Below, piece after piece: positions 1-64,000 of a stretch of DNA of 64,000 nucleotides. How positions within the stretch are numbered: the stretch's first letter is position 1; every line of letters starts with the position of its first letter. The translations under genes and the position numbers were made by a program. Origin of the DNA: Woeseiaceae bacterium (lineage in GTDB: Bacteria > Pseudomonadota > Gammaproteobacteria > Steroidobacterales > Woeseiaceae); the NCBI GenBank assembly GCA_021773035.1, contig JAJFKU010000052.1:134040-198039 (forward strand), written 5' to 3'. The notes under the pieces are model-generated. The model saw nothing but the letters and a program-made list of their open reading frames with translations, was not told the origin of the DNA and did not search any database.

Positions 1-1
1 C

Positions 2-331
2 ATGCAGGAAGCGACGACGCTGGTCGTCAATATCACGACGCGACAGGATGTCGGTCCGCGGCTTGCGTCGCAGCGCGACGAACTGTCGCGTCTTCTGAAA
101 CGTGCGGCTACGCCGTTGCCGGTGCAGCTCGTGTCGGATAATTTTACTGATGTCTCGGTCTACAGGATCGGTAGACTGGGCAACTTCACGAGAAAAGAAC
201 TGAACCTGCGCCCCGGAACCTATGTTGTCGTTGGGTCGCGACCCGGCTATCGCGACGTGCGGCTTGAGTTCCGGGTTGCCCCGGAAGAGGACATCGGGCC
301 TGTCGTTGTTCAGTGTGAGGAGAAGATTTGA
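2..331 (+). CDS. C-terminal part of a hypothetical PEGA-like protein (5' cut by window)
   Basis: The reading frame is open to the left edge, so this is most likely the tail of a longer protein and the ATG at base 2 is not necessarily its start. The visible 109 residues contain a short beta-rich stretch (KELNLRPGTYVVVGSRPGYR) that resembles a PEGA repeat, a surface-exposed beta module often found after membrane helices or kinase domains. The stop codon overlaps the TTG start of the next gene by 4 bases, so it is the first visible member of the vWA/FHA operon. The missing upstream part could be a kinase or another FHA/PEGA protein, but nothing in the window shows this. Confidence 0.6.
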   Translation: MQEATTLVVNITTRQDVGPRLASQRDELSRLLKRAATPLPVQLVSDNFTDVSVYRIGRLGNFTRKELNLRPGTYVVVGSRPGYRDVRLEFRVAPEEDIGPVVVQCEEKI

Positions 332-2754
332 GTTTCGACAAGCTGGTTATCAGGGATGTAGAGGGTGAGCGCCACTTTACACAGGAACAACTGCCACTGC
401 GTGTTGGCACAGGCGGTGACTGTCAGTTGCGATTACCAGGCCCTGGTGGCGAGCCGGTAGCGCTGCTGGACCTGCTCGATGGCCTGCCGATCGTGCAGCC
501 GGTCGGACGAAATACATCCCTGCACTTCAACGGTGCACCGCTTGAAGCAAGTCGTCGCCTCGTGGATGGTGACGTACTGCAGTTCTTCGGTAGCGAAATT
601 CGCTTCCACGTCGGCGACGACGGCGTCGCTGTCGACGTGCGGCTTGAGGACAGCGCCTATGTCACGCAGCCGCCGGAGGCGGCGGACGATGCCGATCGCC
701 CGGACGATGAATCAATCGCGCCAACCGCTTTTCGCCGCGCCGCCGCGAGCAGTGCGGCAAACCTTCAGTCCAGACGCAGTCCGCTGAAGATGATCGTTGG
801 GGGCGGGCTGCTGGTGTTGCTGTCGATGTCCTACCTGCTGTTCACGTCCAAATCGGTCGAGTTCGAGATCGATCCGGGACAACCGGACGCATTCGATATT
901 TCAGGCGGCTGGTTTCGCCTGCCCATTGGCGACCGGGTCTTGTTGCGCACGGGCAACTACACGGTAAACGTAGAAAAAGAGGGCTACTACGCCATTGGGC
1001 AGACTTTTGTTGTCGGCGATGAGCAGTCGATGACAGTGCGACTTAGGATGCGCAAAAAACCGGGTCGGCTGACGGTCGTTACCGAACCGGTTGTCGATGC
1101 GGTGGTTACTGTCGACAATTCTCTGGTTGGCAAGGCACCTTATGGCCCGGTAGAGCTTGAACCGGGCGAGCATACGGTGCGGGTTGAGTCGGATCGTTTT
1201 CTGCCGTTCAGCGACTTCGTCACGGTTACCGGACTGGATCAGCTCGAAAGCCTGCATGTGCAGTTAACCCCTCGCTGGGCGGAGGTCGAAGTCCGTTCGG
1301 AGCCGCCAGGGGCGGCGGTCTTTTCCGGCGATGACGAACTTGGCGTTACTCCGGCAACGGTGCAGCTAATCGAGGGTATGCATGACCTGACAGTGATCAA
1401 GGATGGTTTCAGTGCCTGGGACGGCAACGTCGTCGCCGTGCCGAACGTCGGTCAGACACTGCCATTGATTCGCCTGCAGCCAGCGAATGCGCGCCTGCTG
1501 GTGAATACCATTCCCCGCGGTGCGAACATCACGGTGAATGGTCGTTACCGCGGCCAGTCGCCAATGACATTGTCGCTATCGCCGGGTATCGACTACCAAA
1601 TCGGTATGTCGAAAGCGGGCTACGGTGTGACCAGTCGAAATCTTCGCCTGGAGTCTGCAGCGAGCGAAGCTATTACCGTCGATCTGTCCGCTCGCGTCGG
1701 TACGCTCACGCTGATTGTCGAGCCTGCCGATGCGACAGTCTATGTCGGCGGTCGCGCGCGGGGAACCGGCAAGACAATCCTGCGCCTGAGTTCCGCACCA
1801 CATCGTATTGAAGTTAAGCGTCAGGGGTTTCTTGACTGGTCGAGAACCATCACGCCGCGGCCCGGATATCCGCAAACGGTAACGGCTCAGCTCCGGTCGT
1901 TGCAGGCAGTTGCCCGTGACTCCGTTGCCAGAACAGCTGAGACTTCGGCCGGGCAGACGATGCGTCGTGTCGAGGGTGGCACTTTTTCAATGGGTGCGTC
2001 GCGCGCGGAAAACGGGCGTAGAGCCAACGAAGTTATTCGTCCGGTGACGATTTCGTCTCCTTTTCTGATTAGCGAGCATGAAGTCACCAACAAAGAGTTT
2101 GCGGAGTTTCGCAAGAACCACGATTCCGGTGCCGACGTGCACCCGGTGCTCGCCGCCGACGGCAATCCGGTTGCCAACGTGAGTTGGGCCGATGCGGTGC
2201 AGTACTGCAACTGGCTGAGCAAAAGGGAAGGTCGTACGCCAGCGTATAAACAGGAATTCGGTAAATGGGTTACCGTGTATCCGTTCACCGACGGCTATCG
2301 CCTGCCCACCGAGGCTGAATGGGCGTGGGCGATTCGCTATGCAGAGCGTCCCGTTCCGCGTAAGTTCCCCTGGGGTAAGGACTGGCCGCCACCAAAGGAG
2401 AGCGGTAACTACGCGGACTTGACAGCGCGCCAGCTGGTTCCTTCCATTATTCCCAAATTCGATGACGGCTATGCATCGACAGCGCCGGTCGGTAGCTTCA
2501 AAGCCAATTCACTGGGCATATACGATGGTGGCGGCAACGTCGCCGAATGGGTCAATGACTGGTATACCGTGCCGACGCCGGGAGTCACAGAACCGGTCGT
2601 CGATCCGACGGGACCCGTGCGCGGTAACAGCCATGTGATACGCGGTTCAAGTTGGCGTCATGCCGGCTTTACGGAGATGCGCTTGAGTTACCGGGACTAC
2701 GGTACCGATCCGCGGGTCGACCTCGGGTTTCGAATCGCACGCAACGTTGATTAA
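328..2754 (+). CDS. FHA - transmembrane - PEGA repeats - FGE/sulfatase-modifying-like protein
   Basis: This 808-residue membrane protein starts at TTG 328, overlapping the previous stop as TTGA. Residues about 1-110 look like an FHA phosphothreonine-binding domain (LPLRVGTGGDCQLRLPG, then RNTSLHFNG and DGDVLQFFG). One membrane helix follows at about 155-175 (MIVGGGLLVLLSMSYLLF), so the FHA domain should be cytoplasmic and the rest periplasmic. Residues about 180-540 hold several PEGA repeats (for example RGANITVNGRYRGQSP). From residue 545 there is a formylglycine-generating-enzyme/PvdO-like domain (VEGGTFSMGASR, YRLPTEAEWAWA, VAEWVNDWY, RGSSWRHAG, DLGFRIAR). I do not see the C-terminal cysteine pair of catalytic FGE, so it may bind or modify something else. 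It probably relays a cytoplasmic phospho-signal to the envelope part of the operon. Domain calls are secure; the role is inferred. Confidence 0.85.
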   Translation: MSFDKLVIRDVEGERHFTQEQLPLRVGTGGDCQLRLPGPGGEPVALLDLLDGLPIVQPVGRNTSLHFNGAPLEASRRLVDGDVLQFFGSEIRFHVGDDGVAVDVRLEDSAYVTQPPEAADDADRPDDESIAPTAFRRAAASSAANLQSRRSPLKMIVGGGLLVLLSMSYLLFTSKSVEFEIDPGQPDAFDISGGWFRLPIGDRVLLRTGNYTVNVEKEGYYAIGQTFVVGDEQSMTVRLRMRKKPGRLTVVTEPVVDAVVTVDNSLVGKAPYGPVELEPGEHTVRVESDRFLPFSDFVTVTGLDQLESLHVQLTPRWAEVEVRSEPPGAAVFSGDDELGVTPATVQLIEGMHDLTVIKDGFSAWDGNVVAVPNVGQTLPLIRLQPANARLLVNTIPRGANITVNGRYRGQSPMTLSLSPGIDYQIGMSKAGYGVTSRNLRLESAASEAITVDLSARVGTLTLIVEPADATVYVGGRARGTGKTILRLSSAPHRIEVKRQGFLDWSRTITPRPGYPQTVTAQLRSLQAVARDSVARTAETSAGQTMRRVEGGTFSMGASRAENGRRANEVIRPVTISSPFLISEHEVTNKEFAEFRKNHDSGADVHPVLAADGNPVANVSWADAVQYCNWLSKREGRTPAYKQEFGKWVTVYPFTDGYRLPTEAEWAWAIRYAERPVPRKFPWGKDWPPPKESGNYADLTARQLVPSIIPKFDDGYASTAPVGSFKANSLGIYDGGGNVAEWVNDWYTVPTPGVTEPVVDPTGPVRGNSHVIRGSSWRHAGFTEMRLSYRDYGTDPRVDLGFRIARNVD

Positions 2755-2808
2755 CTTTAGCGGTCAGAATACTTAACGTGGTCCTACGGACTGACAGGAG
2801 GTCCTGAT

Positions 2809-3069
2809 ATGAAACGATTACTATTGGCACTGTTGCTGACCACGGCGATGGTTGTCTGGGCGCAGGAAGAGTCGGCCGAAGAAGAGGCGGTGAGCGGCCC
2901 GGCTGCGGAAACGACAGGCGAGACTGTCGCTGATGAGGCAGCGGACGACGAATTCGACGATCTTGAACTGGACGGCAATGAAGATCACACCGAAGAGGAC
3001 GACGACGTATTCAAACCATCTGACGTTGTGTCCTATCAGCAATCCGTGCCGTTTCCGGTCGACATTTAG
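2809..3069 (+). CDS. small acidic exported protein of unknown function
   Basis: This gene encodes 86 residues and has a strong ribosome binding site (AGGAGG at 2796-2801) eight bases before the ATG. Residues 1-19 form a clean signal peptide (MKRLLLALLLTTAMVVWAQ, cleavage after WA). The mature part is extremely rich in Glu and Asp, has no cysteine and ends in a hydrophobic tail (SVPFPVDI). It sits between the FHA-PEGA-FGE gene and the MotA/TolQ-like gene in the same direction, so it is likely a periplasmic accessory of that complex. I recognise no family. The low-complexity acidic composition would suit cation or partner binding, but that is inference. Confidence 0.7.
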   Translation: MKRLLLALLLTTAMVVWAQEESAEEEAVSGPAAETTGETVADEAADDEFDDLELDGNEDHTEEDDDVFKPSDVVSYQQSVPFPVDI

Positions 3070-3096
3070 GTAGTAACGCCAAAAGAGTCTGCGCTT

Positions 3097-3897
3097 ATGA
3101 ATAAAAAGAACATTCCCGTTGAATTCGTTTTTCAACTTTTCGCTTTGATTATCGCCATTATCATCGTTCACGCGTTCTACGTTTCGGTCGTCAGGCCAAC
3201 GGCCGCGCAGGTTATTGAAGAGCAAAATATGCGGGCTGCCGCGGACCCCGATTTCGTGCGTGATCGCAGTGCCTGGGTGCTGATCAAAGACCTGGAGCAG
3301 GAGTCGTGCTTCATTCTGATGTTCTGGGCGCTGGCGATCATGGGTTATAAGGCGGTGAAAGTCAGCGGTGAACGACGTCTGCTCGAGGTTGACCTCGTAC
3401 CGGTCGCCGAGGGCATGCGCATATTGCCCGAAGATACGCGTGAGTTTGCGCGCCAGGTTCAGGCTCTCCCGGAGGATCGACAACAGATGTTGTTGCCCAG
3501 AGCATTGCTTAACGCGTTGCGCCGGTTCAGTTCGACGCGCAGCATTCAGGACGTCTCCAGCAGTACGCATACGATTTGTGAATCGGAAGCGGATCGGCTT
3601 GAATCCGAGCTATCGATGATTCGCTATATTTCCTGGGCTATTCCGTCGATCGGTTTTATCGGCACAGTACGCGGTATCGGTGAAGCGCTGGCGCAGGCGG
3701 ACAAAGCTGTGAAAGGCGACATCGCGGGTGTTACGCAGAGCCTCGGTGTTGCGTTTAACTCCACCTTCATCGCATTGCTCATCAGTATTTTTCTGATGTT
3801 TCTTGTGCATCAATTGCAGCTCATGCAGGAACGACTGGTATTCGACAGTGAAAACTACTGTGACGAAAAAGTCATTCGCCACCTGAAGGCTGACTAG
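3097..3897 (+). CDS. MotA/TolQ/ExbB-type proton channel family protein
   Basis: The product is 266 residues with helices at about 9-30, 70-86, 177-200 and 215-245. The last two carry the family signature: PSIGFIGTVRGIGEAL matches the G-x-x-GTV-x-GI turn before TM2 of TolQ/ExbB, and SLGVAFNSTFIALLISIF matches the final channel helix with its conserved Thr. The long cytoplasmic loop between helices 2 and 3 (about 90-170) is charged, as in TolQ. This family forms a pentameric stator around a dimer of one-helix proteins (MotB, ExbD, TolR). No ExbD, TolR or MotB gene lies nearby. The only one-helix candidates in the operon are the two vWA proteins, so I infer those are its partners. Confidence 0.85.
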   Translation: MNKKNIPVEFVFQLFALIIAIIIVHAFYVSVVRPTAAQVIEEQNMRAAADPDFVRDRSAWVLIKDLEQESCFILMFWALAIMGYKAVKVSGERRLLEVDLVPVAEGMRILPEDTREFARQVQALPEDRQQMLLPRALLNALRRFSSTRSIQDVSSSTHTICESEADRLESELSMIRYISWAIPSIGFIGTVRGIGEALAQADKAVKGDIAGVTQSLGVAFNSTFIALLISIFLMFLVHQLQLMQERLVFDSENYCDEKVIRHLKAD

Positions 3898-3910
3898 GAA
3901 CAACTAGACT

Positions 3911-5275
3911 ATGGGTCTGCTCGCGGCACATCTGAACGATGCTGGAATTCTACTCGTCAATGACGAGAGAATTTTGTATCGCGAGCCGGGGTTCGCTCTG
4001 CTGGAGGACGATCACCTGATCACCGGCACAGAGGCATACATCAGTGCCAGTCTGAAGCCGCGCCGAATTCAGAATCACTACTGGTCGGAACTGCATACAG
4101 AGTCGTTGCCCGATCGACGTTTTCACCACATGAGCGCGGCGGATCTCGTCAGCCATCAACTCGAGCAGATATGGAAGCGGGTTGCTGCGCCTGGCGACCG
4201 CTTGGCGATTGCTGTGCCGCCGTACATGTCGAACGAAAACCTGGGCCTGTTGCTGGGTATTGCCAGCGAGCTGCAGATTCCGATTGTTGCGATGACGGAT
4301 GCAGCGGTCTGTGCAACCCGTCGTCACTACGAGCATGCGGTTCCCGTACATATCGACCTGAGCCTGCACAGCAGCCTGTTGAGCCGGCTGATGCAGGAAG
4401 GGCAGGTCCAGGTGGATCGTACCGAGGTTATTGAGGACAACGGCTTGCTGGTATTGCACGATCGTTGGCTGAAGATCATTGCGGACGCGTTTGTTCAGCA
4501 ATCGAGGTTTGACCCGCTGCATACCGCCGAAACAGAGCAGGTATTGCGTGACAGTATTCCGGACTGGCTGGCGCAGGCTTCGAGATCTGCAACGGTGCCC
4601 CTGGCTGTCGAGTACCGTGGCGTCAGTCACCATGCCGAAATAGAGTCGCTGGAACTGGTAGCGGCGGCCGGGCCTGTCTATCAGGCAATCGTCAGCAGTC
4701 TGCGCGCGCTTTTTCGAGCCGAGGAAACACCTGCAATTCAGCTCTCGGACCGAGCAGCGCGCATGCCGGGGCTGGCTGACACGCTAAAAACGCGGGTCGG
4801 CGGCGAGGTCTTCCTGCTGGAGCCGGGCGCGACGGCACGTGGTTTGATAAAGCGCTGCCAGGCAGTGGAAAACGGCGCTGGCGTGACCTTGTCGCGGCAT
4901 CTGCCGTGGGATCAGGCACCGGTGACCGTCGAAAGCGGCCGCTCCGGCGGTAACGGAGGGCGGCCGACCCACCTGCTGCTCGGACACAAGGCCTATAATC
5001 TGAAAGGAGCGCCCCTCGTCATGGGGTCACAAGCGGCCGACAACGAGCGCTGGCTGGACCTGCAACAGGAAATGCCCGGTTTGTCACGGCGGCATTGTGT
5101 CGTCAGTGCGGAAAACGGCCAGTTCATAGTGACGGACCACAGTCGCTACGGCACATTTCTCAACGGTCACCGCATCGATGGTTCCGCCGTGCTGCAGATC
5201 GGCGATCTCATTCGCATCGGTACGCCGGGTTTCGAATTGCGGCTAATTTCAGCGGAGGATCAAAGTGGCTCGTAA
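3911..5275 (+). CDS. degenerate Hsp70/actin-fold protein with C-terminal FHA domain
   Basis: The product has 454 residues. The N-terminal part (about 1-310) reads like a divergent ASKHA ATPase of the YegD/Hsp70 type. It has a domain start GLLAAHLNDAGILLVNDER, an IAVPPYMSNENLGLLLGIA segment like the Hsp70 helix that follows the Pro loop, and VPVHIDLSLHSSLLSRL where the second phosphate loop belongs. The glycine-rich phosphate loops are poorly kept, so ATP hydrolysis is doubtful. The C-terminal 80 residues are a textbook FHA domain (PGLSRRHCVVS, then RYGTFLNGHRI and IGDLIRIG), with the Arg, Ser-Arg-Arg-His and Asn-Gly elements needed for phosphothreonine. No signal peptide is visible, so it should be cytoplasmic. 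It overlaps the next gene by 11 bases. Confidence 0.75.
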   Translation: MGLLAAHLNDAGILLVNDERILYREPGFALLEDDHLITGTEAYISASLKPRRIQNHYWSELHTESLPDRRFHHMSAADLVSHQLEQIWKRVAAPGDRLAIAVPPYMSNENLGLLLGIASELQIPIVAMTDAAVCATRRHYEHAVPVHIDLSLHSSLLSRLMQEGQVQVDRTEVIEDNGLLVLHDRWLKIIADAFVQQSRFDPLHTAETEQVLRDSIPDWLAQASRSATVPLAVEYRGVSHHAEIESLELVAAAGPVYQAIVSSLRALFRAEETPAIQLSDRAARMPGLADTLKTRVGGEVFLLEPGATARGLIKRCQAVENGAGVTLSRHLPWDQAPVTVESGRSGGNGGRPTHLLLGHKAYNLKGAPLVMGSQAADNERWLDLQQEMPGLSRRHCVVSAENGQFIVTDHSRYGTFLNGHRIDGSAVLQIGDLIRIGTPGFELRLISAEDQSGS

Positions 5276-6362
5276 ACGACGCTCCGGTGAGATGTTCAGC
5301 ATGTCGTTTCTCGACTGCATGTGCTGCGGATTTGGCGCTGTGATTCTGTTTTTCATGATCATCAACTCGCAGAGCAAGGTTACGCCGACCGATCAAACCA
5401 GGGCCCTGCAGGCGGAAACGAATCGTTTGCAGGTCGAGGTTCTGGAAGGCCGCAAGAACCTGGCTTTGGCCCGCACGTCGATCCAGAAACTGAAGACCGA
5501 GGACGAGGAGGCGAAAGACCAGATTTCGATTATCGAGGCGCTGATCGCAGAGCTCAAGGCCGAGCTCGCCAAGTACGATAAGGACACGCTGGCAAAGATC
5601 GAACATATCGAAAAACTGCAAAGCGACATCAAATCGCTCGAAGATGAGGTCAAGCGCTTGCTGGCGTTGAAGAAAGAACAGGACGAGGCCGGCCAGCGAG
5701 TACGTTCATTTAAGGGCGAAGGTGACCGCCAGTACCTGACAGGCCTTAAGCTGGGTGGCGATCGAACGCTGATACTGGTCGACCGTTCTGCCAGCATGTT
5801 GCACGAGACTATCGTCAATATCCTGCGTCGCAAGAACCTGCCGGAGTCCGAGCAGGTGTTGTCGCGCAAATGGCGCCAGGTTGTCGCCAGCGTCGACTGG
5901 CTGACGTCGCAGTTCAAGCCGGAAAGCGAGTATCAGATATACATGTTCAACAATACCGTCGAGCCAGTCCTCAAAGGAACTGACGGTTTGTGGTTAAAGG
6001 CGGACGATGGCGATCAGCTGGACGAGGCAGTCAGACAGCTGCGCCGCACGGTACCTAAGAACGGTACGAATATGCACGCGGCATTTCAGATCGTTCGGGA
6101 TATGAACCCACGGCCCGACAACGTTATTCTTCTGGTCGACTCCATGCCGACGATGGACGCGGAGACTTCGACGAAAGCCGTTATCGGCGGCAACGAGCGG
6201 CTGAACCTGTTTTACAACGCTTCGAAGCTGATACCGAGCGGTATTCCCGTCAATATCATGTTGTATCCCATGGAAGGAGACTCGCAGGCCGCCGTATCGT
6301 TGTGGGCGCTTGCGCTGCAGACCCGGGGTTCCTTCATCAGCGTCAGTCGCGACTGGCCATAA
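5265..6362 (+). CDS. membrane-anchored von Willebrand A protein 1, putative stator partner
   Basis: The 365-residue product starts at GTG 5265 behind GGAGG (5254-5258). It has a basic N-terminus (MARKRRSGEM), one helix at about 15-35 (SFLDCMCCGFGAVILFFMII), a long charged coiled coil at about 45-150 and a vWA domain at about 160-365. The metal-site motif is DRSASM (D-x-S-x-S), with a GTNMHAAF segment supplying the second-loop Thr. The topology is N-inside with the vWA domain periplasmic, the same as MotB, ExbD and TolR. Asp17 falls at the start of the helix, where those proteins have the ion-carrying Asp (for example PFIDVM in ExbD). It pairs with the paralogue encoded 12 bases downstream and with the MotA/TolQ-like protein upstream. 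Fold and topology are clear; the motor role is inference. Confidence 0.85.
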   Translation: MARKRRSGEMFSMSFLDCMCCGFGAVILFFMIINSQSKVTPTDQTRALQAETNRLQVEVLEGRKNLALARTSIQKLKTEDEEAKDQISIIEALIAELKAELAKYDKDTLAKIEHIEKLQSDIKSLEDEVKRLLALKKEQDEAGQRVRSFKGEGDRQYLTGLKLGGDRTLILVDRSASMLHETIVNILRRKNLPESEQVLSRKWRQVVASVDWLTSQFKPESEYQIYMFNNTVEPVLKGTDGLWLKADDGDQLDEAVRQLRRTVPKNGTNMHAAFQIVRDMNPRPDNVILLVDSMPTMDAETSTKAVIGGNERLNLFYNASKLIPSGIPVNIMLYPMEGDSQAAVSLWALALQTRGSFISVSRDWP

Positions 6363-6374
6363 GGGGGACGCAGC

Positions 6375-7367
6375 ATGGCCAGACAGAGAAGAGATATACA
6401 AGCATTCAGTCTGTCGTTTCTGGACTGCATTTGCTGTGGCTTCGGCGCCATTATCCTGCTGCTGGTGCTCAGTAAGATTTACGAGCCCGTCGTCGTCGAA
6501 GAAGCAGAGCAGGACTTACAACGTTTGATTGCCTTGTTGCAGGAGGAACTCTTCGAGATTCGCGGCACATCGACGATTCTCGACCGCACGCTTAAGAAAG
6601 TGAAGTCCGAGGAGCAGGCGACAAAAACCTATCTCGGTAAGGTCGAGGGCGAACTGAGTACGATCGAGGGCCAGTACAAGGCCAGCAAGGAAGAGGAAGA
6701 CGAAACCGTCGACATCGGCGAGTTGAGTGCAGCGCGGCAAAGATTGTCCGAGGAACAAAAGCGCCTGCGGCCCTACTACCGGAGACCGGATGCAGACGCC
6801 GTCGCCGGAATCCCCGTCGACAGCGAGTACATCATCTTCGTCATCGATACGTCCGGCAGTATGCTCGACAGTAGCTGGACGCTGGCGCAACGCATGCTCA
6901 GGCAAACGCTGGAAGCGTATCCAACCGTCAAAGGCATTCAGGTCATGAACGATGACGGCGTCTATATGTTCCGGGACTTTCAGTCCCGATGGATGCCGGA
7001 CTCGCCGGGGCGCAGGCGCGCCATCGTGTCCAGAATGCAAAGCTGGAACGCGACCAGTGACAGTAATCCGGTCAACGGTATCGAAGCCGCGATTCGCGAT
7101 TTCAGAGCCGACGACAAGAAGATCAGCATTTACGTCTTCGGCGACGACTACCAGGGGGTGCGCAACGTCGACTCCGCGATGGCCGCGATTGACCGTCTGA
7201 ACAGACCCGGTCCTAATGGCGAGCGCCTGGTGCGGATTCATGGCGTTGGATTTCCAGGTCGCTTCGGCAGCGACCGGATACCGGATACCGCGGGCAGTTT
7301 TGCAACCTTCATGCGCGCCGTGTGTGCCAGCAACGGCGGTACCTTCGTTGCGCTCAGCGGCGGCTGA
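6375..7367 (+). CDS. membrane-anchored von Willebrand A protein 2, paralogue of the preceding protein
   Basis: The 330-residue product starts at ATG 6375 behind AAGGGGG. The first 32 residues repeat the layout of protein 1 position for position: MARQRR, then SFLDCICCGFGAIILLL at residues 14-30, with Asp17 and Cys18, 20 and 21 all at identical positions. A coiled coil follows (about 40-130), then a vWA domain whose metal motif is canonical (FVIDTSGSMLDSSW). Outside these parts the two proteins have diverged, which suggests a heterodimer rather than a recent duplicate. It is the last gene of the operon, and a hairpin with the form of a terminator lies directly after the stop. Metal-dependent ligand binding in the periplasm is expected for the vWA domain; the ligand is unknown. 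Confidence 0.85.
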   Translation: MARQRRDIQAFSLSFLDCICCGFGAIILLLVLSKIYEPVVVEEAEQDLQRLIALLQEELFEIRGTSTILDRTLKKVKSEEQATKTYLGKVEGELSTIEGQYKASKEEEDETVDIGELSAARQRLSEEQKRLRPYYRRPDADAVAGIPVDSEYIIFVIDTSGSMLDSSWTLAQRMLRQTLEAYPTVKGIQVMNDDGVYMFRDFQSRWMPDSPGRRRAIVSRMQSWNATSDSNPVNGIEAAIRDFRADDKKISIYVFGDDYQGVRNVDSAMAAIDRLNRPGPNGERLVRIHGVGFPGRFGSDRIPDTAGSFATFMRAVCASNGGTFVALSGG

Positions 7368-7369
7368 AG

Positions 7370-7401
7370 GGGGTCAGAGCCCTGGGGACTCTGAGCCCTT
7401 T
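7370..7401 (+). terminator. probable transcription terminator of the vWA/FHA operon
   Basis: GGGGTCAGAG (7370-7379) can pair with CTCTGAGCCC (7389-7398) with one internal mismatch and a nine-base loop, followed by TTT. The U tract is short, so termination strength is uncertain, but the position three bases after the last stop codon fits. Confidence 0.5.
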
Positions 7402-7542
7402 GGTATATTCTCCCGCCGCCATTTTTCGTCACAATTGATCGCCGGCTCTCCATCTTTGCGACCGGTCCCGACCGCTATTTGGGCGTGTAATTAATCCCGA
7501 AACCGGCCACCACCTGGCCACGACTATCGGAGGATTAAGAAC

Positions 7543-8244
7543 ATGCGTAGTAGAAACTCAATTGCCATCATTGCAGTCCTGGCCTTATTCGCGCAAACGG
7601 CTTCGGCTGCGGCGTCCAAGGAAGAGAATATCGGTGTCGGATCCGGTGCCATTGTTGGCGCGCTTGCCGGTGGGCCGGTAGGTTTTATTATCGGTGCTGC
7701 CGTTGGCGCGAAGCTGGGCGAGAAGGCACATCTGAAATCGGAACGAATCGACAGCCTGCAGAGTTCCCTGCAGGGGTCGCGCCAATCGGTCGCGGATCTG
7801 GAGCAGGGCGTCGACGAACTGAATACAGAGGTCGAGCGCCTGCAGAACGTTGCCCGTCCGGAACTGGTCAGCCTTATGCAGGCCGGCATCGATATGGACC
7901 TGCTGTTTCGCACCGACGAGTTCGCACTGACCGATACCACCGGTGCTCGGCTGGCACAAATGGCCGGAACGCTCGCCAGTATGTCGGGTGTGAGGATTCA
8001 ACTGGATGGTTTTGCCGACGAACGCGGCAATGCCGAGTACAACCAGGGCCTGTCGGAGAAGCGCGTGGAATTTGTCCGCAATCTGTTTATCGCGGCAGGC
8101 GTACATCCCACTCGTATCAGCACGTCCGCGCATGGCGAGTCCGTCGCACAGGCGCCGGACACCGACAGCTATGCGCTGGAGCGCCGTGTTAGCGTGAAGC
8201 TGTTTATCGAAAACCCCCAGTCTCTGGCGTCAAACCCGCAGTAG
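7543..8244 (+). CDS. OmpA-family protein with glycine zipper, PdsO-like
   Basis: The 233-residue product starts at ATG 7543 behind GGAGG. It has a signal peptide (cleavage near TASAAAS, about residue 24), then a glycine-zipper helix (GSGAIVGALAGGPVGFIIGA) that should insert in the outer membrane. A short coiled coil (about 65-100) precedes a C-terminal OmpA/Pal-type peptidoglycan-binding domain. The domain shows the expected ligand motif (LDGFADERGNAEYNQGLSEK, with Asp and Arg for diaminopimelate). The order zipper, coil, OmpA domain is that of PdsO, the OmpA-like partner of the proteobacterial sortase system, but I see no sortase or target gene nearby. It may be a stand-alone member or tether the neighbouring vWA machine to the cell wall; the latter is speculation. 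Confidence 0.8.
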   Translation: MRSRNSIAIIAVLALFAQTASAAASKEENIGVGSGAIVGALAGGPVGFIIGAAVGAKLGEKAHLKSERIDSLQSSLQGSRQSVADLEQGVDELNTEVERLQNVARPELVSLMQAGIDMDLLFRTDEFALTDTTGARLAQMAGTLASMSGVRIQLDGFADERGNAEYNQGLSEKRVEFVRNLFIAAGVHPTRISTSAHGESVAQAPDTDSYALERRVSVKLFIENPQSLASNPQ

Positions 8245-8282
8245 CCAAGCAAATCCCTGTGACTCATTCCGAGTCTCCGCCT

Positions 8283-8312
8283 GGCCGGCCTGTAATGGGT
8301 CGGCCTTTTTTT
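8283..8312 (+). terminator. rho-independent terminator after the OmpA-family gene
   Basis: GGCCG (8283-8287) pairs with CGGCC (8301-8305), with additional C-C/G-G pairs inside, followed by seven T residues. It lies 39 bases after the stop codon and separates the OmpA-family gene from phhB. Confidence 0.75.
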
Positions 8313-8371
8313 GTGGCGATTTTTTTGGGTGGTTGATAGATTGGCCGTGTCTTTTCGGCCTCGGAACCAAC

Positions 8372-8719
8372 ATGTCAGATAATCTTGCGGACCGCCGTTG
8401 TAAACCCTGCGAGGGTGGCGTCGAGCCTCTGCGACCCGATCAATGCAGCGAGCTTATCAGAGCGCTGCACGCTGACTGGTCGTTGAGCGACGATGGTCTC
8501 GAAATATCGAGGACATTCGAGTTTTCCGCCTACAGCCGATCGCTGGCATTTACCAATGCGGTCGCATGGATAGCGATTGTCGAGGGCCACCATCCCGTGC
8601 TGACGGTGAGCTATGGATCATGCGTGGTGAGCTATACCACCCACGCGATCAATGGTCTGTCCGACAATGACTTCATCTGCGCAGCCAAAATCGATCGGCT
8701 TGCTGCGGCTGCGGACTAG
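8372..8719 (+). CDS. phhB: pterin-4a-carbinolamine dehydratase
   Basis: PhhB dehydrates 4a-hydroxytetrahydrobiopterin to recycle the cofactor of aromatic amino acid hydroxylases; some bacterial members act elsewhere in pterin metabolism. The product is 115 residues from ATG 8372. An in-frame GTG upstream at 8333 lacks family similarity. The signature is intact: SRTFEFSAYSRSLAFTNAVA, then IVEGHHPVLTVSYGSCVVSY, with the catalytic paired His of E-G-H-H-P, and a C-terminal THAINGLSDNDFICAAKID. No phenylalanine hydroxylase gene is in the window. Its stop overlaps the GTG start of the next gene by one base, so the two are co-transcribed. Confidence 0.92.
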   Translation: MSDNLADRRCKPCEGGVEPLRPDQCSELIRALHADWSLSDDGLEISRTFEFSAYSRSLAFTNAVAWIAIVEGHHPVLTVSYGSCVVSYTTHAINGLSDNDFICAAKIDRLAAAAD

Positions 8720-9693
8720 TGGTGAATGTTGCCGATATCGAAGCGGCGGCAACGCGCTTGAGCGGGGTGAGTGTGCGCACACCGTTGCTGCAGAACCACG
8801 AGCTCGATCAAATCGCCGGTGGCAAGGTCCTGATCAAACCGGAATGCTTGCAGGTTACCGGGTCTTTCAAAATCCGCGGTGCCTACAATCGCCTCAGTCA
8901 GTTGAGTGCGGACGATGCGGCTCGAGGGGTTGTTGCCTGGTCGTCGGGAAATCATGCTCAGGGGGTCGCGGCAGCCGGCGCGATGCTGGGCATCGAAACG
9001 ACAATAGTGATGCCAGAAGATGCGCCACAGGCAAAACTCCTAAATACGCGTCGATTGGGTGGTGAGGTCATTAGCTATGATCGCTACACGGGCGATCGGG
9101 AGGCTATTGCACGGGAGATCGCCGTGCAACGCGGTGCGGCACTGGTACCGTCTTATGATCATGAGCATGTTATTGCCGGGCAGGGCACGGTCGGTCTGGA
9201 GCTTGCGGAAGACTCGAGGTATCTGGACCTGCCGCCCGATCAGGTGCTGATTCCCTGCGGTGGCGGTGGCTTGTCATCCGGCTCCGCGCTGGCGCTGAAG
9301 GACCGGCTGCCTGGAGTAAGTATTTATGCCGTTGAGCCGGTCGCGTTCGACGATACACGACGATCGTTTCGGGACGGCGAGCGCCGGCGCATCGAAGATT
9401 CGGCGCGGTCGATTTGTGATGCGCTGCAAACAACCATGCCGGGCGAACTCACATTCCCCATCAACCGGGATCTGCTGAATCAGGTGTTGACGGTCAGCGA
9501 CGACGAAGTACGCGCGGCAATACGCTTTGCTTTCAGAAACCTGAAGCTGGTCGTTGAGCCGGGCGGGGCCGTGGCACTCGCCGCGGTCTTATCGGGCAAG
9601 CTGCCGACAGCGGGCAGGACGACAGCGATTGTCGTGAGCGGCGGTAACATCGATGTCGATCTGTTTGCCGCGATTCAAACTGAGCCGAACTGA
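8719..9693 (+). CDS. threonine dehydratase / serine racemase-like PLP enzyme without ACT domain
   Basis: This fold-type II PLP enzyme has 324 residues. The lysine that binds PLP is in GSFKIRGA (about residue 53), the phosphate-binding loop is CGGGGLSSG, and SSGNHAQGVA is the substrate Ser-Gly-Asn-His loop. The length is that of catabolic threonine dehydratase (TdcB) or serine racemase; the regulatory ACT domain of IlvA is absent. It probably deaminates L-threonine and L-serine to 2-oxobutyrate and pyruvate. Start choice is open between GTG 8719, overlapping the phhB stop, and GTG 8722. The 3' end overlaps the convergent ParA gene by 19 bases. Substrate preference cannot be decided from sequence. 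Confidence 0.85.
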   Translation: MVNVADIEAAATRLSGVSVRTPLLQNHELDQIAGGKVLIKPECLQVTGSFKIRGAYNRLSQLSADDAARGVVAWSSGNHAQGVAAAGAMLGIETTIVMPEDAPQAKLLNTRRLGGEVISYDRYTGDREAIAREIAVQRGAALVPSYDHEHVIAGQGTVGLELAEDSRYLDLPPDQVLIPCGGGGLSSGSALALKDRLPGVSIYAVEPVAFDDTRRSFRDGERRRIEDSARSICDALQTTMPGELTFPINRDLLNQVLTVSDDEVRAAIRFAFRNLKLVVEPGGAVALAAVLSGKLPTAGRTTAIVVSGGNIDVDLFAAIQTEPN

Positions 9694-10445
9694 GTTCGGT
9701 GCAGCAGCGTGCGTGTGGCTGCTGGCCGTTTGCCGATTGACGTTGTGGAGGTTGACGACTGGCGACGCTGCGGCCAGCTGTCCAGCCAGTTGACAACTTT
9801 CTCGATCTGTTCGAGGTCGGGTTTGACCCGTGACGGCTGCATTTCGCAGATGCCAATCCCCTGCTCGGCGGAACTCACGAAGTTCTGTGTGTCGCGCAGT
9901 ACGGCGATGATCGGAATACCGAGCGAATCCAGGAAACGCATCAACTTGCCAAGACTCTTGGTGTTCTTGCGTGTGCGGTTGGCGACCACGGCGAGCTTGC
10001 GGTCACGCCGGTCAATTTTGGCAACCAGCAGCAGGTCTGCGATGCACCGCGAAGCCGCGTGTATATCCATCGACGATGGCAGTACCGGCACGAGGATGCT
10101 GGTGGAGTCGCGTGTCAGCTCGCGGAGATCGTTGTGATCGACACTGGCCGGTGAATCGACAATCAGCGTTTCGGTTTCGTTCGGCACGCGGAGTTGCCAG
10201 CTGCGCGTGGCCTGCATGCTCTTCTTGTACGCGGCGATACCGTGGATCGTCGGCAGGTCGCCCGGGCGTCGCTCCAGCCACGCCATCGTCGAGCCCTGTG
10301 GGTCGTAGTCCATAACCGCTGGCGGCGTTGCGCGCGCGGCGTAACAGGCGGAGAGATTGGTCACCAGGGTCGACTTGCCACAGCCACCCTTTGGGTTCAG
10401 GACGACGATCTTGTTCAGCTTGTCTTGTCTCGGCGTTATCAGCAT
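9675..10445 (-). CDS. ParA/MinD-family ATPase, orphan
   Basis: The product is about 256 residues from ATG 10445 (MLITPRQDKLNKIVVLNPKG). The deviant Walker A motif KGGCGKST follows within 25 residues, then a second motif with a conserved Asp (DYDPQGSTMAWLERR) and a Walker B-like LIVDSPAS. An in-frame ATG 48 bases upstream would add residues unlike the family. These ATPases dimerise on ATP and position DNA, chemotaxis arrays or other cargo on the nucleoid or membrane. There is no parB and no recognisable cargo gene beside it, so it is an orphan whose cargo is unknown. The tail after about residue 225 is low-complexity and Ser/Thr/Arg-rich. It converges on and overlaps the PLP enzyme gene. Confidence 0.85.
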   Translation of the reverse strand: MLITPRQDKLNKIVVLNPKGGCGKSTLVTNLSACYAARATPPAVMDYDPQGSTMAWLERRPGDLPTIHGIAAYKKSMQATRSWQLRVPNETETLIVDSPASVDHNDLRELTRDSTSILVPVLPSSMDIHAASRCIADLLLVAKIDRRDRKLAVVANRTRKNTKSLGKLMRFLDSLGIPIIAVLRDTQNFVSSAEQGIGICEMQPSRVKPDLEQIEKVVNWLDSWPQRRQSSTSTTSIGKRPAATRTLLHRTQFGSV

Positions 10446-10791
10446 GTTCCGAATCTCGCCCAAAAACGATAATAAAACGTTGCACCGGTTCACATAATAC
10501 TGGAATCGCCGTCGATGGTTAAACGCGCGTGGCGACCAGGGAAAACACGGTGGCTAGAAGTTTAGTCTCATCTGTAACGATAGCGAACTATAGTCGCATA
10601 TTTCCGGCAGGATTCGTTGCGTTTTAGCAACATATCGCGAAATAGTCTGAACTTTGTTGGCCTCAACCATTTACTTATGTGTTGTGATTTCGCATCATAC
10701 GAAACTATGACAGTCGCGCTTTATACGCACTGGTCGGCACAAGAGCCATAAATAGGCTCGCCGAAAACATATACAGCATAAGGGGTATGAA
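10446..10791. promoter_or_regulatory. 346-base intergenic region between parA-like gene and TonB receptor
   Basis: No gene is visible here. It should hold the parA-like promoter (leftward) and the TonB receptor promoter (rightward). It contains two small inverted repeats: GTTGC-GTTTTA-GCAAC (10616-10631) and TTTCG-CATCATA-CGAAA (10688-10704). The DNA is more AT-rich than its surroundings. A ribosome binding site (AAGGGG) precedes the ATG at 10792. Confidence 0.5.
10688..10704. promoter_or_regulatory. inverted repeat, possible operator of the TonB receptor gene
   Basis: The sequence TTTCG-CATCATA-CGAAA is a perfect five-base inverted repeat with a seven-base spacer, about 90 bases before the receptor start. 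The size suits a dimeric regulator, but I cannot link it to a known factor and short repeats like this occur by chance. Confidence 0.25.
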
Positions 10792-13700
10792 ATGAGAGTC
10801 GACGAAGATCGCGCAGTTCTTGCGCGTGTACTCAGTCCAATGGCCGCATTGCTTGCTGGTTTCAGCTTGCTCGTGGCGCCGGCGGTTTTCGCTCAAGACG
10901 AGAATACGGATCCACTGGCAGAACTTGAAGATGACGCTCCGGTTGAGGAAGTGGTCGTCACCGGATCGCGCCTGAAGCGCAACACCTACTCAAGCGTCGC
11001 GCCGCTACAGGTCATCACAGGCCAGGTTTCGAGAGAAATCGGGGCCATCGATCCGAGCACCATTTTGCAGGACTCGCCGAGCGCGGGCGGAAATCAGGTC
11101 GACGTTACCTATCAAGGCTTTGTTACCACGAATGGTCCGGGTTCCTCGACGATCGATCTGCGCGGACTCGGTGCCGAGAAGACGCTGGTACTTATCAATG
11201 GCCGGCGTGCAGCACCCGTCGGTGTTGAAGGAGCGCCGTTCGCACCGGATCTCAATATGGTGCCGTCGGGACTGGTCGATCGCTACGAAATCCTGCTGGA
11301 TGGTGCATCCTCGATCTACGGCTCCGATGCCGTTTCGGGTGTCGCCAACATCATTTTGCGCAAGGATTTCGACGGCTTTGAAGTTGAGACTTTCAATACG
11401 ATTCCGGATTATTCAGGCGGCATTCAAAATAACCTGTCTGCAAGCTGGGGCAAGAACTTTGACCGTGGCGTGATCGGTTTCGCGGTTGACGGCACTCACA
11501 CCGAGGCAGTTGATCGAGACGACCGACCCTGGTCAGCCGGATGCGCCAGCTATCGGGAAATTGATCGAGACGGGAACATTTATACCGATTTGATTCAGTA
11601 CCAGGTGGACTACGGCATGAAGACGTCGCCGTGTACCATCGGTTTTGGTGCGGCTCGCGTTTTTGACAATCAATCGGGATTGTTCGGTTCTCTCTACTAC
11701 ACCGGCGACCAGTCGAACACCGGTATTCCGGGCTTCTCCGAGGCGACATTGATCGGTGCTCCGGTGGATACTGACGGCGATGGCGTCGTTGATGTGGATT
11801 TCACAGACTACTTCATCACCAGCCCTGCCGGCGTGGAAAACCTGTTCCCGGAAATGGATCGCATTAGCGCGATGGCCTACGGTGAATACACTTTCGCTGG
11901 CGAAGCCAATATCACTCCGTATTTTGAGCTGCTTTACAACAAGCGAGAGACATTTGCTCAAAGTTCGCCAGGCACCGTGTCGTCCGGCACTAACCCTATG
12001 AATGTTCCCGGAACTAATCCTTATAACCCTTGTAATCCAAACGGCGTTAACGGTGTCGATTGCGGGCTAGCCTGGGACAGTGTCATCCAGGACCCCGAAT
12101 ACATCGCGGGATTTGGGCGGAACTACGAGGCAACATGCGCGTTTTACAATTATGACCTCGCCGATTGCGTACCTTCCTTATTCGGTGTTACTCCTGGCGG
12201 CCCGTCCGGCCCGATTTCGCTTGAACCGCAATTTTCGGTCAGAGGACATGCCGATACCGTCGAAACGGACGTTGATCAAATGCGATATGTGGCAGGTATT
12301 CGCGGCGACATGCCTTTCCTGAGGGCAGGATCAGTCGATAACTGGTCATTCGATCTTGCCGTCGTTCATTCTGATGCGACAGGTACCTCTGTGCGTCGGG
12401 GTATCCGCGACGACCTGTTGCGCCATTCTGTAAATACGACGGTAATGGACCCGGTTACGGGAGCCATCACCTGTGGTAATGGCAGCGATGGCTGTGTTCC
12501 TGTAAATGTCTTCGCGCCGTCGTTGTATGAGAACCTGTCGAACAACGATTTTGCGACTCAGGCTGAGCGTGACTATCTGTTTGCGGACCGGGTCTTTACC
12601 ACCGATTATCGTCAAACCGTCTACAGCCTGACGTTTACCGGCGATCTTTTCGATATGCCTGCCGGTACCGTCGCAGCGGCATTCGGCTACGAGGCGCGTG
12701 AAGACGAAATTGAATCGATACCGAACGACGTTGCGCGTGATGGACTGTTGGTCAATTTCTTCAAGGATCTGGGTGCAACCGGTGAGAAGACGACCAAAGA
12801 ATGGTTCGTTGAAGTGGAAGTGCCGTTACTCGCCAATGCTCCGGCATTCGAAGAGCTGACGGTGAATCTCGCGACGCGTCACACCGACGACGAGTTTTAC
12901 GGCGGTGCGTACACCTACTCAGGAAAATTGTCGTGGCGCCCGGTCGACTCACTGCAGATTAAGGGTACCGTGGGCACATCCTACCGTGCTCCCAATCTGC
13001 GCGAGAATTTCCTGGGAGGCACCAGCGGCTTCCTGAGTTATGACGATCCCTGCGTAACGCCGAACGATGCGATTATCGCTGTGATCGGCGGAGGCTTTAC
13101 TTACAATGCCGCGGGAGATACGCGAACTCCGGCAGTGCTCGCCAACTGTATTGCGGATGGTGTTGACCCGACGAATCTTGGCATCAATAACTCAGGTCAG
13201 TCATTTGGGAACTACGGGGTGGAGGTGCTGCGAGGCGTCGGACAATCGGATCTTCGTGAAGAGAAATCCGAGTCGTTCACGGCCGGAATTTCCTGGGAAC
13301 AACCGTTCTTCGAAGCGTTCGATCTGAATATCGGTGCGACTTACTACGATATCAGCGTGCGTGACGAAATATCGCAGATTGGTGGCCAGTTCAGCATCGA
13401 TCAGTGTTACAACGACCCCGAGGGTGACGCGCCGTATTGCCGCAACATCTTCCGAAACTTCCTTGGCGACGGTTCGCAGGGTGATGGGCTCTTCAGGCAG
13501 ATTAACCAGCAGTTCCTGAACAAGGACGCGCTCAAAGCCCGCGGTGTAGACTTGAACATTGCGCTCGATATTCCAACCGAAGTATTCGGCAAAGCCGTAG
13601 ATTTCAGCGCGGACCTGACTTTCAACCGCAAGCTGGAAATCACCAATATCTTCATCGATCCGGCTACGTTCGAGGCAAGTGTTGACAGCGACCTCGGCGA

Positions 13701-14121
13701 CTTCGGTTATTCTGAGTGGTCGGGGCAAGGTATTTTCCGGGCTGACGTTGGTGACTTTCGTTATACGTGGTCGACCCGCTACATCGGTAGTGTAGAAGGT
13801 GATCCCGAACTCGTAGCCCAGTATCCCTACGACAGCTACCCGGGTGGAGGCAGCTTTACCTGTGTCGGGCCGGCTGCAGGTGGTGCAGACTGCAGACCGG
13901 TATTCTTCGCGGATAATTACTTCCGACACGACGTATCGGTTTACTACTATGGCGATGTCTGGACCTTCGGTGTGGGCTCGCGAAACGTAATGAACGAGAA
14001 GCCACCGCTGGTTGATCCAAGAGGGAACGTAGTGTTCGAGTCGTTTAACGTTCCGGTGGGTGCGGGCTACGATATGGGCGGCCGTGCTTACTTCGTCAAC
14101 ATAGCGGCAAGTTTCCAATAG
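10792..14121 (+). CDS. TonB-dependent outer membrane receptor
   Basis: The product is 1109 residues. A long signal peptide (cleavage after AVFAQ, about residue 35) leads to a TonB box and plug start (EEVVVTGSRLKRNTYSS). The plug follows at about 60-190, with STIDLRGLGAEKTLVLINGR and YGSDAVSGVANIILRKDF. The rest is a large beta barrel ending in an aromatic strand (YFVNIAASFQ). Extracellular loops are long, Cys-containing and Gly/Asn/Pro-rich, typical of receptors for peptides or other polymers in marine gammaproteobacteria. One loop holds a calcium-site-like DTDGDGVVDVD. The adjacent secreted S9 peptidase suggests a peptide substrate, an inference from context only. A terminator follows the stop. 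Confidence 0.92.
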   Translation: MRVDEDRAVLARVLSPMAALLAGFSLLVAPAVFAQDENTDPLAELEDDAPVEEVVVTGSRLKRNTYSSVAPLQVITGQVSREIGAIDPSTILQDSPSAGGNQVDVTYQGFVTTNGPGSSTIDLRGLGAEKTLVLINGRRAAPVGVEGAPFAPDLNMVPSGLVDRYEILLDGASSIYGSDAVSGVANIILRKDFDGFEVETFNTIPDYSGGIQNNLSASWGKNFDRGVIGFAVDGTHTEAVDRDDRPWSAGCASYREIDRDGNIYTDLIQYQVDYGMKTSPCTIGFGAARVFDNQSGLFGSLYYTGDQSNTGIPGFSEATLIGAPVDTDGDGVVDVDFTDYFITSPAGVENLFPEMDRISAMAYGEYTFAGEANITPYFELLYNKRETFAQSSPGTVSSGTNPMNVPGTNPYNPCNPNGVNGVDCGLAWDSVIQDPEYIAGFGRNYEATCAFYNYDLADCVPSLFGVTPGGPSGPISLEPQFSVRGHADTVETDVDQMRYVAGIRGDMPFLRAGSVDNWSFDLAVVHSDATGTSVRRGIRDDLLRHSVNTTVMDPVTGAITCGNGSDGCVPVNVFAPSLYENLSNNDFATQAERDYLFADRVFTTDYRQTVYSLTFTGDLFDMPAGTVAAAFGYEAREDEIESIPNDVARDGLLVNFFKDLGATGEKTTKEWFVEVEVPLLANAPAFEELTVNLATRHTDDEFYGGAYTYSGKLSWRPVDSLQIKGTVGTSYRAPNLRENFLGGTSGFLSYDDPCVTPNDAIIAVIGGGFTYNAAGDTRTPAVLANCIADGVDPTNLGINNSGQSFGNYGVEVLRGVGQSDLREEKSESFTAGISWEQPFFEAFDLNIGATYYDISVRDEISQIGGQFSIDQCYNDPEGDAPYCRNIFRNFLGDGSQGDGLFRQINQQFLNKDALKARGVDLNIALDIPTEVFGKAVDFSADLTFNRKLEITNIFIDPATFEASVDSDLGDFGYSEWSGQGIFRADVGDFRYTWSTRYIGSVEGDPELVAQYPYDSYPGGGSFTCVGPAAGGADCRPVFFADNYFRHDVSVYYYGDVWTFGVGSRNVMNEKPPLVDPRGNVVFESFNVPVGAGYDMGGRAYFVNIAASFQ

Positions 14122-14146
14122 GAAGCGCTATTTTTGGCTAGAATTG

Positions 14147-14182
14147 ACAGCCCGCAGGGTTTATTCCTGCGGGCTGTTTTTG
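14147..14182 (+). terminator. strong rho-independent terminator after the TonB receptor
   Basis: ACAGCCCGCAGG (14147-14158) and CCTGCGGGCTGT (14166-14177) form a perfect 12-base-pair stem with a seven-base loop, followed by five T residues. It lies between the receptor and the peptidase, so the peptidase depends on read-through or on a promoter in the short remaining gap. Confidence 0.9.
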
Positions 14183-14212
14183 TATCAGCGATTTGTTTAG
14201 TGGGTCTGATTG

Positions 14213-16204
14213 ATGAAAAAAATACTGATGATTAACCTGATTCTCGTTGTCTGCTTTGGCGCGTTGCCTACTGCTGCCTCGACCGATCCTTATCCGTTGG
14301 AGTACTTTGCGTTGCGAGATGTCGTCGACAATGTCGAAGTCTCGCCCGATGGCAAATATGTCGCAATGCTCAAGATACTCAGCAAAAAGGGCAATCCGGT
14401 CCTCTACGTACATGACGCTTCTGATCTTGATAAAAAGCCGCTGGTAGTGGATTCCGAAATCATGGAGATCACTTCCTACGGCTTCGTCAGCGATTCAGAT
14501 ATCGTGGTGGTATTCCGCGAAAAAGTCAGGGACAAGATCGATGGCCAGAACGAAGGCGTTTATGAAACCAAAATTGCGTTGCTGAACGTCGTTAGCAAGC
14601 AATTCGACGAATTCAATGTTGGCTACCCGAGCGTCGAGAACGTACTGCCGAATGAGAAAAACAGAATAATTATCTCCACGATCCCGGGCACTGAAGATAA
14701 GTTGAATCTTGCCGAGGCCTTTCGTCCGCGAGCCTACTACAAGCTCAACCTGAAAACAGGCGCCAAGGAATTGCTGTTACAGGGCAAGGTGTCAATGGGT
14801 CAGATCGAATTCGATTCGGACGGTGACCCCTGGCTCGCACGCGGCTTTGCCCGGGCCAGCCAGGATTATCTGTGGTACTACCGCGAAAAAGGCACGAAGA
14901 AGTGGGAAGAGATTTTTCGCCTCAATGAGGACAGGTTCGAGAACTTCACGGTTTTCGGCAAGGATGAGGCGGTTCCCGGAAACCTGATCGTTGGCTTCCA
15001 AAACGGTACCGATACGACTGGATTATGGTCTTTCAATACACGGACCAAGAAGTTCGAGGAACAAATCTATCAGCGCGGCGATGTTGACATCTTCGGCGTT
15101 AGATTTAGCAGCCATAACTGGAGCAAGCCCGACAGTATTACCGGCGTCACCTATTTCACCGACACACTTCACACTGAGTGGTTTGACGAGGTGGAGGGCG
15201 CTACCTATGCGCAGCTGCAAGAGCTGGTACCGAATGCGAGTTATGTGAGCATTTCCTCACGGTCCCGCGACGGTAATACGATGACCATCTACAATTCCGG
15301 CCCGCGGGATCCGGGTACCTATTACCTGTATCGAAACGGCGAGTTCACGACCATAGGCAGTAAGCAGCCGCTTATAGCGAGCGAAGATCTCGCCGACGTG
15401 AAGTTTATCTCGTACAGGGCGCGCGACGGTCGCAAGATTCCGGCTTACCTGACGGTACCGAATGGCAAGCCGCCGTTTCCGCTGATTGTCTTGCCGCATG
15501 GCGGGCCGTTCATTCATGAAACTGTCATCTACGACGAATGGGCGCAGATGCTGGCGAACAACGGCTATATGGTGTTGCAGCCGCAGTACCGTGGTTCAAA
15601 GGGGTTTGGTCTCGAGCATTATCTTTCCGCGTGGAAGGAGGGCAGCGAAGCCGGTTATAAGATGCAGGACGACAAAGACGATGGCGCCTTGTACCTGGTG
15701 GAAAAGGGTTACGCCGACCCTGATCGCATGGCAATGTTTGGCTGGTCCTACGGCGGTTATGCGGCTTTAGTCGCGGCGTCGAGGGAATCACAGATATATC
15801 AGTGTGTCATTGCCGGTGCTGCCGTGACCGATATGGTCAAACAGGTGAACACGATTGCGAACGAGTCCTGGTTCCGGGGGGCCACCGAGATCGAACAGAT
15901 CGAGTATCGTAACGGCGCACTAAATCCGATAGAGAATGTCGATAAAGTGAACGTTCCAGTACTCTTGGTGCACGGTAGCGTCGACCAGCGGGTGCAGCCC
16001 GTGCAGGCAAGGATTTACTACAGAGAACTGAAAAAACTCGGCAAATCCTTCAAGTTCGTTGAACTGGACGGTGCCGATCACTTCTCAGACACTCTGTTCT
16101 TCGACCATCAAATCGAACTCTATGAGTCAATCATTGACTTCCTGGCGAACGATTGCGGCCCGAACGGGCTTGCGGATAACCTGAGCGCCGCCAACGCGGA
16201 GTAG
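14213..16204 (+). CDS. exported S9 family prolyl oligopeptidase-like peptidase
   Basis: The product is 663 residues from ATG 14213; the TTG just before it is less likely. A signal peptide (MKKILMINLILVVCFGALPT, cleavage near AAST) sends it to the periplasm or outside. Residues about 30-400 are a beta-propeller that restricts access to small peptides. Residues about 410-655 are the alpha/beta hydrolase domain with Ser512 in GWSYGGYAA, Asp591 in GSVDQRVQP and His623 in GADHFSD, so the catalytic triad is complete. It lies directly downstream of the TonB receptor and could degrade the imported peptides. The family is acylaminoacyl-/dipeptidyl-peptidase-like; exact specificity is not visible. Confidence 0.92.
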   Translation: MKKILMINLILVVCFGALPTAASTDPYPLEYFALRDVVDNVEVSPDGKYVAMLKILSKKGNPVLYVHDASDLDKKPLVVDSEIMEITSYGFVSDSDIVVVFREKVRDKIDGQNEGVYETKIALLNVVSKQFDEFNVGYPSVENVLPNEKNRIIISTIPGTEDKLNLAEAFRPRAYYKLNLKTGAKELLLQGKVSMGQIEFDSDGDPWLARGFARASQDYLWYYREKGTKKWEEIFRLNEDRFENFTVFGKDEAVPGNLIVGFQNGTDTTGLWSFNTRTKKFEEQIYQRGDVDIFGVRFSSHNWSKPDSITGVTYFTDTLHTEWFDEVEGATYAQLQELVPNASYVSISSRSRDGNTMTIYNSGPRDPGTYYLYRNGEFTTIGSKQPLIASEDLADVKFISYRARDGRKIPAYLTVPNGKPPFPLIVLPHGGPFIHETVIYDEWAQMLANNGYMVLQPQYRGSKGFGLEHYLSAWKEGSEAGYKMQDDKDDGALYLVEKGYADPDRMAMFGWSYGGYAALVAASRESQIYQCVIAGAAVTDMVKQVNTIANESWFRGATEIEQIEYRNGALNPIENVDKVNVPVLLVHGSVDQRVQPVQARIYYRELKKLGKSFKFVELDGADHFSDTLFFDHQIELYESIIDFLANDCGPNGLADNLSAANAE

Positions 16205-16212
16205 TCGCCAGC

Positions 16213-18063
16213 TTAGAACATTTCGCTCGGACCCGGTGCATCATCACCGGGTTTCGAGCGGCTCTTGATGTAATCGCCTGTGACCATGTTTTCGTAGCTC
16301 TGTCCGGGCCCGACCATCGGGTATACCCCGGCGTCGCGGTCGATAATGACCTCCAGAAAAGCCGGGCCTTCAAAATCCATGAACTGACGAATTACGGCCG
16401 GTAGCTCGTCCTTGTTCTCAAGACGTTTGGCAAAACCGAAGCCGTCGGCCTCCGCCGCCTTGACAAAATCCTTGGCGTGCAGGGATTTATCGCTGCCCGA
16501 CATCCGGCCGTCGAAATACAGCTTCTGCCACTGCCGGACCATGCCGTCGCCGAAGTTATTCAGCACGATGACCTTGATCGGCTGGTTGTACGTGGTCGCA
16601 GTTTCGAGTTCGCCGATGTTCATGCGAATACTCGCATCGCCGTCGATATCGATAACGACTCTGTCCGGGCGGGCGAACTGTGCCCCGATAGCGGCGGGCA
16701 AACCGAAGCCCATCGTTCCCATGCTGCCGGACGTTAACCACAGCCGTGGTTCGCGAAAATCGAAGTATTGGGCGGCCCACATCTGGTGCTGGCCGACGCC
16801 GGTGGAAATGATTGCCTCGCCTTTCGAGTGTTTGTTGATTTCTTCTATAACCGCGTAGGGCTGAATCAGATCGCTGTCGCGATCGTAATTCAGTGCGTAG
16901 TCGCGCTTCAGAGCCGCGATCTCTGCGTGCCAGGTATCGAATGACTTTGCGAACTTGATGCGGCGCCCGTATTCCAGAATATCGTTCAGGTCGGTGTCGA
17001 GTACGCCGACGTTGTGCCAGTTAACGCGTTTCACCTTGCCGATCTCCGCCGAGTCCACATCGAACTGCGCGATATTTTTTACCCGTGGGCCAAACAGGGA
17101 AGGGTTACCAGCAACACGGTCATCGAAACGAGCGCCAACGGCGATCAGGAAGTCGCAGTCCTCGACGGCGTAGTTGGCCGACGCAACACCGTGCATGCCC
17201 AGCATATGCATGGCGAGCGGATGTTTGGTGTCGCTGGCGCCGAGGGCCATTAGCGTGGTCGTAACCGGGATCCCGTACTCGTTGGCAAAACGCCGCATTG
17301 CCTTGCTGGCGTTACCATTGATGACGCCGCCACCCGCGTAGATGAGCGGACGTTCCGATCCGGAAAGCATCGAATAAAAGCGCTCACAGGCCTCGACCGT
17401 CAGCTTGTTTTCGGTAACGGCGGCCAAGCGCCGCCGATAACCATGCAAAGGTAGAACGCCTTCCCCCTTGAACGTACCTTGCCAGTTCTGCACGTCTTTC
17501 GGTATATCAACGACTACAGGGCCGGGTCGGCCGGTACGGGCAAGTTCAAAGGCACTGCGGACGGTTTCCTCGAGTTGCTCAGGGTCGGTAACCAGGAATA
17601 CGTGTTTGGCGACTGCTCCCATGATGGCGGTAACCGGAGCTTCCTGAAAAGCGTCGGTACCGATGGCGGCTGTGGGTACCTGGCCGCAGATTACTACCAG
17701 CGGGACGGAGTCGGCCATGCTGTCGCGAACAGGTGTAACCGTGTTGGTCGCCCCGGGCCCCGATGTCACCATAACGACACCGACCCTGCCGCTCGCACGC
17801 GCGTAGCCCGCCGCCATAAATCCGGCGCCCTGCTCGTTGGCAGGAACGACAAGGTTCATCGATAAACTACCGTTCGTTTGCTGACGGCTGTCGTTGTAAC
17901 GGAATACGGCATCGTAAATCGGAAGTATAGCGCCCCCGCTATAGCCGAATATCGTGTCGACGCCTTCGTCTGCCAGCACTTGCACAACTGTTTCGGCGCC
18001 ACTCATTTCCTGCCCGGAGAGCGGATGCTTGTCTATCTGTGCCGTATTCGGCCGTTGTTTCAT
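16213..18063 (-). CDS. ilvB: acetolactate synthase large (catalytic) subunit
   Basis: This thiamine-diphosphate enzyme condenses two pyruvates, or pyruvate and 2-oxobutyrate, at the first common step of valine, leucine and isoleucine synthesis. The product is 616 residues from ATG 18063. The catalytic Glu lies in ANEQGAGFMAAGYARASG, the quinone-like FAD region includes ARFDDRVAGNPS, and the diphosphate and metal motif is GDASIRMNIGELETA. The N-terminal extension before SGAETVVQVL is about 20 residues. It is transcribed away from the small-subunit gene ilvN, with 156 bases between the starts, whereas ilvBN is normally one operon. It converges on the S9 peptidase with eight bases between the stops. 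Confidence 0.95.
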   Translation of the reverse strand: MKQRPNTAQIDKHPLSGQEMSGAETVVQVLADEGVDTIFGYSGGAILPIYDAVFRYNDSRQQTNGSLSMNLVVPANEQGAGFMAAGYARASGRVGVVMVTSGPGATNTVTPVRDSMADSVPLVVICGQVPTAAIGTDAFQEAPVTAIMGAVAKHVFLVTDPEQLEETVRSAFELARTGRPGPVVVDIPKDVQNWQGTFKGEGVLPLHGYRRRLAAVTENKLTVEACERFYSMLSGSERPLIYAGGGVINGNASKAMRRFANEYGIPVTTTLMALGASDTKHPLAMHMLGMHGVASANYAVEDCDFLIAVGARFDDRVAGNPSLFGPRVKNIAQFDVDSAEIGKVKRVNWHNVGVLDTDLNDILEYGRRIKFAKSFDTWHAEIAALKRDYALNYDRDSDLIQPYAVIEEINKHSKGEAIISTGVGQHQMWAAQYFDFREPRLWLTSGSMGTMGFGLPAAIGAQFARPDRVVIDIDGDASIRMNIGELETATTYNQPIKVIVLNNFGDGMVRQWQKLYFDGRMSGSDKSLHAKDFVKAAEADGFGFAKRLENKDELPAVIRQFMDFEGPAFLEVIIDRDAGVYPMVGPGQSYENMVTGDYIKSRSKPGDDAPGPSEMF

Positions 18064-18219
18064 GAGTTTTCTGTCTTACGCGTATTAAGGCCATTTTGCG
18101 CGAGTGTTTACTAATTTTTGAAGCATTGCAATACTGGACTCACTGCGCCACCATCCTTGATAAATACAAGCTATTTAGTTTCACCCGTAATCCTCTTCCG
18201 AGCTCAGGTCCGAACACTC
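18064..18219. promoter_or_regulatory. shared divergent ilvB / ilvN promoter region
   Basis: These 156 bases separate the start codons of the two acetolactate synthase subunits and must hold promoters in both directions. The DNA is AT-rich around 18095-18180. I see no obvious leader peptide rich in branched-chain codons and no attenuator hairpin, so a shared operator is the simplest way to keep the subunits balanced. Confidence 0.55.
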
Positions 18220-18741
18220 ATGCGACACGCAATATCGGTTCTCTTACAGAACGAAGTCGGCGCGCTTACACGCCTTACCGGCATGTTTTCGTCACGCAGT
18301 TACAACATCGAGTCGCTTAATGTTGCCCCGACTTACGACCCAAGGGTATCGCGTGTAACCCTGGTTGTATCCGGCTCCGATGCGGCAATTGCACAGTTGA
18401 ATGCGCAGCTCGCGAAGCTCATCGATGTGGTGAATATTCACGATATGACACTGGGTGAGCATTTCGAACGTGAGCTGGCGATCATAAAAATAAAGCTCGG
18501 CACCGGCGGTCTGGCGCGTGTGATGTCGCTGGCGAAGCGGTTCGGCGCCGAGATTCTCGATGAGGCCCAGATCAGCTGTACCGTGCAACTCACCGGTCGT
18601 GTAAAGGAGATTGATACCTTTGTCGCTGAGGCGGCGGACATTGGTGAAATTTCCGCGATCGCACGCAGCGGCACGGTTGCGGTATCGAAGGGCGAGGTAA
18701 CGCTGACGTCGTTTGATCGTCAGCATCTGCTGGTGGGTTAG
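18220..18741 (+). CDS. ilvN: acetolactate synthase small (regulatory) subunit
   Basis: The product is 173 residues from ATG 18220, chosen because MRHAISVLLQNEVGALTRLT is the usual family start; an in-frame ATG 102 bases upstream adds unrelated residues. An ACT domain at about 1-75 binds valine for feedback inhibition (MFSSRSYNIESLNVAPT, then SRVTLVVSG). The C-terminal half (RELAIIKIKL, then SCTVQLTGRVKEIDTFVA) activates the large subunit. It reads rightward into proB with only two bases between the genes, so it heads an ilvN-proB-proA-glpD transcription unit. Confidence 0.93.
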   Translation: MRHAISVLLQNEVGALTRLTGMFSSRSYNIESLNVAPTYDPRVSRVTLVVSGSDAAIAQLNAQLAKLIDVVNIHDMTLGEHFERELAIIKIKLGTGGLARVMSLAKRFGAEILDEAQISCTVQLTGRVKEIDTFVAEAADIGEISAIARSGTVAVSKGEVTLTSFDRQHLLVG

Positions 18742-18743
18742 CT

Positions 18744-19868
18744 GTGTCCGGGCTGGCGCTTTCGGACTATCGCCGACTGGTCGTCAAGGTTGGCTCATCG
18801 CTGCTCGTCGACAATCAGGGCCGATTGAATCGCGATTGGCTTGAGAAGCTGAGCGACGATGTTGCGGGTCTTGCGGCGGATGGCCACCAGGTAGTGATCG
18901 TTTCCTCGGGTGCGATCGCGATCGGTAGCCCGGTCCTCGGCATTAGTAAGCAGCGCGCCAGGCTTGAGGATTTACAGGCTGCAGCAGCGGCAGGCCAGAT
19001 TCAACTGGTGCACTCCTACCAGGAAGCACTCGCACGCCATCGTATTGCGGCGGCGCAGATATTGATGACACCCGACGATACTGAGGACCGGCGTCGCTTT
19101 TTGAATGCGCGCCGGACGTTTGGCAAGCTTCTCGAGCATTCGGTTATTCCGATCGTGAACGAGAACGATACGGTTGCAACGACGGAAATTCGCTACGGTG
19201 ACAACGATCGGCTCGCTGCCCGCATCGCCCAACTGGTGATGGCCGACGCGCTTGTGTTGTTGTCCGACGTCGATGGTTTTTATACGGCGGATCCGACAAA
19301 CAACAGCGATGCAAAGCATATCCCGACGGTACGTGCGATCACTGACGAAACATTATCTATGGCCGGAGAATCCCGGTCCGTCATTGGCAGCGGCGGAATG
19401 GTGACCAAAGTTCAGGCGGCTCGCATAGCGACACATGCAGGTTGCTCAACGATCATTGCCAGCGGCCTGATACCGAATCCATTGCAGGCGCTGGTCGATG
19501 GTGCGAGGTGCACGGTCTTTCAAGCCTCGGGAACACCGGCCGCAGCGAGAAAGCAGTGGCTGGCGGGCGTGCTCGAGGTGGCTGGGGAGCTGATTCTCGA
19601 CGACGGCGCAGCCCGGGCCTTACGCGCGGGCGGCAGTTTGTTGCCGGTCGGCGTTGCCGCCGTGGTCGGGAGTTTTCGGCGAGGAGACGCGGTTGCGTTG
19701 AAGACAAGCAGCGGTGACGAGATCGGACGCGGTCTCGCTGAGTACTCTGATGACGAGGCATTGCGCCTTGCCGGATGCCAGTCCGATCAGATTGAGCAGA
19801 CCCTGGGTTATCGCGGTCGCGCCGTGGTCGTGCATCGGGATGAGCTGGTATTGTTCGATCATGAGTGA
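18744..19868 (+). CDS. proB: glutamate 5-kinase
   Basis: ProB phosphorylates glutamate to gamma-glutamyl phosphate, the first step of proline synthesis. The product is 374 residues from GTG 18744. The amino acid kinase domain occupies about 1-260 (VVKVGSSLLVD at the phosphate loop, VIVSSGAIAIG, then NENDTVATTEIRYGDNDRL, and GSGGMVTKVQAA). The C-terminal PUA domain (about 280-374) is complete, as in E. coli ProB. It overlaps proA by eight bases and follows ilvN at once, so coupled translation with proA is likely. Confidence 0.95.
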   Translation: MSGLALSDYRRLVVKVGSSLLVDNQGRLNRDWLEKLSDDVAGLAADGHQVVIVSSGAIAIGSPVLGISKQRARLEDLQAAAAAGQIQLVHSYQEALARHRIAAAQILMTPDDTEDRRRFLNARRTFGKLLEHSVIPIVNENDTVATTEIRYGDNDRLAARIAQLVMADALVLLSDVDGFYTADPTNNSDAKHIPTVRAITDETLSMAGESRSVIGSGGMVTKVQAARIATHAGCSTIIASGLIPNPLQALVDGARCTVFQASGTPAAARKQWLAGVLEVAGELILDDGAARALRAGGSLLPVGVAAVVGSFRRGDAVALKTSSGDEIGRGLAEYSDDEALRLAGCQSDQIEQTLGYRGRAVVVHRDELVLFDHE

Positions 19869-21135
19869 CGACGACATAGATATTGTGGCGGCAATGACCG
19901 CCATCGGCCAGGCGGCTCGATCGGCAGCGACAGAGCTGGCAATGAGTGGCGCGCAACAACGTAATACGGCGCTGTCGGCAGCGGCTGCGACGGTGCGGGA
20001 ACGTGCTGCTGCTATACGTTCGGCCAATGAGATCGATCTGGCAGATGCGCGTCGCCGGGGTATGAGTGCTGCGATGCTCGATCGCCTCAGGCTTGACGAT
20101 GAGCGGATCGAGTCGATGGCGGCGGGTCTGGAGGCTATTCGTGAGCTGGCAGACCCGGTGGGCAGAGTCCTGGCAGAATGGGAGCGTCCCAACGGTCTTG
20201 CCATTCAGCGCATCGCCGTGCCACTGGGAGTAATCGGTATCGTCTATGAAAGCCGGCCGAACGTTACGGCTGACGCCGCTGGCCTGTGTCTGAAATCCGG
20301 TAACGCCGTCATTCTCAGGGGCGGATCCGAAAGCTTCAATTCAAGTCGGGAAATCCACGCGTGTATCAGCGCCGGGCTTGAGGTCGCAGAACTGCCGGTC
20401 GACAGTGTGCAGATGGTGCCGACTCGTGACAGGGCGGCAGTGGGTTTTCTTCTGTCGTCAATGGCCGCCTGGGTTGATGTCGTTGTGCCACGTGGCGGCA
20501 AGAACCTGATCAGGCGTGTGCAGGATGAGGCGCGTGTGCCGGTGATCGGCCACCTTGAGGGCATCTGTCATATTTACCTGCACGCGTCGGCAGATGCAAA
20601 AACTGCACGCGAAGTTACATTGAACGCCAAGATGCGCCGTACCGGTATCTGCGGCGCCGTGGAAACGATCCTCGTCGACCGTTGTGTCGCAGCCGAATTG
20701 CTGCCGGAGGTCTGTCGGACCTTGACGGAGGCGGGTTGCGAGATTCGCGGCGACGAAACCGTGACTGACCTTGTCGCCGCGGCCGTCCCGGCGTCGGTGG
20801 AAGACTGGACGAGCGAGTACCTCGACGCGATCGTTTCTGTTCGTGTTGTAGCGGGCATCAACGAAGCCGTTGAGCACATCAGACACTACGGGTCGGGGCA
20901 TACAGAAAGCATTATTGCCGACGATTCGGCAGCGGCGGAGCAGTTCCTGAGAGAGGTGGACAGCGCAATCGTTTTACACAACGCGTCAACACAGTTCGCG
21001 GACGGCGGCGAGTTCGGTATGGGCGCAGAAATCGGTATCGCCACCGGGCGCATTCATGCTCGCGGTCCGGTCGGTGCCGAGCAATTGACAAGCTACAAGT
21101 ACCTGGTTCGCGGTGACGGTCAGGTACGCCCCTGA
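19861..21135 (+). CDS. proA: glutamate-5-semialdehyde dehydrogenase
   Basis: ProA reduces gamma-glutamyl phosphate to glutamate semialdehyde with NADPH. The product is 424 residues from ATG 19861, where ATGAGTGA places the start inside the proB stop; the longer in-frame extension to 19714 merely reads through proB. The catalytic Cys is in NAKMRRTGICGAVETIL, and the nucleotide-binding turn includes GVIGIVYESRPNVTADAA. The length matches the family. The stop shares one base with the glpD start. Confidence 0.96.
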   Translation: MSDDDIDIVAAMTAIGQAARSAATELAMSGAQQRNTALSAAAATVRERAAAIRSANEIDLADARRRGMSAAMLDRLRLDDERIESMAAGLEAIRELADPVGRVLAEWERPNGLAIQRIAVPLGVIGIVYESRPNVTADAAGLCLKSGNAVILRGGSESFNSSREIHACISAGLEVAELPVDSVQMVPTRDRAAVGFLLSSMAAWVDVVVPRGGKNLIRRVQDEARVPVIGHLEGICHIYLHASADAKTAREVTLNAKMRRTGICGAVETILVDRCVAAELLPEVCRTLTEAGCEIRGDETVTDLVAAAVPASVEDWTSEYLDAIVSVRVVAGINEAVEHIRHYGSGHTESIIADDSAAAEQFLREVDSAIVLHNASTQFADGGEFGMGAEIGIATGRIHARGPVGAEQLTSYKYLVRGDGQVRP

Positions 21136-22724
21136 TGAGCGGCGAAGTACCCGCTTACGATGTCGCCGTCATTGGTGCCGGAGTGAACGGCGCCGGGATC
21201 GCGCGTGATGCGGCTTTGCGCGGATTGCGTGTTCTCGTTCTTGACAAGAATGATATGTGCAGCGGTACATCTGCCGTATCGAGTCGCCTGATTCATGGCG
21301 GCCTGCGTTATCTCGAGTACGGCGAGATTCCACTGGTCTACGAATCTCTGCACGAACGCCGTCGATTGCGACGCAATGCGGCTCATTTAGTCGAGCCGAT
21401 TCGCATCAGTATCCCTGTTTTTTCGGCTGCACGCCGTGGTCCGTGGCTTATTCGGCTCGGCATGATTGCCTATGACCTGCTGTCGCTGGGAAAGTCGATG
21501 CCCGGCCATGAGATGCTCAGCCGCGATCGCATCAGAAGCGAAGAACCCGGCATGTTGGACGACGGCCTGCTGGGGGCCGCGCGTTATTTCGATGCCCAGG
21601 TCACCTACGCGGAACGCCTGGTACTGGAGAATCTTCTCGCTGCACGTTCGGCAGGTGCGGAGATAAGGACTTACTGCGAGGTGCGGGAAATTCGAGCCTG
21701 CGACGGCAGAGTTGAAGCGCTTGCCTACGATGATAGTGATGGAAACAGAATTGAAGTGAAGGTGCAGTCCATAGTGAATGCATCTGGCCCCTGGGTTGAC
21801 GAAATACTAAAAACTGCTCCCCGCGTCGCAAAACGCTTCGTCGGTGGCACGAAAGGCAGCCACATTGTCGTTGGGCGTTTCAATGGCGCACCAGGCGATG
21901 CGTTCTACGTGGAGGCTGCAGCCGACGGCCGACCGTTTTTTATCATTCCCTGGAATGATCAGTTCCTGATCGGCACGACTGATATTCGCTACGAAGAGAG
22001 TCTCGACCATATTCGCGCGAGTCGCGCCGAGGTTGACTATTTGCTGGCGGAGACCAATCGTGTGTTTCCACAGGCCAACCTGACACGTGCGGATATTCAT
22101 TTCGCATACGCCGGGGTTCGTCCATTGCCGCACCGGGAGGCGGGACCCGAATCGGCGATAACGCGCCGCCATATTATCAAGGTGAACCGCAATATCGCGA
22201 AAGGCCTGATTTCGATTATCGGCGGCAAACTGACGACGTACCGAAATCTTGCTGAGCAGACGGTGGATAAGCTGGCCAGAGTTTTGCGTCGTAAGCTGCC
22301 CGGGTGCCGCACCCGAGATACGTTATTGCCCGGAGCGTGGGGTATCGAGCAGGCCCGGGAACAGCTCGCCGCGTCGGGTTTTCTGACCCCGGCCGGTCGC
22401 AAGAGATTGCTGGCAGTTTACGGTGGCCGCGCCGCAGATATCATAACGCTCGCTGCCAGCGATCCCGAACTACAGCAGGCGATGGGTGGTGAAGGTCGCT
22501 TGATTGCCGCTGAAGTTGTCTTCGTGATACGCGAAGAGTTTGCCAGTACGCTTGCCGATATCGTCTTCCGACGCATGATGATCGGTTTCGACGCCGACCA
22601 GGGTCGCTCGCTGTATGCCGAAATAGCGGCGCGCGCGGCGGCCGAGTTTGCCTGGACGAACGAGAAAACCGAGCGTGAAATTGCCGCCTTGATCGAATAT
22701 GCTGACTCGTTCCGAGTGACGTAG
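21135..22724 (+). CDS. glpD: aerobic glycerol-3-phosphate dehydrogenase
   Basis: This membrane-associated flavoenzyme oxidises glycerol-3-phosphate to dihydroxyacetone phosphate and passes electrons to quinone. The product is 529 residues from ATG 21135. The FAD-binding motif is AVIGAGVNGAGIARDAALRG, followed by SGTSAVSSRLIHGGLRYLE, a hallmark of the GlpD/GlpA family. It later has IGTTDIRYEE and AYAGVRPLPHRE. There is no glpK, glpF or glpR nearby. The one-base overlap with proA ties it to proline synthesis rather than a glycerol regulon, so it may be a housekeeping copy for lipid turnover. Confidence 0.94.
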   Translation: MSGEVPAYDVAVIGAGVNGAGIARDAALRGLRVLVLDKNDMCSGTSAVSSRLIHGGLRYLEYGEIPLVYESLHERRRLRRNAAHLVEPIRISIPVFSAARRGPWLIRLGMIAYDLLSLGKSMPGHEMLSRDRIRSEEPGMLDDGLLGAARYFDAQVTYAERLVLENLLAARSAGAEIRTYCEVREIRACDGRVEALAYDDSDGNRIEVKVQSIVNASGPWVDEILKTAPRVAKRFVGGTKGSHIVVGRFNGAPGDAFYVEAAADGRPFFIIPWNDQFLIGTTDIRYEESLDHIRASRAEVDYLLAETNRVFPQANLTRADIHFAYAGVRPLPHREAGPESAITRRHIIKVNRNIAKGLISIIGGKLTTYRNLAEQTVDKLARVLRRKLPGCRTRDTLLPGAWGIEQAREQLAASGFLTPAGRKRLLAVYGGRAADIITLAASDPELQQAMGGEGRLIAAEVVFVIREEFASTLADIVFRRMMIGFDADQGRSLYAEIAARAAAEFAWTNEKTEREIAALIEYADSFRVT

Positions 22725-22773
22725 CCCCGGCTATATGTCACGGGGATACATACGTCTCTACTCGAGCACTCAG

Positions 22774-25014
22774 ATGATCAAGATTATCCGTTGCCTGGTG
22801 TGCGTTGGCCTTCTGCTGGCCTGTGCACCGGCGCTGTTGCCCAATGTTCATGCTCAGTTGGCGGATGCCGCCTCTGACGGCAGTTCTCGACCCAGAATTG
22901 GTCTGGTACTGGGCGGCGGTGGTGCTCGCGGCGCCGCTCACATCGGCGTCCTCAAGGAGCTGGAGCGCCTGCAGATACCGATCGATGCGATTGCCGGCAC
23001 CAGCATGGGGGCGATCGTCGGCGGTCTTTACGCAACGGGAGTCGACGCCTGGGAGCTCGAACAGCTGGTGGGTTCACTCGACTGGGCTGCAGCCCTGACC
23101 GATACGCCGGACAGGGAAGATTTGAGTTTTCGTCGCAAGCAGGACGACCGCGAGTTTCCGATCAATTTTGAGCTCGGCATACGCGGTAGCAAGCTGTTGC
23201 TGCCCAAAGGCGTGATTCAGGGGCAGAAACTCGACCTGTTACTCCGTGAGTTAACGCTGCGAGCATCGAACATCTCGGATTTTAACGATTTACCCACTCC
23301 GTTTCGGGCGATAGCATCTGACATCGTTGCGGGCGAGGCCGTGGTGCTTGGCAGCGGTGACCTGGCGCACGCCATTCGTGCCAGCATGTCCGTTCCCGGC
23401 GCCTTTGCGCCGGTGCGGATAGATGGTCGCCTGTTGGTGGATGGCGGGCTCATCGGCAACCTGCCGATCGACGTCATGAAGACAATGGGCGTCGACATTA
23501 TTATCGCTGTCGATGTCGAGTTTCCGCTCTATAAGTCCGAGGAATTGAGTTCTGTCGTAACGATTTCGGAGCAGATGTTGACGATTCTGATTCGCAAGGA
23601 AACGCTGCGTCAGATCGATACGCTTGCCGAGTCCGATGTGCTCATCAGGCCGGAACTCGGTGTGTTTGCGTCAACCAATTTCGCGGAAATCGTGCAAACG
23701 ATAGAACCGGGCCAGAAGGCTGCATTGGAGCAGGCGGAGAGCCTGAGGGCGTACTCCCTTGGTGACGTCGAGTGGCAGGCCTATCGTGAGCAGAGGAAAC
23801 TTCCGTCGAGTAACGAACAGCGGCTGGCATTCGTGCGCGTGGTGCACGACGATAAGCTCGCTCCCGAAGTCCTGGAGTCGAGATTGAGTGTTGAGGCCGG
23901 TGATGTAATCAGGCCCGATGTGCTGGCGCTGAACGCGAACAGGCTCTACGGTCTACAGCTGTACGAGCATGTTGAGTATCGTCTTGTTAACGACGATTCC
24001 GGTACCGGCGTCGAGTACCGGGCGACACCGAAAAGCTGGGGGCCCAATTTTCTGCAATTCGGCGTATCGCTGGAGGATGATTTCGACGGCTCGACCGCTT
24101 TCAATCTGGCAACTCGGATGACGAGGGCCGGACTCAATAAGCTGGGCGCGGAATGGCGCACCGACCTGCAGCTGGGAACTGACCCGGCGGTGTTGACGGA
24201 GTTCTATCAGCCGCTGAGCTTTGACTCTCGCTGGTTTGTCGCACCGCGGCTGGAGATTCGGCAGTCGAATCTGGATGCTTTCTCGATGAGCAGCGCGGTT
24301 GCGCGCTATCGCGTGTCCGAAGGAGACCTGAGCCTCGATATTGGTCGCGAGTTGGGAACCGTCGGTGAATTCCGGATAGGTGCCTATCGCGGCGGCGGTG
24401 CTGCCCGTGTAAAGCTCGGTGATAGCGCACTACCGGATATCGAGTTCGAAACTGGCGGTATGTTTGCCCGCCTGCGTATTGATAGTGTAGATAACTCCCG
24501 ATTCCCGCGTAGTGGAACGCTGGCGGATGTTCGCTGGAATGTGTCTCGTCCGGGATTCGGTGCCGATAACAAGTTCGATACGATTGAAAGCGAGTTTGCG
24601 CAAACGTGGAGCCGCGGCAAAAACAGCCTGCAGGTGGGGCTCAGTTATGCAACGACGCTGAATTCGGACACGACGGTGCAGGACTTTTTTCCGCTCGGTG
24701 GTTTTCTGCGCTTGTCCGGCCTCGAGCGTGGTGAAATAAGCGGACCTCATGCGGCGCTTGCAAGGCTCGTTTACTATCGGCAGGTTGGCGATACCACCGG
24801 CGGGCTTTTTGAAACACCGATCTACCTCGGAATGTCCGCAGAGGCGGGCAATGTCTGGGGCCGGAGAAGCGAGATCGACTTCGATACGATGCAGTTGAGC
24901 GGCAGCATCTTCGCCGGCCTGGACTCTTATCTGGGTCCGGTCTATCTGGCGGCCGGTTTTGCAGAGGACGGGCAGTCGAACTTCTATCTTTTCATAGGTT
25001 CGCCGCCTCGCTAA
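22774..25014 (+). CDS. patatin-like phospholipase with BamA-type barrel (type Vd / PlpD-like)
   Basis: The product is 746 residues. I chose ATG 22774 because a signal peptide begins there (MIKIIRCLVCVGLLLACAPA). The patatin domain (about 45-300) has the oxyanion loop LGGGGARGAAHIGVLKEL, nucleophile Ser77 in GTSMGAIVGG and the catalytic Asp223 in LLVDGGLIGNLP. A POTRA-like segment (about 350-420) follows, then a 16-strand surface-antigen/BamA-type barrel to the end. This is the layout of PlpD of Pseudomonas, in which the lipase is secreted through its own barrel. Likely substrates are membrane phospholipids. It sits 49 bases after glpD, and a short hairpin in that gap lacks a T tract. Confidence 0.92.
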   Translation: MIKIIRCLVCVGLLLACAPALLPNVHAQLADAASDGSSRPRIGLVLGGGGARGAAHIGVLKELERLQIPIDAIAGTSMGAIVGGLYATGVDAWELEQLVGSLDWAAALTDTPDREDLSFRRKQDDREFPINFELGIRGSKLLLPKGVIQGQKLDLLLRELTLRASNISDFNDLPTPFRAIASDIVAGEAVVLGSGDLAHAIRASMSVPGAFAPVRIDGRLLVDGGLIGNLPIDVMKTMGVDIIIAVDVEFPLYKSEELSSVVTISEQMLTILIRKETLRQIDTLAESDVLIRPELGVFASTNFAEIVQTIEPGQKAALEQAESLRAYSLGDVEWQAYREQRKLPSSNEQRLAFVRVVHDDKLAPEVLESRLSVEAGDVIRPDVLALNANRLYGLQLYEHVEYRLVNDDSGTGVEYRATPKSWGPNFLQFGVSLEDDFDGSTAFNLATRMTRAGLNKLGAEWRTDLQLGTDPAVLTEFYQPLSFDSRWFVAPRLEIRQSNLDAFSMSSAVARYRVSEGDLSLDIGRELGTVGEFRIGAYRGGGAARVKLGDSALPDIEFETGGMFARLRIDSVDNSRFPRSGTLADVRWNVSRPGFGADNKFDTIESEFAQTWSRGKNSLQVGLSYATTLNSDTTVQDFFPLGGFLRLSGLERGEISGPHAALARLVYYRQVGDTTGGLFETPIYLGMSAEAGNVWGRRSEIDFDTMQLSGSIFAGLDSYLGPVYLAAGFAEDGQSNFYLFIGSPPR

Positions 25015-25020
25015 TCGGGG

Positions 25021-25389
25021 CTAGCGCGTTAGCTTTTCCAGTACCTGGGTCGGCGTGTCGCTTGCACGGTAATAACCGTGTCGTTTCGCGATGTCCTCAT
25101 AGGCGTTATCACGTTCTGCTTCAGTGGCATACCAGTGCAATCGCTCCCAGTCGTCGCCGAGAATGTTTCTCAGCGTATCGCCAGCAGGCAATGACACTCG
25201 AATTCCAAAGCGCTGTTCTTTACCGGCAATTGTTGGGTCGACCAGATTGTGTTGATGGCAATAGTCCACTGTTGCTCCCGTATTTGGAATGTGTTGCCGT
25301 GCCAGTATACCGAAAGTGAGCAGTTCATAGTTATCCGGATCCGTTATGACGGCCGCGGTCGGCGGCACCTTCGCGATCCGCCCAACCAA
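25021..25389 (-). CDS. small hypothetical protein
   Basis: The product has up to 122 residues, starting at TTG 25389 or GTG 25368; no ATG is available. It overlaps the 3' end of the kinase gene by up to 59 bases in the same direction, which suggests translational coupling. The sequence is soluble-looking, with conserved-looking patches (DYCHQHNLVDP, GDDWERLHWYAT, IAKRHGYYRASD), rich in His, Trp and Tyr. I recognise no family and see no signal peptide or helix for a membrane. It may work with the kinase beside it. Confidence 0.6.
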   Translation of the reverse strand: MVGRIAKVPPTAAVITDPDNYELLTFGILARQHIPNTGATVDYCHQHNLVDPTIAGKEQRFGIRVSLPAGDTLRNILGDDWERLHWYATEAERDNAYEDIAKRHGYYRASDTPTQVLEKLTR

Positions 25390-26026
25390 GTATGCGGCGT
25401 GTCACAAACACGTATACCGGTTTGACTACCGACATCCAGACCTTCGACAACGGCGATGGAGAGTTGAGGATCGAATGTTCACGCGCACTCAGCAGGTCCG
25501 GGCGGTAGGTCCGCTTGTGTTTCAGGAGGTGCCGGATATCTTCGCGCGCCGCGATTCGAAACAACCAGCCGCGGTCCCTGGAATACCATGCGAGCTGAAA
25601 GTCGATAAAGGACGGTGAACCGTCATTCCGGAGCAGAACGTTGGGCTCCTTCGCGAGGTCGTTGTGGACGACGTTGGCGCGGTGAATGCGCCGCAGCAGG
25701 CTGGCCGCTTCTTTGAAGTACGCGGGGGTCTTCGGGCGGCCCTCAAACAGGGGCACACCGGGCAGGTAGCTACGCAGAAGCGTGGTATGGTCGCTGTGCT
25801 TGAGTTGTGGCACACCACGCAGACCGTCAAGCGCAGCGAGAGCTGCTGCTTCCCGCCGCATAAGGCCTCGAGCAAGCCAGCGCAACCACCAGCGGGCTGG
25901 CCGGGTATCGCGCAACACGGCTGGACCACCGCGGCTCGGGAGGTACCATATCTCGCCGAACAGGTCTTTTTTTAGTAACTGGTCGTCTTGCACTGGCGAT
26001 CGCCCGGGAAAATACAGAGAATACAT
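25331..26026 (-). CDS. RIO/lipopolysaccharide-kinase-like small-molecule or protein kinase
   Basis: The product is 231 residues from ATG 26026 (MYSLYFPGRSPVQDDQLLKK); the longer in-frame extension runs into the divergent gene. The protein-kinase-like core is clear: REAAALAALDGLRGVPQL (helix C region), SYLPGVPLFEG (hinge), the catalytic loop VVHNDLAKEPNVL with His, Asp and Asn, and FIDFQLA in place of DFG. In the beta-3 strand the ATP-binding Lys is Arg (AVLRDTRPARWW). The C-terminus is basic with a possible amphipathic helix. The family includes RIO-like kinases and sugar-lipid kinases of the WaaP/KdkA type, so the substrate is open. It is divergent from the AAA/WD40 gene, with 51 bases between starts. 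Confidence 0.75.
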   Translation of the reverse strand: MYSLYFPGRSPVQDDQLLKKDLFGEIWYLPSRGGPAVLRDTRPARWWLRWLARGLMRREAAALAALDGLRGVPQLKHSDHTTLLRSYLPGVPLFEGRPKTPAYFKEAASLLRRIHRANVVHNDLAKEPNVLLRNDGSPSFIDFQLAWYSRDRGWLFRIAAREDIRHLLKHKRTYRPDLLSAREHSILNSPSPLSKVWMSVVKPVYVFVTRRILGWADREGAADRGRHNGSG

Positions 26027-26077
26027 CAAGCAGCTGCAACGGATGAGAAAGTGGCCGGTGATTCCAACGATAAGGTG
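26027..26077. promoter_or_regulatory. short divergent promoter gap
   Basis: Only 51 bases separate the kinase start and the AAA-like/WD40 start, so the two promoters must overlap each other or extend into the opposite coding region. I see no clear -10/-35 pair. Confidence 0.3.
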
Positions 26078-29000
26078 ATGGGTGAGCAACGCCCGAATCT
26101 CGACGCGACCGGCGAGTTTTTCAGCGTCGGTGCGGCGCTGCACGCGGTGCGAGCAGGTTACATCCGGCGGCGGGCAGACGACCTGCTCTATAACGCACTC
26201 ACGTCAGGTCACTACGCCCATGTGGTGGCGCCGGATCGCAGCGGAAAATCGAGCCTCGTAGCGGCGACCGCCGCACGACTTGAGAGTAACGGTCGCAAAG
26301 TCGCAATTCTTGATCTTGCCCAGATGAGCGATCGCGATGGAGCCACCGATTCCGGACGGTGGTACTACAGCATTGCCTACCGTTTGCTGCGACAACTGAG
26401 GATTCGCTATGACCTGCAGTCCTGGTGGCAGGACAAGTCGGTACTGAGTAATCGACAGCGCCTGTTCGAGTTTTACTCGGAAATTATTCTGCAGCACGTT
26501 GATTCTCAGATCGTCATATTCGTCGATGAAATTCAGTGTATCGAGGACTTACCGTATGCCGATCAGCTGCTGACCAGTATTCGTGCTGCGCACAACGCCC
26601 GTGTCACGGACCCGGATTTTTCAAGATTGGGTTTCGTCCTGCTTGGGGAGTGCGACCCTGTCAGTTTGATGAAGGAGGCCGAGCTTTCTCCATTTAATGT
26701 GACTCAGCAGGTTGAACTCGAGGATTTTTCGCGCGCCGATCTGGACATGTTTACGACGGAGCTTAATCTTGGGCAGGAGGACGCAGCCGCTGCTCTGGAT
26801 CGTATTTACTACTGGACAGCCGGTCAGCCATATCTGAGCCAGAAGCTGGCACGCGCAGTCGCGAGGAACAGCACACGGGGAGACGTCGGGGGCACGGTCG
26901 ATCGCCATGCTGCCCATCAGTTAGCGGGTCGTGCAGCGTTGCATAACGAACCGCATATGAGCCATATCCACCGCTGTATCGTTAACGACAAAAAACGTTG
27001 CGAGCCGTTGCTCAATCTGTATGGGCGGATTCGCAAAGGCATTCCGGTACCAGCCGACCTCGGTTCCCCACTGCAGCGACGTCTGATAGCGATTGGTTTG
27101 TTGGTGATTGACGAAGAAAGCAATCTCATAGTTCGCAATCGTTTGTACGAGGCTGTTTTCACCGCTCGTTGGGCTAACGAAAATCTGCCGACGGACTTCA
27201 AAGTGCCTGCGATCGTAACCGCTGTCCTGCTGTTGTTTACGCTGATTCCGTTTTGGTATACGCAGTGGTTGCCGAAGCCGTATGTCCGAACCCTGGCATC
27301 CGACGAGGTCGAACTGGTGGTGGCTGCTTCGGCGTATGAGAACTTCCGGTCATTTCCGGGGCACGCCCATACCGCGGACAGCGTTTACCGCCGTTTTCTG
27401 GAGAGGCGTGCCCTGAAGTCGAACGACGAGCAGGAGATCGGGGAGCTCGCTGCTCTGGCAACGGCGTTGCCCGATGTCGGGCGTCTCCCTGCTGAGCTCG
27501 AAGCGGGTTTCTGGGACCGAAGGACCCGCGTGGCACTGCGGTCGGAGCAACGAGATGCGGCGTTGATAGCGAAACTGCAGTCGCTGACCCTGGCAACAAC
27601 CGCACGCCGACAGCGTGCCGCAGCATTGATTGGTGACGATTACCCGTTTCTCGCAAAAACTCTGCCGATGCTGCAGGGTGGAACGACCGTTTTTGACCCG
27701 CTTGGAATGGTGTTGACAACCGCGGCCGGGGCCGAGATGTCACAATTCTCCTACACGCCCCAGGGCGTGCAGTCTCGCGAGCCATGGTCGATTACGGCGC
27801 TGGAAGTCAGTCCGTTGTTGCGGCGTGTCATTGTGGATCGGGAAGGCGCGGTGAATCGAATCGGGCTTACCTTGAATATCAGCCATTCGAGACTGGCCGA
27901 CCTGCGCATTAAGATCATTGCGCCGTCTGGCCGTACCGCCGAGATAAAGACCGGGTTGGAGCGTGCATCGAGTAATGATGATATTCGTATTCCCGATGAA
28001 CAGTTGCGAGATCTGTTGGGCGAGGCGCTTAGCGGAACCTGGAGTATCAGCATTCGAGATGAAAGCCTTGGCGTTGCCGGACAATTGGTCGGTTGGAATC
28101 TCAAGCTCAATTCTCAGGGTGCTATCGAATACTTTCAGCGCGGTCTGAACATACCGGATCCGGTCGAACGTGAGACCGAGAACGTCTGGTTCGACCGTTC
28201 AGGTCGCTACGCTGTGGCCCGGGCGATGCAGAGCGATAGTGCACGAATCTGGGATCTGGCATTTGCCGAACCTTTACGTGCGATAGCATTGCCGGAGAGC
28301 GAACTGTTGATCGGCCTCGATGCGAGCGCGCGCCGATTGGTAACGGCAACGCAAGACACCGTGAACTTATGGGATACCACCAGTGGCGTTCGAACCCGGA
28401 GCCTTGCGGTAGGGCCGGCAAGTAGCCAGGCAACGTTGACCGATGACGGGACCAGCCTGTTCGTCGAGCGGCGTGGCGATACAGAGACACGACTGGAGCT
28501 GTGGGATCTGGATGAAGCCGAAATTTCTGCGGAGGTCGTTATTGCGGGTGACCCCGCGTTGCTGGCTCTAGATGCGACGGGCAGCCGCGTGGTGGTCGTC
28601 GATTTCGACCGGGCCGCGCGAGTCTGGGACTTCCAGACGGCCCGATTGCTGGGACTCTTCGATCTGCCGGCCCAACCCAGCGTCATCCGACTGTCTGCCG
28701 ATGGTTCGACCCTGGGAGCTGCTTATGCCGAGGTCGGAGTATCATTGTGGGATGTCGATGAGTCAGAACAGCCACTGTTTGAGAGCTTCGGCCGCGGTAA
28801 CTGGCAGTTCGCTTTTTCTCCTTCCGGAGACGTCGTCGCCGCAGGGCGACCGGAGACCGGCTTTCAGGTTTTCGGCAGCGACAACGGTCGGCCGATAGGG
28901 CCGCCGCTCGGTGCACGCGCTGCCGGGTTGAGCAAAGATCTTCTGTCATTCAGCTACGACGAGAAAGTTCTCCTGACCGGTGACGGCGAGCCGAGGTTCT

Positions 29001-30064
29001 GGAACGCCCCGGCTGCAGGTGTCGGGACTGGAGAAGTAAAACAGGCGGATAACCATGTTATCTGGAATCCGTCCGGGGATCGCGAGGTGGCTGTGGCTCC
29101 CGATGGCAGCTATCTGGCGATTGGCGACCCCGCAGGACATGTCCACATAATTCCCAGCGGCGCCACACTCGCGGACGTCGTGGAGCAGAGCGAAGACGTC
29201 AGCTTTGTTGGTCATAGCGGTGAGGTCCGTCAGTTGGCGATCGCTCCCAGCGGCCGGTTGCTTGCAAGCGTCGCGGTTGACGGCACCTTGAGATTTTGGA
29301 CTGCAGCTAGCGGTGAGCCGCTGCCTTTCGTCGTGGATGTATCCGGGACACCCGTTTCGCGTATGGTGTTTTCGCCGGACGATCGCTACCTCGGGCTGCT
29401 GAGCGGCAGTCGCGTATCCATTGTAGAGACTGGTAGTGGCGCACTTATCGCAGAGTTCGACGCCGGGAGTACTTACAGCGACCTGACGTTTTCGACCGCA
29501 GACCATCTCTACCTCGGTGCGGGAAGCGGTGTGTTGCAGTTGTTCAGCCGCAGCGATGATAACAACTGGAGCCTGCAGCAGGTATGGCAGAGTCCGCGGG
29601 GAATTCGTTTGTTGCGAGCATCGCCACGCGGAGATTTTCTCGTTCTTGTCGATGACGATAACCTTGCAAGCCAGTTCATACTGTCCGAGGGGCGGATCGG
29701 AGACTCGACTCTGCAACTACCATCGGTAGTTGATGAGGTGAGCTTTGACGCCAGCGGCAGCGGAGTTTACTTCAGTACATTGCGCTGGGTGCATCGTGCC
29801 GCCTCGTCGGCCTCGGGACTGATCTGGATGGATGCGGTGTTACTGCAGCGAACCTTGCATGGGGCAGGTCTGGTTCATGGCAACGGCGTTACCGAAGTAG
29901 CGACCGGTAACAGTATGTACGTGCCCGTAGCCAGAAATGGTTTTGTTGAGTTAATTGAACTGAGCTTTGACGGATCTTCCACCACCGGTCTGTTTGGCAG
30001 CAAGGATGAGTTGCTGCAGGAGTGGCGTCACCGTATCAACGCAACTCCCCCCGAAGAGTTCTGA
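26078..30064 (+). CDS. AAA-like ATPase - membrane helix - P-domain - WD40 propeller protein
   Basis: The product has about 1328 residues, starting at ATG 26078 (MGEQRPNLDATG). Residues about 10-330 form an AAA-like (AAA_35) NTPase, with a Walker A-like APDRSGKSSLVAA, Walker B IVIFVDEIQCIED and a winged-helix-like end. A single helix at about 376-398 (VPAIVTAVLLLFTLIPFWYT) separates this from the rest. Residues about 570-680 resemble the proprotein convertase P/Homo-B jelly roll (IGLTLNISHSRLADLRIKII, then GTWSISIRDES and GQLVGWNLKL). The remaining 650 residues are WD40-like repeats (LWDTTSGVRT, VWDFQTARLLG, RFWTAASGEPLP). If the helix is real, the propeller is periplasmic and the ATPase cytoplasmic. 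AAA-WD40 signalling NTPases are known; an inserted P-domain is unusual. It overlaps the convergent neighbour by 29 bases. Confidence 0.82.
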   Translation: MGEQRPNLDATGEFFSVGAALHAVRAGYIRRRADDLLYNALTSGHYAHVVAPDRSGKSSLVAATAARLESNGRKVAILDLAQMSDRDGATDSGRWYYSIAYRLLRQLRIRYDLQSWWQDKSVLSNRQRLFEFYSEIILQHVDSQIVIFVDEIQCIEDLPYADQLLTSIRAAHNARVTDPDFSRLGFVLLGECDPVSLMKEAELSPFNVTQQVELEDFSRADLDMFTTELNLGQEDAAAALDRIYYWTAGQPYLSQKLARAVARNSTRGDVGGTVDRHAAHQLAGRAALHNEPHMSHIHRCIVNDKKRCEPLLNLYGRIRKGIPVPADLGSPLQRRLIAIGLLVIDEESNLIVRNRLYEAVFTARWANENLPTDFKVPAIVTAVLLLFTLIPFWYTQWLPKPYVRTLASDEVELVVAASAYENFRSFPGHAHTADSVYRRFLERRALKSNDEQEIGELAALATALPDVGRLPAELEAGFWDRRTRVALRSEQRDAALIAKLQSLTLATTARRQRAAALIGDDYPFLAKTLPMLQGGTTVFDPLGMVLTTAAGAEMSQFSYTPQGVQSREPWSITALEVSPLLRRVIVDREGAVNRIGLTLNISHSRLADLRIKIIAPSGRTAEIKTGLERASSNDDIRIPDEQLRDLLGEALSGTWSISIRDESLGVAGQLVGWNLKLNSQGAIEYFQRGLNIPDPVERETENVWFDRSGRYAVARAMQSDSARIWDLAFAEPLRAIALPESELLIGLDASARRLVTATQDTVNLWDTTSGVRTRSLAVGPASSQATLTDDGTSLFVERRGDTETRLELWDLDEAEISAEVVIAGDPALLALDATGSRVVVVDFDRAARVWDFQTARLLGLFDLPAQPSVIRLSADGSTLGAAYAEVGVSLWDVDESEQPLFESFGRGNWQFAFSPSGDVVAAGRPETGFQVFGSDNGRPIGPPLGARAAGLSKDLLSFSYDEKVLLTGDGEPRFWNAPAAGVGTGEVKQADNHVIWNPSGDREVAVAPDGSYLAIGDPAGHVHIIPSGATLADVVEQSEDVSFVGHSGEVRQLAIAPSGRLLASVAVDGTLRFWTAASGEPLPFVVDVSGTPVSRMVFSPDDRYLGLLSGSRVSIVETGSGALIAEFDAGSTYSDLTFSTADHLYLGAGSGVLQLFSRSDDNNWSLQQVWQSPRGIRLLRASPRGDFLVLVDDDNLASQFILSEGRIGDSTLQLPSVVDEVSFDASGSGVYFSTLRWVHRAASSASGLIWMDAVLLQRTLHGAGLVHGNGVTEVATGNSMYVPVARNGFVELIELSFDGSSTTGLFGSKDELLQEWRHRINATPPEEF

Positions 30065-31919
30065 CGAGGAGCTCGAGTTTCTCTGCGGTGGCCTCGTCAG
30101 GCCTTACCGGTTCTCCGACGATTACGGGAACGCGGGCAAAGAGGCGACCGGGTATTTTGTGAATTCCACCGGTTTTTCTGCGACTGAACCAGCTGCCCCA
30201 GAGGCGGCCCAGCGCGACGGGAATAACGGGGACCGCGCGACGTGCGATGATTTTCTCGATACCGGGCTTGAAGCGCTGTACGTGACCGTCCTGCGTCAGC
30301 CCGCCTTCGGGAAATATGCAGACGACGTTACCAGCGGCAAGTTCGGCATCGACTTTTTCGAAGGCTGCATTCATCAGTTCCTCATCCTCGGCTTTGGAGG
30401 CAATCGGAATGGCTTTCGCGTTTCTGAAAATAAAACTCAGGAACGGCATCTGGAATATCTTGTAGTACATGACAAAGCGCATTGGTCTGGCGACGGAGCC
30501 GCCCAGGATAATCGGGTCCATAAAACTGACGTGGTTGCAGACTACAACGGCGGGGCCGTCACGAGGAATGTTGCTGAGACCGGTTGGCCGGACCCGATAG
30601 ACGATATTAATTGTCAACCAGGCGAGAAAACGCATCAGAAACTCTGGGAGCAAGGAGTAGATGTAGATAGCTACTACCGCATTCAACGCTGCGACAACAA
30701 GAAACAGCTGCGGTATCGATAAGCCGGACTGCAGTACTACGATACTGACGATTGCCGCAGCGACCATTAACAGTGAGTTGATAATGTTGTTTGCCGCGAT
30801 TATCCGCGACAGGTGCTGACGCTTGGAGCGTTGCTGAATCAGTGCGTACAGAGGAACGCTGTAAAAGCCGCCGAAAGCGCCGAGCAGGGCGAGGTCCATC
30901 AGGATTCGCCAGCTACCGTCGCGACCCAGGAATTCGCCTATAGTTGAGGCTGCTGCTGTGCTTGCTTCCGGTTGTGCGAAGTAGAGGTCAACGGCAAACA
31001 AACTCATACCGATAGATCCGAACGGCACCAAACCCAGTTCTATACGGTGTCCGGACATGCGCTCGCACAGCAGCGACCCCAAGCCGACACCTACCGCAAA
31101 CGCCACCAGTAGCGAGGTCACAACGGATTCGTTGCCGTTGAGGATATCCGCGGTATACGCTGGAATCTGAATCGTTAGCGCCGAACCGAAAAACCAGAAC
31201 CACGAGATTCCAAGAATAGAGAGAAATACGCTTTTTTCTTCACGGGCGTAACTCACGATGCGCCAGGTTTCCTTCCACGCATTCCAGTCGATTTTCAAGC
31301 CCGGGTCGACGGCCTCGGTTTTGGGTACCTGGCGACTCGCCAGATAACCAATGATCGCGACACCAACCAATACGACCGCGAGCAGAGTCTGCCGGCTTGA
31401 CTGGAAATCTATCGTCTCGACGCCGACGATCAGCCCGACGATTATCGCAACGTAGGTTCCGGATTCGACCAGTGCATTGCCGCCAACCAATTCGTCGTTG
31501 TGCAGCTTTTGTGGAAGGTAGGCGTATTTGACCGGGCCAAACAGCGTCGACTGACACCCCATCAGGAAGAGTACGAACAACAATACGGGATAAAGCTGCG
31601 ACAGCAGGGCTGCCGCTGCCAATGACATCAGTCCAATTTCGAGCAGCTTGATGCGCCGCATCAACATGGACTTTTCGTACTTGTCGGCGAGTTGGCCTGC
31701 GGTTGCTGAGAATAGAAAAAACGGCAGTATGAACAGGAATGCGGCAACGTTCGCCAGCATCGTGTGCCCCATATCGAGGATACGTACACCCTGAAAAGTA
31801 ATCAGGATGACGAGTCCGTTGCGAAATATATTGTCGTTTAAGGCACCGAGGAACTGTGTGGAGAAGAAGGGTGCGAAGCGTCGCTGGCGTAGCAGCGAAA
31901 ACTGGCTGGATTCCGACAA
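30036..31919 (-). CDS. fusion of MFS lysophospholipid transporter and PlsC-type acyltransferase
   Basis: The product is 627 residues from TTG 31919, behind AAGGAAG. The N-terminal 410 residues are an MFS transporter of the LplT type (FSTQFLGALNDNIFRNGLVI, then ATAGQLADKYEKSMLMRR), with about 12 helices. The C-terminal 190 residues are a PlsC acyltransferase with NHVSFMDPIIL (H-x4-D), MRFVMYYKIF and FPEGGLTQDG. This resembles the first two parts of the LplT-Aas arrangement without the acyl-ACP synthetase domain. The expected role is bringing lysophospholipid across the inner membrane and re-acylating it. It could complement the phospholipase encoded at 22774. The 3' end overlaps the AAA/WD40 gene. 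Confidence 0.9.
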   Translation of the reverse strand: MSESSQFSLLRQRRFAPFFSTQFLGALNDNIFRNGLVILITFQGVRILDMGHTMLANVAAFLFILPFFLFSATAGQLADKYEKSMLMRRIKLLEIGLMSLAAAALLSQLYPVLLFVLFLMGCQSTLFGPVKYAYLPQKLHNDELVGGNALVESGTYVAIIVGLIVGVETIDFQSSRQTLLAVVLVGVAIIGYLASRQVPKTEAVDPGLKIDWNAWKETWRIVSYAREEKSVFLSILGISWFWFFGSALTIQIPAYTADILNGNESVVTSLLVAFAVGVGLGSLLCERMSGHRIELGLVPFGSIGMSLFAVDLYFAQPEASTAAASTIGEFLGRDGSWRILMDLALLGAFGGFYSVPLYALIQQRSKRQHLSRIIAANNIINSLLMVAAAIVSIVVLQSGLSIPQLFLVVAALNAVVAIYIYSLLPEFLMRFLAWLTINIVYRVRPTGLSNIPRDGPAVVVCNHVSFMDPIILGGSVARPMRFVMYYKIFQMPFLSFIFRNAKAIPIASKAEDEELMNAAFEKVDAELAAGNVVCIFPEGGLTQDGHVQRFKPGIEKIIARRAVPVIPVALGRLWGSWFSRRKTGGIHKIPGRLFARVPVIVGEPVRPDEATAEKLELLVRTLRGELR

Positions 31920-32100
31920 CTTTTCTTCCTTGTAAGACTTTCGGCGCCACTATAGCGCGAATTTCGGGATTTTCCGTCCAAAACTGCGAACTCGCGTCGA
32001 TATGGAAAATCGACATGTTTGCTATCATTGGCGCCAGACTGGTATCAGTTTCCCGACAATTTGCCCATTTATCGGCCCATTCACAGACCATAGCGAAGCC
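31920..32100. promoter_or_regulatory. 181-base divergent region between transporter-acyltransferase and lipoprotein genes
   Basis: This region holds the promoters for both genes. An ATG at 32002 is in frame with the lipoprotein gene, but it would add 33 residues without signal-peptide character. I see no distinct operator. Confidence 0.4.
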
Positions 32101-32730
32101 ATGCGGACCCAACACAGGCACTTAATTCTGATCTTAAGCGGCAGCTGCCTTATGGCGGCATGTGCCGAGGAACGCCAGCCGCGGTCGGTTACGGAGTTCC
32201 TGGAGAACCCGATCATGCTTGAGGCGGCGATGGTGCGTTGTGCCGAGGACCGCAGCAAAACCCGCTACGATGTCGAGTGTGTCAATGCACGGCAGGCGGT
32301 TGGACAGATAGAAGCGAAGGAAGAGTCGGCCCGGCGAGCAGAGTTTGAGCGTCGCTCGGAGAACAAGCGAGGGGCGCTGCGTAGAACCCAGCAAGCCGCG
32401 ACGGAGGCTCGCCGGCGAGCTGCGGAAGCAGAACGCTTGAGAAAAGAAGCTGAGTATCTTGCGCAATTTGGCGTGGTTCCGCCCCTGCAAAGCGAAGCCC
32501 TAGACGAAGCGGCGGCCGCGACCAATTCGCCTGAGGCGGTAATTCCCCGAAACGATCAGCAGCCGGATAGACTGCCTGACAACAACGATGCTTCACCAGC
32601 AACGGATGGCGGTAACGCGCCGGTCATCACGGCCGAACCTGAGCCTGCCGAGACCGGGACAGATCTGGAGTCGATTCGGGACGAGTTACAGCGCCGTAAC
32701 GATGGTAGTAACGAAGCTGGCAGCAACTAG
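32101..32730 (+). CDS. EexN-like lipoprotein
   Basis: The product is 209 residues from ATG 32101. The signal sequence ends in a lipobox (SCLMAACAEE), so Cys is lipidated. The next 55 residues match the EexN-type pattern: VTEFLENPIMLEAAMVRCAE, then RYDVECVNARQAVGQIEA, with two conserved Cys. EexN was named for plasmid entry exclusion, but chromosomal homologues without conjugation genes are common. A charged Ala/Glu/Arg helix (about 75-125) and a low-complexity acidic tail follow. No conjugation gene is in the window, so an exclusion role is not supported here; it is likely an envelope lipoprotein of unknown role. Confidence 0.75.
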   Translation: MRTQHRHLILILSGSCLMAACAEERQPRSVTEFLENPIMLEAAMVRCAEDRSKTRYDVECVNARQAVGQIEAKEESARRAEFERRSENKRGALRRTQQAATEARRRAAEAERLRKEAEYLAQFGVVPPLQSEALDEAAAATNSPEAVIPRNDQQPDRLPDNNDASPATDGGNAPVITAEPEPAETGTDLESIRDELQRRNDGSNEAGSN

Positions 32731-33806
32731 TCGTCGCCGACCGCCGGCATCGACCGAACATGCAGATCGCGCTGCGGGAACGGAATCTCGATATTGTTGT
32801 TGTTCAGCGCTTTGTAGACAGCGCAATTGAGTTCATGCGTGACGCGTCCCCGATCGATCGGTTTTGCAATCCAACCCAATAACTCGAAGTCCAGGCTGGA
32901 AGCCCCGAACACCCGAAAGCGCACCCGTGGCTTGGGGTTATCGAGGATTTCCGGAATTTCTTCGGCTACATTTCCCAACACTTCGATGACCTGATCGATA
33001 TCGCTTCCATATGCCACGCCAACTGCCACCCGGATACGATGCTGTGACGGTGGACCGCCGGCTTCGTTAATAATTTTGCCGTTGCCGATGATGCCGTTTG
33101 GTACCGTAATTTCTACATCGTCGCGCGTGAGTATTCGCGTGCTGCGAAGACCGATATCGGTAACAACGCCGCGCTCGCCGCTGTCGAGGATAATAAAATC
33201 GCCGGCCTTGTACGGTGCATCCATGACAATCGATACGCCAGCGAAAAGATTTGACAGAGTATCCTTTGCGGCGAAACTGAGCGCCAAACCGACGATACCC
33301 GCAGATGCCAGCCAGGCGGTCGCATCGATGTTCCAGGCGAGAAAAAGAAAATACCCGGTCAGTGCGACGACCACGATCTTCATGACGTTGTGCAGCAGCG
33401 ACAACATGCCGCTCTGGACGATCTGTCGGTTACGAGCCCTTGAGAACGCGGTAACCACCAGCGCCATGAGACGCATCAGCGTGTTGTACCAGACGAATAT
33501 CGCGATCGTCTTCAGCACGCCAATCGTAATAAAGGTTGCGGCGTCTGCTATACCAATGCGTCGTGTTGCCAGGGAGAGCCCAAGCAATACGAAGGACAGA
33601 AAAACCGGTCTGTGGACCAGCTTCACCAGGTCGTCGTCGAACTCGTTTGACGACCTGCGAGCAAATCGGCCTATGATGCCGGAAATTGTCCAGTCCGCGA
33701 TTTTGCCGACGACGATAAATGCAGCGGCGATAATAGTTGCCTGCAAATAAGCGTTAGGGCCGATGAGTTCTGCGAGTTGCTGTATTCGTGCAACGAGTTC
33801 AGTCAA
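32727..33806 (-). CDS. MscS-family mechanosensitive channel
   Basis: The product is 359 residues from TTG 33806. Four or five helices in the first 190 residues lead to the pore helix and the MscS beta domain (GLALSFAAKDTLSNLFAG, then DAPYKAGDFI, GVVTDIGLRSTRI and VTVPNGIIGNGKIINEAGG-like text with ITVPNGIIGNG). The C-terminal alpha/beta vestibule is present (ASSLDFELLGWI). It releases osmolytes on osmotic downshift or acts as a small-conductance ion channel. It converges on the lipoprotein gene with a four-base overlap. The gene is 17 bases downstream of the YSC84-family gene in the same direction. Confidence 0.93.
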   Translation of the reverse strand: MTELVARIQQLAELIGPNAYLQATIIAAAFIVVGKIADWTISGIIGRFARRSSNEFDDDLVKLVHRPVFLSFVLLGLSLATRRIGIADAATFITIGVLKTIAIFVWYNTLMRLMALVVTAFSRARNRQIVQSGMLSLLHNVMKIVVVALTGYFLFLAWNIDATAWLASAGIVGLALSFAAKDTLSNLFAGVSIVMDAPYKAGDFIILDSGERGVVTDIGLRSTRILTRDDVEITVPNGIIGNGKIINEAGGPPSQHRIRVAVGVAYGSDIDQVIEVLGNVAEEIPEILDNPKPRVRFRVFGASSLDFELLGWIAKPIDRGRVTHELNCAVYKALNNNNIEIPFPQRDLHVRSMPAVGDD

Positions 33807-33823
33807 TGTCTTTGCTGCCTGGT

Positions 33824-34636
33824 TTACGGGTAATTCGGGTCGTATTCGTCGACTGCTTCGGCATCCGGTATACCGAACGTTCGTACCTCAGCTTCTTCCG
33901 CGGCCGGCGGCACGGCGCCGCGACTGTTGTTCATACCCGGTTGCGTTGGCAAGCGGCTGGTTTGTGCTGCGAGAATCTGTACGAAGGTGTTTGCGATCGC
34001 CGGTGCGATATTCGGCGAGCTTACGAAGATTTTTTCCGGCGTCATGTCGGTGGCACCGTAAAAAGCCGCGTTCGCTTTTCGATCCATGGTGACGCCAGCG
34101 CCCTCAAGGGCAACGCCTGCGAACAGGCCGCGGCTGCGCGAGTACGTGTAGACCTCTGCCTTAAACTCAATATCCGTCGCAACTCCGGCCTGGCGGCCCA
34201 GGGGTCCGGCGGCGACGGAGGCGTCAGCGCCGAGCGTCAGCCTGCCGTTCTCAATACCATCGATACCCTTGCGCGTCTTGAACACCAGGATGATGTCCGT
34301 CGACTGAGCGCCAATCTGCCAGCCGACGCTGCCGCCGGTTAGCGTAACGAACGCCGGGTTGCTCCATGAGTTATCGTCTTGTCGAACGACGATAATTCCC
34401 TTACCGCGCCTCGCACCGAAGCCGAATGCCGCTTTCACAACATTAGGTATGACCGCGACCGCATAGGCGCGTGAGAGCAACGCCGGAGGTACCGTCTTTT
34501 CCGGTATTCGCAGGAGTTGTTCGAGAACGTCGGCGGCGTCACCGACGCGCTTCTCCTCACGGGTTGCAGCCTCAGCGGTCGTATTGAGTAGCACGACGAA
34601 CAACGCCATGCCGGTAATCAGTAGTTTCGTTTTCAT
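33824..34636 (-). CDS. exported YSC84-related (Ysc84/SYLF domain) protein
   Basis: The product is 270 residues from ATG 34636, chosen because a signal peptide starts there (MKTKLLITGMALFVVLLNTT, cleavage after AEA). The SYLF domain covers about 40-235: IPPALLSRAYAVAVIPNVVK-like text, then GFGARRGKGIIVVRQ, WSNPAFVTLTGGSVGWQIGA, TRKGIDGIENGRLTLGAD and YTYSRSRGLFAGVALEGAGV. The domain binds phosphoinositides or other lipids in eukaryotes; bacterial members are periplasmic with unknown roles. The tail is charged and rich in Glu and Asp. It lies between the M48 protease gene and mscS in one leftward series. Confidence 0.85.
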   Translation of the reverse strand: MKTKLLITGMALFVVLLNTTAEAATREEKRVGDAADVLEQLLRIPEKTVPPALLSRAYAVAVIPNVVKAAFGFGARRGKGIIVVRQDDNSWSNPAFVTLTGGSVGWQIGAQSTDIILVFKTRKGIDGIENGRLTLGADASVAAGPLGRQAGVATDIEFKAEVYTYSRSRGLFAGVALEGAGVTMDRKANAAFYGATDMTPEKIFVSSPNIAPAIANTFVQILAAQTSRLPTQPGMNNSRGAVPPAAEEAEVRTFGIPDAEAVDEYDPNYP

Positions 34637-34698
34637 GATGACTTCGATTTCAGGCTCGCTCAGGAGTTCAATAATACGCCAGCCCGGCGTCGTGGGCA

Positions 34699-36639
34699 CT
34701 ATCGACGGACAAGTATGGGCGGCAACGGATAGTTCAGTGTCGCGCAGACAGCGCGAATCAGCTCTGCCTCTGCGATGGCCAGCACGCCGTCGTGCGCGGC
34801 CGTTGCACTGATAGCGCGAAGCAGAGACTCTTGTCCTTTGCTGTTGAGCCCCAGCAGGACGTCCAGGTTGCGATTGAGAGCGGTGACCGTAAGATCGCGA
34901 TCCGACTGATACTCATGCTGCTGCGCCCATGGGCCCAGTGTCGCTATCCCGGCCTGGAGCGCGGCGCTGCGTTTTGCGTCCGAGTCGTGGCCGTAGTCCG
35001 CGAGGATTCCTAACAGATTCGTTGCTGCTGCCTGCATTTCGCCGCGCTTTGCACGCACCGCTTCGCGCCTGCCACTTGGGTCTGCTGCACGGCCCAGGCT
35101 ACTCATCATGATGCGATAGAAGCAGAACTCGAACAGCTCGATTTCGCCGTCGATTTCGATCAGCCGGGTTGTCAATGAGACCAGATACGACAGCTCCTGA
35201 GTCGGTCGCAGTTTTAACGCCGGGAATGCGATTTCCAGCAGCGGTAGCCGAAACTCTGCGCCGGTAGTGGCCAGTTCGTCGTAGTAACGTCGTACGAATT
35301 CGGTACGCTGTGTTCCCAGCTGTTCATTGAGCAGGGAGAACTGGCGCTCTACGATCTGTCCCGAACGATCGAGTACGAGCGCAACAGCAAGCAGGTAAGC
35401 GAACTCCGACGAGTGTGCTGCGTCATACAGTTGCATTGGAATAGATGCCCGCAGGTTTCCGGCGAATTGCACATGCTCGTTGTCCGGTTGGCCGACGGTT
35501 TCGGCGATGGAGTCGGCGAGCACTGTTGTGCCACCGCTTGCGAATGCGGTGCTCACGTCGCCGGAAAACGCAGCATGCCGCGCTTCCCCGCTGCTATCGA
35601 TTGGCCGCTGTCGCGGGTCGACACGAGGGAAATCGGATGACCTGAAGTTGGGATCGAGCGCTTGAATCCGGTCGAGCAGGGGTGGGTGTGTTGCAAAAAA
35701 ACCGGCAAGCTTTGCGCCGCTGCCGAAAAGCATGTGGCTGACTTCCTCGGGATCTGTTGCGCTAATCGTCGAACCGGCACTATAGCCGCCGATTTTCTTC
35801 AGGGCATTGGCGATGCCTCTGCTTTGTCGCGTGAACTGCACCGCGGATGCGTCGGCCAGGTACTCGCGTTGCCGGGACACGCCTGCCTTGATGATACGTG
35901 CAAAGAAGACTCCGATACCGCCGAGGACGACGAGGCCGAGCCCAATCATCAAGGCGACGGGTGCGCCGCGGTTGCGGCGACTGGACACGATGCTTGTGTG
36001 GTAGCCGCCGCGAATAATCAGCCGGCCTATCAGGCCCAGTACCATTATTCCGAACAAGACACCCATGAGGCGTATGTTGAGTTTCATATCGCCGTTGAGA
36101 ATGTGGCTGAACTCGTGAGCAATGACGCCCTGTAATTCGTCGCGATCGAGGAGTTCCAGCGTACCCCGGGTGACGGCGACTGCGGCATCGCTCGTGGAAT
36201 AGCCGGCCGCAAACGCGTTGATTCCACGTTCTTCTTCAAGGACGTAGATTTCCGGGACAGGCACACCCGATGCAATCGCCATCTCCTCAACGACGTTGCG
36301 CAATCGGCGGCGTAAGGGGTCCTGCACATCGGTTGCTATCAGCGTGCCGCCCATGTCGGCCGCAACGCGGCCGCCACCTGTTGACAGGACCGAGGTCTTA
36401 TAGAGGCTGGAGCCTAGAATAAACAAGGTCGAAATGACCGCGGTTCCTACGAGAATCGGCGCCTGTTGCTGAATGAACTGGGCCAGCGTGTAACCGTAGG
36501 TCGTCTGCGACACCGTAAACAAAGCGAAACCAACGATTGCGGTGACACCAAGGACAATCGCAATCGTGGCGACGATATAGGCAATGACCAGGCGCCGCGA
36601 CGAACGGCGCGCCTGATCCTGTGCAGCAAAAAAATTCAC
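34699..36639 (-). CDS. membrane M48 family metalloprotease (HtpX-like, extended)
   Basis: The product is 646 residues from GTG 36639. Two N-terminal helices (about 18-42 and 58-78) precede the zinc protease domain with HEFSHILNGD (H-E-x-x-H), and a third Glu in RQREYLADASAVQF. Two further helices lie at about 185-245. The C-terminal 300 residues (after about 345) are a cytoplasmic helical extension absent from E. coli HtpX (287 residues). Such long M48 proteins are commonly paired with lemA, as here: lemA ends 16 bases upstream of this gene. The expected role is membrane protein quality control. The start is GTG with a weak ribosome binding site, so translation may depend on lemA. Confidence 0.92.
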   Translation of the reverse strand: MNFFAAQDQARRSSRRLVIAYIVATIAIVLGVTAIVGFALFTVSQTTYGYTLAQFIQQQAPILVGTAVISTLFILGSSLYKTSVLSTGGGRVAADMGGTLIATDVQDPLRRRLRNVVEEMAIASGVPVPEIYVLEEERGINAFAAGYSTSDAAVAVTRGTLELLDRDELQGVIAHEFSHILNGDMKLNIRLMGVLFGIMVLGLIGRLIIRGGYHTSIVSSRRNRGAPVALMIGLGLVVLGGIGVFFARIIKAGVSRQREYLADASAVQFTRQSRGIANALKKIGGYSAGSTISATDPEEVSHMLFGSGAKLAGFFATHPPLLDRIQALDPNFRSSDFPRVDPRQRPIDSSGEARHAAFSGDVSTAFASGGTTVLADSIAETVGQPDNEHVQFAGNLRASIPMQLYDAAHSSEFAYLLAVALVLDRSGQIVERQFSLLNEQLGTQRTEFVRRYYDELATTGAEFRLPLLEIAFPALKLRPTQELSYLVSLTTRLIEIDGEIELFEFCFYRIMMSSLGRAADPSGRREAVRAKRGEMQAAATNLLGILADYGHDSDAKRSAALQAGIATLGPWAQQHEYQSDRDLTVTALNRNLDVLLGLNSKGQESLLRAISATAAHDGVLAIAEAELIRAVCATLNYPLPPILVRR

Positions 36640-36655
36640 CTGCGGTTAACGGCTT

Positions 36656-37243
36656 CTAGAAAGAGACTTCCGGTGCATCGCGTTTTTCCTCACTGTCGAT
36701 TTCGAGGAAGCTGGCGAGTTCGAAGCTAAAGAATCCGGCAATGAGGTTGTTCGGGAAATTCTCCACCGAGTTATTGAAAACGAGAACGGCGTCGTTGAAC
36801 GCCTGCCGGGAAAAGGCAACTTTGTTCTCGGTACTGGCGAGCTCCTCCTGAAACTGCATCATATTTTGATTCGCCTTAAGATCAGGATAAGCTTCGGACA
36901 GCGCGAACAGCCGGCCCAGAGCACTGCCGAGTGCGCCTTCCGAGGCGCCGAGCTTTTTCATGGCGGCGGCGTTAGCGGGATCGGCTTTTGCGGCGTCCAG
37001 GCTGGAGACAGCGCTGTTGCGGGCTTGAATGACGGCCTCGAGAGTTTCCCGCTCGTGTTTCATGTAGCCTTTGACGGCCTCGACGAGGTTCGGGATGAGG
37101 TCGTAGCGTCGAGTGAGCTGCACGTCGATCTGAGCGAATGCATTGCGTACGCCGTTGCGTTGGTTGACGAGGCGGTTGTAGATACCGACGCCCCACATAA
37201 TTACCGCGGCGATGATGCCCAGGAATATCAGAAATGAAGTCAC
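36656..37243 (-). CDS. lemA: LemA family protein
   Basis: The product is 195 residues from GTG 37243 behind AAGGAG. One N-terminal helix (FLIFLGIIAAVIMWGVGIYN) anchors it in the inner membrane. The rest is a four-helix bundle with NGVRNAFAQIDVQLTRRYDL, IPNLVEAVKGYMKHE and YPDLKANQNMMQFQEELAST, all family hallmarks. The function of LemA is unsettled, but it is regularly encoded with M48 proteases, as here. The first ten bases overlap the start of the divergent apbE gene. Confidence 0.95.
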   Translation of the reverse strand: MTSFLIFLGIIAAVIMWGVGIYNRLVNQRNGVRNAFAQIDVQLTRRYDLIPNLVEAVKGYMKHERETLEAVIQARNSAVSSLDAAKADPANAAAMKKLGASEGALGSALGRLFALSEAYPDLKANQNMMQFQEELASTENKVAFSRQAFNDAVLVFNNSVENFPNNLIAGFFSFELASFLEIDSEEKRDAPEVSF

Positions 37244-38268
37244 TGTTCCGCTCCTTGTATAAGTGCTGTGAGTCCAAGCATAACCTCAGCTTCGGGCCAA
37301 CACTAGCGGCGCTGGCGCTGCTGCTTACGCCGGCCGCGGCATTCGCAGAGTGGATAGGCGATGCTCGTCCGATGATGGGTACCGAGGTCAGCGTCTACCT
37401 CTGGAGCGATGACCCGCAGGCCGGTCGCGCCGCGCTTGAAGCCGTTTTTCTGGAGGCGAGTCGAATCGACCGCCTCATGAGTACCTACAAAGATGAGAGC
37501 GAAATCTCCGAAATCAACCGGCAGGCTGCGCAATCTGCCATGGTTGTAGGTGAGGAGCTTTATGAGCTGATCCGCCGCTCGATCGAAATTTCACGGTTGA
37601 CGGACGGAGCGTTTGACATCACTTACGACAGTGTCGGCCAGTATTACGATTTTCGCCGCCAGCAGCGACCGGACGAGCAGACCGTCGAGTCTGAGCTTCC
37701 GAATATCGACTTTCGGCATCTGCAGCTGAACGACGAGGCGAGGACGGTGGGCTTCAGACAAGCGGGTGTTCGAATTAATCTTGGCGGTATCGCCAAGGGC
37801 TACGTTGTGGAGAGAGGCATCGACATCCTGCGCTCCAGGGGCGTCAACAATGCGATCGTGACCGCCGGCGGGGATTCGCGCTTGTTGGGTGATCGGCGCG
37901 GCAGACCCTGGATGGTCGGTATCCGCGATCCGCGAAAAGAGGGTGAGGTTGCGATTTCAGTGCCGCTCGAAGACGAGGCGGTTTCCACGTCCGGCGACTA
38001 CGAGCGTTTCTTCGACGAAGACGGCGTTCGCTATCATCACATCATTCATCCCGGTACCGGCACCCCTGCAGGAGGCGTTCACAGCGCCACGGTGTTCGGT
38101 TCCGACGCGGTCGTTACCGACGCGTTATCGACCAGCGTGTTCGTCATGGGTGTGGACAAGGGCCTGCGGATGATCGCGACTCTCGATGGCTATGAAAGTA
38201 TCGTGATTGACGCTGATGGTCGCGTTTTCTTCTCCGATGGGCTGCAAAAACCTCAACGTCCGGATTAG
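37234..38268 (+). CDS. apbE: FAD:protein FMN transferase
   Basis: ApbE attaches FMN covalently to Thr or Ser of flavoproteins such as NqrB, NqrC and RnfG in the periplasm. The product is 344 residues from ATG 37234, preceded by AGGAA. The signal peptide is long (cleavage after AAFAEW, about residue 37). Family motifs are intact: RPMMGTEVSVYL, ASRIDRLMSTYKDESEIS, INLGGIAKGYVVERG, the metal-binding region VTAGGDSRLLG, HHIIHPGTGTPAGG and DALSTSVFVMG. No Nqr or Rnf genes are in the window. The gene starts inside the 5' end of lemA on the other strand. Confidence 0.93.
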   Translation: MKSLFRSLYKCCESKHNLSFGPTLAALALLLTPAAAFAEWIGDARPMMGTEVSVYLWSDDPQAGRAALEAVFLEASRIDRLMSTYKDESEISEINRQAAQSAMVVGEELYELIRRSIEISRLTDGAFDITYDSVGQYYDFRRQQRPDEQTVESELPNIDFRHLQLNDEARTVGFRQAGVRINLGGIAKGYVVERGIDILRSRGVNNAIVTAGGDSRLLGDRRGRPWMVGIRDPRKEGEVAISVPLEDEAVSTSGDYERFFDEDGVRYHHIIHPGTGTPAGGVHSATVFGSDAVVTDALSTSVFVMGVDKGLRMIATLDGYESIVIDADGRVFFSDGLQKPQRPD

Positions 38269-38563
38269 GACTAACGCGTAAAAAAACCGCGTATGTCGCT
38301 GAAAGGCGACGGATATTCACTTTAAATTCAGGCTGATACGCCTATTATGGGTGTCACGCGGCAGCATCAAAAAATCGTTGGGAAAGGTATCGATTTAACG
38401 TAATCTGGTAGAGTCTGTGCGGCTGCTCTGCTGTACAAATTCGTGGTCATTATGTTCAGGAAATCCGGGCATTTGTGACGATTATCACGCCCGGGGACGG
38501 GCATGGCTGTCACCATTCGGGGTCGTCGGAAGGAATCGAGCGAGCAATACAAGGAATGGACTG
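38269..38563. promoter_or_regulatory. 295-base gap between apbE and the TlpA-like gene
   Basis: No gene is seen. An in-frame upstream ATG at 38417 would give an extension without signal-peptide character, so I leave this stretch as regulatory. It contains a CRP-like site at 38474-38489 and a ribosome binding site (AAGGA at 38553-38557) for the next gene. Confidence 0.5.
38474..38489. promoter_or_regulatory. possible CRP/Vfr-type binding site
   Basis: TGTGACGATTATCACG has the form TGTGA-N6-TCACr, a near match to the CRP consensus, in an AT-rich flank (ATT before it). It lies 75 bases before the start of the TlpA-like gene. No matching -10 was firmly located, so function is unproven. Confidence 0.4.
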
Positions 38564-39061
38564 ATGAAAATCAAGAACTTATCTCTCGGGCTAATCGTCT
38601 CCGTTTTTGCGGCAACGGCGCTCGCGTCTTCGGGCCTTACGGGCCAGTCGGCGCCGGACTTCGCACTCAAGAGTTCGACGGGTGAAAACCTGCGGCTCTC
38701 GGAGTATCGCGGCGATGTCGTCATGATCAATTTCTGGGCGACCTGGTGCGGTCCGTGCCGTCAGGAAATGCCGCTGCTGGACGAGTTGTACGAGCGCTAT
38801 GGACGTGTGGGTTTCAACCTGTTGGGCGTGAACATCGATGATGACTCTCGTCGCGCGATGCAAATGATCGATGAACTCGGAGTGAGCTTCCCGGTGTTGT
38901 TCGATGCGCGCAAAGAAGTCAGCAAGCTCTACAACGTGGATGCAATGCCGGTAACCGTGCTTGTGGATCGCGAAGGTAACGTTCGCTATGTGCACCAGGG
39001 CTATAAGCCCGGCTACGAGGAAATGTATCTCGACCAGGTCCGTTCGTTGCTCAGAGAGTAA
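38564..39061 (+). CDS. exported TlpA/ResA-type thiol-disulfide protein
   Basis: The product is 165 residues from ATG 38564, which follows AAGGA and begins a good signal peptide (MKIKNLSLGLIVSVFAATAL, cleavage near ALASS). The thioredoxin fold has the redox motif WCGPCRQEMP, the domain start GQSAPDFALKSS and a cis-Pro in DAMPVTVLVDR. Such proteins reduce disulfides in the periplasm, often for cytochrome c or assembly of envelope complexes. It is followed 30 bases later by the operon of TPR and ExbB/ExbD genes and may be its first gene, supplying a redox step for Cys-containing partners. Confidence 0.9.
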   Translation: MKIKNLSLGLIVSVFAATALASSGLTGQSAPDFALKSSTGENLRLSEYRGDVVMINFWATWCGPCRQEMPLLDELYERYGRVGFNLLGVNIDDDSRRAMQMIDELGVSFPVLFDARKEVSKLYNVDAMPVTVLVDREGNVRYVHQGYKPGYEEMYLDQVRSLLRE

Positions 39062-39091
39062 CGAAGACTTCGGTCGGCAGGAGAAAAGATA

Positions 39092-39637
39092 GTGACAAAG
39101 ACATTAATAAGTCTGATTGCCGTAACAGCTCTCGCTTTCAGCGTAACGACGGTAGCGCAGGACAACGGGCAGACGGAATCCCGTGAGGAGTTCCGCAGCC
39201 TCGATCAGGATGTGCAAACGCTGAAAAAGGAAGTGCTCGACCTGAACAGAGATCTATTTCTGCTCGAGGAAGAGTTGCTGTTCCCGGCCAACTCGCAGGT
39301 CGCTTTCTTTATCTCCATGGATGTTGGCGAGTACTTCGAACTGGACTCGGTCAATCTGAAGATCGACGGTAAGGAGGTTGCCAACTACCTCTATACGGAA
39401 CGTGAGGCAGATGCGCTGATTCGTGGCGGTGTACATCGGGTACACATGGCCAACCTGAAAACCGGTGACCACGAACTGGTCGCTGTATTTACGGGTAAAG
39501 GTCCGCATGTACGGGACTACCGGCGTGGCGCTACGCTGAACTTCGATAAGGGCATCGGCGCAAAATACGTCGAGCTCGAAATCACCGACCGCGTAAAGAA
39601 ACAACAGCCCGAATTTGTCATCAAGGAATGGGAGTGA
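39092..39637 (+). CDS. periplasmic protein of unknown function, head of the TPR/ExbBD operon
   Basis: The product is 181 residues from GTG 39092. A signal peptide (cleavage after TTVAQ) is followed by a short coiled coil (RSLDQDVQTLKKEVLDLNRD) and a beta-rich domain of about 110 residues (SQVAFFISMDVGEYFELDSV, then GDHELVAVFTGKGPHVRDYR). I do not recognise the fold. Similar proteins are sometimes labelled as AraC regulators in databases, but no helix-turn-helix is present and the signal peptide argues against it. The domain looks like an Ig-like or PEGA-like ligand module. Its fixed place before the TPR genes suggests an envelope partner of the ExbB/ExbD machine. Confidence 0.75.
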   Translation: MTKTLISLIAVTALAFSVTTVAQDNGQTESREEFRSLDQDVQTLKKEVLDLNRDLFLLEEELLFPANSQVAFFISMDVGEYFELDSVNLKIDGKEVANYLYTEREADALIRGGVHRVHMANLKTGDHELVAVFTGKGPHVRDYRRGATLNFDKGIGAKYVELEITDRVKKQQPEFVIKEWE

Positions 39638-39640
39638 TTT

Positions 39641-41518
39641 TTGCGACGAAATCGCTCCATAGCTAGTTTTCTGCGTTCGCTCCTTGTCCTGCTGGCATTA
39701 ACGATGCCGGCCGCACATGCGGCGAAAAGCGACAGGGAACCTATCGTCGTTCAGGACCCACAATACGGTGAGGTCCTGTTCTATTTTTATCAGGAAGACT
39801 ATTTTCCGGCGATCGTTCGTTTGCTGGCGGCACAGAATCAGCAACAGCTCAATGACCATGCCGAGGAAGCCGAGCTCCTGTTGGGTGGCATGTATCTCTC
39901 TTACGGTCACCACCTGGAGGCGGCCGCGATCTTCGAGCGCATGCTTGCCGATAACGTTTCGACAGACGTCCGTGATCGCACCTGGTTCTTCCTGGCAAAG
40001 ATATGGTACCAGCGTGGTTACCATGAAAAATCACAACAGGCACTGGGCTACATTGAGCAGGAGTTGCCGAAGAATCTGCAGCGCGAAGCACTTAATCTGC
40101 AGGCGCAGATTCTGATCGATGCCGGTGAATACGATCGAGCGATCGCATTGTTGCAAAACTGGAACGACAAAACAGAGTGGGCGAGTTACGCCAAGTTTAA
40201 TATTGGTGTTGCACTGGTCCGCAGTGGACGCGTTGCCGAAGCGCAGGAACTGCTCAGCGATCTCGGTAATCTGAATCCGTTTAATGAAGAACTGGCGTCG
40301 CTTCGCGATAAAGCCAACCTCGCCCTGGGTTACGCCTTGTTGCAGGACGACCAATCGCAGGCGGCAAAGGCGCCACTGCAGCGTGTTCGCCTGGAAGGCC
40401 CGTTTTCGAATAAAGCACTGCTGGGTGTCGGGTGGGCCGATGCCGAGATGGATAACTACCAGCGTGCGCTAGTGCCCTGGATGGAGTTACGCAGTCGCGA
40501 CCTGCTGGATTCGGCGGTGCAGGAATCGATGCTCGCCATACCTTATGCGATGGCCAAACTGGACTCGGTAAGTCAGGCGGCGGATCACTATCTGAACGCG
40601 ATCGAGGCGTTTTATGAAGAAGCGAATCGTCTGGACCGCACTATTGCTCATATTGAATCCGGCGACATGTTCGACGAGTTTTTGTCGGCGGATCCGCTCG
40701 ATAGTACCGGCTGGTACTGGCAGCTTACGGAGCTTCCGGAAGGACCTGAGGCTCGCTACCTGTTCCATCTTCTCGCAACCCACGAATTTCAGGAAGGTCT
40801 GAAAAACTATCGGGATTTGAACTACCTAAACCGCAACCTCGCGAGCTGGATGGATAGCATTGAGGTCTACGGCGCGATGCTTGAAACGCGTAAGGAAGCC
40901 TACGCTCAGCGCTTGCCACGCGTTGAGGGAGCACTCGCTCGCGCGGATTTGGACGGCATGGTCAACCGTAAGCTGGAATTCGATTCCACCTTAAATAACA
41001 TAGAAGAGGGCCGTGACTGGCTCGCGCTGGCTACCAAGACCGAGTTCGAGATGTGGGGCGAGATAACCGGCCTTGAAAATACGCCGGCGCTGCAGGCGGA
41101 TATTCCAGAAGCGGCTGAAGTGCTCGACAAGATTCGCTTGTTGAAAGGTGTGTTGCAGTGGCAGCTCGAGCGTGAGTTCAAGGACCGTCTGTGGCGCATT
41201 CGACGTAATCTTAACGACGCTGGTGAGGCGCTGGTGGCGACGCAGCGTTCGCGCCGGCAAATCGATGAGACGATACGTAACGAGCCGCTTAAGTTTGCAG
41301 AGTTTAGCGATCGTGTTTATGGCCTCGGGCCGCGCGTGCAAAGCGTTTCTTTACAGGTTGATGAGGCGCTTGCGAAACAGCGTGTCTTCCTGCAGGCGAT
41401 AGCTGTGGGAGAGCTGCAGGCGCAGAAACAGCGCCTCGATACCTATACTGTTCAGGCGCGGTTTGCGTTAGCGGCAATTTACGATGTCGCAGCGACTGCC
41501 GGGGAGGCGGTGCAATGA
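39641..41518 (+). CDS. exported TPR-repeat protein
   Basis: The product is 625 residues from TTG 39641, three bases after the previous stop. A signal peptide (SLLVLLALTMPAAHAA) precedes tetratricopeptide-like helix pairs in the first 310 residues (HHLEAAAIFERMLAD, EYDRAIALLQNWN, NYQRALVPWMEL). The second half is mostly helical with long coiled-coil stretches and no enzymatic motif. It is probably a periplasmic scaffold of the ExbB/ExbD complex. The gene overlaps the next TPR gene by ATGA, so their products are likely made in fixed ratio. Confidence 0.85.
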   Translation: MRRNRSIASFLRSLLVLLALTMPAAHAAKSDREPIVVQDPQYGEVLFYFYQEDYFPAIVRLLAAQNQQQLNDHAEEAELLLGGMYLSYGHHLEAAAIFERMLADNVSTDVRDRTWFFLAKIWYQRGYHEKSQQALGYIEQELPKNLQREALNLQAQILIDAGEYDRAIALLQNWNDKTEWASYAKFNIGVALVRSGRVAEAQELLSDLGNLNPFNEELASLRDKANLALGYALLQDDQSQAAKAPLQRVRLEGPFSNKALLGVGWADAEMDNYQRALVPWMELRSRDLLDSAVQESMLAIPYAMAKLDSVSQAADHYLNAIEAFYEEANRLDRTIAHIESGDMFDEFLSADPLDSTGWYWQLTELPEGPEARYLFHLLATHEFQEGLKNYRDLNYLNRNLASWMDSIEVYGAMLETRKEAYAQRLPRVEGALARADLDGMVNRKLEFDSTLNNIEEGRDWLALATKTEFEMWGEITGLENTPALQADIPEAAEVLDKIRLLKGVLQWQLEREFKDRLWRIRRNLNDAGEALVATQRSRRQIDETIRNEPLKFAEFSDRVYGLGPRVQSVSLQVDEALAKQRVFLQAIAVGELQAQKQRLDTYTVQARFALAAIYDVAATAGEAVQ

Positions 41519-44340
41519 CGGCCCGCCAGTCACTTCGTGCACTGACAGCGCTCTCGCTGCTGACGCTTGCAATGCCGGCGCTAAATGCGGCCGGCGTGAA
41601 GGAATCGGACACGATCAAGAGTCTCGAAAAGAAAGAGGTCCAGATTCGGCCGGGCAAAGTTATTCTGGGCAGCTCGGACCTGGCCCGCGATAACTACCGC
41701 GCGTTTCTGGATCTGGTCTCGGATGACCCGGAACTGCGGGCTGAAGCAATGCGGCGCTTGGGTGATCTCGAACTCGAGGCGACGGAAACACAGCAGCTGG
41801 CTGAGAATATAGACGCCCTGGACCAGGGCGGTTACAACAATGCAGTCAGTCTCTATCAGCAGCTATTGGAGGCGTATCCGGACTACCGCCGCAACGACAC
41901 GGTGCTTTACCAGCTGGCGCGGGCCTACGAAACCGGTGGCCGCACCGACGAAGCGCTCGAAGTACTCGACGAGTTGGTCGGCAAATTTCCGGACACGCCG
42001 CTCATCGACGAAGTGCAGTTTCGTCGTGGCGAGATGTTGTTCCTGCGAAAGCGCTACAACGATTCGGAGATGGCTTATAAGGTTGTCGTCGAATACGGCG
42101 ACGCGTCGCGTTTCTATGAGCAGTCGCTTTACAAACTCGGGTGGTCGCAGTTCAAGCTTGCCTGGCACGAAGAGAGTCTGAGCCCGTTTTTCGAGCTGCT
42201 TGATCGTAAGATCGGCGATATCGAAATCGACGAAGGCGAAGAGCGCCTGCAAAGCCTGAAACGCGCCGAACGAGAGCTTGTCGAGGACACCTTCCGCGTA
42301 CTCAGCATCAGTTTTTCCTATATGGATGGTGCGGCGAGTATCGATTCCTTTCTGGCGAGCCGTAACAACCCTCACTACAGCTATGCCATCTACCGGAATC
42401 TTGGCGACCTTTATCTCGAAAAACAGCGCTTTCAGGATGCGGCCGTTACCTACGAAGCGTTCGTTGCTCACGATCCCTATCACGCTAAAGCACCGTTGCT
42501 GCAGGTCGAGGCGATCGAGGCCTATAAACAAGGTGGTTTTCCCAGCCTGGTACTCGAAGGCAAAAAAGATTTCGTCGACCGCTATGGTATGGACGGAGAA
42601 TTCTGGGTACGCAATCCGCGCGCAGAGAACACGGAGGTTGCGGCACACCTGAAGGCGAACCTGACCGATCTCGCGCAGTATTACCACGCAGAAGCGCAAA
42701 AAGATGGCCAGAAGAGCGACTATCAGGAAGCGGCCAACTGGTATCGCAAATACCTGGCCTACTTTCCAGGCGAGGCGGACAGCGCGAATACCAACTTCCT
42801 GTTGGCCGAAATCCTGTTTGAGAGCGACGATTTTGAGGCGGCGACCGCTGAATACGAGCGAACCGCTTACGAGTACCCGACGCACGATAAGTCCGGGGAG
42901 GCTGGGTATGCGGCGATTCTGGCGTATCGCGAGCACGAGAAAAACCTGCAGGGCGCTGAGAAAGGCGCATGGCATAGCCTGTACCTCGACAGCGGCCTGA
43001 AGTTTGCCGATACCTATCCCGAACACCCGGAGTCCGGCGCGGTATTGACGACCGTTGCTGAAGACTTGTTTGCGCAAAACCAGTTTGATCTTGCGATTGC
43101 GGTCGGACAGGCGGTAGTAGCGAAACAACCGGCCGTTGACGTGAAACTCTCGCGAACGGCATGGACGGTTATCGCGCATTCTCAGTTCGACCTGAACAAT
43201 TTCGGCGAAGCGGAGGGCGCCTACTACCAGCTGCGAGGTTTTACTCCAGCCGATGACGTTGAGGCTGGCCAGGAGATCAAGGATCGCATCGCTTCGTCTA
43301 TTTACAAGCAGGGCGAGCAGGCGCGCGATAGTGGCGATCTGGAAACGGCCGTCACGCATTTCAGACGTCTCGGCCAGGCAGTGCCGGACTCCGATATTCG
43401 CGCGACGGCGGAATACGATGCGGCGGCGGCCCTGATTAATCTACAGGCCTGGGATCGGGCATCCGGCGTGCTTGAACAGTTTCGCGCGGATTACCCGGAC
43501 AGTGAGTTTTCGGATGACGTTACCCAGAAACTGGCCGTTACCTACCTGGAATCGGGCGATGCCGGGCGAGCGGCTGCTGAATTCGAACGTATCGCAGATG
43601 CTGAATCCAGCGACGCTGACGTACGCCGCGAAGCCTTGTGGAAGGCATCCGACCTATATAAGGACACGGGTGTCCTCGCCAGTGAACAACGGGTACTTAA
43701 CGCCATCTTGTTGCGCTACCCAAATCCGCTGGCGGAATCGATAGAGGCACGCTTCAGGTTGTTGGAGATAGCGCGCGAGCGCGGCAACGACAACGCGGTT
43801 ACAGAGCGTCTTCAGGAACTGGTTCAAGTCGATGCTACGGCGGGTGCACAGCGTTCGGACCGGACGCGTTTTCTGGCGGCAAAGGCATCGCTTGAATTGG
43901 CAGAACCGGTACGGCGTCGTTTCGAGGTCGTGAAACTCTCGCAGCCTTTGGCGAACAGCCTGAAGCTGAAAAAAGAACTGATGGAAGAGGTGATCGCTGC
44001 GTATACCGGAGCAGCCGACTACGGGGTGGCGGAGGTCACAACGGCGGCGACTTACCGTCTTGGTGAGGTATACCAGCAGTTCAGCACGGACCTCATGGGA
44101 TCCGACCGGCCTGCAGAACTGGACGCCGATGCACTTGAACAGTACGAAATTCTGCTCGAGGAACAGGCGTTTCCCTTCGAGGAGAAGGCGATCGACCTTT
44201 ATACAGCGAACGCCGCTCGGGCGCCCGACGGCGTTTACGATGAATGGGTTCAGCGAAGTTTTGAGCGACTGGCGGTACTGATGCCGGCGCGATACGCGAA
44301 AGAGGAGCGCAGTGAAGATGTCGTTACAGCGCTGTACTAG
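41515..44340 (+). CDS. large exported TPR-repeat protein
   Basis: The product is 941 residues from ATG 41515, overlapping the previous stop. The signal peptide ends near NAAGV (about residue 25). TPR-like repeats run through nearly the whole length (YNNAVSLYQQLLEAYPDYRR, RTDEALEVLDELVGKFPD, RFQDAAVTYEAFVAHDPYHA, DFEAATAEYERTAYEYPTHD, NQFDLAIAVGQAVVAKQP, DAGRAAAEFERIADAE). The repeat style (tyrosine and PD at the end of helix B) resembles BamD/CpoB and GldE-region TPR proteins of envelope machines. No catalytic motif is seen. A long antisense open frame inside it is a codon-bias artefact. Confidence 0.88.
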   Translation: MTARQSLRALTALSLLTLAMPALNAAGVKESDTIKSLEKKEVQIRPGKVILGSSDLARDNYRAFLDLVSDDPELRAEAMRRLGDLELEATETQQLAENIDALDQGGYNNAVSLYQQLLEAYPDYRRNDTVLYQLARAYETGGRTDEALEVLDELVGKFPDTPLIDEVQFRRGEMLFLRKRYNDSEMAYKVVVEYGDASRFYEQSLYKLGWSQFKLAWHEESLSPFFELLDRKIGDIEIDEGEERLQSLKRAERELVEDTFRVLSISFSYMDGAASIDSFLASRNNPHYSYAIYRNLGDLYLEKQRFQDAAVTYEAFVAHDPYHAKAPLLQVEAIEAYKQGGFPSLVLEGKKDFVDRYGMDGEFWVRNPRAENTEVAAHLKANLTDLAQYYHAEAQKDGQKSDYQEAANWYRKYLAYFPGEADSANTNFLLAEILFESDDFEAATAEYERTAYEYPTHDKSGEAGYAAILAYREHEKNLQGAEKGAWHSLYLDSGLKFADTYPEHPESGAVLTTVAEDLFAQNQFDLAIAVGQAVVAKQPAVDVKLSRTAWTVIAHSQFDLNNFGEAEGAYYQLRGFTPADDVEAGQEIKDRIASSIYKQGEQARDSGDLETAVTHFRRLGQAVPDSDIRATAEYDAAAALINLQAWDRASGVLEQFRADYPDSEFSDDVTQKLAVTYLESGDAGRAAAEFERIADAESSDADVRREALWKASDLYKDTGVLASEQRVLNAILLRYPNPLAESIEARFRLLEIARERGNDNAVTERLQELVQVDATAGAQRSDRTRFLAAKASLELAEPVRRRFEVVKLSQPLANSLKLKKELMEEVIAAYTGAADYGVAEVTTAATYRLGEVYQQFSTDLMGSDRPAELDADALEQYEILLEEQAFPFEEKAIDLYTANAARAPDGVYDEWVQRSFERLAVLMPARYAKEERSEDVVTALY

Positions 44341-44983
44341 GAAAACAAAGGGAATCATGGCACTGCTGGCGGCGCTGGCGCTTGCCGGATGTGCAGGGTC
44401 TGGCGCTCCGCGACCCGCTGCGGACGGTCGACAGGCTGATGCTCCGGATGCGACGGCCGACAGCGGCGAGTTGCTGCCCGACGTTCCCGCAGCGGTGCTG
44501 ACGATGTTTGAGCAGGCGACCGCATCGATGGCCGCGGGCGATTTTGTCGACGCTGAACTGCGATTCAAAGAGTTTTTGCTGCAGTATCCGGATTATCCCG
44601 GCGCCTATGTAAATCTCGCGATAATCCATTCGAGCAATGGCAACGATGCGGCCGCAGAGGCATCGATTGATGCCGCTTTGGCGCTACAGCCCAATCACCC
44701 CGCGGCTTTGAACCAATTGGGCATGCTACTTCGCAGAAATGGCAATTTTCTGGAGGCAGAAGCCGCTTATTTGAAGGCCGTCACAGTCTCGCCCGAGTAC
44801 GCCTTGGCACACTACAACCTGGGCGTTCTTAACGAACTCTATCTGCAGCGCCTGGATGTGGCGCTGCAGCATTTCGAGATCTACCAGTCTTTGGTTGGCG
44901 AAGATAAACAGGTCGCGAAGTGGATCACGGATCTGACGCGTCGCGTTGCGGCGAATCAGCGAACGGCAAACGTGGCGGAATGA
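44318..44983 (+). CDS. TPR lipoprotein
   Basis: The product is 221 residues from ATG 44318, ten bases after GAGGAG; a GTG at 44312 is too close to it. The signal sequence ends in a lipobox (LLAALALAGCAGSG), so the protein is a lipoprotein. After a disordered linker, three TPR units follow (FVDAELRFKEFLLQYPDYPG, NDAAAEASIDAALALQPNHP, FLEAEAAYLKAVTVSPEYAL). This is the layout of PilF/PilW-type pilotins, so it may deliver or assemble an outer-membrane part of the machine. It overlaps its neighbours at both ends. Confidence 0.88.
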   Translation: MSLQRCTRKTKGIMALLAALALAGCAGSGAPRPAADGRQADAPDATADSGELLPDVPAAVLTMFEQATASMAAGDFVDAELRFKEFLLQYPDYPGAYVNLAIIHSSNGNDAAAEASIDAALALQPNHPAALNQLGMLLRRNGNFLEAEAAYLKAVTVSPEYALAHYNLGVLNELYLQRLDVALQHFEIYQSLVGEDKQVAKWITDLTRRVAANQRTANVAE

Positions 44984-45450
44984 CGGACATGAATACTTGT
45001 ATAAAGGCAGTATTCGGCACCGGAGTCATGCTCGCCATGTTACTGGCAACGTTTGTCGCTTTTGCTCAAGAGGAGCTTGACGAGATCGGTCCGGCAGTGG
45101 ATACCTCTGCAATCGATGTACCCGAGGCGGATGCGGTTGATTCCGAGGATGCGATAGAGGAGATCGGTCCGGCGGTCGATACGTCAGCGACGAGCGATGA
45201 CATTACGCGCCGGACGACGGGTAATCGTGTAATGGACTCGATCGAGTTGGGTCGCACGGAGATAACGGGCAACCAGGAGTTGCCGAAAGTACTGTATATC
45301 GTGCCCTGGAAGAAAGCGGATCCGGGGGACTTGATGGGAAAACCCGTCAACACACTGCTCGATGAGGTGCTGGCACCGATCGACAGAGAAGAGTTTATTC
45401 GGCAGGTCGACTACTACGACGATCTGTACGGCGAAAGTGAAAAAGAGTAA
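44980..45450 (+). CDS. small exported acidic protein with an internal repeat
   Basis: The product is 156 residues from ATG 44980, overlapping the previous stop as ATGA. The signal peptide (cleavage after VAFAQ, about residue 28) is followed by two exact copies of EIGPAVDTSA at residues 35-44 and 61-70, then a conserved-looking C-terminal half (GNQELPKVLYIVPWKKADPG). I recognise no family. Position before the ExbB gene suggests an accessory of the complex. It is also acidic, like the small exported protein of the vWA operon, though the sequences are not alike. Confidence 0.75.
   Translation: MTDMNTCIKAVFGTGVMLAMLLATFVAFAQEELDEIGPAVDTSAIDVPEADAVDSEDAIEEIGPAVDTSATSDDITRRTTGNRVMDSIELGRTEITGNQELPKVLYIVPWKKADPGDLMGKPVNTLLDEVLAPIDREEFIRQVDYYDDLYGESEKE
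45082..45189 (+). repeat. two 30-base copies encoding EIGPAVDTSA
   Basis: The copies at 45082-45111 and 45160-45189 are in frame, 78 bases apart, and encode identical peptides while differing at several synonymous sites. That means the peptide, not the DNA, has been conserved. Confidence 0.8.
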
Positions 45451-45503
45451 GAGCGGTTTCTACCGCAAAATGAACAAGTGACTGTTTTTAGAGGAGCAGA
45501 CAA

Positions 45504-46145
45504 ATGAGCACTATCGTGCGGTTTTTTCAGGATGGCGGAGCATTCATGATCCCTATCCTGTTGGTGTTTGGTTTCGGCGTCGCGATCGCGATCGAGCGCT
45601 GGACCTACCTGACGATGTCGGGTGCAAGCAATCGTGCTTTGTGGAAGAAAATCGTGCCTTTCCTGAAGGCCGGAAACTTCCAGGAAGCGGCGCAGCACAC
45701 GGCGAAATCCAAGGCAGCTATCGGTTCGATTCTGACCTACGGCCTGTACCGAGTTAAATCGGCCCGCCGTCGCGACGATATCGAGAAGGCAATGGAAGAA
45801 AGCCTGATGGAAGTATTGCCGCGACTTGAAAAGCGTACGCACTATATAGCGACGCTCGCCAACATCGCGACGCTGCTCGGGCTGCTCGGAACGATTATCG
45901 GCCTGATTGCTGCGTTTACCGCGGTTGCCGAGGCAAATCCCGCCGATAAGGCGGATATGTTGTCCGCATCGATCTCCACCGCGATGAATACCACGGCATT
46001 CGGGCTGATGGCGGCGATTCCGTTGCTGCTGATTCACGCTCTGCTGCAGACAAAGACCAATGCGCTGGTTGACAGCCTCGAAATGGCCAGCGTCAAGTTT
46101 TTGAATGCCGTTACCGAACGTCAGCTGAAGACGTCCGGAGCGTAA
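45504..46145 (+). CDS. ExbB/TolQ-type proton channel protein
   Basis: The product is 213 residues from ATG 45504 behind GAGGAG. It has one helix at about 12-32 (AFMIPILLVFGFGVAIAIER) and two at about 118-145 and 160-185 (IATLLGLLGTIIGLIAAFTA, then STAMNTTAFGLMAAIPLLLI). The G-LLGT-xx-G-I motif and the conserved Thr of the last helix identify the family. It forms the channel pentamer that, with the two ExbD proteins downstream, uses the proton gradient to drive the TonB-like protein. This is the standard order ExbB-ExbD-ExbD-TonB-like. Confidence 0.93.
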   Translation: MSTIVRFFQDGGAFMIPILLVFGFGVAIAIERWTYLTMSGASNRALWKKIVPFLKAGNFQEAAQHTAKSKAAIGSILTYGLYRVKSARRRDDIEKAMEESLMEVLPRLEKRTHYIATLANIATLLGLLGTIIGLIAAFTAVAEANPADKADMLSASISTAMNTTAFGLMAAIPLLLIHALLQTKTNALVDSLEMASVKFLNAVTERQLKTSGA

Positions 46146-46148
46146 GCG

Positions 46149-46676
46149 ATGATGCGTAGCCGCAGAGGCGGCCGACGTCAGAACGACGATACGGCTGAAC
46201 TCAACATCACGGCGTTTATGAACCTGATGGTTATTCTGGTTCCGTTCCTGCTTATTACCGCGGTGTTCTCGCGATTGGCAATTCTCGAATTGAACTTGCC
46301 AGGCTCCTCTACTGAGCCCGTGGAACCGCAGGATCAGGTATTCCAGCTAGAGGTTATCGTTCGATCGGACAAGATCGAGGTCGGTGACCGTAATCAGGGT
46401 CTGCTGGGTATCTACCCGAATACCGAAGATGGCTACGACTTCGACGCTGTCGGCGAAAAACTTGTGCAGCTGAAGGAGCGCTATCCGGACAAGACGGACG
46501 CGTCCATTCTGCTGGAGCAGGATATTGCCTACGACACACTGGTACAGATCATGGATACCGTTCGTGTGTCTGTCGACATCGAGACCGATGAGGACAACGA
46601 ACCAAGCCTTGTGCGCTCCGATCTGTTTCCTGATATCTCGATCGGCGATGCACCGGTCCTGGCGGGAGGTGCCTGA
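46149..46676 (+). CDS. ExbD/TolR-family protein 1, with Asn replacing the conserved Asp
   Basis: The product is 175 residues from ATG 46149 (or the adjacent ATG 46152). The layout is a basic cytoplasmic tail, one helix (NLMVILVPFLLITAVFSRLA) and a periplasmic ExbD domain. In E. coli ExbD the helix begins PFIDVMLVLL, with Asp25 essential for proton transfer. Here the aligned text is AFMNLMVILV and residue 25 is Asn (codon AAC at 46221). So this subunit should not carry protons itself. It stays membrane-anchored and presumably pairs with the second ExbD. The stop shares one base with the next start. Confidence 0.9.
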   Translation: MMRSRRGGRRQNDDTAELNITAFMNLMVILVPFLLITAVFSRLAILELNLPGSSTEPVEPQDQVFQLEVIVRSDKIEVGDRNQGLLGIYPNTEDGYDFDAVGEKLVQLKERYPDKTDASILLEQDIAYDTLVQIMDTVRVSVDIETDEDNEPSLVRSDLFPDISIGDAPVLAGGA

Positions 46677-47203
46677 TGGTTAAGTCCGGTCGCGCAAAAC
46701 GTATGGAAAAGCACCACAAGCGCAATAAAGGCTCTGGTGCTCTGAACCTCGTATCGCTGATGGATATTTTTACGATTCTGGTGTTTTTCCTGCTCGTCAA
46801 TTCATCCGACGTGCAGACGCTGCCGAATGCGAAGGAATTGCAGCTGCCGGAATCCATCGCCGAGGAGAAGGCCAAGGAAACCGTTGTCATTCTGATCGGC
46901 CAAAACGACCTGATAGTGCAGGGCACGCCGGTTGCGAAGATCGCCGACATCATGGCGACCAAAGGCAACGATATACCAGAGCTGCGAGAAGCGCTGTTAT
47001 CGCAGAACGATCGTGTCCTGCGCCGCGAAGCACAGGACGATATTGCCAGCAGGGAAGTCACGATTATGGGTGACAAGGACATTCCATACCGCTTGCTGAA
47101 GAAGGTCATGGCGACCTGCACGCAATCGGACTACGGACAGATTTCGCTGGCCGTGCTGCAGAAGAGTTCGGAGGAACTCAACAACATTCAGGCAGCGCGC
47201 TAA
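46676..47203 (+). CDS. ExbD/TolR-family protein 2, with the proton-carrying Asp
   Basis: The product is 175 residues from ATG 46676. A basic tail (KRMEKHHKRNKG) leads to the helix LVSLMDIFTILVFFLLVN, where Asp30 (codon at 46763) aligns with Asp25 of ExbD. The periplasmic domain follows (ELQLPESIAEEKAKETVVIL, then DKDIPYRLLKKVMATC). With the Asn-bearing subunit encoded upstream it probably forms a heterodimer inside the ExbB pentamer. That makes a machine with a single proton path rather than two. Confidence 0.92.
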   Translation: MVKSGRAKRMEKHHKRNKGSGALNLVSLMDIFTILVFFLLVNSSDVQTLPNAKELQLPESIAEEKAKETVVILIGQNDLIVQGTPVAKIADIMATKGNDIPELREALLSQNDRVLRREAQDDIASREVTIMGDKDIPYRLLKKVMATCTQSDYGQISLAVLQKSSEELNNIQAAR

Positions 47204-47234
47204 TGCGCACGGACGACGTTTAGGAGTCACGGAA

Positions 47235-48188
47235 TTGGATTTACCGTTTTACAGAGAATATGACCTGCCCTGGACGACCGGCCAGAGCCAGGACAAGAAG
47301 TTCCAGCGCTTGCTCGGGATCATATTCCTGGTTTGTGCGGTACTCAGTATTGTCTGGCCCTTTATTCCGGTGCCCGAGCCCGATCCCTTCGATGTCGAAG
47401 AGATCCCGCCGCGTATTGCGCAGCTGTTGCTGGAAGAAAAACCGTTGCCACCACCACCGCCACCGGTTGTCGAGGAAGAGCCGGAACCCGAGCCGGACGA
47501 CCCTGAGCCGGAGCCCGAGCAGGTTGTTGAGACGGAACCCGAACCGGAGCCCGAGCCCGAACCGGAGCCCGATCGCGAGGAAATCGCTCGCGAACAGGCG
47601 CAGGCGGCGTTGATGCCGTTTGCCGAAGATCTCGCGGATCTCGTTGACAACGAATTGTTGGACCAGGTGGCGGACGATCGCGAACTGAGCGCTTCCGTCG
47701 GTGAGGCTGAACGCAACGAGCGCTCAATGATTACCTCGAAAGTCGGAGCGGCATCCGGCGGTATTAACACGGCGGCTATGAGTCGCAATACCGGCGGCGG
47801 TGGAATCGCCGGCCGGTCTACGACACGCGTTGCCAGCCCGGTGGCCGGCATTGGCCAGGCGGGCGGTGCGGCGAGTCGTTCCGGATCCAGCGGCAAGGCC
47901 TCGCGGTCACGTGAAGAGATTGAACTCGTGTTCGACAGGAACAAAGGTGCGATTTTTGCGCTCTACAATCGTGCGTTGCGCCGCGATCCGTCTCTGGAAG
48001 GCAAGTTGGTTTTGAGGTTAACCATCGATCCCAACGGTAGCGTTTCTTTCTGTGAGGTCATTTCCAGCGAACTCGGCGATGCTGATCTTGAGCGCAAACT
48101 GGTACAGCGCATCAAGCTCTTCAAGTTCGAAGCCAGGGATGTCGAAGCAATAACGACTACCAAGCCGATCGACTTCTTCCCGGCGTAG
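47235..48188 (+). CDS. AgmX/PglI-type TonB-like energy transducer
   Basis: The product is 317 residues from TTG 47235 behind AGGAG. The single helix is at about 28-48 (LLGIIFLVCAVLSIVWPF). A Pro-Glu-rich rigid spacer (about 68-115) follows, as in TonB. Then comes a Gly/Ser-rich middle and a C-terminal domain of about 90 residues (IELVFDRNKGAIFALYNRAL, then LVLRLTIDPNGSVSFCEVIS). That domain is the AgmX/PglI C-terminal type known from gliding-motility loci of Myxococcus. It should span the periplasm and pull on an outer-membrane partner, which may be the TPR lipoprotein or TPR proteins upstream. It closes the operon. Confidence 0.9.
   Translation: MDLPFYREYDLPWTTGQSQDKKFQRLLGIIFLVCAVLSIVWPFIPVPEPDPFDVEEIPPRIAQLLLEEKPLPPPPPPVVEEEPEPEPDDPEPEPEQVVETEPEPEPEPEPEPDREEIAREQAQAALMPFAEDLADLVDNELLDQVADDRELSASVGEAERNERSMITSKVGAASGGINTAAMSRNTGGGGIAGRSTTRVASPVAGIGQAGGAASRSGSSGKASRSREEIELVFDRNKGAIFALYNRALRRDPSLEGKLVLRLTIDPNGSVSFCEVISSELGDADLERKLVQRIKLFKFEARDVEAITTTKPIDFFPA
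47479..47573 (+). repeat. low-complexity Pro-Glu coding repeat
   Basis: Degenerate tandem hexamers of the GAGCCG/GAACCC type encode alternating Glu and Pro. Such stretches form stiff extended spacers in TonB-like proteins and are prone to length change by slippage. Confidence 0.8.
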
Positions 48189-48301
48189 TTGTTCACTCGT
48201 GGTTGTCGCATCGCCGGATCCGCTCCACACGGCAATGATAGCTTGCAATTTGAAAGTAACATCATAACAATTCACTGATCGCAAGCAACGCTTGGTGCAC
48301 G

Positions 48302-48739
48302 ATGAGCAGATCCGCCCGAGGAGACAAATCCAGCTGTCCTATTAGCTATGGCCTTGATTTATTTGGGGATCGCTGGACATTGCTGCTACTGCGGGACCTG
48401 ATTTTGCAGGGCAAGACGCGGTTCGCGGAGTTTCTCACCGCCGACGAGAAAATCGCCTCAAACATACTGTCTGACCGGCTACGGCGCCTGGAAGAGCACG
48501 GCATTGTCGCTTGTCTGAAAGACCCGTCGGACGCCCGTCAGAAGATTTACGCCGCAACGGACAAAGGTCTGAGCCTGACACCCATACTATTGGAAATCGC
48601 GGCCTGGGGGGCGTCTCATGACCCGCAGACCGGCGCGCCCGAGGGCTTCGCGCTCGCCTTCTATGCGGATCGTGACGGCTATTATCGCGATCATCGAAAC
48701 CGCATCGCCGCATTGTCCGAGAAACAAAACCGCCGTTAG
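48302..48739 (+). CDS. HxlR-family transcriptional regulator
   Basis: The product is 145 residues from ATG 48302. The winged helix shows the family pattern: CPISYGLDLFGDRWTLLLLR with the N-terminal Cys that senses redox or electrophiles in some members, then ASNILSDRLRRLEEHGIVAC and YAATDKGLSLTPILLEIAAW. It probably controls itself or the adjacent dehydrogenase gene 38 bases downstream. The 113 bases before it hold a possible promoter (TTGCAA near 48243) but no firm operator. Confidence 0.9.
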   Translation: MSRSARGDKSSCPISYGLDLFGDRWTLLLLRDLILQGKTRFAEFLTADEKIASNILSDRLRRLEEHGIVACLKDPSDARQKIYAATDKGLSLTPILLEIAAWGASHDPQTGAPEGFALAFYADRDGYYRDHRNRIAALSEKQNRR

Positions 48740-48777
48740 CGTTGTTGCAGAGGCGTTTGACCGCGTAAACTGCCGCG

Positions 48778-49881
48778 ATGCGAAAAATACACCTGAGAAC
48801 GATTGCGCTGGCAGCTCTGGCCGCCGCGCCGTTGCTTGCCGCGGCGGATGTAACAATCGAGCGGCTCGTGCAACAGGCCGGCATCTCCGAGGGCAGCATC
48901 GCGGTTCGCGATATTCCCGGCTGGCGGGGGGCGCGCAAAATCCTGATCCGGGATATCGGCATTGAGCTCGATGGCATCGTTGATGACTCGGCGGGTGTGG
49001 AGGTCGTTGTTGTCGCGACCCTGGCCGAGGCCATGCAGCACGCCGGTGATGCCGACGCAATTGTCGGGTTTTGCGATGCCGAACTTTTCGCGCTCGCGAA
49101 ACGGCTCGCATGGGTACAGATTTACTGGGCGGGGGCGGAGCGGTGCCTGGCCGTTCCCGAGGTTGCGAGTGGCAGGCTCATGATGACGAATATGCAAAAG
49201 ATGTCGTCGCCTGTTATTGCCGAACACGCTATCGGGATGATGTTTTCGTTAGCGCGAAACCTGCCGCAGTTCATTCGTCGCATGGACGGCGGTGACTGGG
49301 AGGGCGGTGATGAGGCGACGGCCGGCATGACGCCGATCGCCGGTAAAACGCTTTTGGTGGCCGGCCTTGGCGGAATCGGCACGGAAGTTGCGAGGTTGGG
49401 TGCCGCCCTGGATATGCGTGTTATTGGTACCCGCAACAGCTCGAGAAGCGGCCCTGATTTCGTCGACTACGTCGGGTTGTCTCACGAGTTGGACGATCTC
49501 GCCGGCGAAGCCGATGTCATTGTCAATGCGTTACCGTTAACGAACGATACGAAAGGCCTTCTGGACAAAGAGTTTTTTGCCTCGACCCGCCGTGGAGCGA
49601 TATTCATCAATGTCGGCCGCGGACAAACCGTAGTGACCGATGCGCTACTTGCGGCTCTGGAATCCGGCCACTTGTCCGGTGCCGGCCTGGACGTTACCGA
49701 TCCGGAACCGCTGCCGGCAGAACACCCCTTGTGGCAGCAAAAGAATGTTGTGATAACCCCGCATGTCGCTGGTGTCGGCGGTGAGTTCGAAAGGCACCGT
49801 GCTTTGCTGGTCGAAAACCTGCGGCGCTACATCGCCGGCGACCACCTGCTGAACGTCGTCGACCCGAAAAAGGGTTATTGA
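48778..49881 (+). CDS. D-2-hydroxyacid dehydrogenase family protein with apparent signal peptide
   Basis: The product is 367 residues. The NAD(P)-binding fold is clear (LLVAGLGGIGTEVARLGAAL) and all three catalytic residues are in place: Arg in INVGRGQTVV, Glu in DVTDPEPLPAEHP and His in VVITPHVAGVGG. The odd feature is the N-terminus, MRKIHLRTIALAALAAAPLL followed by AAADV, which reads as a Sec signal peptide with an AxA cleavage site. No twin-arginine motif is present. A nicotinamide-dependent enzyme outside the cytoplasm would be unusual. A later start is possible, but the first ~30 residues fit no part of the known fold. The HxlR gene upstream may regulate it. Confidence 0.88.
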   Translation: MRKIHLRTIALAALAAAPLLAAADVTIERLVQQAGISEGSIAVRDIPGWRGARKILIRDIGIELDGIVDDSAGVEVVVVATLAEAMQHAGDADAIVGFCDAELFALAKRLAWVQIYWAGAERCLAVPEVASGRLMMTNMQKMSSPVIAEHAIGMMFSLARNLPQFIRRMDGGDWEGGDEATAGMTPIAGKTLLVAGLGGIGTEVARLGAALDMRVIGTRNSSRSGPDFVDYVGLSHELDDLAGEADVIVNALPLTNDTKGLLDKEFFASTRRGAIFINVGRGQTVVTDALLAALESGHLSGAGLDVTDPEPLPAEHPLWQQKNVVITPHVAGVGGEFERHRALLVENLRRYIAGDHLLNVVDPKKGY

Positions 49882-49888
49882 CATAGCC

Positions 49889-50779
49889 ATGACCGATATA
49901 CCCATAAAAAAATACCGCCTTCGTCGCGCCAGGAAGTGGCTCAAGCGTAATCTGATCCCGTTTCCGATTCGTGCCAGCAAGGTTCGTGCTAAGTGGAGCA
50001 GGGCAGATCGCCGCGACTGGCCGCCGTCGTCGCAGGACGGCGTGCCCGGCCTTGACCGCTATGAATACAGTTGGTTGTCGCAGAACGGTGAGGACGGAGT
50101 CATCCGCTACCTCTTCGACGAAATCGGCTATGAATCGCGCTGGTTCGTCGAGTTCGGTTTCGGCGCGGTACAGTGCAATGCGCTGCGACTCATGATTCAC
50201 GAGAACTTCAACGGCCTGTTGATGGACGGTAGTGAGGAAAACGTCAGCTTTTTTAACTACACGGCAAAAAAACTCGGCATCGAGCGCGTCAAGGCTGTGC
50301 AGACGTTTATTACTCGCGACAATCTCGAGGATCTGATAACCGGTAACGGCGTTCCACGCGATATCGACTTCCTCTCCCTCGATGTCGACGGCAACGACTA
50401 TTGGTTCTGGCAGGAACTTACCTGTATTGCGCCGCGAGTGGTCTGTATCGAATACAACGCCGGCATCGGGCCCGATCTGTCCTGGACCGTGCCATATGAC
50501 GACGAGTTCGAACGCTACGCGAAACACCCCGGCGGTTTTTTTCATGGTGCATCGTTGACGGCGCTGGAATCGTTGGGGAAAAGTAAAGGTTATTACCTGA
50601 TCGGTTGCGATCTGACCGGCACCAACGCCTATTTTTTGCGTAACGACATTCGGATCGAAGGCGTTCCGGCGCTAACGCCACGGGAGGCCTATCGACCGCA
50701 TGCGAACTGGCTGGGACGCGGAATTTCCGAGTCGCGGCAACTTGAGATCATGCAGTCGATGCCGTACCAGGAAGTCTGA
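49889..50779 (+). CDS. FkbM-like methyltransferase-fold protein, hypothetical
   Basis: The product is 296 residues from ATG 49889. The centre looks like an S-adenosylmethionine methyltransferase fold: WFVEFGFGAVQCNALRLMIH (first strand and glycine turn, though less Gly-rich than usual), NFNGLLMDGSEENVSFF (acidic end of strand 2) and IDFLSLDVDGNDYWFWQEL, which is FkbM-like. The end (YLIGCDLTGTNAYFLRND) also suits FkbM-type proteins. A basic N-terminal 45 residues precede the domain. The substrate is unknown; glycans or glycolipids are common for relatives. It shares an operon with the two DNA repair genes downstream, which may be coincidence. Confidence 0.65.
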   Translation: MTDIPIKKYRLRRARKWLKRNLIPFPIRASKVRAKWSRADRRDWPPSSQDGVPGLDRYEYSWLSQNGEDGVIRYLFDEIGYESRWFVEFGFGAVQCNALRLMIHENFNGLLMDGSEENVSFFNYTAKKLGIERVKAVQTFITRDNLEDLITGNGVPRDIDFLSLDVDGNDYWFWQELTCIAPRVVCIEYNAGIGPDLSWTVPYDDEFERYAKHPGGFFHGASLTALESLGKSKGYYLIGCDLTGTNAYFLRNDIRIEGVPALTPREAYRPHANWLGRGISESRQLEIMQSMPYQEV

Positions 50780-50780
50780 G

Positions 50781-51494
50781 TTGCCGCAGGTGACTGCAAA
50801 AGCCATGCGCGAAGCTTTGCATGCTCTTGGCGATAAGAAGATCGCAGAACACTCGGCGGGTTTTTTTAAGTCCGGTAAAGGTGAGTACGGCGAAGGTGAT
50901 CGTTTCGTCGGTGTTCGCGTACCGGTGATTCGCGCGCAGGTGAAAAAATCTCGCGATGCGCCGCTGCGCGCCGTGCTTTCCCTGCTGAAGTCCAGCTGGC
51001 ATGAAGAACGATTGTTTGCGGTTCTGCTGCTTGTCGATCAATACAAGCGTGGTTCCGAAGACGACAGGGAGCGTGTCTTCAACGCCTACATAGAACACCG
51101 GGAATACGTCAATAACTGGGACATCGTCGACGCTTCGGCGCATCTGATCGTTGGGCCTTACCTCGACAAGCGTTCTCGAAAGCTGCTCTATAATCTGGCG
51201 GATTCCGCAATGCTGTGGGATCGTCGCATCGCGATGATGGCGACTTACCACTACATTCGGAAGTTGGATTTTGTCGATGCCCTGAAAATCGCGCGTAAAC
51301 TACGTGACGATGAACACGACCTGATTCACAAAGTCGTTGGCTGGATGCTCAGAGAGATAGGCAACCGCGATTCCGCCGTCGAGGAGGCGTACTTGCAAAA
51401 ACACTACAAGAAGATGCCACGAACAATGCTGCGCTATGCCATTGAGAAGTTTCCCGAGGCACGTCGCAAGGCCTATCTGAATGGAAACGTCTGA
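50781..51494 (+). CDS. AlkD-like DNA alkylation repair protein
   Basis: The product is about 237 residues, starting at TTG 50781 or GTG 50790; the in-frame ATG at 50700 lies inside the previous gene and adds unrelated residues. The sequence is an all-helical HEAT-like repeat protein with GVRVPVIRAQVKKSRDAPLR, SSWHEERLFAVLLLVDQYKR, VNNWDIVDASAHLIVGPYL, DRRIAMMATYHYIRK and DEHDLIHKVVGWMLREIG. These are the AlkD signatures, including the Trp and Asp that contact the lesion. AlkD excises N3- and N7-alkylpurines without base flipping. It overlaps the next glycosylase gene by 14 bases. Confidence 0.9.
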   Translation: MPQVTAKAMREALHALGDKKIAEHSAGFFKSGKGEYGEGDRFVGVRVPVIRAQVKKSRDAPLRAVLSLLKSSWHEERLFAVLLLVDQYKRGSEDDRERVFNAYIEHREYVNNWDIVDASAHLIVGPYLDKRSRKLLYNLADSAMLWDRRIAMMATYHYIRKLDFVDALKIARKLRDDEHDLIHKVVGWMLREIGNRDSAVEEAYLQKHYKKMPRTMLRYAIEKFPEARRKAYLNGNV

Positions 51495-51999
51495 GGGTTT
51501 TCCCGCTATCGCGCGCTGCGACGCCCGAGTACTGGTGCTCGGCAGCCTGCCCGGGCAGAAGTCTCTGCTGGAAAACGAATACTACGCTCATCCGCGTAAC
51601 GCCTTTTGGCCGATAATGAACGAGATTTTCGGAATCAGCGGTGAGTACGCAGTGAGGTGCCAGGCCCTCTGTGAGCACAAAGTCGCCGTGTGGGACGTAT
51701 TGCAGGCCTCGGTAAGGCCGGGAAGCCTGGATGCCGACATTCAACTGGCGACGGCCAGTGCGAATGATTTCGCTGCCTTTTTCAATGAGTTTTCCCTGCT
51801 CGAGCTTATCGTGTTCAATGGAAAGAAGGCCGAACAACTGTTTCGGCAGTTTGTTCCGGCAAATGTGGGGTCGACGATTCGCCGGCTCGGATTGCCATCG
51901 ACCAGCCCTGCCCATGCCGCGATGTCGTTTTCTCAAAAATTACGGCGCTGGCAAGTCGGCTTTGCGCTGTTGCGGGATACGAGAAAGGAGCAGCAATGA
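51481..51999 (+). CDS. hypoxanthine-DNA glycosylase (UDG superfamily, family 6-like)
   Basis: The product is 172 residues from ATG 51481. The N-terminal active-site region VLGSLPGQKSLLENEYYAHP followed by RNAFWPIM matches DNA-deoxyinosine glycosylases. A later Asn in VFNGKKAEQLF and the SPAHAAMSF loop correspond to motif 2 of the superfamily. It removes hypoxanthine formed by adenine deamination. Together with the AlkD-like gene it overlaps, it makes a small base-excision repair pair. The end overlaps the MAPEG gene by four bases (ATGA). Confidence 0.85.
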   Translation: METSEGFPAIARCDARVLVLGSLPGQKSLLENEYYAHPRNAFWPIMNEIFGISGEYAVRCQALCEHKVAVWDVLQASVRPGSLDADIQLATASANDFAAFFNEFSLLELIVFNGKKAEQLFRQFVPANVGSTIRRLGLPSTSPAHAAMSFSQKLRRWQVGFALLRDTRKEQQ

Positions 52000-52442
52000 A
52001 CGATGATCTTATTTTTATACCGATGCTTGCGATGATGCTGCTGACTGCCGCGGTCTGGTTTTACATGTACGCGAAACGAATTACGGCCATGCGGCGCGCG
52101 GGAGTGCGTGTGCAGACTTATACGACGCCAGACAAGATTGTCGAACACCTGCCGGAAGCGGTGAACTACTCGGCGAATAATCTCAAAAATCTATTTGAGC
52201 TGCCGATTCTGTTCTACGCTCTGTGTCTCTATCTGTTCGTTACCGGGAACGTTGATCCGGCTTACCTCATCGCAGCCTGGATATTCGTGGCATTCCGCAT
52301 GCTGCACAGTATTGTCCACTGCACACGAAACGTCGTAATGCTGCGCTTCCGTCTTTATTGTGTGGCAGCATTCGCACTCTGGTTCATTTTGGGCAGGGCA
52401 CTTATTGAGCTTCTGCTGGTCTATTTCACTACGACCGTTTAG
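51996..52442 (+). CDS. MAPEG family membrane protein
   Basis: The product is 148 residues with four helices at about 5-22, 65-82, 85-105 and 120-145. The family motif NYSANNLKNLFELPILFYAL (the E-x-P-x-F type pattern) and the segment AAWIFVAFRMLHSIVHCTRN are diagnostic. MAPEG proteins are trimeric membrane enzymes, often glutathione transferases or peroxidases. Bacterial members of this branch have no assigned substrate. Confidence 0.88.
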   Translation: MNDDLIFIPMLAMMLLTAAVWFYMYAKRITAMRRAGVRVQTYTTPDKIVEHLPEAVNYSANNLKNLFELPILFYALCLYLFVTGNVDPAYLIAAWIFVAFRMLHSIVHCTRNVVMLRFRLYCVAAFALWFILGRALIELLLVYFTTTV

Positions 52443-52453
52443 GAGGACAGACT

Positions 52454-53059
52454 GTGATCAATGTCATGACACGCAGACAACGAATCATCCGCGAGACCCT
52501 GGTTCTTGGCTTACTCGTTGTGGGCATCTTCGCTGCCCGATCAACGCTTGCCGATCACTATCACGTGCCTTCCGGGTCGATGGAATACACGCTGCTTGCC
52601 GGTGACCGTGTAGTCGTGGATAAGCGCGCCTACGGTTTGCGTATCCCGTTTACGAACATCGACCTGTTTGACGGCGACGAAGTCAGTCGCGGTGACGTCG
52701 TTATTTTCGATTCGCCACGGGACGGTAAGCGCCTGATCAAACGAATTGTCGCGGTCGGCGGCGATCACGTCCTTATTCGCGATGGCCATCTCGCCATCAA
52801 CGGGCAGTGGCTTGCGACGACGGCGGAGGGTGCGGTCGAACTGATCGGCGGCAAGGCCGTGCAGCTTAATCTGGCGGATGGCGGCGGTCCGCCACTACAG
52901 GGCACCGTGGCGCCTGGCATGGTTCTGGCGGTTGGCGACCATCGCGGCAACTCGACTGACGGGCGGATTTTCGGAGCCGTTGCAGAAGATGAAATCTACG
53001 GGCGCGCGTTAGCGGTCTATTATCGGCGTGGCGCCGGTTTTGGCTGGCGCGAGCTATAG
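52454..53059 (+). CDS. lepB: signal peptidase I
   Basis: LepB cleaves signal peptides from exported proteins at the periplasmic face. The product is 201 residues from GTG 52454, with ATG 52466 as alternative. One membrane helix (LVLGLLVVGIFAARSTLA) leads to the catalytic Ser in HVPSGSMEYTLLAGDRVVVD. The general-base Lys is in KRLIKRIVAVGGDHV, and the last conserved box is AVGDHRGNSTDGRIFGAV. It is much shorter than E. coli LepB (324 residues) and has one helix, so it may be a second, accessory signal peptidase. The usual lepA, rnc and era neighbours are absent. Confidence 0.9.
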   Translation: MINVMTRRQRIIRETLVLGLLVVGIFAARSTLADHYHVPSGSMEYTLLAGDRVVVDKRAYGLRIPFTNIDLFDGDEVSRGDVVIFDSPRDGKRLIKRIVAVGGDHVLIRDGHLAINGQWLATTAEGAVELIGGKAVQLNLADGGGPPLQGTVAPGMVLAVGDHRGNSTDGRIFGAVAEDEIYGRALAVYYRRGAGFGWREL

Positions 53060-53074
53060 CCCGGGAACACCGTT

Positions 53075-53452
<378 letters not shown>

Positions 53453-53509
53453 CTAGCAATAGCTTTGCGGTATGTGTACAACTATGCAGCACTGAATTTG
53501 GATGGCACC

Positions 53510-54538
53510 ATGAGCGCACACTCCGGAATTCTCAAAGATCGGGCGGGCTGGTTGTACTACGGTGCGGCCGTGACGTACGCGGTCGGTGGCTATGCGGCAG
53601 GTATTGCCGGGCTTTTCCACGGCTACTGGCTGGTCAATGCCGCAGCAACTCTGCTACTTGCACACGCAATGACGATCTCGGCGTACATGATTCACGAGTG
53701 TGCACACAACCTGGTTTTTCAGAGCATCCGTGGCAACGCGAGGCTCGGTCGCGTCATGAGCTGGCTCTGCGGCGCGGCGTATGGCACTTACGAAGACATG
53801 CGCTACAAGCATTTCCGGCACCACGTCGACAACGACGATGTCGTCTGGTTCGCGTACGACGATTTTTTTGCACGTCATCCGCTGCTGACAAGGCTCATAC
53901 GCGTTCTCGAATGGCTCTACATCCCGGCCCACGACTTGCTCATGCATTTCGTCATGGTCTTCACATCGTTCATTATTCCCGAGCGCCGTAACCAGCGGCT
54001 GCGGAATGTAGCCGTTATCCTGATTCGCAGTGGGCTGTTTATCGCGGCGCTCGTTTTCGCGCCCAAAGTCGCCTTACTCTACGCGCTGGCTTATCTGCTC
54101 ATGATGCATATTCTGCGATTCATGGACAGCGTTCAGCACGATTATCCCTACAGCACAACGCTCTTCGAGACTTCGCGGGCTCCGCATAAAGGCGATCGTG
54201 AGTGGGAGCAGGAACATACCTTCAGCAATACGCTGTCGCTGCGATTTCCGAAGTTGAACTGGTTGACGCTGAATTTCGGCTATCACAACGCCCATCATGC
54301 CGACATGAATTTACCGTTTTTTCGATTACCGGCACTGCATGCCGAACTCAGCCGTAACGAGCCTGCTTTTGTCATACCGCTCAAGGCACAGGTTAGCCTG
54401 TATCACCGGAACCGTGTTTCGAGAATCTACAATCCGCAGCCCGAGAATTACCCCAAAGGCAAAGAGTACCTGCGTGTTGCGCAGTCCGGTGCCGGACCGA
54501 TCGGCGGCAATGCTGCATCGTTCCTGACCTCATTCTAG
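53510..54538 (+). CDS. membrane fatty acid desaturase family protein
   Basis: The product is 342 residues from ATG 53510 (MSAHSGILKDRAGW); an in-frame ATG 93 bases upstream lies in the divergent promoter region. Three histidine boxes bind the di-iron centre: HECAHN, HFRHHVDND and HNAHHADMN. About four helices lie between them. It introduces a double bond or hydroxyl group into an acyl chain or a terpenoid; the specificity is not visible. The Pro-Lys-Gly tail is charged. Confidence 0.88.
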   Translation: MSAHSGILKDRAGWLYYGAAVTYAVGGYAAGIAGLFHGYWLVNAAATLLLAHAMTISAYMIHECAHNLVFQSIRGNARLGRVMSWLCGAAYGTYEDMRYKHFRHHVDNDDVVWFAYDDFFARHPLLTRLIRVLEWLYIPAHDLLMHFVMVFTSFIIPERRNQRLRNVAVILIRSGLFIAALVFAPKVALLYALAYLLMMHILRFMDSVQHDYPYSTTLFETSRAPHKGDREWEQEHTFSNTLSLRFPKLNWLTLNFGYHNAHHADMNLPFFRLPALHAELSRNEPAFVIPLKAQVSLYHRNRVSRIYNPQPENYPKGKEYLRVAQSGAGPIGGNAASFLTSF

Positions 54539-54550
54539 GGAGATACCACG

Positions 54551-54922
54551 ATGTCAGACAACATCGGAAAAATAGGTTGGATCGACATGACGGTCGATGA
54601 TGCACCGGGTTTGCGTGATTTTTACGCGAAAGTCGTCGGCTGGAAGGTTGAGGACACGAGCATGGGGGACTATTCGGACTACACGATGATGTCGCCGGAT
54701 GATGGCGAGGCAGTTTCCGGCATCTGTCACGCGCGCGGCAACAACGCGGACCTGCCGGGCGGTTGGCTGGTCTACATCGTGGTTGCCGACGTCGACGCGA
54801 GCACGGCGGCTTGTGCTGCCAATGGCGGTAAGCTGATTATTGAACCCCGAGGTCTGGCCGGTGGCCGTTTTTGTGTCATCGAAGATCCCGGCGGCGCGAC
54901 AGCGGCGCTGTATCAACCCTGA
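54551..54922 (+). CDS. VOC superfamily (glyoxalase/bleomycin-resistance-like) protein
   Basis: The product is 123 residues from ATG 54551. The two beta-alpha-beta-beta-beta halves are visible: IGWIDMTVDDAPGLRDFYAK and VYIVVADVDASTAACAANGG, with the ending GGRFCVIEDPGGATAALYQP. It is soluble and may bind a small molecule or metal; no specific function can be named. Six bases separate it from the LuxR gene. Confidence 0.88.
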   Translation: MSDNIGKIGWIDMTVDDAPGLRDFYAKVVGWKVEDTSMGDYSDYTMMSPDDGEAVSGICHARGNNADLPGGWLVYIVVADVDASTAACAANGGKLIIEPRGLAGGRFCVIEDPGGATAALYQP

Positions 54923-54928
54923 TACGGC

Positions 54929-55726
54929 ATGCAATCGGTATTCGACAATCCCGCGTGGCATGCGGAAGTTGCGGCGCTGGTTGCTGCGGTCGATGCAGAG
55001 AGTGTTGCCGAACGTCTGATTTCGTTTATCTGTGCGACCGTATCGAATAACGGTACCAGCCTGCTCGCCTTTCACAAAGACGCGTCGCCGGAGGTTCTGC
55101 ACCATTCCCTGGCTCCCCGCCGTGCCAGGCATTACCTGGATCGATATCTGGCAGGCCCCTATTTGCTGGACCCGCTGTATCAGCTGGCTCTGCGGCCCAA
55201 GAAACCGACGATGTGCCGTTTTCGGGATACCCAGCCGGACCGTTTTCATTCCAGTGAGTACTATCGCCAATATGTTGAGCGGACGCATCTCGTCGATGAA
55301 ATGGATTTCCTGCTCGCTGCCTCTGCGAACAGTGCCCTGGTCATCGTCTGCGGCCGAACAGAGAAGCGCTTTACGCGTATCGAACTCAATCGCCTGCGCC
55401 GCATCGAGCCGATCGTCAGATCCGCGATGCAGAGAATATGGGATGGCCGCAAGAGCATAGCGTCGCTGGCGAACGACGACCGGACTATGCACCGGCACCT
55501 GACCGCCTGCTTCGAGAACTTCGGCGAAGGAATTCTGACGCAGCGTGAGCGGGAAATCACTCAACTGTTACTACGCGGTCACTCTTCCAAGTCGATTGCG
55601 AGGGAACTTGGTATCGCTCCGGGAACCGTTATGGTTCACAAGCGCAACTTGTTCGGAAAACTCGAAATAACGTCGCAATACGAGCTGTTTTCGAGTTTTA
55701 TCGATACTTTGTCAAATAGCCGTTAG
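54929..55726 (+). CDS. LuxR-family transcriptional regulator
   Basis: The product is 265 residues from ATG 54929. The C-terminal 60 residues are a LuxR/NarL helix-turn-helix (ILTQREREITQLLLRGHSSK, then SIARELGIAPGTVMVHKRNL). The N-terminal 190 residues do not show the autoinducer-binding Trp/Tyr/Asp set or a receiver Asp that I can recognise, so the input signal is unknown. The region includes a PAS/GAF-like alternation of strands. It is followed by acyl-CoA catabolism genes 85 bases later and may regulate them; this is inference. Confidence 0.87.
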   Translation: MQSVFDNPAWHAEVAALVAAVDAESVAERLISFICATVSNNGTSLLAFHKDASPEVLHHSLAPRRARHYLDRYLAGPYLLDPLYQLALRPKKPTMCRFRDTQPDRFHSSEYYRQYVERTHLVDEMDFLLAASANSALVIVCGRTEKRFTRIELNRLRRIEPIVRSAMQRIWDGRKSIASLANDDRTMHRHLTACFENFGEGILTQREREITQLLLRGHSSKSIARELGIAPGTVMVHKRNLFGKLEITSQYELFSSFIDTLSNSR

Positions 55727-55811
55727 TGCAAGCTACCACTGCGCCGGTATATAGGTGCAGCAGGCGTTGAAGGGATAATTGTCATTGTTCTTTCAGCGGG
55801 TACAACTGCAG

Positions 55812-56969
55812 ATGTTTGAGTTCGACTTTGGTCACGGCGATGACCTTGACTTGTTGCGAGACACAGTTCGCGGCTTCGCCACAGATCATATCGCACCGCG
55901 TGCGGCCGCTATCGACGAAAACAATGAGTTTCCAGTGGACCTGTGGCCGCAGCTCGGCGATCTGGGTTTGTTGGGTATCACCGTCGAAGAGCAATACGGT
56001 GGTTCGGAACTCGGCTATCTGGCGCACGTTCTCGCGATGGAGGAGATCAGCCGGGCATCCGCATCCGTTGGCCTGTCGTATGGCGCGCACTCCAATCTTT
56101 GCGTGAACCAGTTACACCGCTGGGGCGATGAACGGCAAAAGCAACAGTATCTGCCGAAGCTGGTATCCGGTGAGTTTCTCGGTGCGCTCGCTATGAGCGA
56201 GCCCGGCGCCGGCTCCGACGTGATGGGGATGCGTACGACGGCGGTACTCGATGGTGACGACTATGTGTTGAACGGTTCCAAAATGTGGATCACCAACGCG
56301 CCCGGTGCAGACGTCATGATCCTTTACGCGAAGACTGACCCGGAAGCGGCTTCGGGCGGTGTCAGCGCTTTCCTCATCGAACGCGGTACGCCAGGGTTGT
56401 CGACACCGCAGAAACTGGACAAACTCGGTATGCGCGGCTCGGATACCAGCGAAGTTCTGCTGCAGGACTGCCGCGTTCCTCGCGACAACCTGCTGGCGGA
56501 GGAAGGCAAGGGCGCTGCAATCCTGATGAGTGGACTCGACTACGAACGGGTCGTGCTGGCTGGCGGTTCCCTGGGTATTATGGCGGCCTGTATGGACCTG
56601 GTTATGCCCTATGTCCATGATCGCAAGCAGTTTGGACAGCCGATTGGCGAGTTCCAGCTCATGCAGGGCAAGATTGCAGATATGTACACCGCACTCAACT
56701 CATGTCGCGCCTACGTTTATTCGGTTGCAAGAGCCTGTGATCGCTCGCAGACTACCCGCTTCGACGCTGCAGGATGTATTCTGGTCGCTGCGGAAAAGGC
56801 AACGTGGATGGCTGGTGAGGCGATTCAGACCTTGGGCGGCAACGGCTATATCAACGAATTCCCCGCGGGCCGATTGTGGCGCGATGCCAAGCTTTATGAG
56901 ATTGGCGCCGGCACCAGCGAAATTCGCCGCATGCTGATCGGTCGCGAGTTGTTCAACGCCACCAAATAG
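55812..56969 (+). CDS. liuA: isovaleryl-CoA dehydrogenase
   Basis: The product is 385 residues from ATG 55812 ([20 protein letters not shown]); an ATG at 55779 adds 11 residues. This FAD enzyme oxidises isovaleryl-CoA to 3-methylcrotonyl-CoA in leucine breakdown. Acyl-CoA dehydrogenase motifs are [36 protein letters not shown] and the C-terminal [20 protein letters not shown]. The isovaleryl-type catalytic Glu lies in [20 protein letters not shown], rather than the later Glu used by other acyl-CoA dehydrogenases. The carboxylase gene seven bases downstream supports the assignment. Confidence 0.92.
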
Positions 56970-56976
56970 GACTGAT

Positions 56977-58587
56977 GTGCCCAGAATTACGACCAGGATA
57001 GATCGTTCGTCGGACGACTTCGAAAAAAATACGACCGCGCACAAGGCGTTGGTCGAAGAGCTGACGGAAGTTAACGACTATGTGATGCAGGGAGGTCCTG
57101 AGCGCTCACGGGATAAGCATCTCTCGCGTGGCAAGCTGCTGGCGCGCGAGCGCATTGAAACCTTGCTCGACGAAGGTGCTGATTTTCTTGAGATTGGCCG
57201 GCAGGCGGCGTGGCGAGTGTACAGCGACGATGTTCCGAGTGCGGGCATTGTCACCGGTATTGGTCGAATTCACGGTATCGAGTGCATGATCGTCGCTAAC
57301 GATGCGACCGTGAAGGGCGGGACCTATTATCCGCTGACTGTAAAAAAACATCTTCGTGCACAGGAGGTTGCCGCGGACAACCGCCTGCCCTGCATTTACC
57401 TCGTCGATTCCGGCGGCGCGTTTTTGCCGCGGCAGGACGAAGTATTCCCGGATCGCGATCACTTCGGGCGAATTTTCTTTAATCAGGCACAATTGTCGGC
57501 CGCCGGAATTCCACAGATTGCAGTTGTCATGGGTTCCTGTACGGCTGGCGGCGCTTACGTGCCGGCGATGTGCGATGAGTCGATCATCGTGCGCAACCAG
57601 GGCACGATATTTCTGGGTGGCCCGCCACTGGTTAAGGCGGCGACGGGAGAGGAAGTCGATGCCGAGACCCTGGGTGGCGGGAGTGTGCACTCACGCATCT
57701 CGGGCGTCACCGACCACCTCGCCGACGATGACGCTCACGCGCTGAGTATCGCGAGAGATATCGTCGACAACCTCAACCAGACTCGGGGTTCCAGGGCGGC
57801 AAGGCGAGCGTCACGGGAGCCGGCTTACCCGGCGGACGACATTTACGGTATCGTCTCGCGTGAGTACCGATTCCCCTATGACGTGCGCGAGGTCATCGCC
57901 CGCATTGTCGACGCGTCGGAGTTTCAGGAGTTCAAGAAACTGTACGGCGCGACGCTGGTATGCGGATTCGCTCATATCGACGGTTACCCGGTCGGTATTG
58001 TCGCCAATAACGGCATCCTGTTTCCGGAGTCGGCGCAAAAAGGTGCGCACTTCGTGCAGCTGTGCAACCGTCGCCGGATTCCGTTGGTTTTCCTGCAGAA
58101 CATCACCGGGTTTATGGTTGGCAAGCGTGTCGAGCATGCGGGAATCGCGAAGGACGGTGCGAAGATGGTGAACGCGGTCGCGACGGCGAGCGTGCCGAAG
58201 TTTACTGTCGTTATCGGCGGTTCCTTCGGTGCCGGCAATTACGCGATGTGCGGGCGGGCGTATAGCCCTAACCTGATGTGGATGTGGACGAACGCCCGCA
58301 TCTCCGTCATGGGCGGGGAGCAGGCTGCACTGGTTTTGTCGTCGGTCAAGGCCGATGGTCTCAAAGCACGCGGAGAGGACTGGCCGGAGAAGGAAAAGGC
58401 GGACTACGAAGACCGGATACGGCAGCAATACGAGAATCAGGGTAGCCCGTATTACGCGAGCGCACGGCTTTGGGACGACGGTGTCATAGACCCGGTGGAT
58501 ACCCGGCGTGTACTTGCCCACGGACTATCAGCGGCAGCAGGGCAATCCCCGGGCGAAGAGGCGCCATACGGCATATTTCGGATGTAA
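56977..58587 (+). CDS. liuB: methylcrotonyl-CoA carboxylase, carboxyltransferase (beta) subunit
   Basis: The product is 536 residues from GTG 56977. It moves CO2 from biotin to 3-methylcrotonyl-CoA, giving 3-methylglutaconyl-CoA. Signatures are [60 protein letters not shown] and [20 protein letters not shown]. The biotin-carrying alpha subunit (liuD) and the lyase (liuE) are not in the window; they must lie beyond the genes here or elsewhere. The layout liuA-liuB-hydratases is a common liu variant. Confidence 0.95.
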
Positions 58588-58626
58588 GTCCATGTACAAT
58601 CACGGCATTCGATAAATGGATGCACT

Positions 58627-59484
58627 ATGCCGCTAGATTACGATCAGCTCATGGCGACCGAGGTCGTCGACCTGCCGCTCAGTTACGATGACTCCGAAGC
58701 TATTCTCTATGCCTTAAGCATCGGGATGGGTCGCAATCCTCTCGATCAACAGGAGCTGCCGTACGTTTTCGAACAGGGCCCGGCGTTCAAGACGGTGCCA
58801 ACACTGGCGACGGTACTGGTTCCCGATATGTTTCCACCGGGGCTGGGCTGGGATTTCAGCCAGGTTCTGCATTCCGAGCAGCGCATGCAGCTCTACCGCC
58901 CGTTGCCTGCCCGCGCCGATCTTCTGATCAATAAACGCGTTTCCGATGTGTTCGACTGGGGACCGCGCAAGGGTGCGTTGTTCCTGTTTGAGGCGGAGGG
59001 ACGGCTGGCCAGCGATGATACCGTGCTGTTTACCCTGGGATGCACGGTCATGGCGCGTGGTGACGGTGGCTTTGGCGGCCCGACCGGCAAAGGGCCACAG
59101 CCGCACCGGGCGCCGAGACGGGACCCGGATCTGAGCTGCGATATCGAAACGCGCGAGGATCAGGCGCTGTTGTTTCGCCTGACGGGCGATCGCAACCCGC
59201 TGCACGCAGATCCGGCCGAAGCGGCCAGCGCCGGATTCGATGTCCCGATTTTGCATGGCATGTGCAGCTACGGCATCGCTTGTCGAGCCATTCTGAAAAC
59301 CATCTGCGACTACGATTACACGCTGATCGAAAGCCTCGACGCGCGGTTTACATCGCCGGTTTTGCCCGGCGATACCATCACGACGGATATGTGGCAGGAC
59401 GGTAATATCGTGTCTTTTCGCTGCACCGTTAGAGATCGCGATGTGATTGTGTTGCGCAACGGCAAGTGCGCGCTGGCGACCTGA
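58627..59484 (+). CDS. MaoC-type hydratase (enoyl-CoA hydratase 2-like)
   Basis: The product is 285 residues from ATG 58627. It has two hot-dog halves, as in eukaryotic MFE-2 hydratase. The C-terminal half carries the catalytic Asp-His motif (TGDRNPLHADPAEAASAG, then FDVPILHGMCSYG), and the N-terminal half (LSYDDSEAILYALSIGMG) lacks it. This family adds water to trans-2-enoyl-CoA with R stereochemistry. In this cluster the substrate might be a branched enoyl-CoA. A short gap (39 bases) separates it from liuB. Confidence 0.88.
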   Translation: MPLDYDQLMATEVVDLPLSYDDSEAILYALSIGMGRNPLDQQELPYVFEQGPAFKTVPTLATVLVPDMFPPGLGWDFSQVLHSEQRMQLYRPLPARADLLINKRVSDVFDWGPRKGALFLFEAEGRLASDDTVLFTLGCTVMARGDGGFGGPTGKGPQPHRAPRRDPDLSCDIETREDQALLFRLTGDRNPLHADPAEAASAGFDVPILHGMCSYGIACRAILKTICDYDYTLIESLDARFTSPVLPGDTITTDMWQDGNIVSFRCTVRDRDVIVLRNGKCALAT

Positions 59485-59504
59485 GTCACGGAGAGGAACC
59501 CGCT

Positions 59505-60296
59505 TTGAACGAACGAGTCGCCATTTCCATCGATTCCCACGTTGCCGAAGTGACTTTGAATCGTGCCGATAAACTCAATGCACTGGATATCCGGATGTTC
59601 GAGGCGCTCGGCGCTGCGGCGGATCGAATCGCTGCGGATCGTTCGCTACGGGCGGTTGTTCTTAGCGGTGCCGGCGGCAATTTTTGTGCCGGAATCGACC
59701 TGAGCGTTCTCGCCAACTCCGAACTGGATTTCGATGCGGTGCTGGTGACGGCACTCGAACCATCTGCAGCCAACCTTTTTCAGCGTGCCGCCTACGCCTG
59801 GCGCGAATTGCCGGTGCCGGTGATCTGCGCGATTGAAGGTGTTGCGTTTGGTGGCGGGCTGCAGGTAGCGCTGGGAGCCGATATTCGTTACGCGGCAGTC
59901 GGCGCGGAGTTTTCCATTATGGAGGCGAAGTGGGGGATCATTCCCGACATGGGTCTCAGCACGACCCTGCGGCACCTGGTGGCGCCCGATCGTGTCAAGG
60001 AACTGTCGTGGTCGGCACGTGTATTCGGTAGCGAAGAAGCCCAGCGGCTTGGCCTGATAACGTCGATTGCGAAGGACCCGTTGCATATGAGCCGTACTCT
60101 GGCCGCAGAATGCGCGGCGCGATCACCGCAGGCCGTTCGCGGCATCAAGTCGCTGGTGAATCAGGCTTGGCAACTCTCCGAGAAGGAATCTCTGGCGCTG
60201 GAGGCACGTTTGCAACGCGACATAATCGGCGGGGAAAATCAGATAGAGGCGGTCGAGGCGAATCTGGGCCGGCGGCAACCGCAGTTCAAAGATTGA
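59505..60296 (+). CDS. crotonase-fold enoyl-CoA hydratase/isomerase
   Basis: The product is 263 residues from TTG 59505, eight bases after a strong GGAGAGG; the upstream in-frame frame only reads through the previous gene's end. The oxyanion-hole segments are clear (GAGGNFCAGIDLSVLA and AIEGVAFGGGLQVALGADIR). The crotonase catalytic Glu144 position (GGGCE in crotonase) is Gln here (GGGLQ), while Glu164 is kept (SIMEAKW). An Asp lies eight residues further on (GIIPDMG), matching Asp204 of dienoyl-CoA isomerase. So hydration is doubtful and isomerisation or a related reaction is more likely. It could still serve as the liuC step only if another base substitutes. Confidence 0.85.
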   Translation: MNERVAISIDSHVAEVTLNRADKLNALDIRMFEALGAAADRIAADRSLRAVVLSGAGGNFCAGIDLSVLANSELDFDAVLVTALEPSAANLFQRAAYAWRELPVPVICAIEGVAFGGGLQVALGADIRYAAVGAEFSIMEAKWGIIPDMGLSTTLRHLVAPDRVKELSWSARVFGSEEAQRLGLITSIAKDPLHMSRTLAAECAARSPQAVRGIKSLVNQAWQLSEKESLALEARLQRDIIGGENQIEAVEANLGRRQPQFKD

Positions 60297-60367
60297 GAGG
60301 AGTACCGGAACTTAATGCCGGGTCCGAGGCTCCAAATAGGCAGGAACACTCATAGGAAATAGTCGTC

Positions 60368-61084
60368 ATTAAGAGTACCCCGACTCAAACAGCTCTGTGC
60401 CTGGCATGCGTTACGGTTATGTTGCTGGTATCCGATTTTGCGCTGGCGCAGCGGTCCTCCGAGTTGTCGGACGATCTACCGGACAGCCGAACTATGGCGA
60501 TACAGCGCAAAGTAGAAGCACTGTTCGATGCCGGCCGTTTCGAGCGTGCCTTTTTCATATATCGAAACGAGCTGGCTCCCCTGGGCGACAAGTACGCGCA
60601 ATACATGGTCGGTTATATGTATCACACGGGTACCGGTGTTGAGGAGGACTACGTCGCTGCATCGGCCTGGTACCAGCTGGCCGCAGAACGGGGCACGCAG
60701 GAGTTTGTCGCCGTCCGCGATCAGTTGACGCACAATCTGACGAGTGAGCAGGTCTACCGTTCCGATCTGCTATACAACCAGTTGCGCTTTGAATACTGCG
60801 ACATGGTTGTGTTGCTGTCTTCTATCAAGCGTGACATTCAGGAGCTTGACAGAAAAACCGGTTCCCGTTTAACCGGTGGAGCCAGTCCTATCTCCGTCAT
60901 CGACGGGCGGGGAGGGACGAGGTCAGGCGCTGACTACTATAAGTCGCTGCGTGAAAGACTCGAGAAACGACTGCACCTGCTAAAAGACAGCGGAGATTTT
61001 CGGGACCTGACCGTCGATGTCGATCGGGTTGATCTGCGCGATCTCGAAGACAGGGTGGAGAATCGACTAAAATTCGGCGAGTGA
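60368..61084 (+). CDS. exported Sel1-like repeat protein with probable ATT start
   Basis: The product is about 238 residues if translation begins at ATT 60368, preceded by AGGAAA (60354-60359). I chose this because IKSTPTQTALCLACVTVMLL, then VSDFALAQ, makes a normal signal peptide. The first ATG (60419) would leave only 11 residues before the cleavage site, too short. No ATG, GTG or TTG lies between the upstream in-frame stop and that ATG. CTG codons at 60395 and 60401 are other options but give a poorer n-region. The mature protein has one Sel1-like repeat (DKYAQYMVGYMYHTGTGVEE, then YVAASAWYQLAAERG) and a helical C-terminal half. No function is known. It overlaps the convergent tetR by 18 bases. 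Confidence 0.75.
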   Translation: MKSTPTQTALCLACVTVMLLVSDFALAQRSSELSDDLPDSRTMAIQRKVEALFDAGRFERAFFIYRNELAPLGDKYAQYMVGYMYHTGTGVEEDYVAASAWYQLAAERGTQEFVAVRDQLTHNLTSEQVYRSDLLYNQLRFEYCDMVVLLSSIKRDIQELDRKTGSRLTGGASPISVIDGRGGTRSGADYYKSLRERLEKRLHLLKDSGDFRDLTVDVDRVDLRDLEDRVENRLKFGE

Positions 61085-61675
61085 GTCGCCGGCACTCAGT
61101 CCCCGGGTGAGAATTCGGGGGAAACTATCGACCAGTTTCTGCGCCATTTCCGGGTCGCCGTGATACCACTTCGGAATCCAGTTGATCGATCCCATGATCG
61201 CGTTGCCGGTCATGCGGACATCGCAGGGCACGATGCTGCCGTCCTCGATGCCGGTCTCAAGTACGGCCTCGAAGTTCTTGCTGTGTGTTCTGGACAGTGC
61301 CAGTACCTCATCGCGATGATCCGGTTTTAGCGATGGAATCTCGCTCATGATCGCAATCGGGCCACGTTCGCCGACTATCATCTCGATGTGGTAGCGAAGA
61401 TATCTCAACACTACGTCGAAGCCGTCGCTGCCGTCGGCCTGCGCCCTCAGCATGGCATCTCTGCCCAGATCGGCCGCGCGAACGTAGCAGAGGTAGACGA
61501 GTTCTTCTTTATTGCGGACGTAGTAGTAAAGCGCGGCATCCGTCAGACCGAGGACATCGGCGACATCGCGCAACGAGGTACCGCTGTATCCCTTCTGATT
61601 GAAGCACTGCGCTGCGGCCCTGAGCATGCGGCCTTTCTGCAGCTGAAATCGGGTTTCTTCGGCGTCGCTTGCCAT
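61067..61675 (-). CDS. TetR-family repressor of acyl-CoA genes
   Basis: The product is 202 residues from ATG 61675; the upstream in-frame region would be unlike the family. The N-terminal helix-turn-helix is typical (AAQCFNQKGYSGTSLRDVAD, then VLGLTDAALYYYVRNKEEL), and the C-terminal ligand domain is of the KstR2/PsfA-like type. It is divergent from the mutase gene, and a perfect palindrome lies in the gap. It most likely represses itself and the mutase in the absence of an acyl-CoA or related ligand. The 3' end overlaps the Sel1 gene. Confidence 0.88.
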   Translation of the reverse strand: MASDAEETRFQLQKGRMLRAAAQCFNQKGYSGTSLRDVADVLGLTDAALYYYVRNKEELVYLCYVRAADLGRDAMLRAQADGSDGFDVVLRYLRYHIEMIVGERGPIAIMSEIPSLKPDHRDEVLALSRTHSKNFEAVLETGIEDGSIVPCDVRMTGNAIMGSINWIPKWYHGDPEMAQKLVDSFPRILTRGLSAGDSLAEF

Positions 61676-61737
61676 GGCCTTGCTGCTCCCTTCGGGCCCG
61701 CTGTGACACGGGTACTTGAGTTCTGCGTCGATCTGCT

Positions 61738-61761
61738 TTATTTTAATCTGGATTAAAATAA
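61738..61761. promoter_or_regulatory. perfect palindromic operator between tetR and icmF
   Basis: TTATTTTAATC (61738-61748) and GATTAAAATAA (61751-61761) are exact reverse complements around a TG centre. The site lies 62 bases before the tetR start and 41 bases before the icmF start, which is ideal for a TetR-type dimer controlling both. It is strikingly AT-rich for this genome. Confidence 0.75.
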
Positions 61762-61802
61762 TTGCAACCCGCAAACTTACTGATTTCTAAGGAATTTCGG
61801 CT

Positions 61803-64000
61803 ATGAATACGGCAGCCAGCGATTTGCCAGGCGTCTCAGGCAAGAGCCGCGAAGCGCCATTGCGCTTCGTTACCGCAGCGGCGTTGTTCGACGGCCACGA
61901 TGCGGCGATCAACATTATGCGCCGCCTGATCCAGGCTCGTGGTGCCGAGGTTATTCATCTCGGCCACAATCGCAGTGTCGACGACATCGTGCGCGCAGCC
62001 ATTCAGGAGGACGCGGACGGCATCGCAATCAGTTCGTATCAGGGCGGCCACAATGAGTTCTTCCGCTACATGATCGACCGCCTGCGGGAGTCGGGTGCGG
62101 GTCATATCAAGGTGTTCGGCGGCGGCGGCGGCACGATCACTCCTGACGAGATTGCATCGTTGATGGAATACGGGGTTGAGCGCATCTACCACCCTCACGA
62201 CGGTATGCAGCTCGGACTGGAGGCGATGATCGAAGACCTCGTCAAACGCACCGTTGATGGAAGGCGTGCCGCCACTACACCGTCATCCGTCGATCGCGAC
62301 GACACGACGAATATCGCCGCGACCATATCAGCCCTGGAAGAGGGGGAGTTTAGCGCTGCCGAACTTTCGGCCTTGCGCAAGGAATGGCAAATACAGGCCG
62401 GGCAGGTTCCTGTTATCGGCATTACGGGCACCGGTGGCGCAGGAAAAAGCAGCGTTACTGATGAAATCCTGAATCGATTGCTGGCGTGCTTCACAGACAA
62501 GCGAGTTGCGGTGCTGGCGGTTGATCCGACACGCCGCCGCACCGGCGGCGCATTGCTGGGGGATCGCATACGCATGAATTCGCTGCGCTCGGAGCGAGTT
62601 TATATGCGCTCCATCGCAACGCGTCGTCAGCATCTTGCGACCAGTGAAATGTTGAGCGATCACATCCTGTTCCTGAAGTCGCTGGGCTTCGACCTGGTTA
62701 TCGTCGAGACGGCCGGTATCGGACAGAGCGATAGTGAAATCGTCGATATGGTCGATTTCTCCGTCTATGTGATGACCAGTGAATACGGTGCAGCGAGTCA
62801 GCTGGAGAAAATCGATATGCTCGATTTTGCCGACCTCATCGTCCTCAACAAGTACGATAAACGCGGTGCCGAGGACGCTTTGCGCGATATCCGCAAGCAA
62901 TGGAAGCGCAACCATGTCGCGTTCGCGGTGGCCGATGAGGAGATCCCGGTATACCCGACCATAGCGAGCCAGTTCAACGATCCTGGCGTTAGCTGGATGT
63001 TCGCGGAACTGTGCCGTCGCGTCGTCGCAAAAGCCGGCCTGGAAGCAGGTGCCTGGACACCGAAAATCGATACATCGAACAAGGAACCGCGATCGACAGC
63101 GGCAATTCCCGGCGCGCGTATTCGCTATCTGGCGGAAATTGCAGAACAGGGTCGGGCGGCCAACAAGCAGGTTGATACGCAGGTGGCCGTTGCCAGCCGT
63201 GCACAGCACGTCTATGAGTCTTTGCAGTTGCTCGAGGATTCGAAACTGCCGGGCCCGCTTGAGCAGTATGCGAGCGCTGATCTCATCGCCGACGGGGATC
63301 GTACGCTCAGCGTGCTGCGGCAGCGCTACCAGGAAGCCGTAGCAGAGCTCAGCGCGGACTCGATACGCCTGCTGCAGGAATGGCCGGAGCGCAAGGCTGG
63401 CGTGAAGTCAGAGCACTACAGCTATACGGTACGGGGGCGCGAAATAACGGGTAGCAACTATCTGCAGAGCCTGAGTCACCAACTCATTCCGAAAATCGCC
63501 GCACCAGAGTACTCGGACTGGGGAGAGCTGCTGGCGTTTCTCTCCAGGGAGAATCTCCCGGGTGCTTATCCGTACACCGGCGGCGTATACCCCTACCGTC
63601 GGCTCGGCGAGGACCCAACGCGCATGTTTGCCGGCGAAGGGACGCCGGAACGTACCAATCGCCGTTTCCACTATCTGTCGCTGGGGCAGTCGACAGCGCG
63701 GCTGTCGACCGCATTCGATTCCGTCACTCTTTACGGCGAAGATCCGCACGAACGCCCGGATATTTACGGCAAGGTCGGTAATTCGGGTGTTTCGATTGCT
63801 ACTGTCGATGATATGAAGAAGCTGTATTCCGGCTTCGATTTGTGTGCGCCGACGACGTCGGTTTCTATGACAATCAACGGTCCGGCACCGATGATTCTTG
63901 CGTTCTTCATGAACACAGCGATCGATCAGCAGATCGAAAAGCACCTGCGCGAAAATGGTGAATGGGAGCGAACAAAGAAGAAGATCGATGCCTGGTTCGA
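61803..64000 (+). CDS. icmF: fused isobutyryl-CoA mutase (IcmF), 3' end cut by window
   Basis: The frame is open from ATG 61803 (AAGGAAT upstream) to the right edge, giving 732 visible residues of an expected ~1090. IcmF fuses a B12-binding domain, a G-protein chaperone and a TIM-barrel mutase and rearranges isobutyryl-CoA and n-butyryl-CoA, and in some members isovaleryl- and pivalyl-CoA. The B12 domain is at about 20-150 (DGHDAAINIMRR, the cobalt-ligating His motif, and GGGGGTITPDE). Walker A of the GTPase is GTGGAGKSS at about residue 208, with VETAGIGQSD and LNKYDKRGAEDA as the switch and NKxD motifs. The mutase part begins at about 560 (DPTRMFAGEGTPERTNRRFH). At residue 596 Tyr replaces the Phe expected by homology to Geobacillus IcmF Phe598, a specificity position. 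Confidence 0.93.
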   Translation, partial: MNTAASDLPGVSGKSREAPLRFVTAAALFDGHDAAINIMRRLIQARGAEVIHLGHNRSVDDIVRAAIQEDADGIAISSYQGGHNEFFRYMIDRLRESGAGHIKVFGGGGGTITPDEIASLMEYGVERIYHPHDGMQLGLEAMIEDLVKRTVDGRRAATTPSSVDRDDTTNIAATISALEEGEFSAAELSALRKEWQIQAGQVPVIGITGTGGAGKSSVTDEILNRLLACFTDKRVAVLAVDPTRRRTGGALLGDRIRMNSLRSERVYMRSIATRRQHLATSEMLSDHILFLKSLGFDLVIVETAGIGQSDSEIVDMVDFSVYVMTSEYGAASQLEKIDMLDFADLIVLNKYDKRGAEDALRDIRKQWKRNHVAFAVADEEIPVYPTIASQFNDPGVSWMFAELCRRVVAKAGLEAGAWTPKIDTSNKEPRSTAAIPGARIRYLAEIAEQGRAANKQVDTQVAVASRAQHVYESLQLLEDSKLPGPLEQYASADLIADGDRTLSVLRQRYQEAVAELSADSIRLLQEWPERKAGVKSEHYSYTVRGREITGSNYLQSLSHQLIPKIAAPEYSDWGELLAFLSRENLPGAYPYTGGVYPYRRLGEDPTRMFAGEGTPERTNRRFHYLSLGQSTARLSTAFDSVTLYGEDPHERPDIYGKVGNSGVSIATVDDMKKLYSGFDLCAPTTSVSMTINGPAPMILAFFMNTAIDQQIEKHLRENGEWERTKKKIDAWF

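Follow-up and report, generated by a model that had tools for sequence, protein, structure and literature searches.

A 64,000-nucleotide stretch of DNA from a Woeseiaceae bacterium (hereafter the window; contig JAJFKU010000052.1, positions 134,040–198,039) carries at its left end a gene for a MotA/TolQ/ExbB-type channel together with genes for two one-helix vWA proteins, raising the question of whether these proteins take the place of ExbD, TolR or MotB in an ion-driven motor, and of how such a motor would be controlled and what it would act upon. The original prediction described six genes at positions 328–7367, and all six were confirmed there, on the plus strand. Specifically, they encode a membrane protein with a divergent FHA-like head, a transmembrane helix (155–173), PEGA repeats and an FGE-fold domain (328–2754); a small, very acidic and probably exported protein (2809–3069); the channel (3097–3897); a protein of predicted Hsp70 fold with an FHA domain at its C-terminus (3911–5275; FHA E 2.9e-13); vWA1 (5265–6362), which comprises a helix with D17, a coiled-coil-like stalk and a vWA domain; and its paralogue vWA2 (6375–7367), of identical layout. 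A separate gene at 7543–8244 encodes an OmpA protein. Domain E-values are those of Pfam, and the matches to MotA_ExbB, VWA_2 (vWA1), FGE-sulfatase, PEGA and FHA (3911–5275) score above the curated cut-off.

The real operon is larger than predicted, starting ~6.7 kb to the left of the window and including two Ser/Thr kinases, a PP2C phosphatase and two putative lipoproteins. One kinase, STK2 (Pkinase E 1.7e-30; one transmembrane helix, 311–329; a weak TPR_2 match), begins at L009:17418, ~2.1 kb left of the window, and its 3′ end occupies positions 1–331 of the plus strand, the stop at 331 overlapping the start of the large membrane-protein gene at 328. The second kinase, the PP2C gene and both putative lipoprotein genes lie to the left of STK2. 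The DNA left of base 1 had been suggested as a place to look for a Ser/Thr kinase, and the two kinases and the PP2C in the operon support the proposed link to Ser/Thr phosphorylation.

The channel was correctly called (MotA_ExbB E 2.4e-14). Its residues T190 and T223, putatively the ion-path threonines, are invariant in 154 of 154 sequences and align without gaps with T145 and T178 of TolQ in a weak profile match (E 0.039). Each vWA protein has a single hydrophobic helix (residues 15–33 in vWA1, 13–31 in vWA2), and the helix Asp, D17, is invariant in 162 of 162 vWA1 and 158 of 158 vWA2 sequences. The VWA_2 match of vWA1 is above the Pfam cut-off (E 4.7e-8) and that of vWA2 is under it (E 0.0012); the vWA2 family retains DxSxS. 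Of the MotB/ExbD-like topology attributed to both proteins, the one N-terminal helix and the Asp are present; heptad periodicity of the stalk is modest in vWA1 (reached by 11 of 1000 shuffles) and weak in vWA2 (98 of 1000). Pfam finds neither the ExbD domain (PF02472) nor an OmpA-like peptidoglycan-binding domain in vWA1 or vWA2, and the vWA helix has no family-level sequence match to ExbD. Of eight ExbD loci, each read in a single orientation, three gave a legible N-terminus, with Asp at the matching place in two and Asn in one.

Co-occurrence of the channel and vWA genes, the first of two tests set beforehand for the original prediction, is almost perfect: vWA1-family genes are confined to 31 of 369 genomes of the host's class, and the matching channel subfamily is confined to these same 31. 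The channel lies at the vWA1 locus in 155 of 158 loci (in the missed cases it is elsewhere in the genome), and vWA1 is paired with vWA2 in 161 of 167. Outside the Verrucomicrobiota set a kinase gene is present at every locus (117/117). Because most Verrucomicrobiota loci keep the channel and the vWA pair with no kinase or lipoprotein gene nearby (a kinase in 4 of 13, a lipoprotein gene in 1 of 13), these genes are unnecessary for the core. Counts for a Gly-rich protein of the neighbourhoods are soft, since its profile is compositional. Mean-field DCA of 144 and 140 paired sequences (effective number 72.6 and 71.7) placed 16 and 19 pairs between the helix and channel TM3/TM4 among the top 60, with ~12 expected; this excess is not used as evidence because the strongest intra-channel pairs are not contact-like.

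Of the FHA-PEGA-FGE architecture foreseen for the large membrane protein, PEGA (E 1.2e-40, five stretches) and FGE-sulfatase (E 6.6e-42) are found, and Pfam gives no FHA match in the window's own copy. We nevertheless regard its head as FHA-like and divergent, because 2 of 10 homologous N-termini reach FHA (best E 0.00076) and a profile of such N-termini reaches Ki-67 chains (E 0.0014); in several other lineages the head is absent. The acidic protein agrees with its earlier description, having a hydrophobic N-terminus and 25 D/E against 3 K/R in 86 residues. For the 3911–5275 protein, an Hsp70 nucleotide-binding-domain fold, guessed at before, is supported by the predicted model (pLDDT 90.9), whose best fold match is DnaK (E 1.9e-16), and by a profile that reaches a DnaK chain at E 0.0021. 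The glycine-rich phosphate loops typical of Hsp70 are not found in the family consensus (LALELNDAGI, LHLDLxLHxxxLT). The lipoprotein has no match by sequence in Pfam, NCBIfam or PDB; its fold search returned TolB in 17 of the 21 best matches, none at E ≤ 0.001 and with low TM-scores, pointing weakly to a TolB-like fold. The family has a nearly invariant Cys, and the copy of the window strain does not match the strict lipobox pattern.

The system had been put forward as undescribed, with no known system using vWA arms. Neither statement holds for the channel/vWA core, because section 8 of PMC12204202 (Mol Biol Evol, June 2025) already describes vWA proteins that occur in pairs, carry a TolR-like helix and are encoded next to a TolQ-like gene, at loci said there to contain no tolR or exbD; AF3 models in that paper place the vWA helices inside the pentamer. 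Likened through the paper's description, our core and its second ('TPH-vWA') family, found from Idiomarina loihiensis, appear to be one family: both have one-helix vWA proteins, mostly in heterologous pairs, with a TolQ homologue and no adjacent tolR/exbD, and both show the conserved Asp, the Thr ring and occurrence in Proteobacteria and Verrucomicrobia. In contrast to the operon studied here, the main text of PMC12204202 contains the word 'kinase' zero times, and its sole match to 'fha' is FhaC. The kinase/phosphatase/FHA module and the weakly TolB-like lipoprotein were found neither in that main text nor in the literature searched, which comprised few subscription papers and no preprints. 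The motor part, then, was already proposed in 2025, and the kinase switch and the outer-envelope parts look newly described. Of the original interpretation, co-occurrence and the phosphorylation link are supported; novelty of the core is lost, and the evidence for FHA in the large membrane protein is weak.

We think it probable that the operon encodes a trans-envelope, ion-driven motor of the 5:2 type in which two different vWA proteins replace the ExbD/TolR/MotB dimer, and for the locus as a whole the most likely explanation is a phosphorylation-controlled motor of this type acting on the outer envelope. The channel pentamer would surround one vWA1 helix and one vWA2 helix, in an inferred 5:1:1 stoichiometry, and ions, probably H+, crossing by way of the helix Asp17 and the Thr190/Thr223 ring, would turn the helix pair. 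A stalk of ~16–17 nm would transmit this movement to the vWA heads. Their metal sites would bind a ligand, for which the acidic exported protein and the lipoprotein of TolB-like fold are candidates, and through the ligand-bound heads force would reach the outer membrane or wall. At the inner face, the kinases and PP2C would establish a phospho-Thr state that the Hsp70-fold protein may read with its FHA domain, and the motor would thereby be switched or anchored. Counting against this explanation, the vWA helix has no family-level match to ExbD, the channel/TolQ match and the TolB resemblance are weak, most Verrucomicrobiota loci do without nearby kinase and lipoprotein genes, an ExbD lies 7.7–8.9 kb from the locus in 3 of 30 genomes, and the FHA domains appear to have lost some of the binding residues of the usual consensus. 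More tentatively, the operon may specify a further trans-envelope force machine beside Ton and Tol. Its vWA1/vWA2 hetero-axle would be switched by Ser/Thr phosphorylation through a degenerate Hsp70-FHA adaptor and would pull on a lipoprotein of the outer membrane that bears the TolB-like domain. If the motor proposal is right, yet another envelope task falls to rotary 5:2 motors, the axle here bearing metal-site binding heads, not wall- or TonB-coupling parts, and a kinase/phosphatase/FHA switch being built in; the vWA-motor prediction of 2025 would gain a fuller parts list, with candidates for both the outer-membrane target and the control system.

This motor would resemble several known machines. 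It shares with ExbBD and TolQR the channel family, the Thr positions and an Asp close to the beginning of the single helix, but has a vWA head where they have the ExbD/TolR fold, different genes for its two partner proteins and a kinase module. Like MotAB and PomAB it has a channel in which a long loop joins TM2 to TM3 (the profile match to MotA 8gqy is weak, E 0.71), whereas its axle proteins have no peptidoglycan-binding OmpA domain. As in GldLM with GldK/N (gliding, type IX secretion), the motor adjoins a protein with an FGE fold; in NCBIfam the FGE domain of 328–2754 matches GldK best, but at 100.6 bits this is far below the cut-off of 350, the FGE family is broad, and type IX genes were not seen in the operon. 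Kinase, PP2C and FHA proteins on an envelope machine recall the threonine-phosphorylation (PpkA/PppA/Fha) pathway of type VI secretion, and the FHA domain of 3911–5275 matches TagH weakly (31.8 bits, cut-off 120); however, secretion genes were not seen in the operon and the machine here is a MotA-type channel.

The kinases, PP2C and FHA proteins within the operon could also belong to a sensor or ion-conducting signalling complex in which the vWA heads would serve as envelope sensors and opening of the channel would be the signal to the kinases, with no mechanical work done. PEGA/FGE and vWA domains are plausible ligand binders, but we consider such a complex unlikely: the Verrucomicrobiota loci mostly do without nearby kinases, and the characterised relatives that share this ion path are all known to perform mechanical work.

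Alternatively, an ExbD or TolR encoded elsewhere might form the channel axle, the vWA proteins binding the motor's exterior as TolA and TonB do. ExbD genes do occur elsewhere in 30 of 30 tested genomes and in the window's own, and a different vWA family is assigned in PMC12204202 to the edge of the motor. Against this, the vWA helix Asp is invariant, as expected of an axle, and, as predicted, the operon has no ExbD; the nearest on the window's contig is ~39 kb away, and in the 30 other genomes (contigs examined, many short) none lies within 7 kb of the locus, the closest being 7.7–8.9 kb away in three genomes of one genus. The SHLS motif is moreover absent from the second ('TPH-vWA') family, according to PMC12204202. 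We regard an external axle as quite improbable and retain the vWA pair as the favoured one.

An anti-phage system like Zorya, suggested by weak matches, those of the channel to ZorA (16.9 and 15.5 bits) and those linking STK2 with kinase models from defence systems, is very improbable, since vWA1 has no match in 72,556 plasmid records, 50,697 phage records or viral contigs, the channel alone reaches ZorA, and the other six proteins tested match no model of ZorB or further Zor proteins (for STK2, among the best 25 of 33 matches), and since the locus is not patchy, being found in all 36 congeners and in 19 of the 23 other members of the host's order. Defence and mobile-element readings were rejected on these grounds; the vWA genes, searched as DNA against E. 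coli genomes, also gave no match. Within one genus the operon is a regular component of the genomes. The locus is found in records named for five phyla, and the operon is carried by cultured Steroidobacter agaridevorans, Steroidobacter gossypii, Peristeroidobacter agariperforans and a Microbulbifer strain.

The six genes at window 328-7367 all lie on the plus strand of contig C48, of which the window is a part, in a 5.4-Mb genome; the named relatives closest to the window are MAGs from Woeseiaceae and other Gammaproteobacteria. The operon to which they belong starts ~6.7 kb to the left of the window (DNA of locus L009), where the original prediction had raised the possibility of a Ser/Thr kinase and where we found two kinases and a phosphatase. 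Specifically, it begins with a kinase carrying zinc ribbons (STK1; L009:12821-14107), a PP2C phosphatase (L009:14100-14954), a Gly-rich protein with a lipobox (L009:15086-16153), a putative lipoprotein of 411 aa (L009:16169-17404), and a second kinase that has a single TM helix plus TPR (STK2; L009:17418 to window 331), and continues with the PEGA/FGE protein (328-2754), an acidic protein (2809-3069), the channel (3097-3897), the Hsp70-fold/FHA protein (3911-5275), vWA1 (5265-6362), and vWA2 (6375-7367). By ORF coordinates, each gene overlaps the next or is separated from it by no more than 54 bases; the one exception is a gap of 131 bases between the PP2C and Gly-rich genes. We note that genes for an OmpA/glycine-zipper protein (near PdsO, at 121 bits against a cut-off of 152) and a pterin dehydratase lie 3′ of the operon (window 7543-8719), an arrangement shared by many same-group relatives and by fewer genomes elsewhere.

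Homologues of vWA1 are present in 56 of 60 relatives, including all 36 genomes of the same genus (the G009 copy is fragmentary) and 19 of 23 from the rest of the order; among the 60 searched, vWA1 is absent from G046, G049, G050, and G059. At E <= 1e-10, vWA1 was found in 31 of 369 genomes drawn from the class, 15 of 398 from Pseudomonadota (the window's genome counted), and, in the phyla of a Desulfatiglandales, an Acidobacteriota, and a Kiritimatiellae locus, in 4 of 198 (one a helix-only match), 1 of 199 (the centre itself), and 15 of 194 (centre counted), respectively. A scan of named genomes added six loci with acidobacterial names and one (L100) filed under Myxococcales; MAG names are partly doubtful, L135 for example being labelled Klebsiella pneumoniae. 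Searching the same 369 genomes with the channel family gave 37 matches at E <= 1e-20, 31 of at least 260 bits and six of 79-106 bits, and the 31 strong-channel genomes are exactly the 31 with vWA1 (hypergeometric p ~8e-46, kinship ignored), which bears out the predicted co-occurrence of the channel and vWA genes. One of the 31, G374, has internal stop codons in its channel and vWA1 frames (L200), reflecting either decayed genes or assembly errors.

Neighbouring genes were compared across partly overlapping sets of vWA1 loci (order, 20; named, 80; class, 28; Verrucomicrobiota, 15; phylum, 13; Desulfobacterota, 2; genus, 9), with absence scored only where the upstream DNA was long enough; because the named set comprises the best 80 of 578 loci, near relatives are over-weighted. 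The channel gene shares the locus with vWA1 in 155/158 cases, and vWA2 accompanies vWA1 in 161/167. The three channel misses come from two genomes: in that of L122 and L206 the channel is on another contig (L207), adjoining Hsp70-FHA and FGE protein genes, and in G271 (L195) it is likewise on a separate contig. The channel gene of L191 and L194 lies 3′ of vWA2, with linkage kept. Outside the Verrucomicrobiota set we found the PEGA/FGE protein in 129/129 loci, the kinase in 117/117, the lipoprotein in 107/110, and the Gly-rich protein in 104/105 (a soft count), as against 2/13, 4/13, 1/13, and 1/13 within it. Hsp70-FHA occurs in 130/163 loci of all sets pooled (phylum, 2/13; Desulfobacterota, 0/2; Verrucomicrobiota, 11/15). 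These counts indicate that the core is the channel, vWA1, and vWA2, the other genes being widespread but absent from some loci. A second, divergent operon copy lacking Hsp70-FHA, with a vWA1 ~30% identical to that of the window, is found in two genomes of one family, G043 and G056 (L059 and L060).

Alignments drew on the window and on those retrieved loci in which the gene spans 80% or more of the profile (155 distinct vWA1, 152 vWA2, and 150 channel sequences). The vWA helices carry the motif S-F-L-D-x-x-x-C-G-F-G, in which D17 is invariant (162/162 vWA1 and 158/158 vWA2 rows), and an ExbD helix that could be read in the same genome (L175) starts comparably, with T-P-M-L-D. T190 and T223 are invariant in 154/154 channel rows; a weak, ungapped alignment of the channel profile to TolQ (8odt; 150-257 on 105-212, E 0.039) pairs them with residues 145 and 178, both Thr, which we take to be ion-path residues of TolQ. 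Metal-site residues are largely kept in vWA1 (D173 in 153, S175 in 162, S177 in 160, T268 in 146, and D292 in 162 of 162) and throughout vWA2 (D158, S160, S162, and D257, each 158/158). As full coils, the stalks of vWA1 (115 residues) and vWA2 (108 residues) would measure 17.1 and 16.0 nm, respectively, and 16-17 nm is about the width of a periplasm. The near-equal stalks of these paralogues, together with the almost constant pairing of their genes, suggest that vWA1 and vWA2 form a hetero-dimer.

Two families of vWA proteins encoded close to motor genes are set out in section 8 of an earlier paper (PMC12204202, Mol Biol Evol 2025, msaf138). The second of them, present in Proteobacteria and Verrucomicrobia, co-occurs tightly with tolQ homologues without adjacent tolR or exbD, forms mostly heterologous pairs, has a TolR-like helix with a conserved Asp, and shows the Thr; AF3 models reported there place the vWA helices within the pentamer. 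As described in that paper, this family agrees with the finding in each feature tested. Given this agreement and the AF3 models, the central channel/vWA inference, originally put forward as an undescribed system, was already in print as a prediction. In contrast to the operon studied here, which has kinases and FHA, the main text of that paper contains 'kinase' nowhere and 'fha' once, within FhaC; among the papers listed, literature searches on the wider operon brought up none that describes it. The finding is real and very conserved, though its channel/vWA core is not undescribed, and we judge the main point of the original prediction to be right. The best explanation, and one we think fairly probable, is an ion motor under phosphorylation control that has vWA1/vWA2 as its axle and acts on the outer envelope.

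The Hsp70-like nature proposed for the FHA protein is supported by its model (pLDDT 90.9, pTM 0.87), whose closest structural matches are Hsp70 proteins, DnaK among them (E 1.9e-16, ~12% identity). Since the family consensus shows seemingly degenerate phosphate-binding loops, we take the protein for a putative scaffold. An FHA domain had also been assigned to the large PEGA/FGE protein; its head is FHA-like, but divergent and lineage-specific. The top NCBIfam match of the FGE domain is GldK, far below cut-off. For the lipoprotein, the 21 best fold matches of a modelled L069 homologue (pLDDT 82.7) comprise 17 TolB chains, two LptE, and two UvrC; every match falls short of E 0.001, with low TM-scores, so a possible resemblance to TolB is a lead only.

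Near three of the six weaker channel genes lie vWA-like ORFs (47.6 bits in L248; 19.6 bits, at 4 kb, in L246) and PP2C-like ORFs (32.5 bits in L248; also in L249), and thus distant kin of the motor system may exist. A distant relative, L253:1984-8076, comes from G1006, a genome with a helix-like match only. It encodes a MotA-like channel (99 bits), a protein of 232 aa that has an LSMLD helix but gives no vWA match, a separate protein joining vWA and FHA, and a PP2C carrying a peptidoglycan-binding domain; that these themes recur here in a different arrangement argues for a genuine link between a motor of this kind and phospho-signalling. The window also holds a second motor cluster (41515-48188), with an ExbB-like gene (45504-46145), two ExbD-like proteins, the first with Asn at the helix-Asp position (46149-46676) and the second with the helix Asp present (46676-47203), an acidic exported protein, and, as judged by eye, two TPR-like repeat proteins and a TonB-like proline-rich protein.
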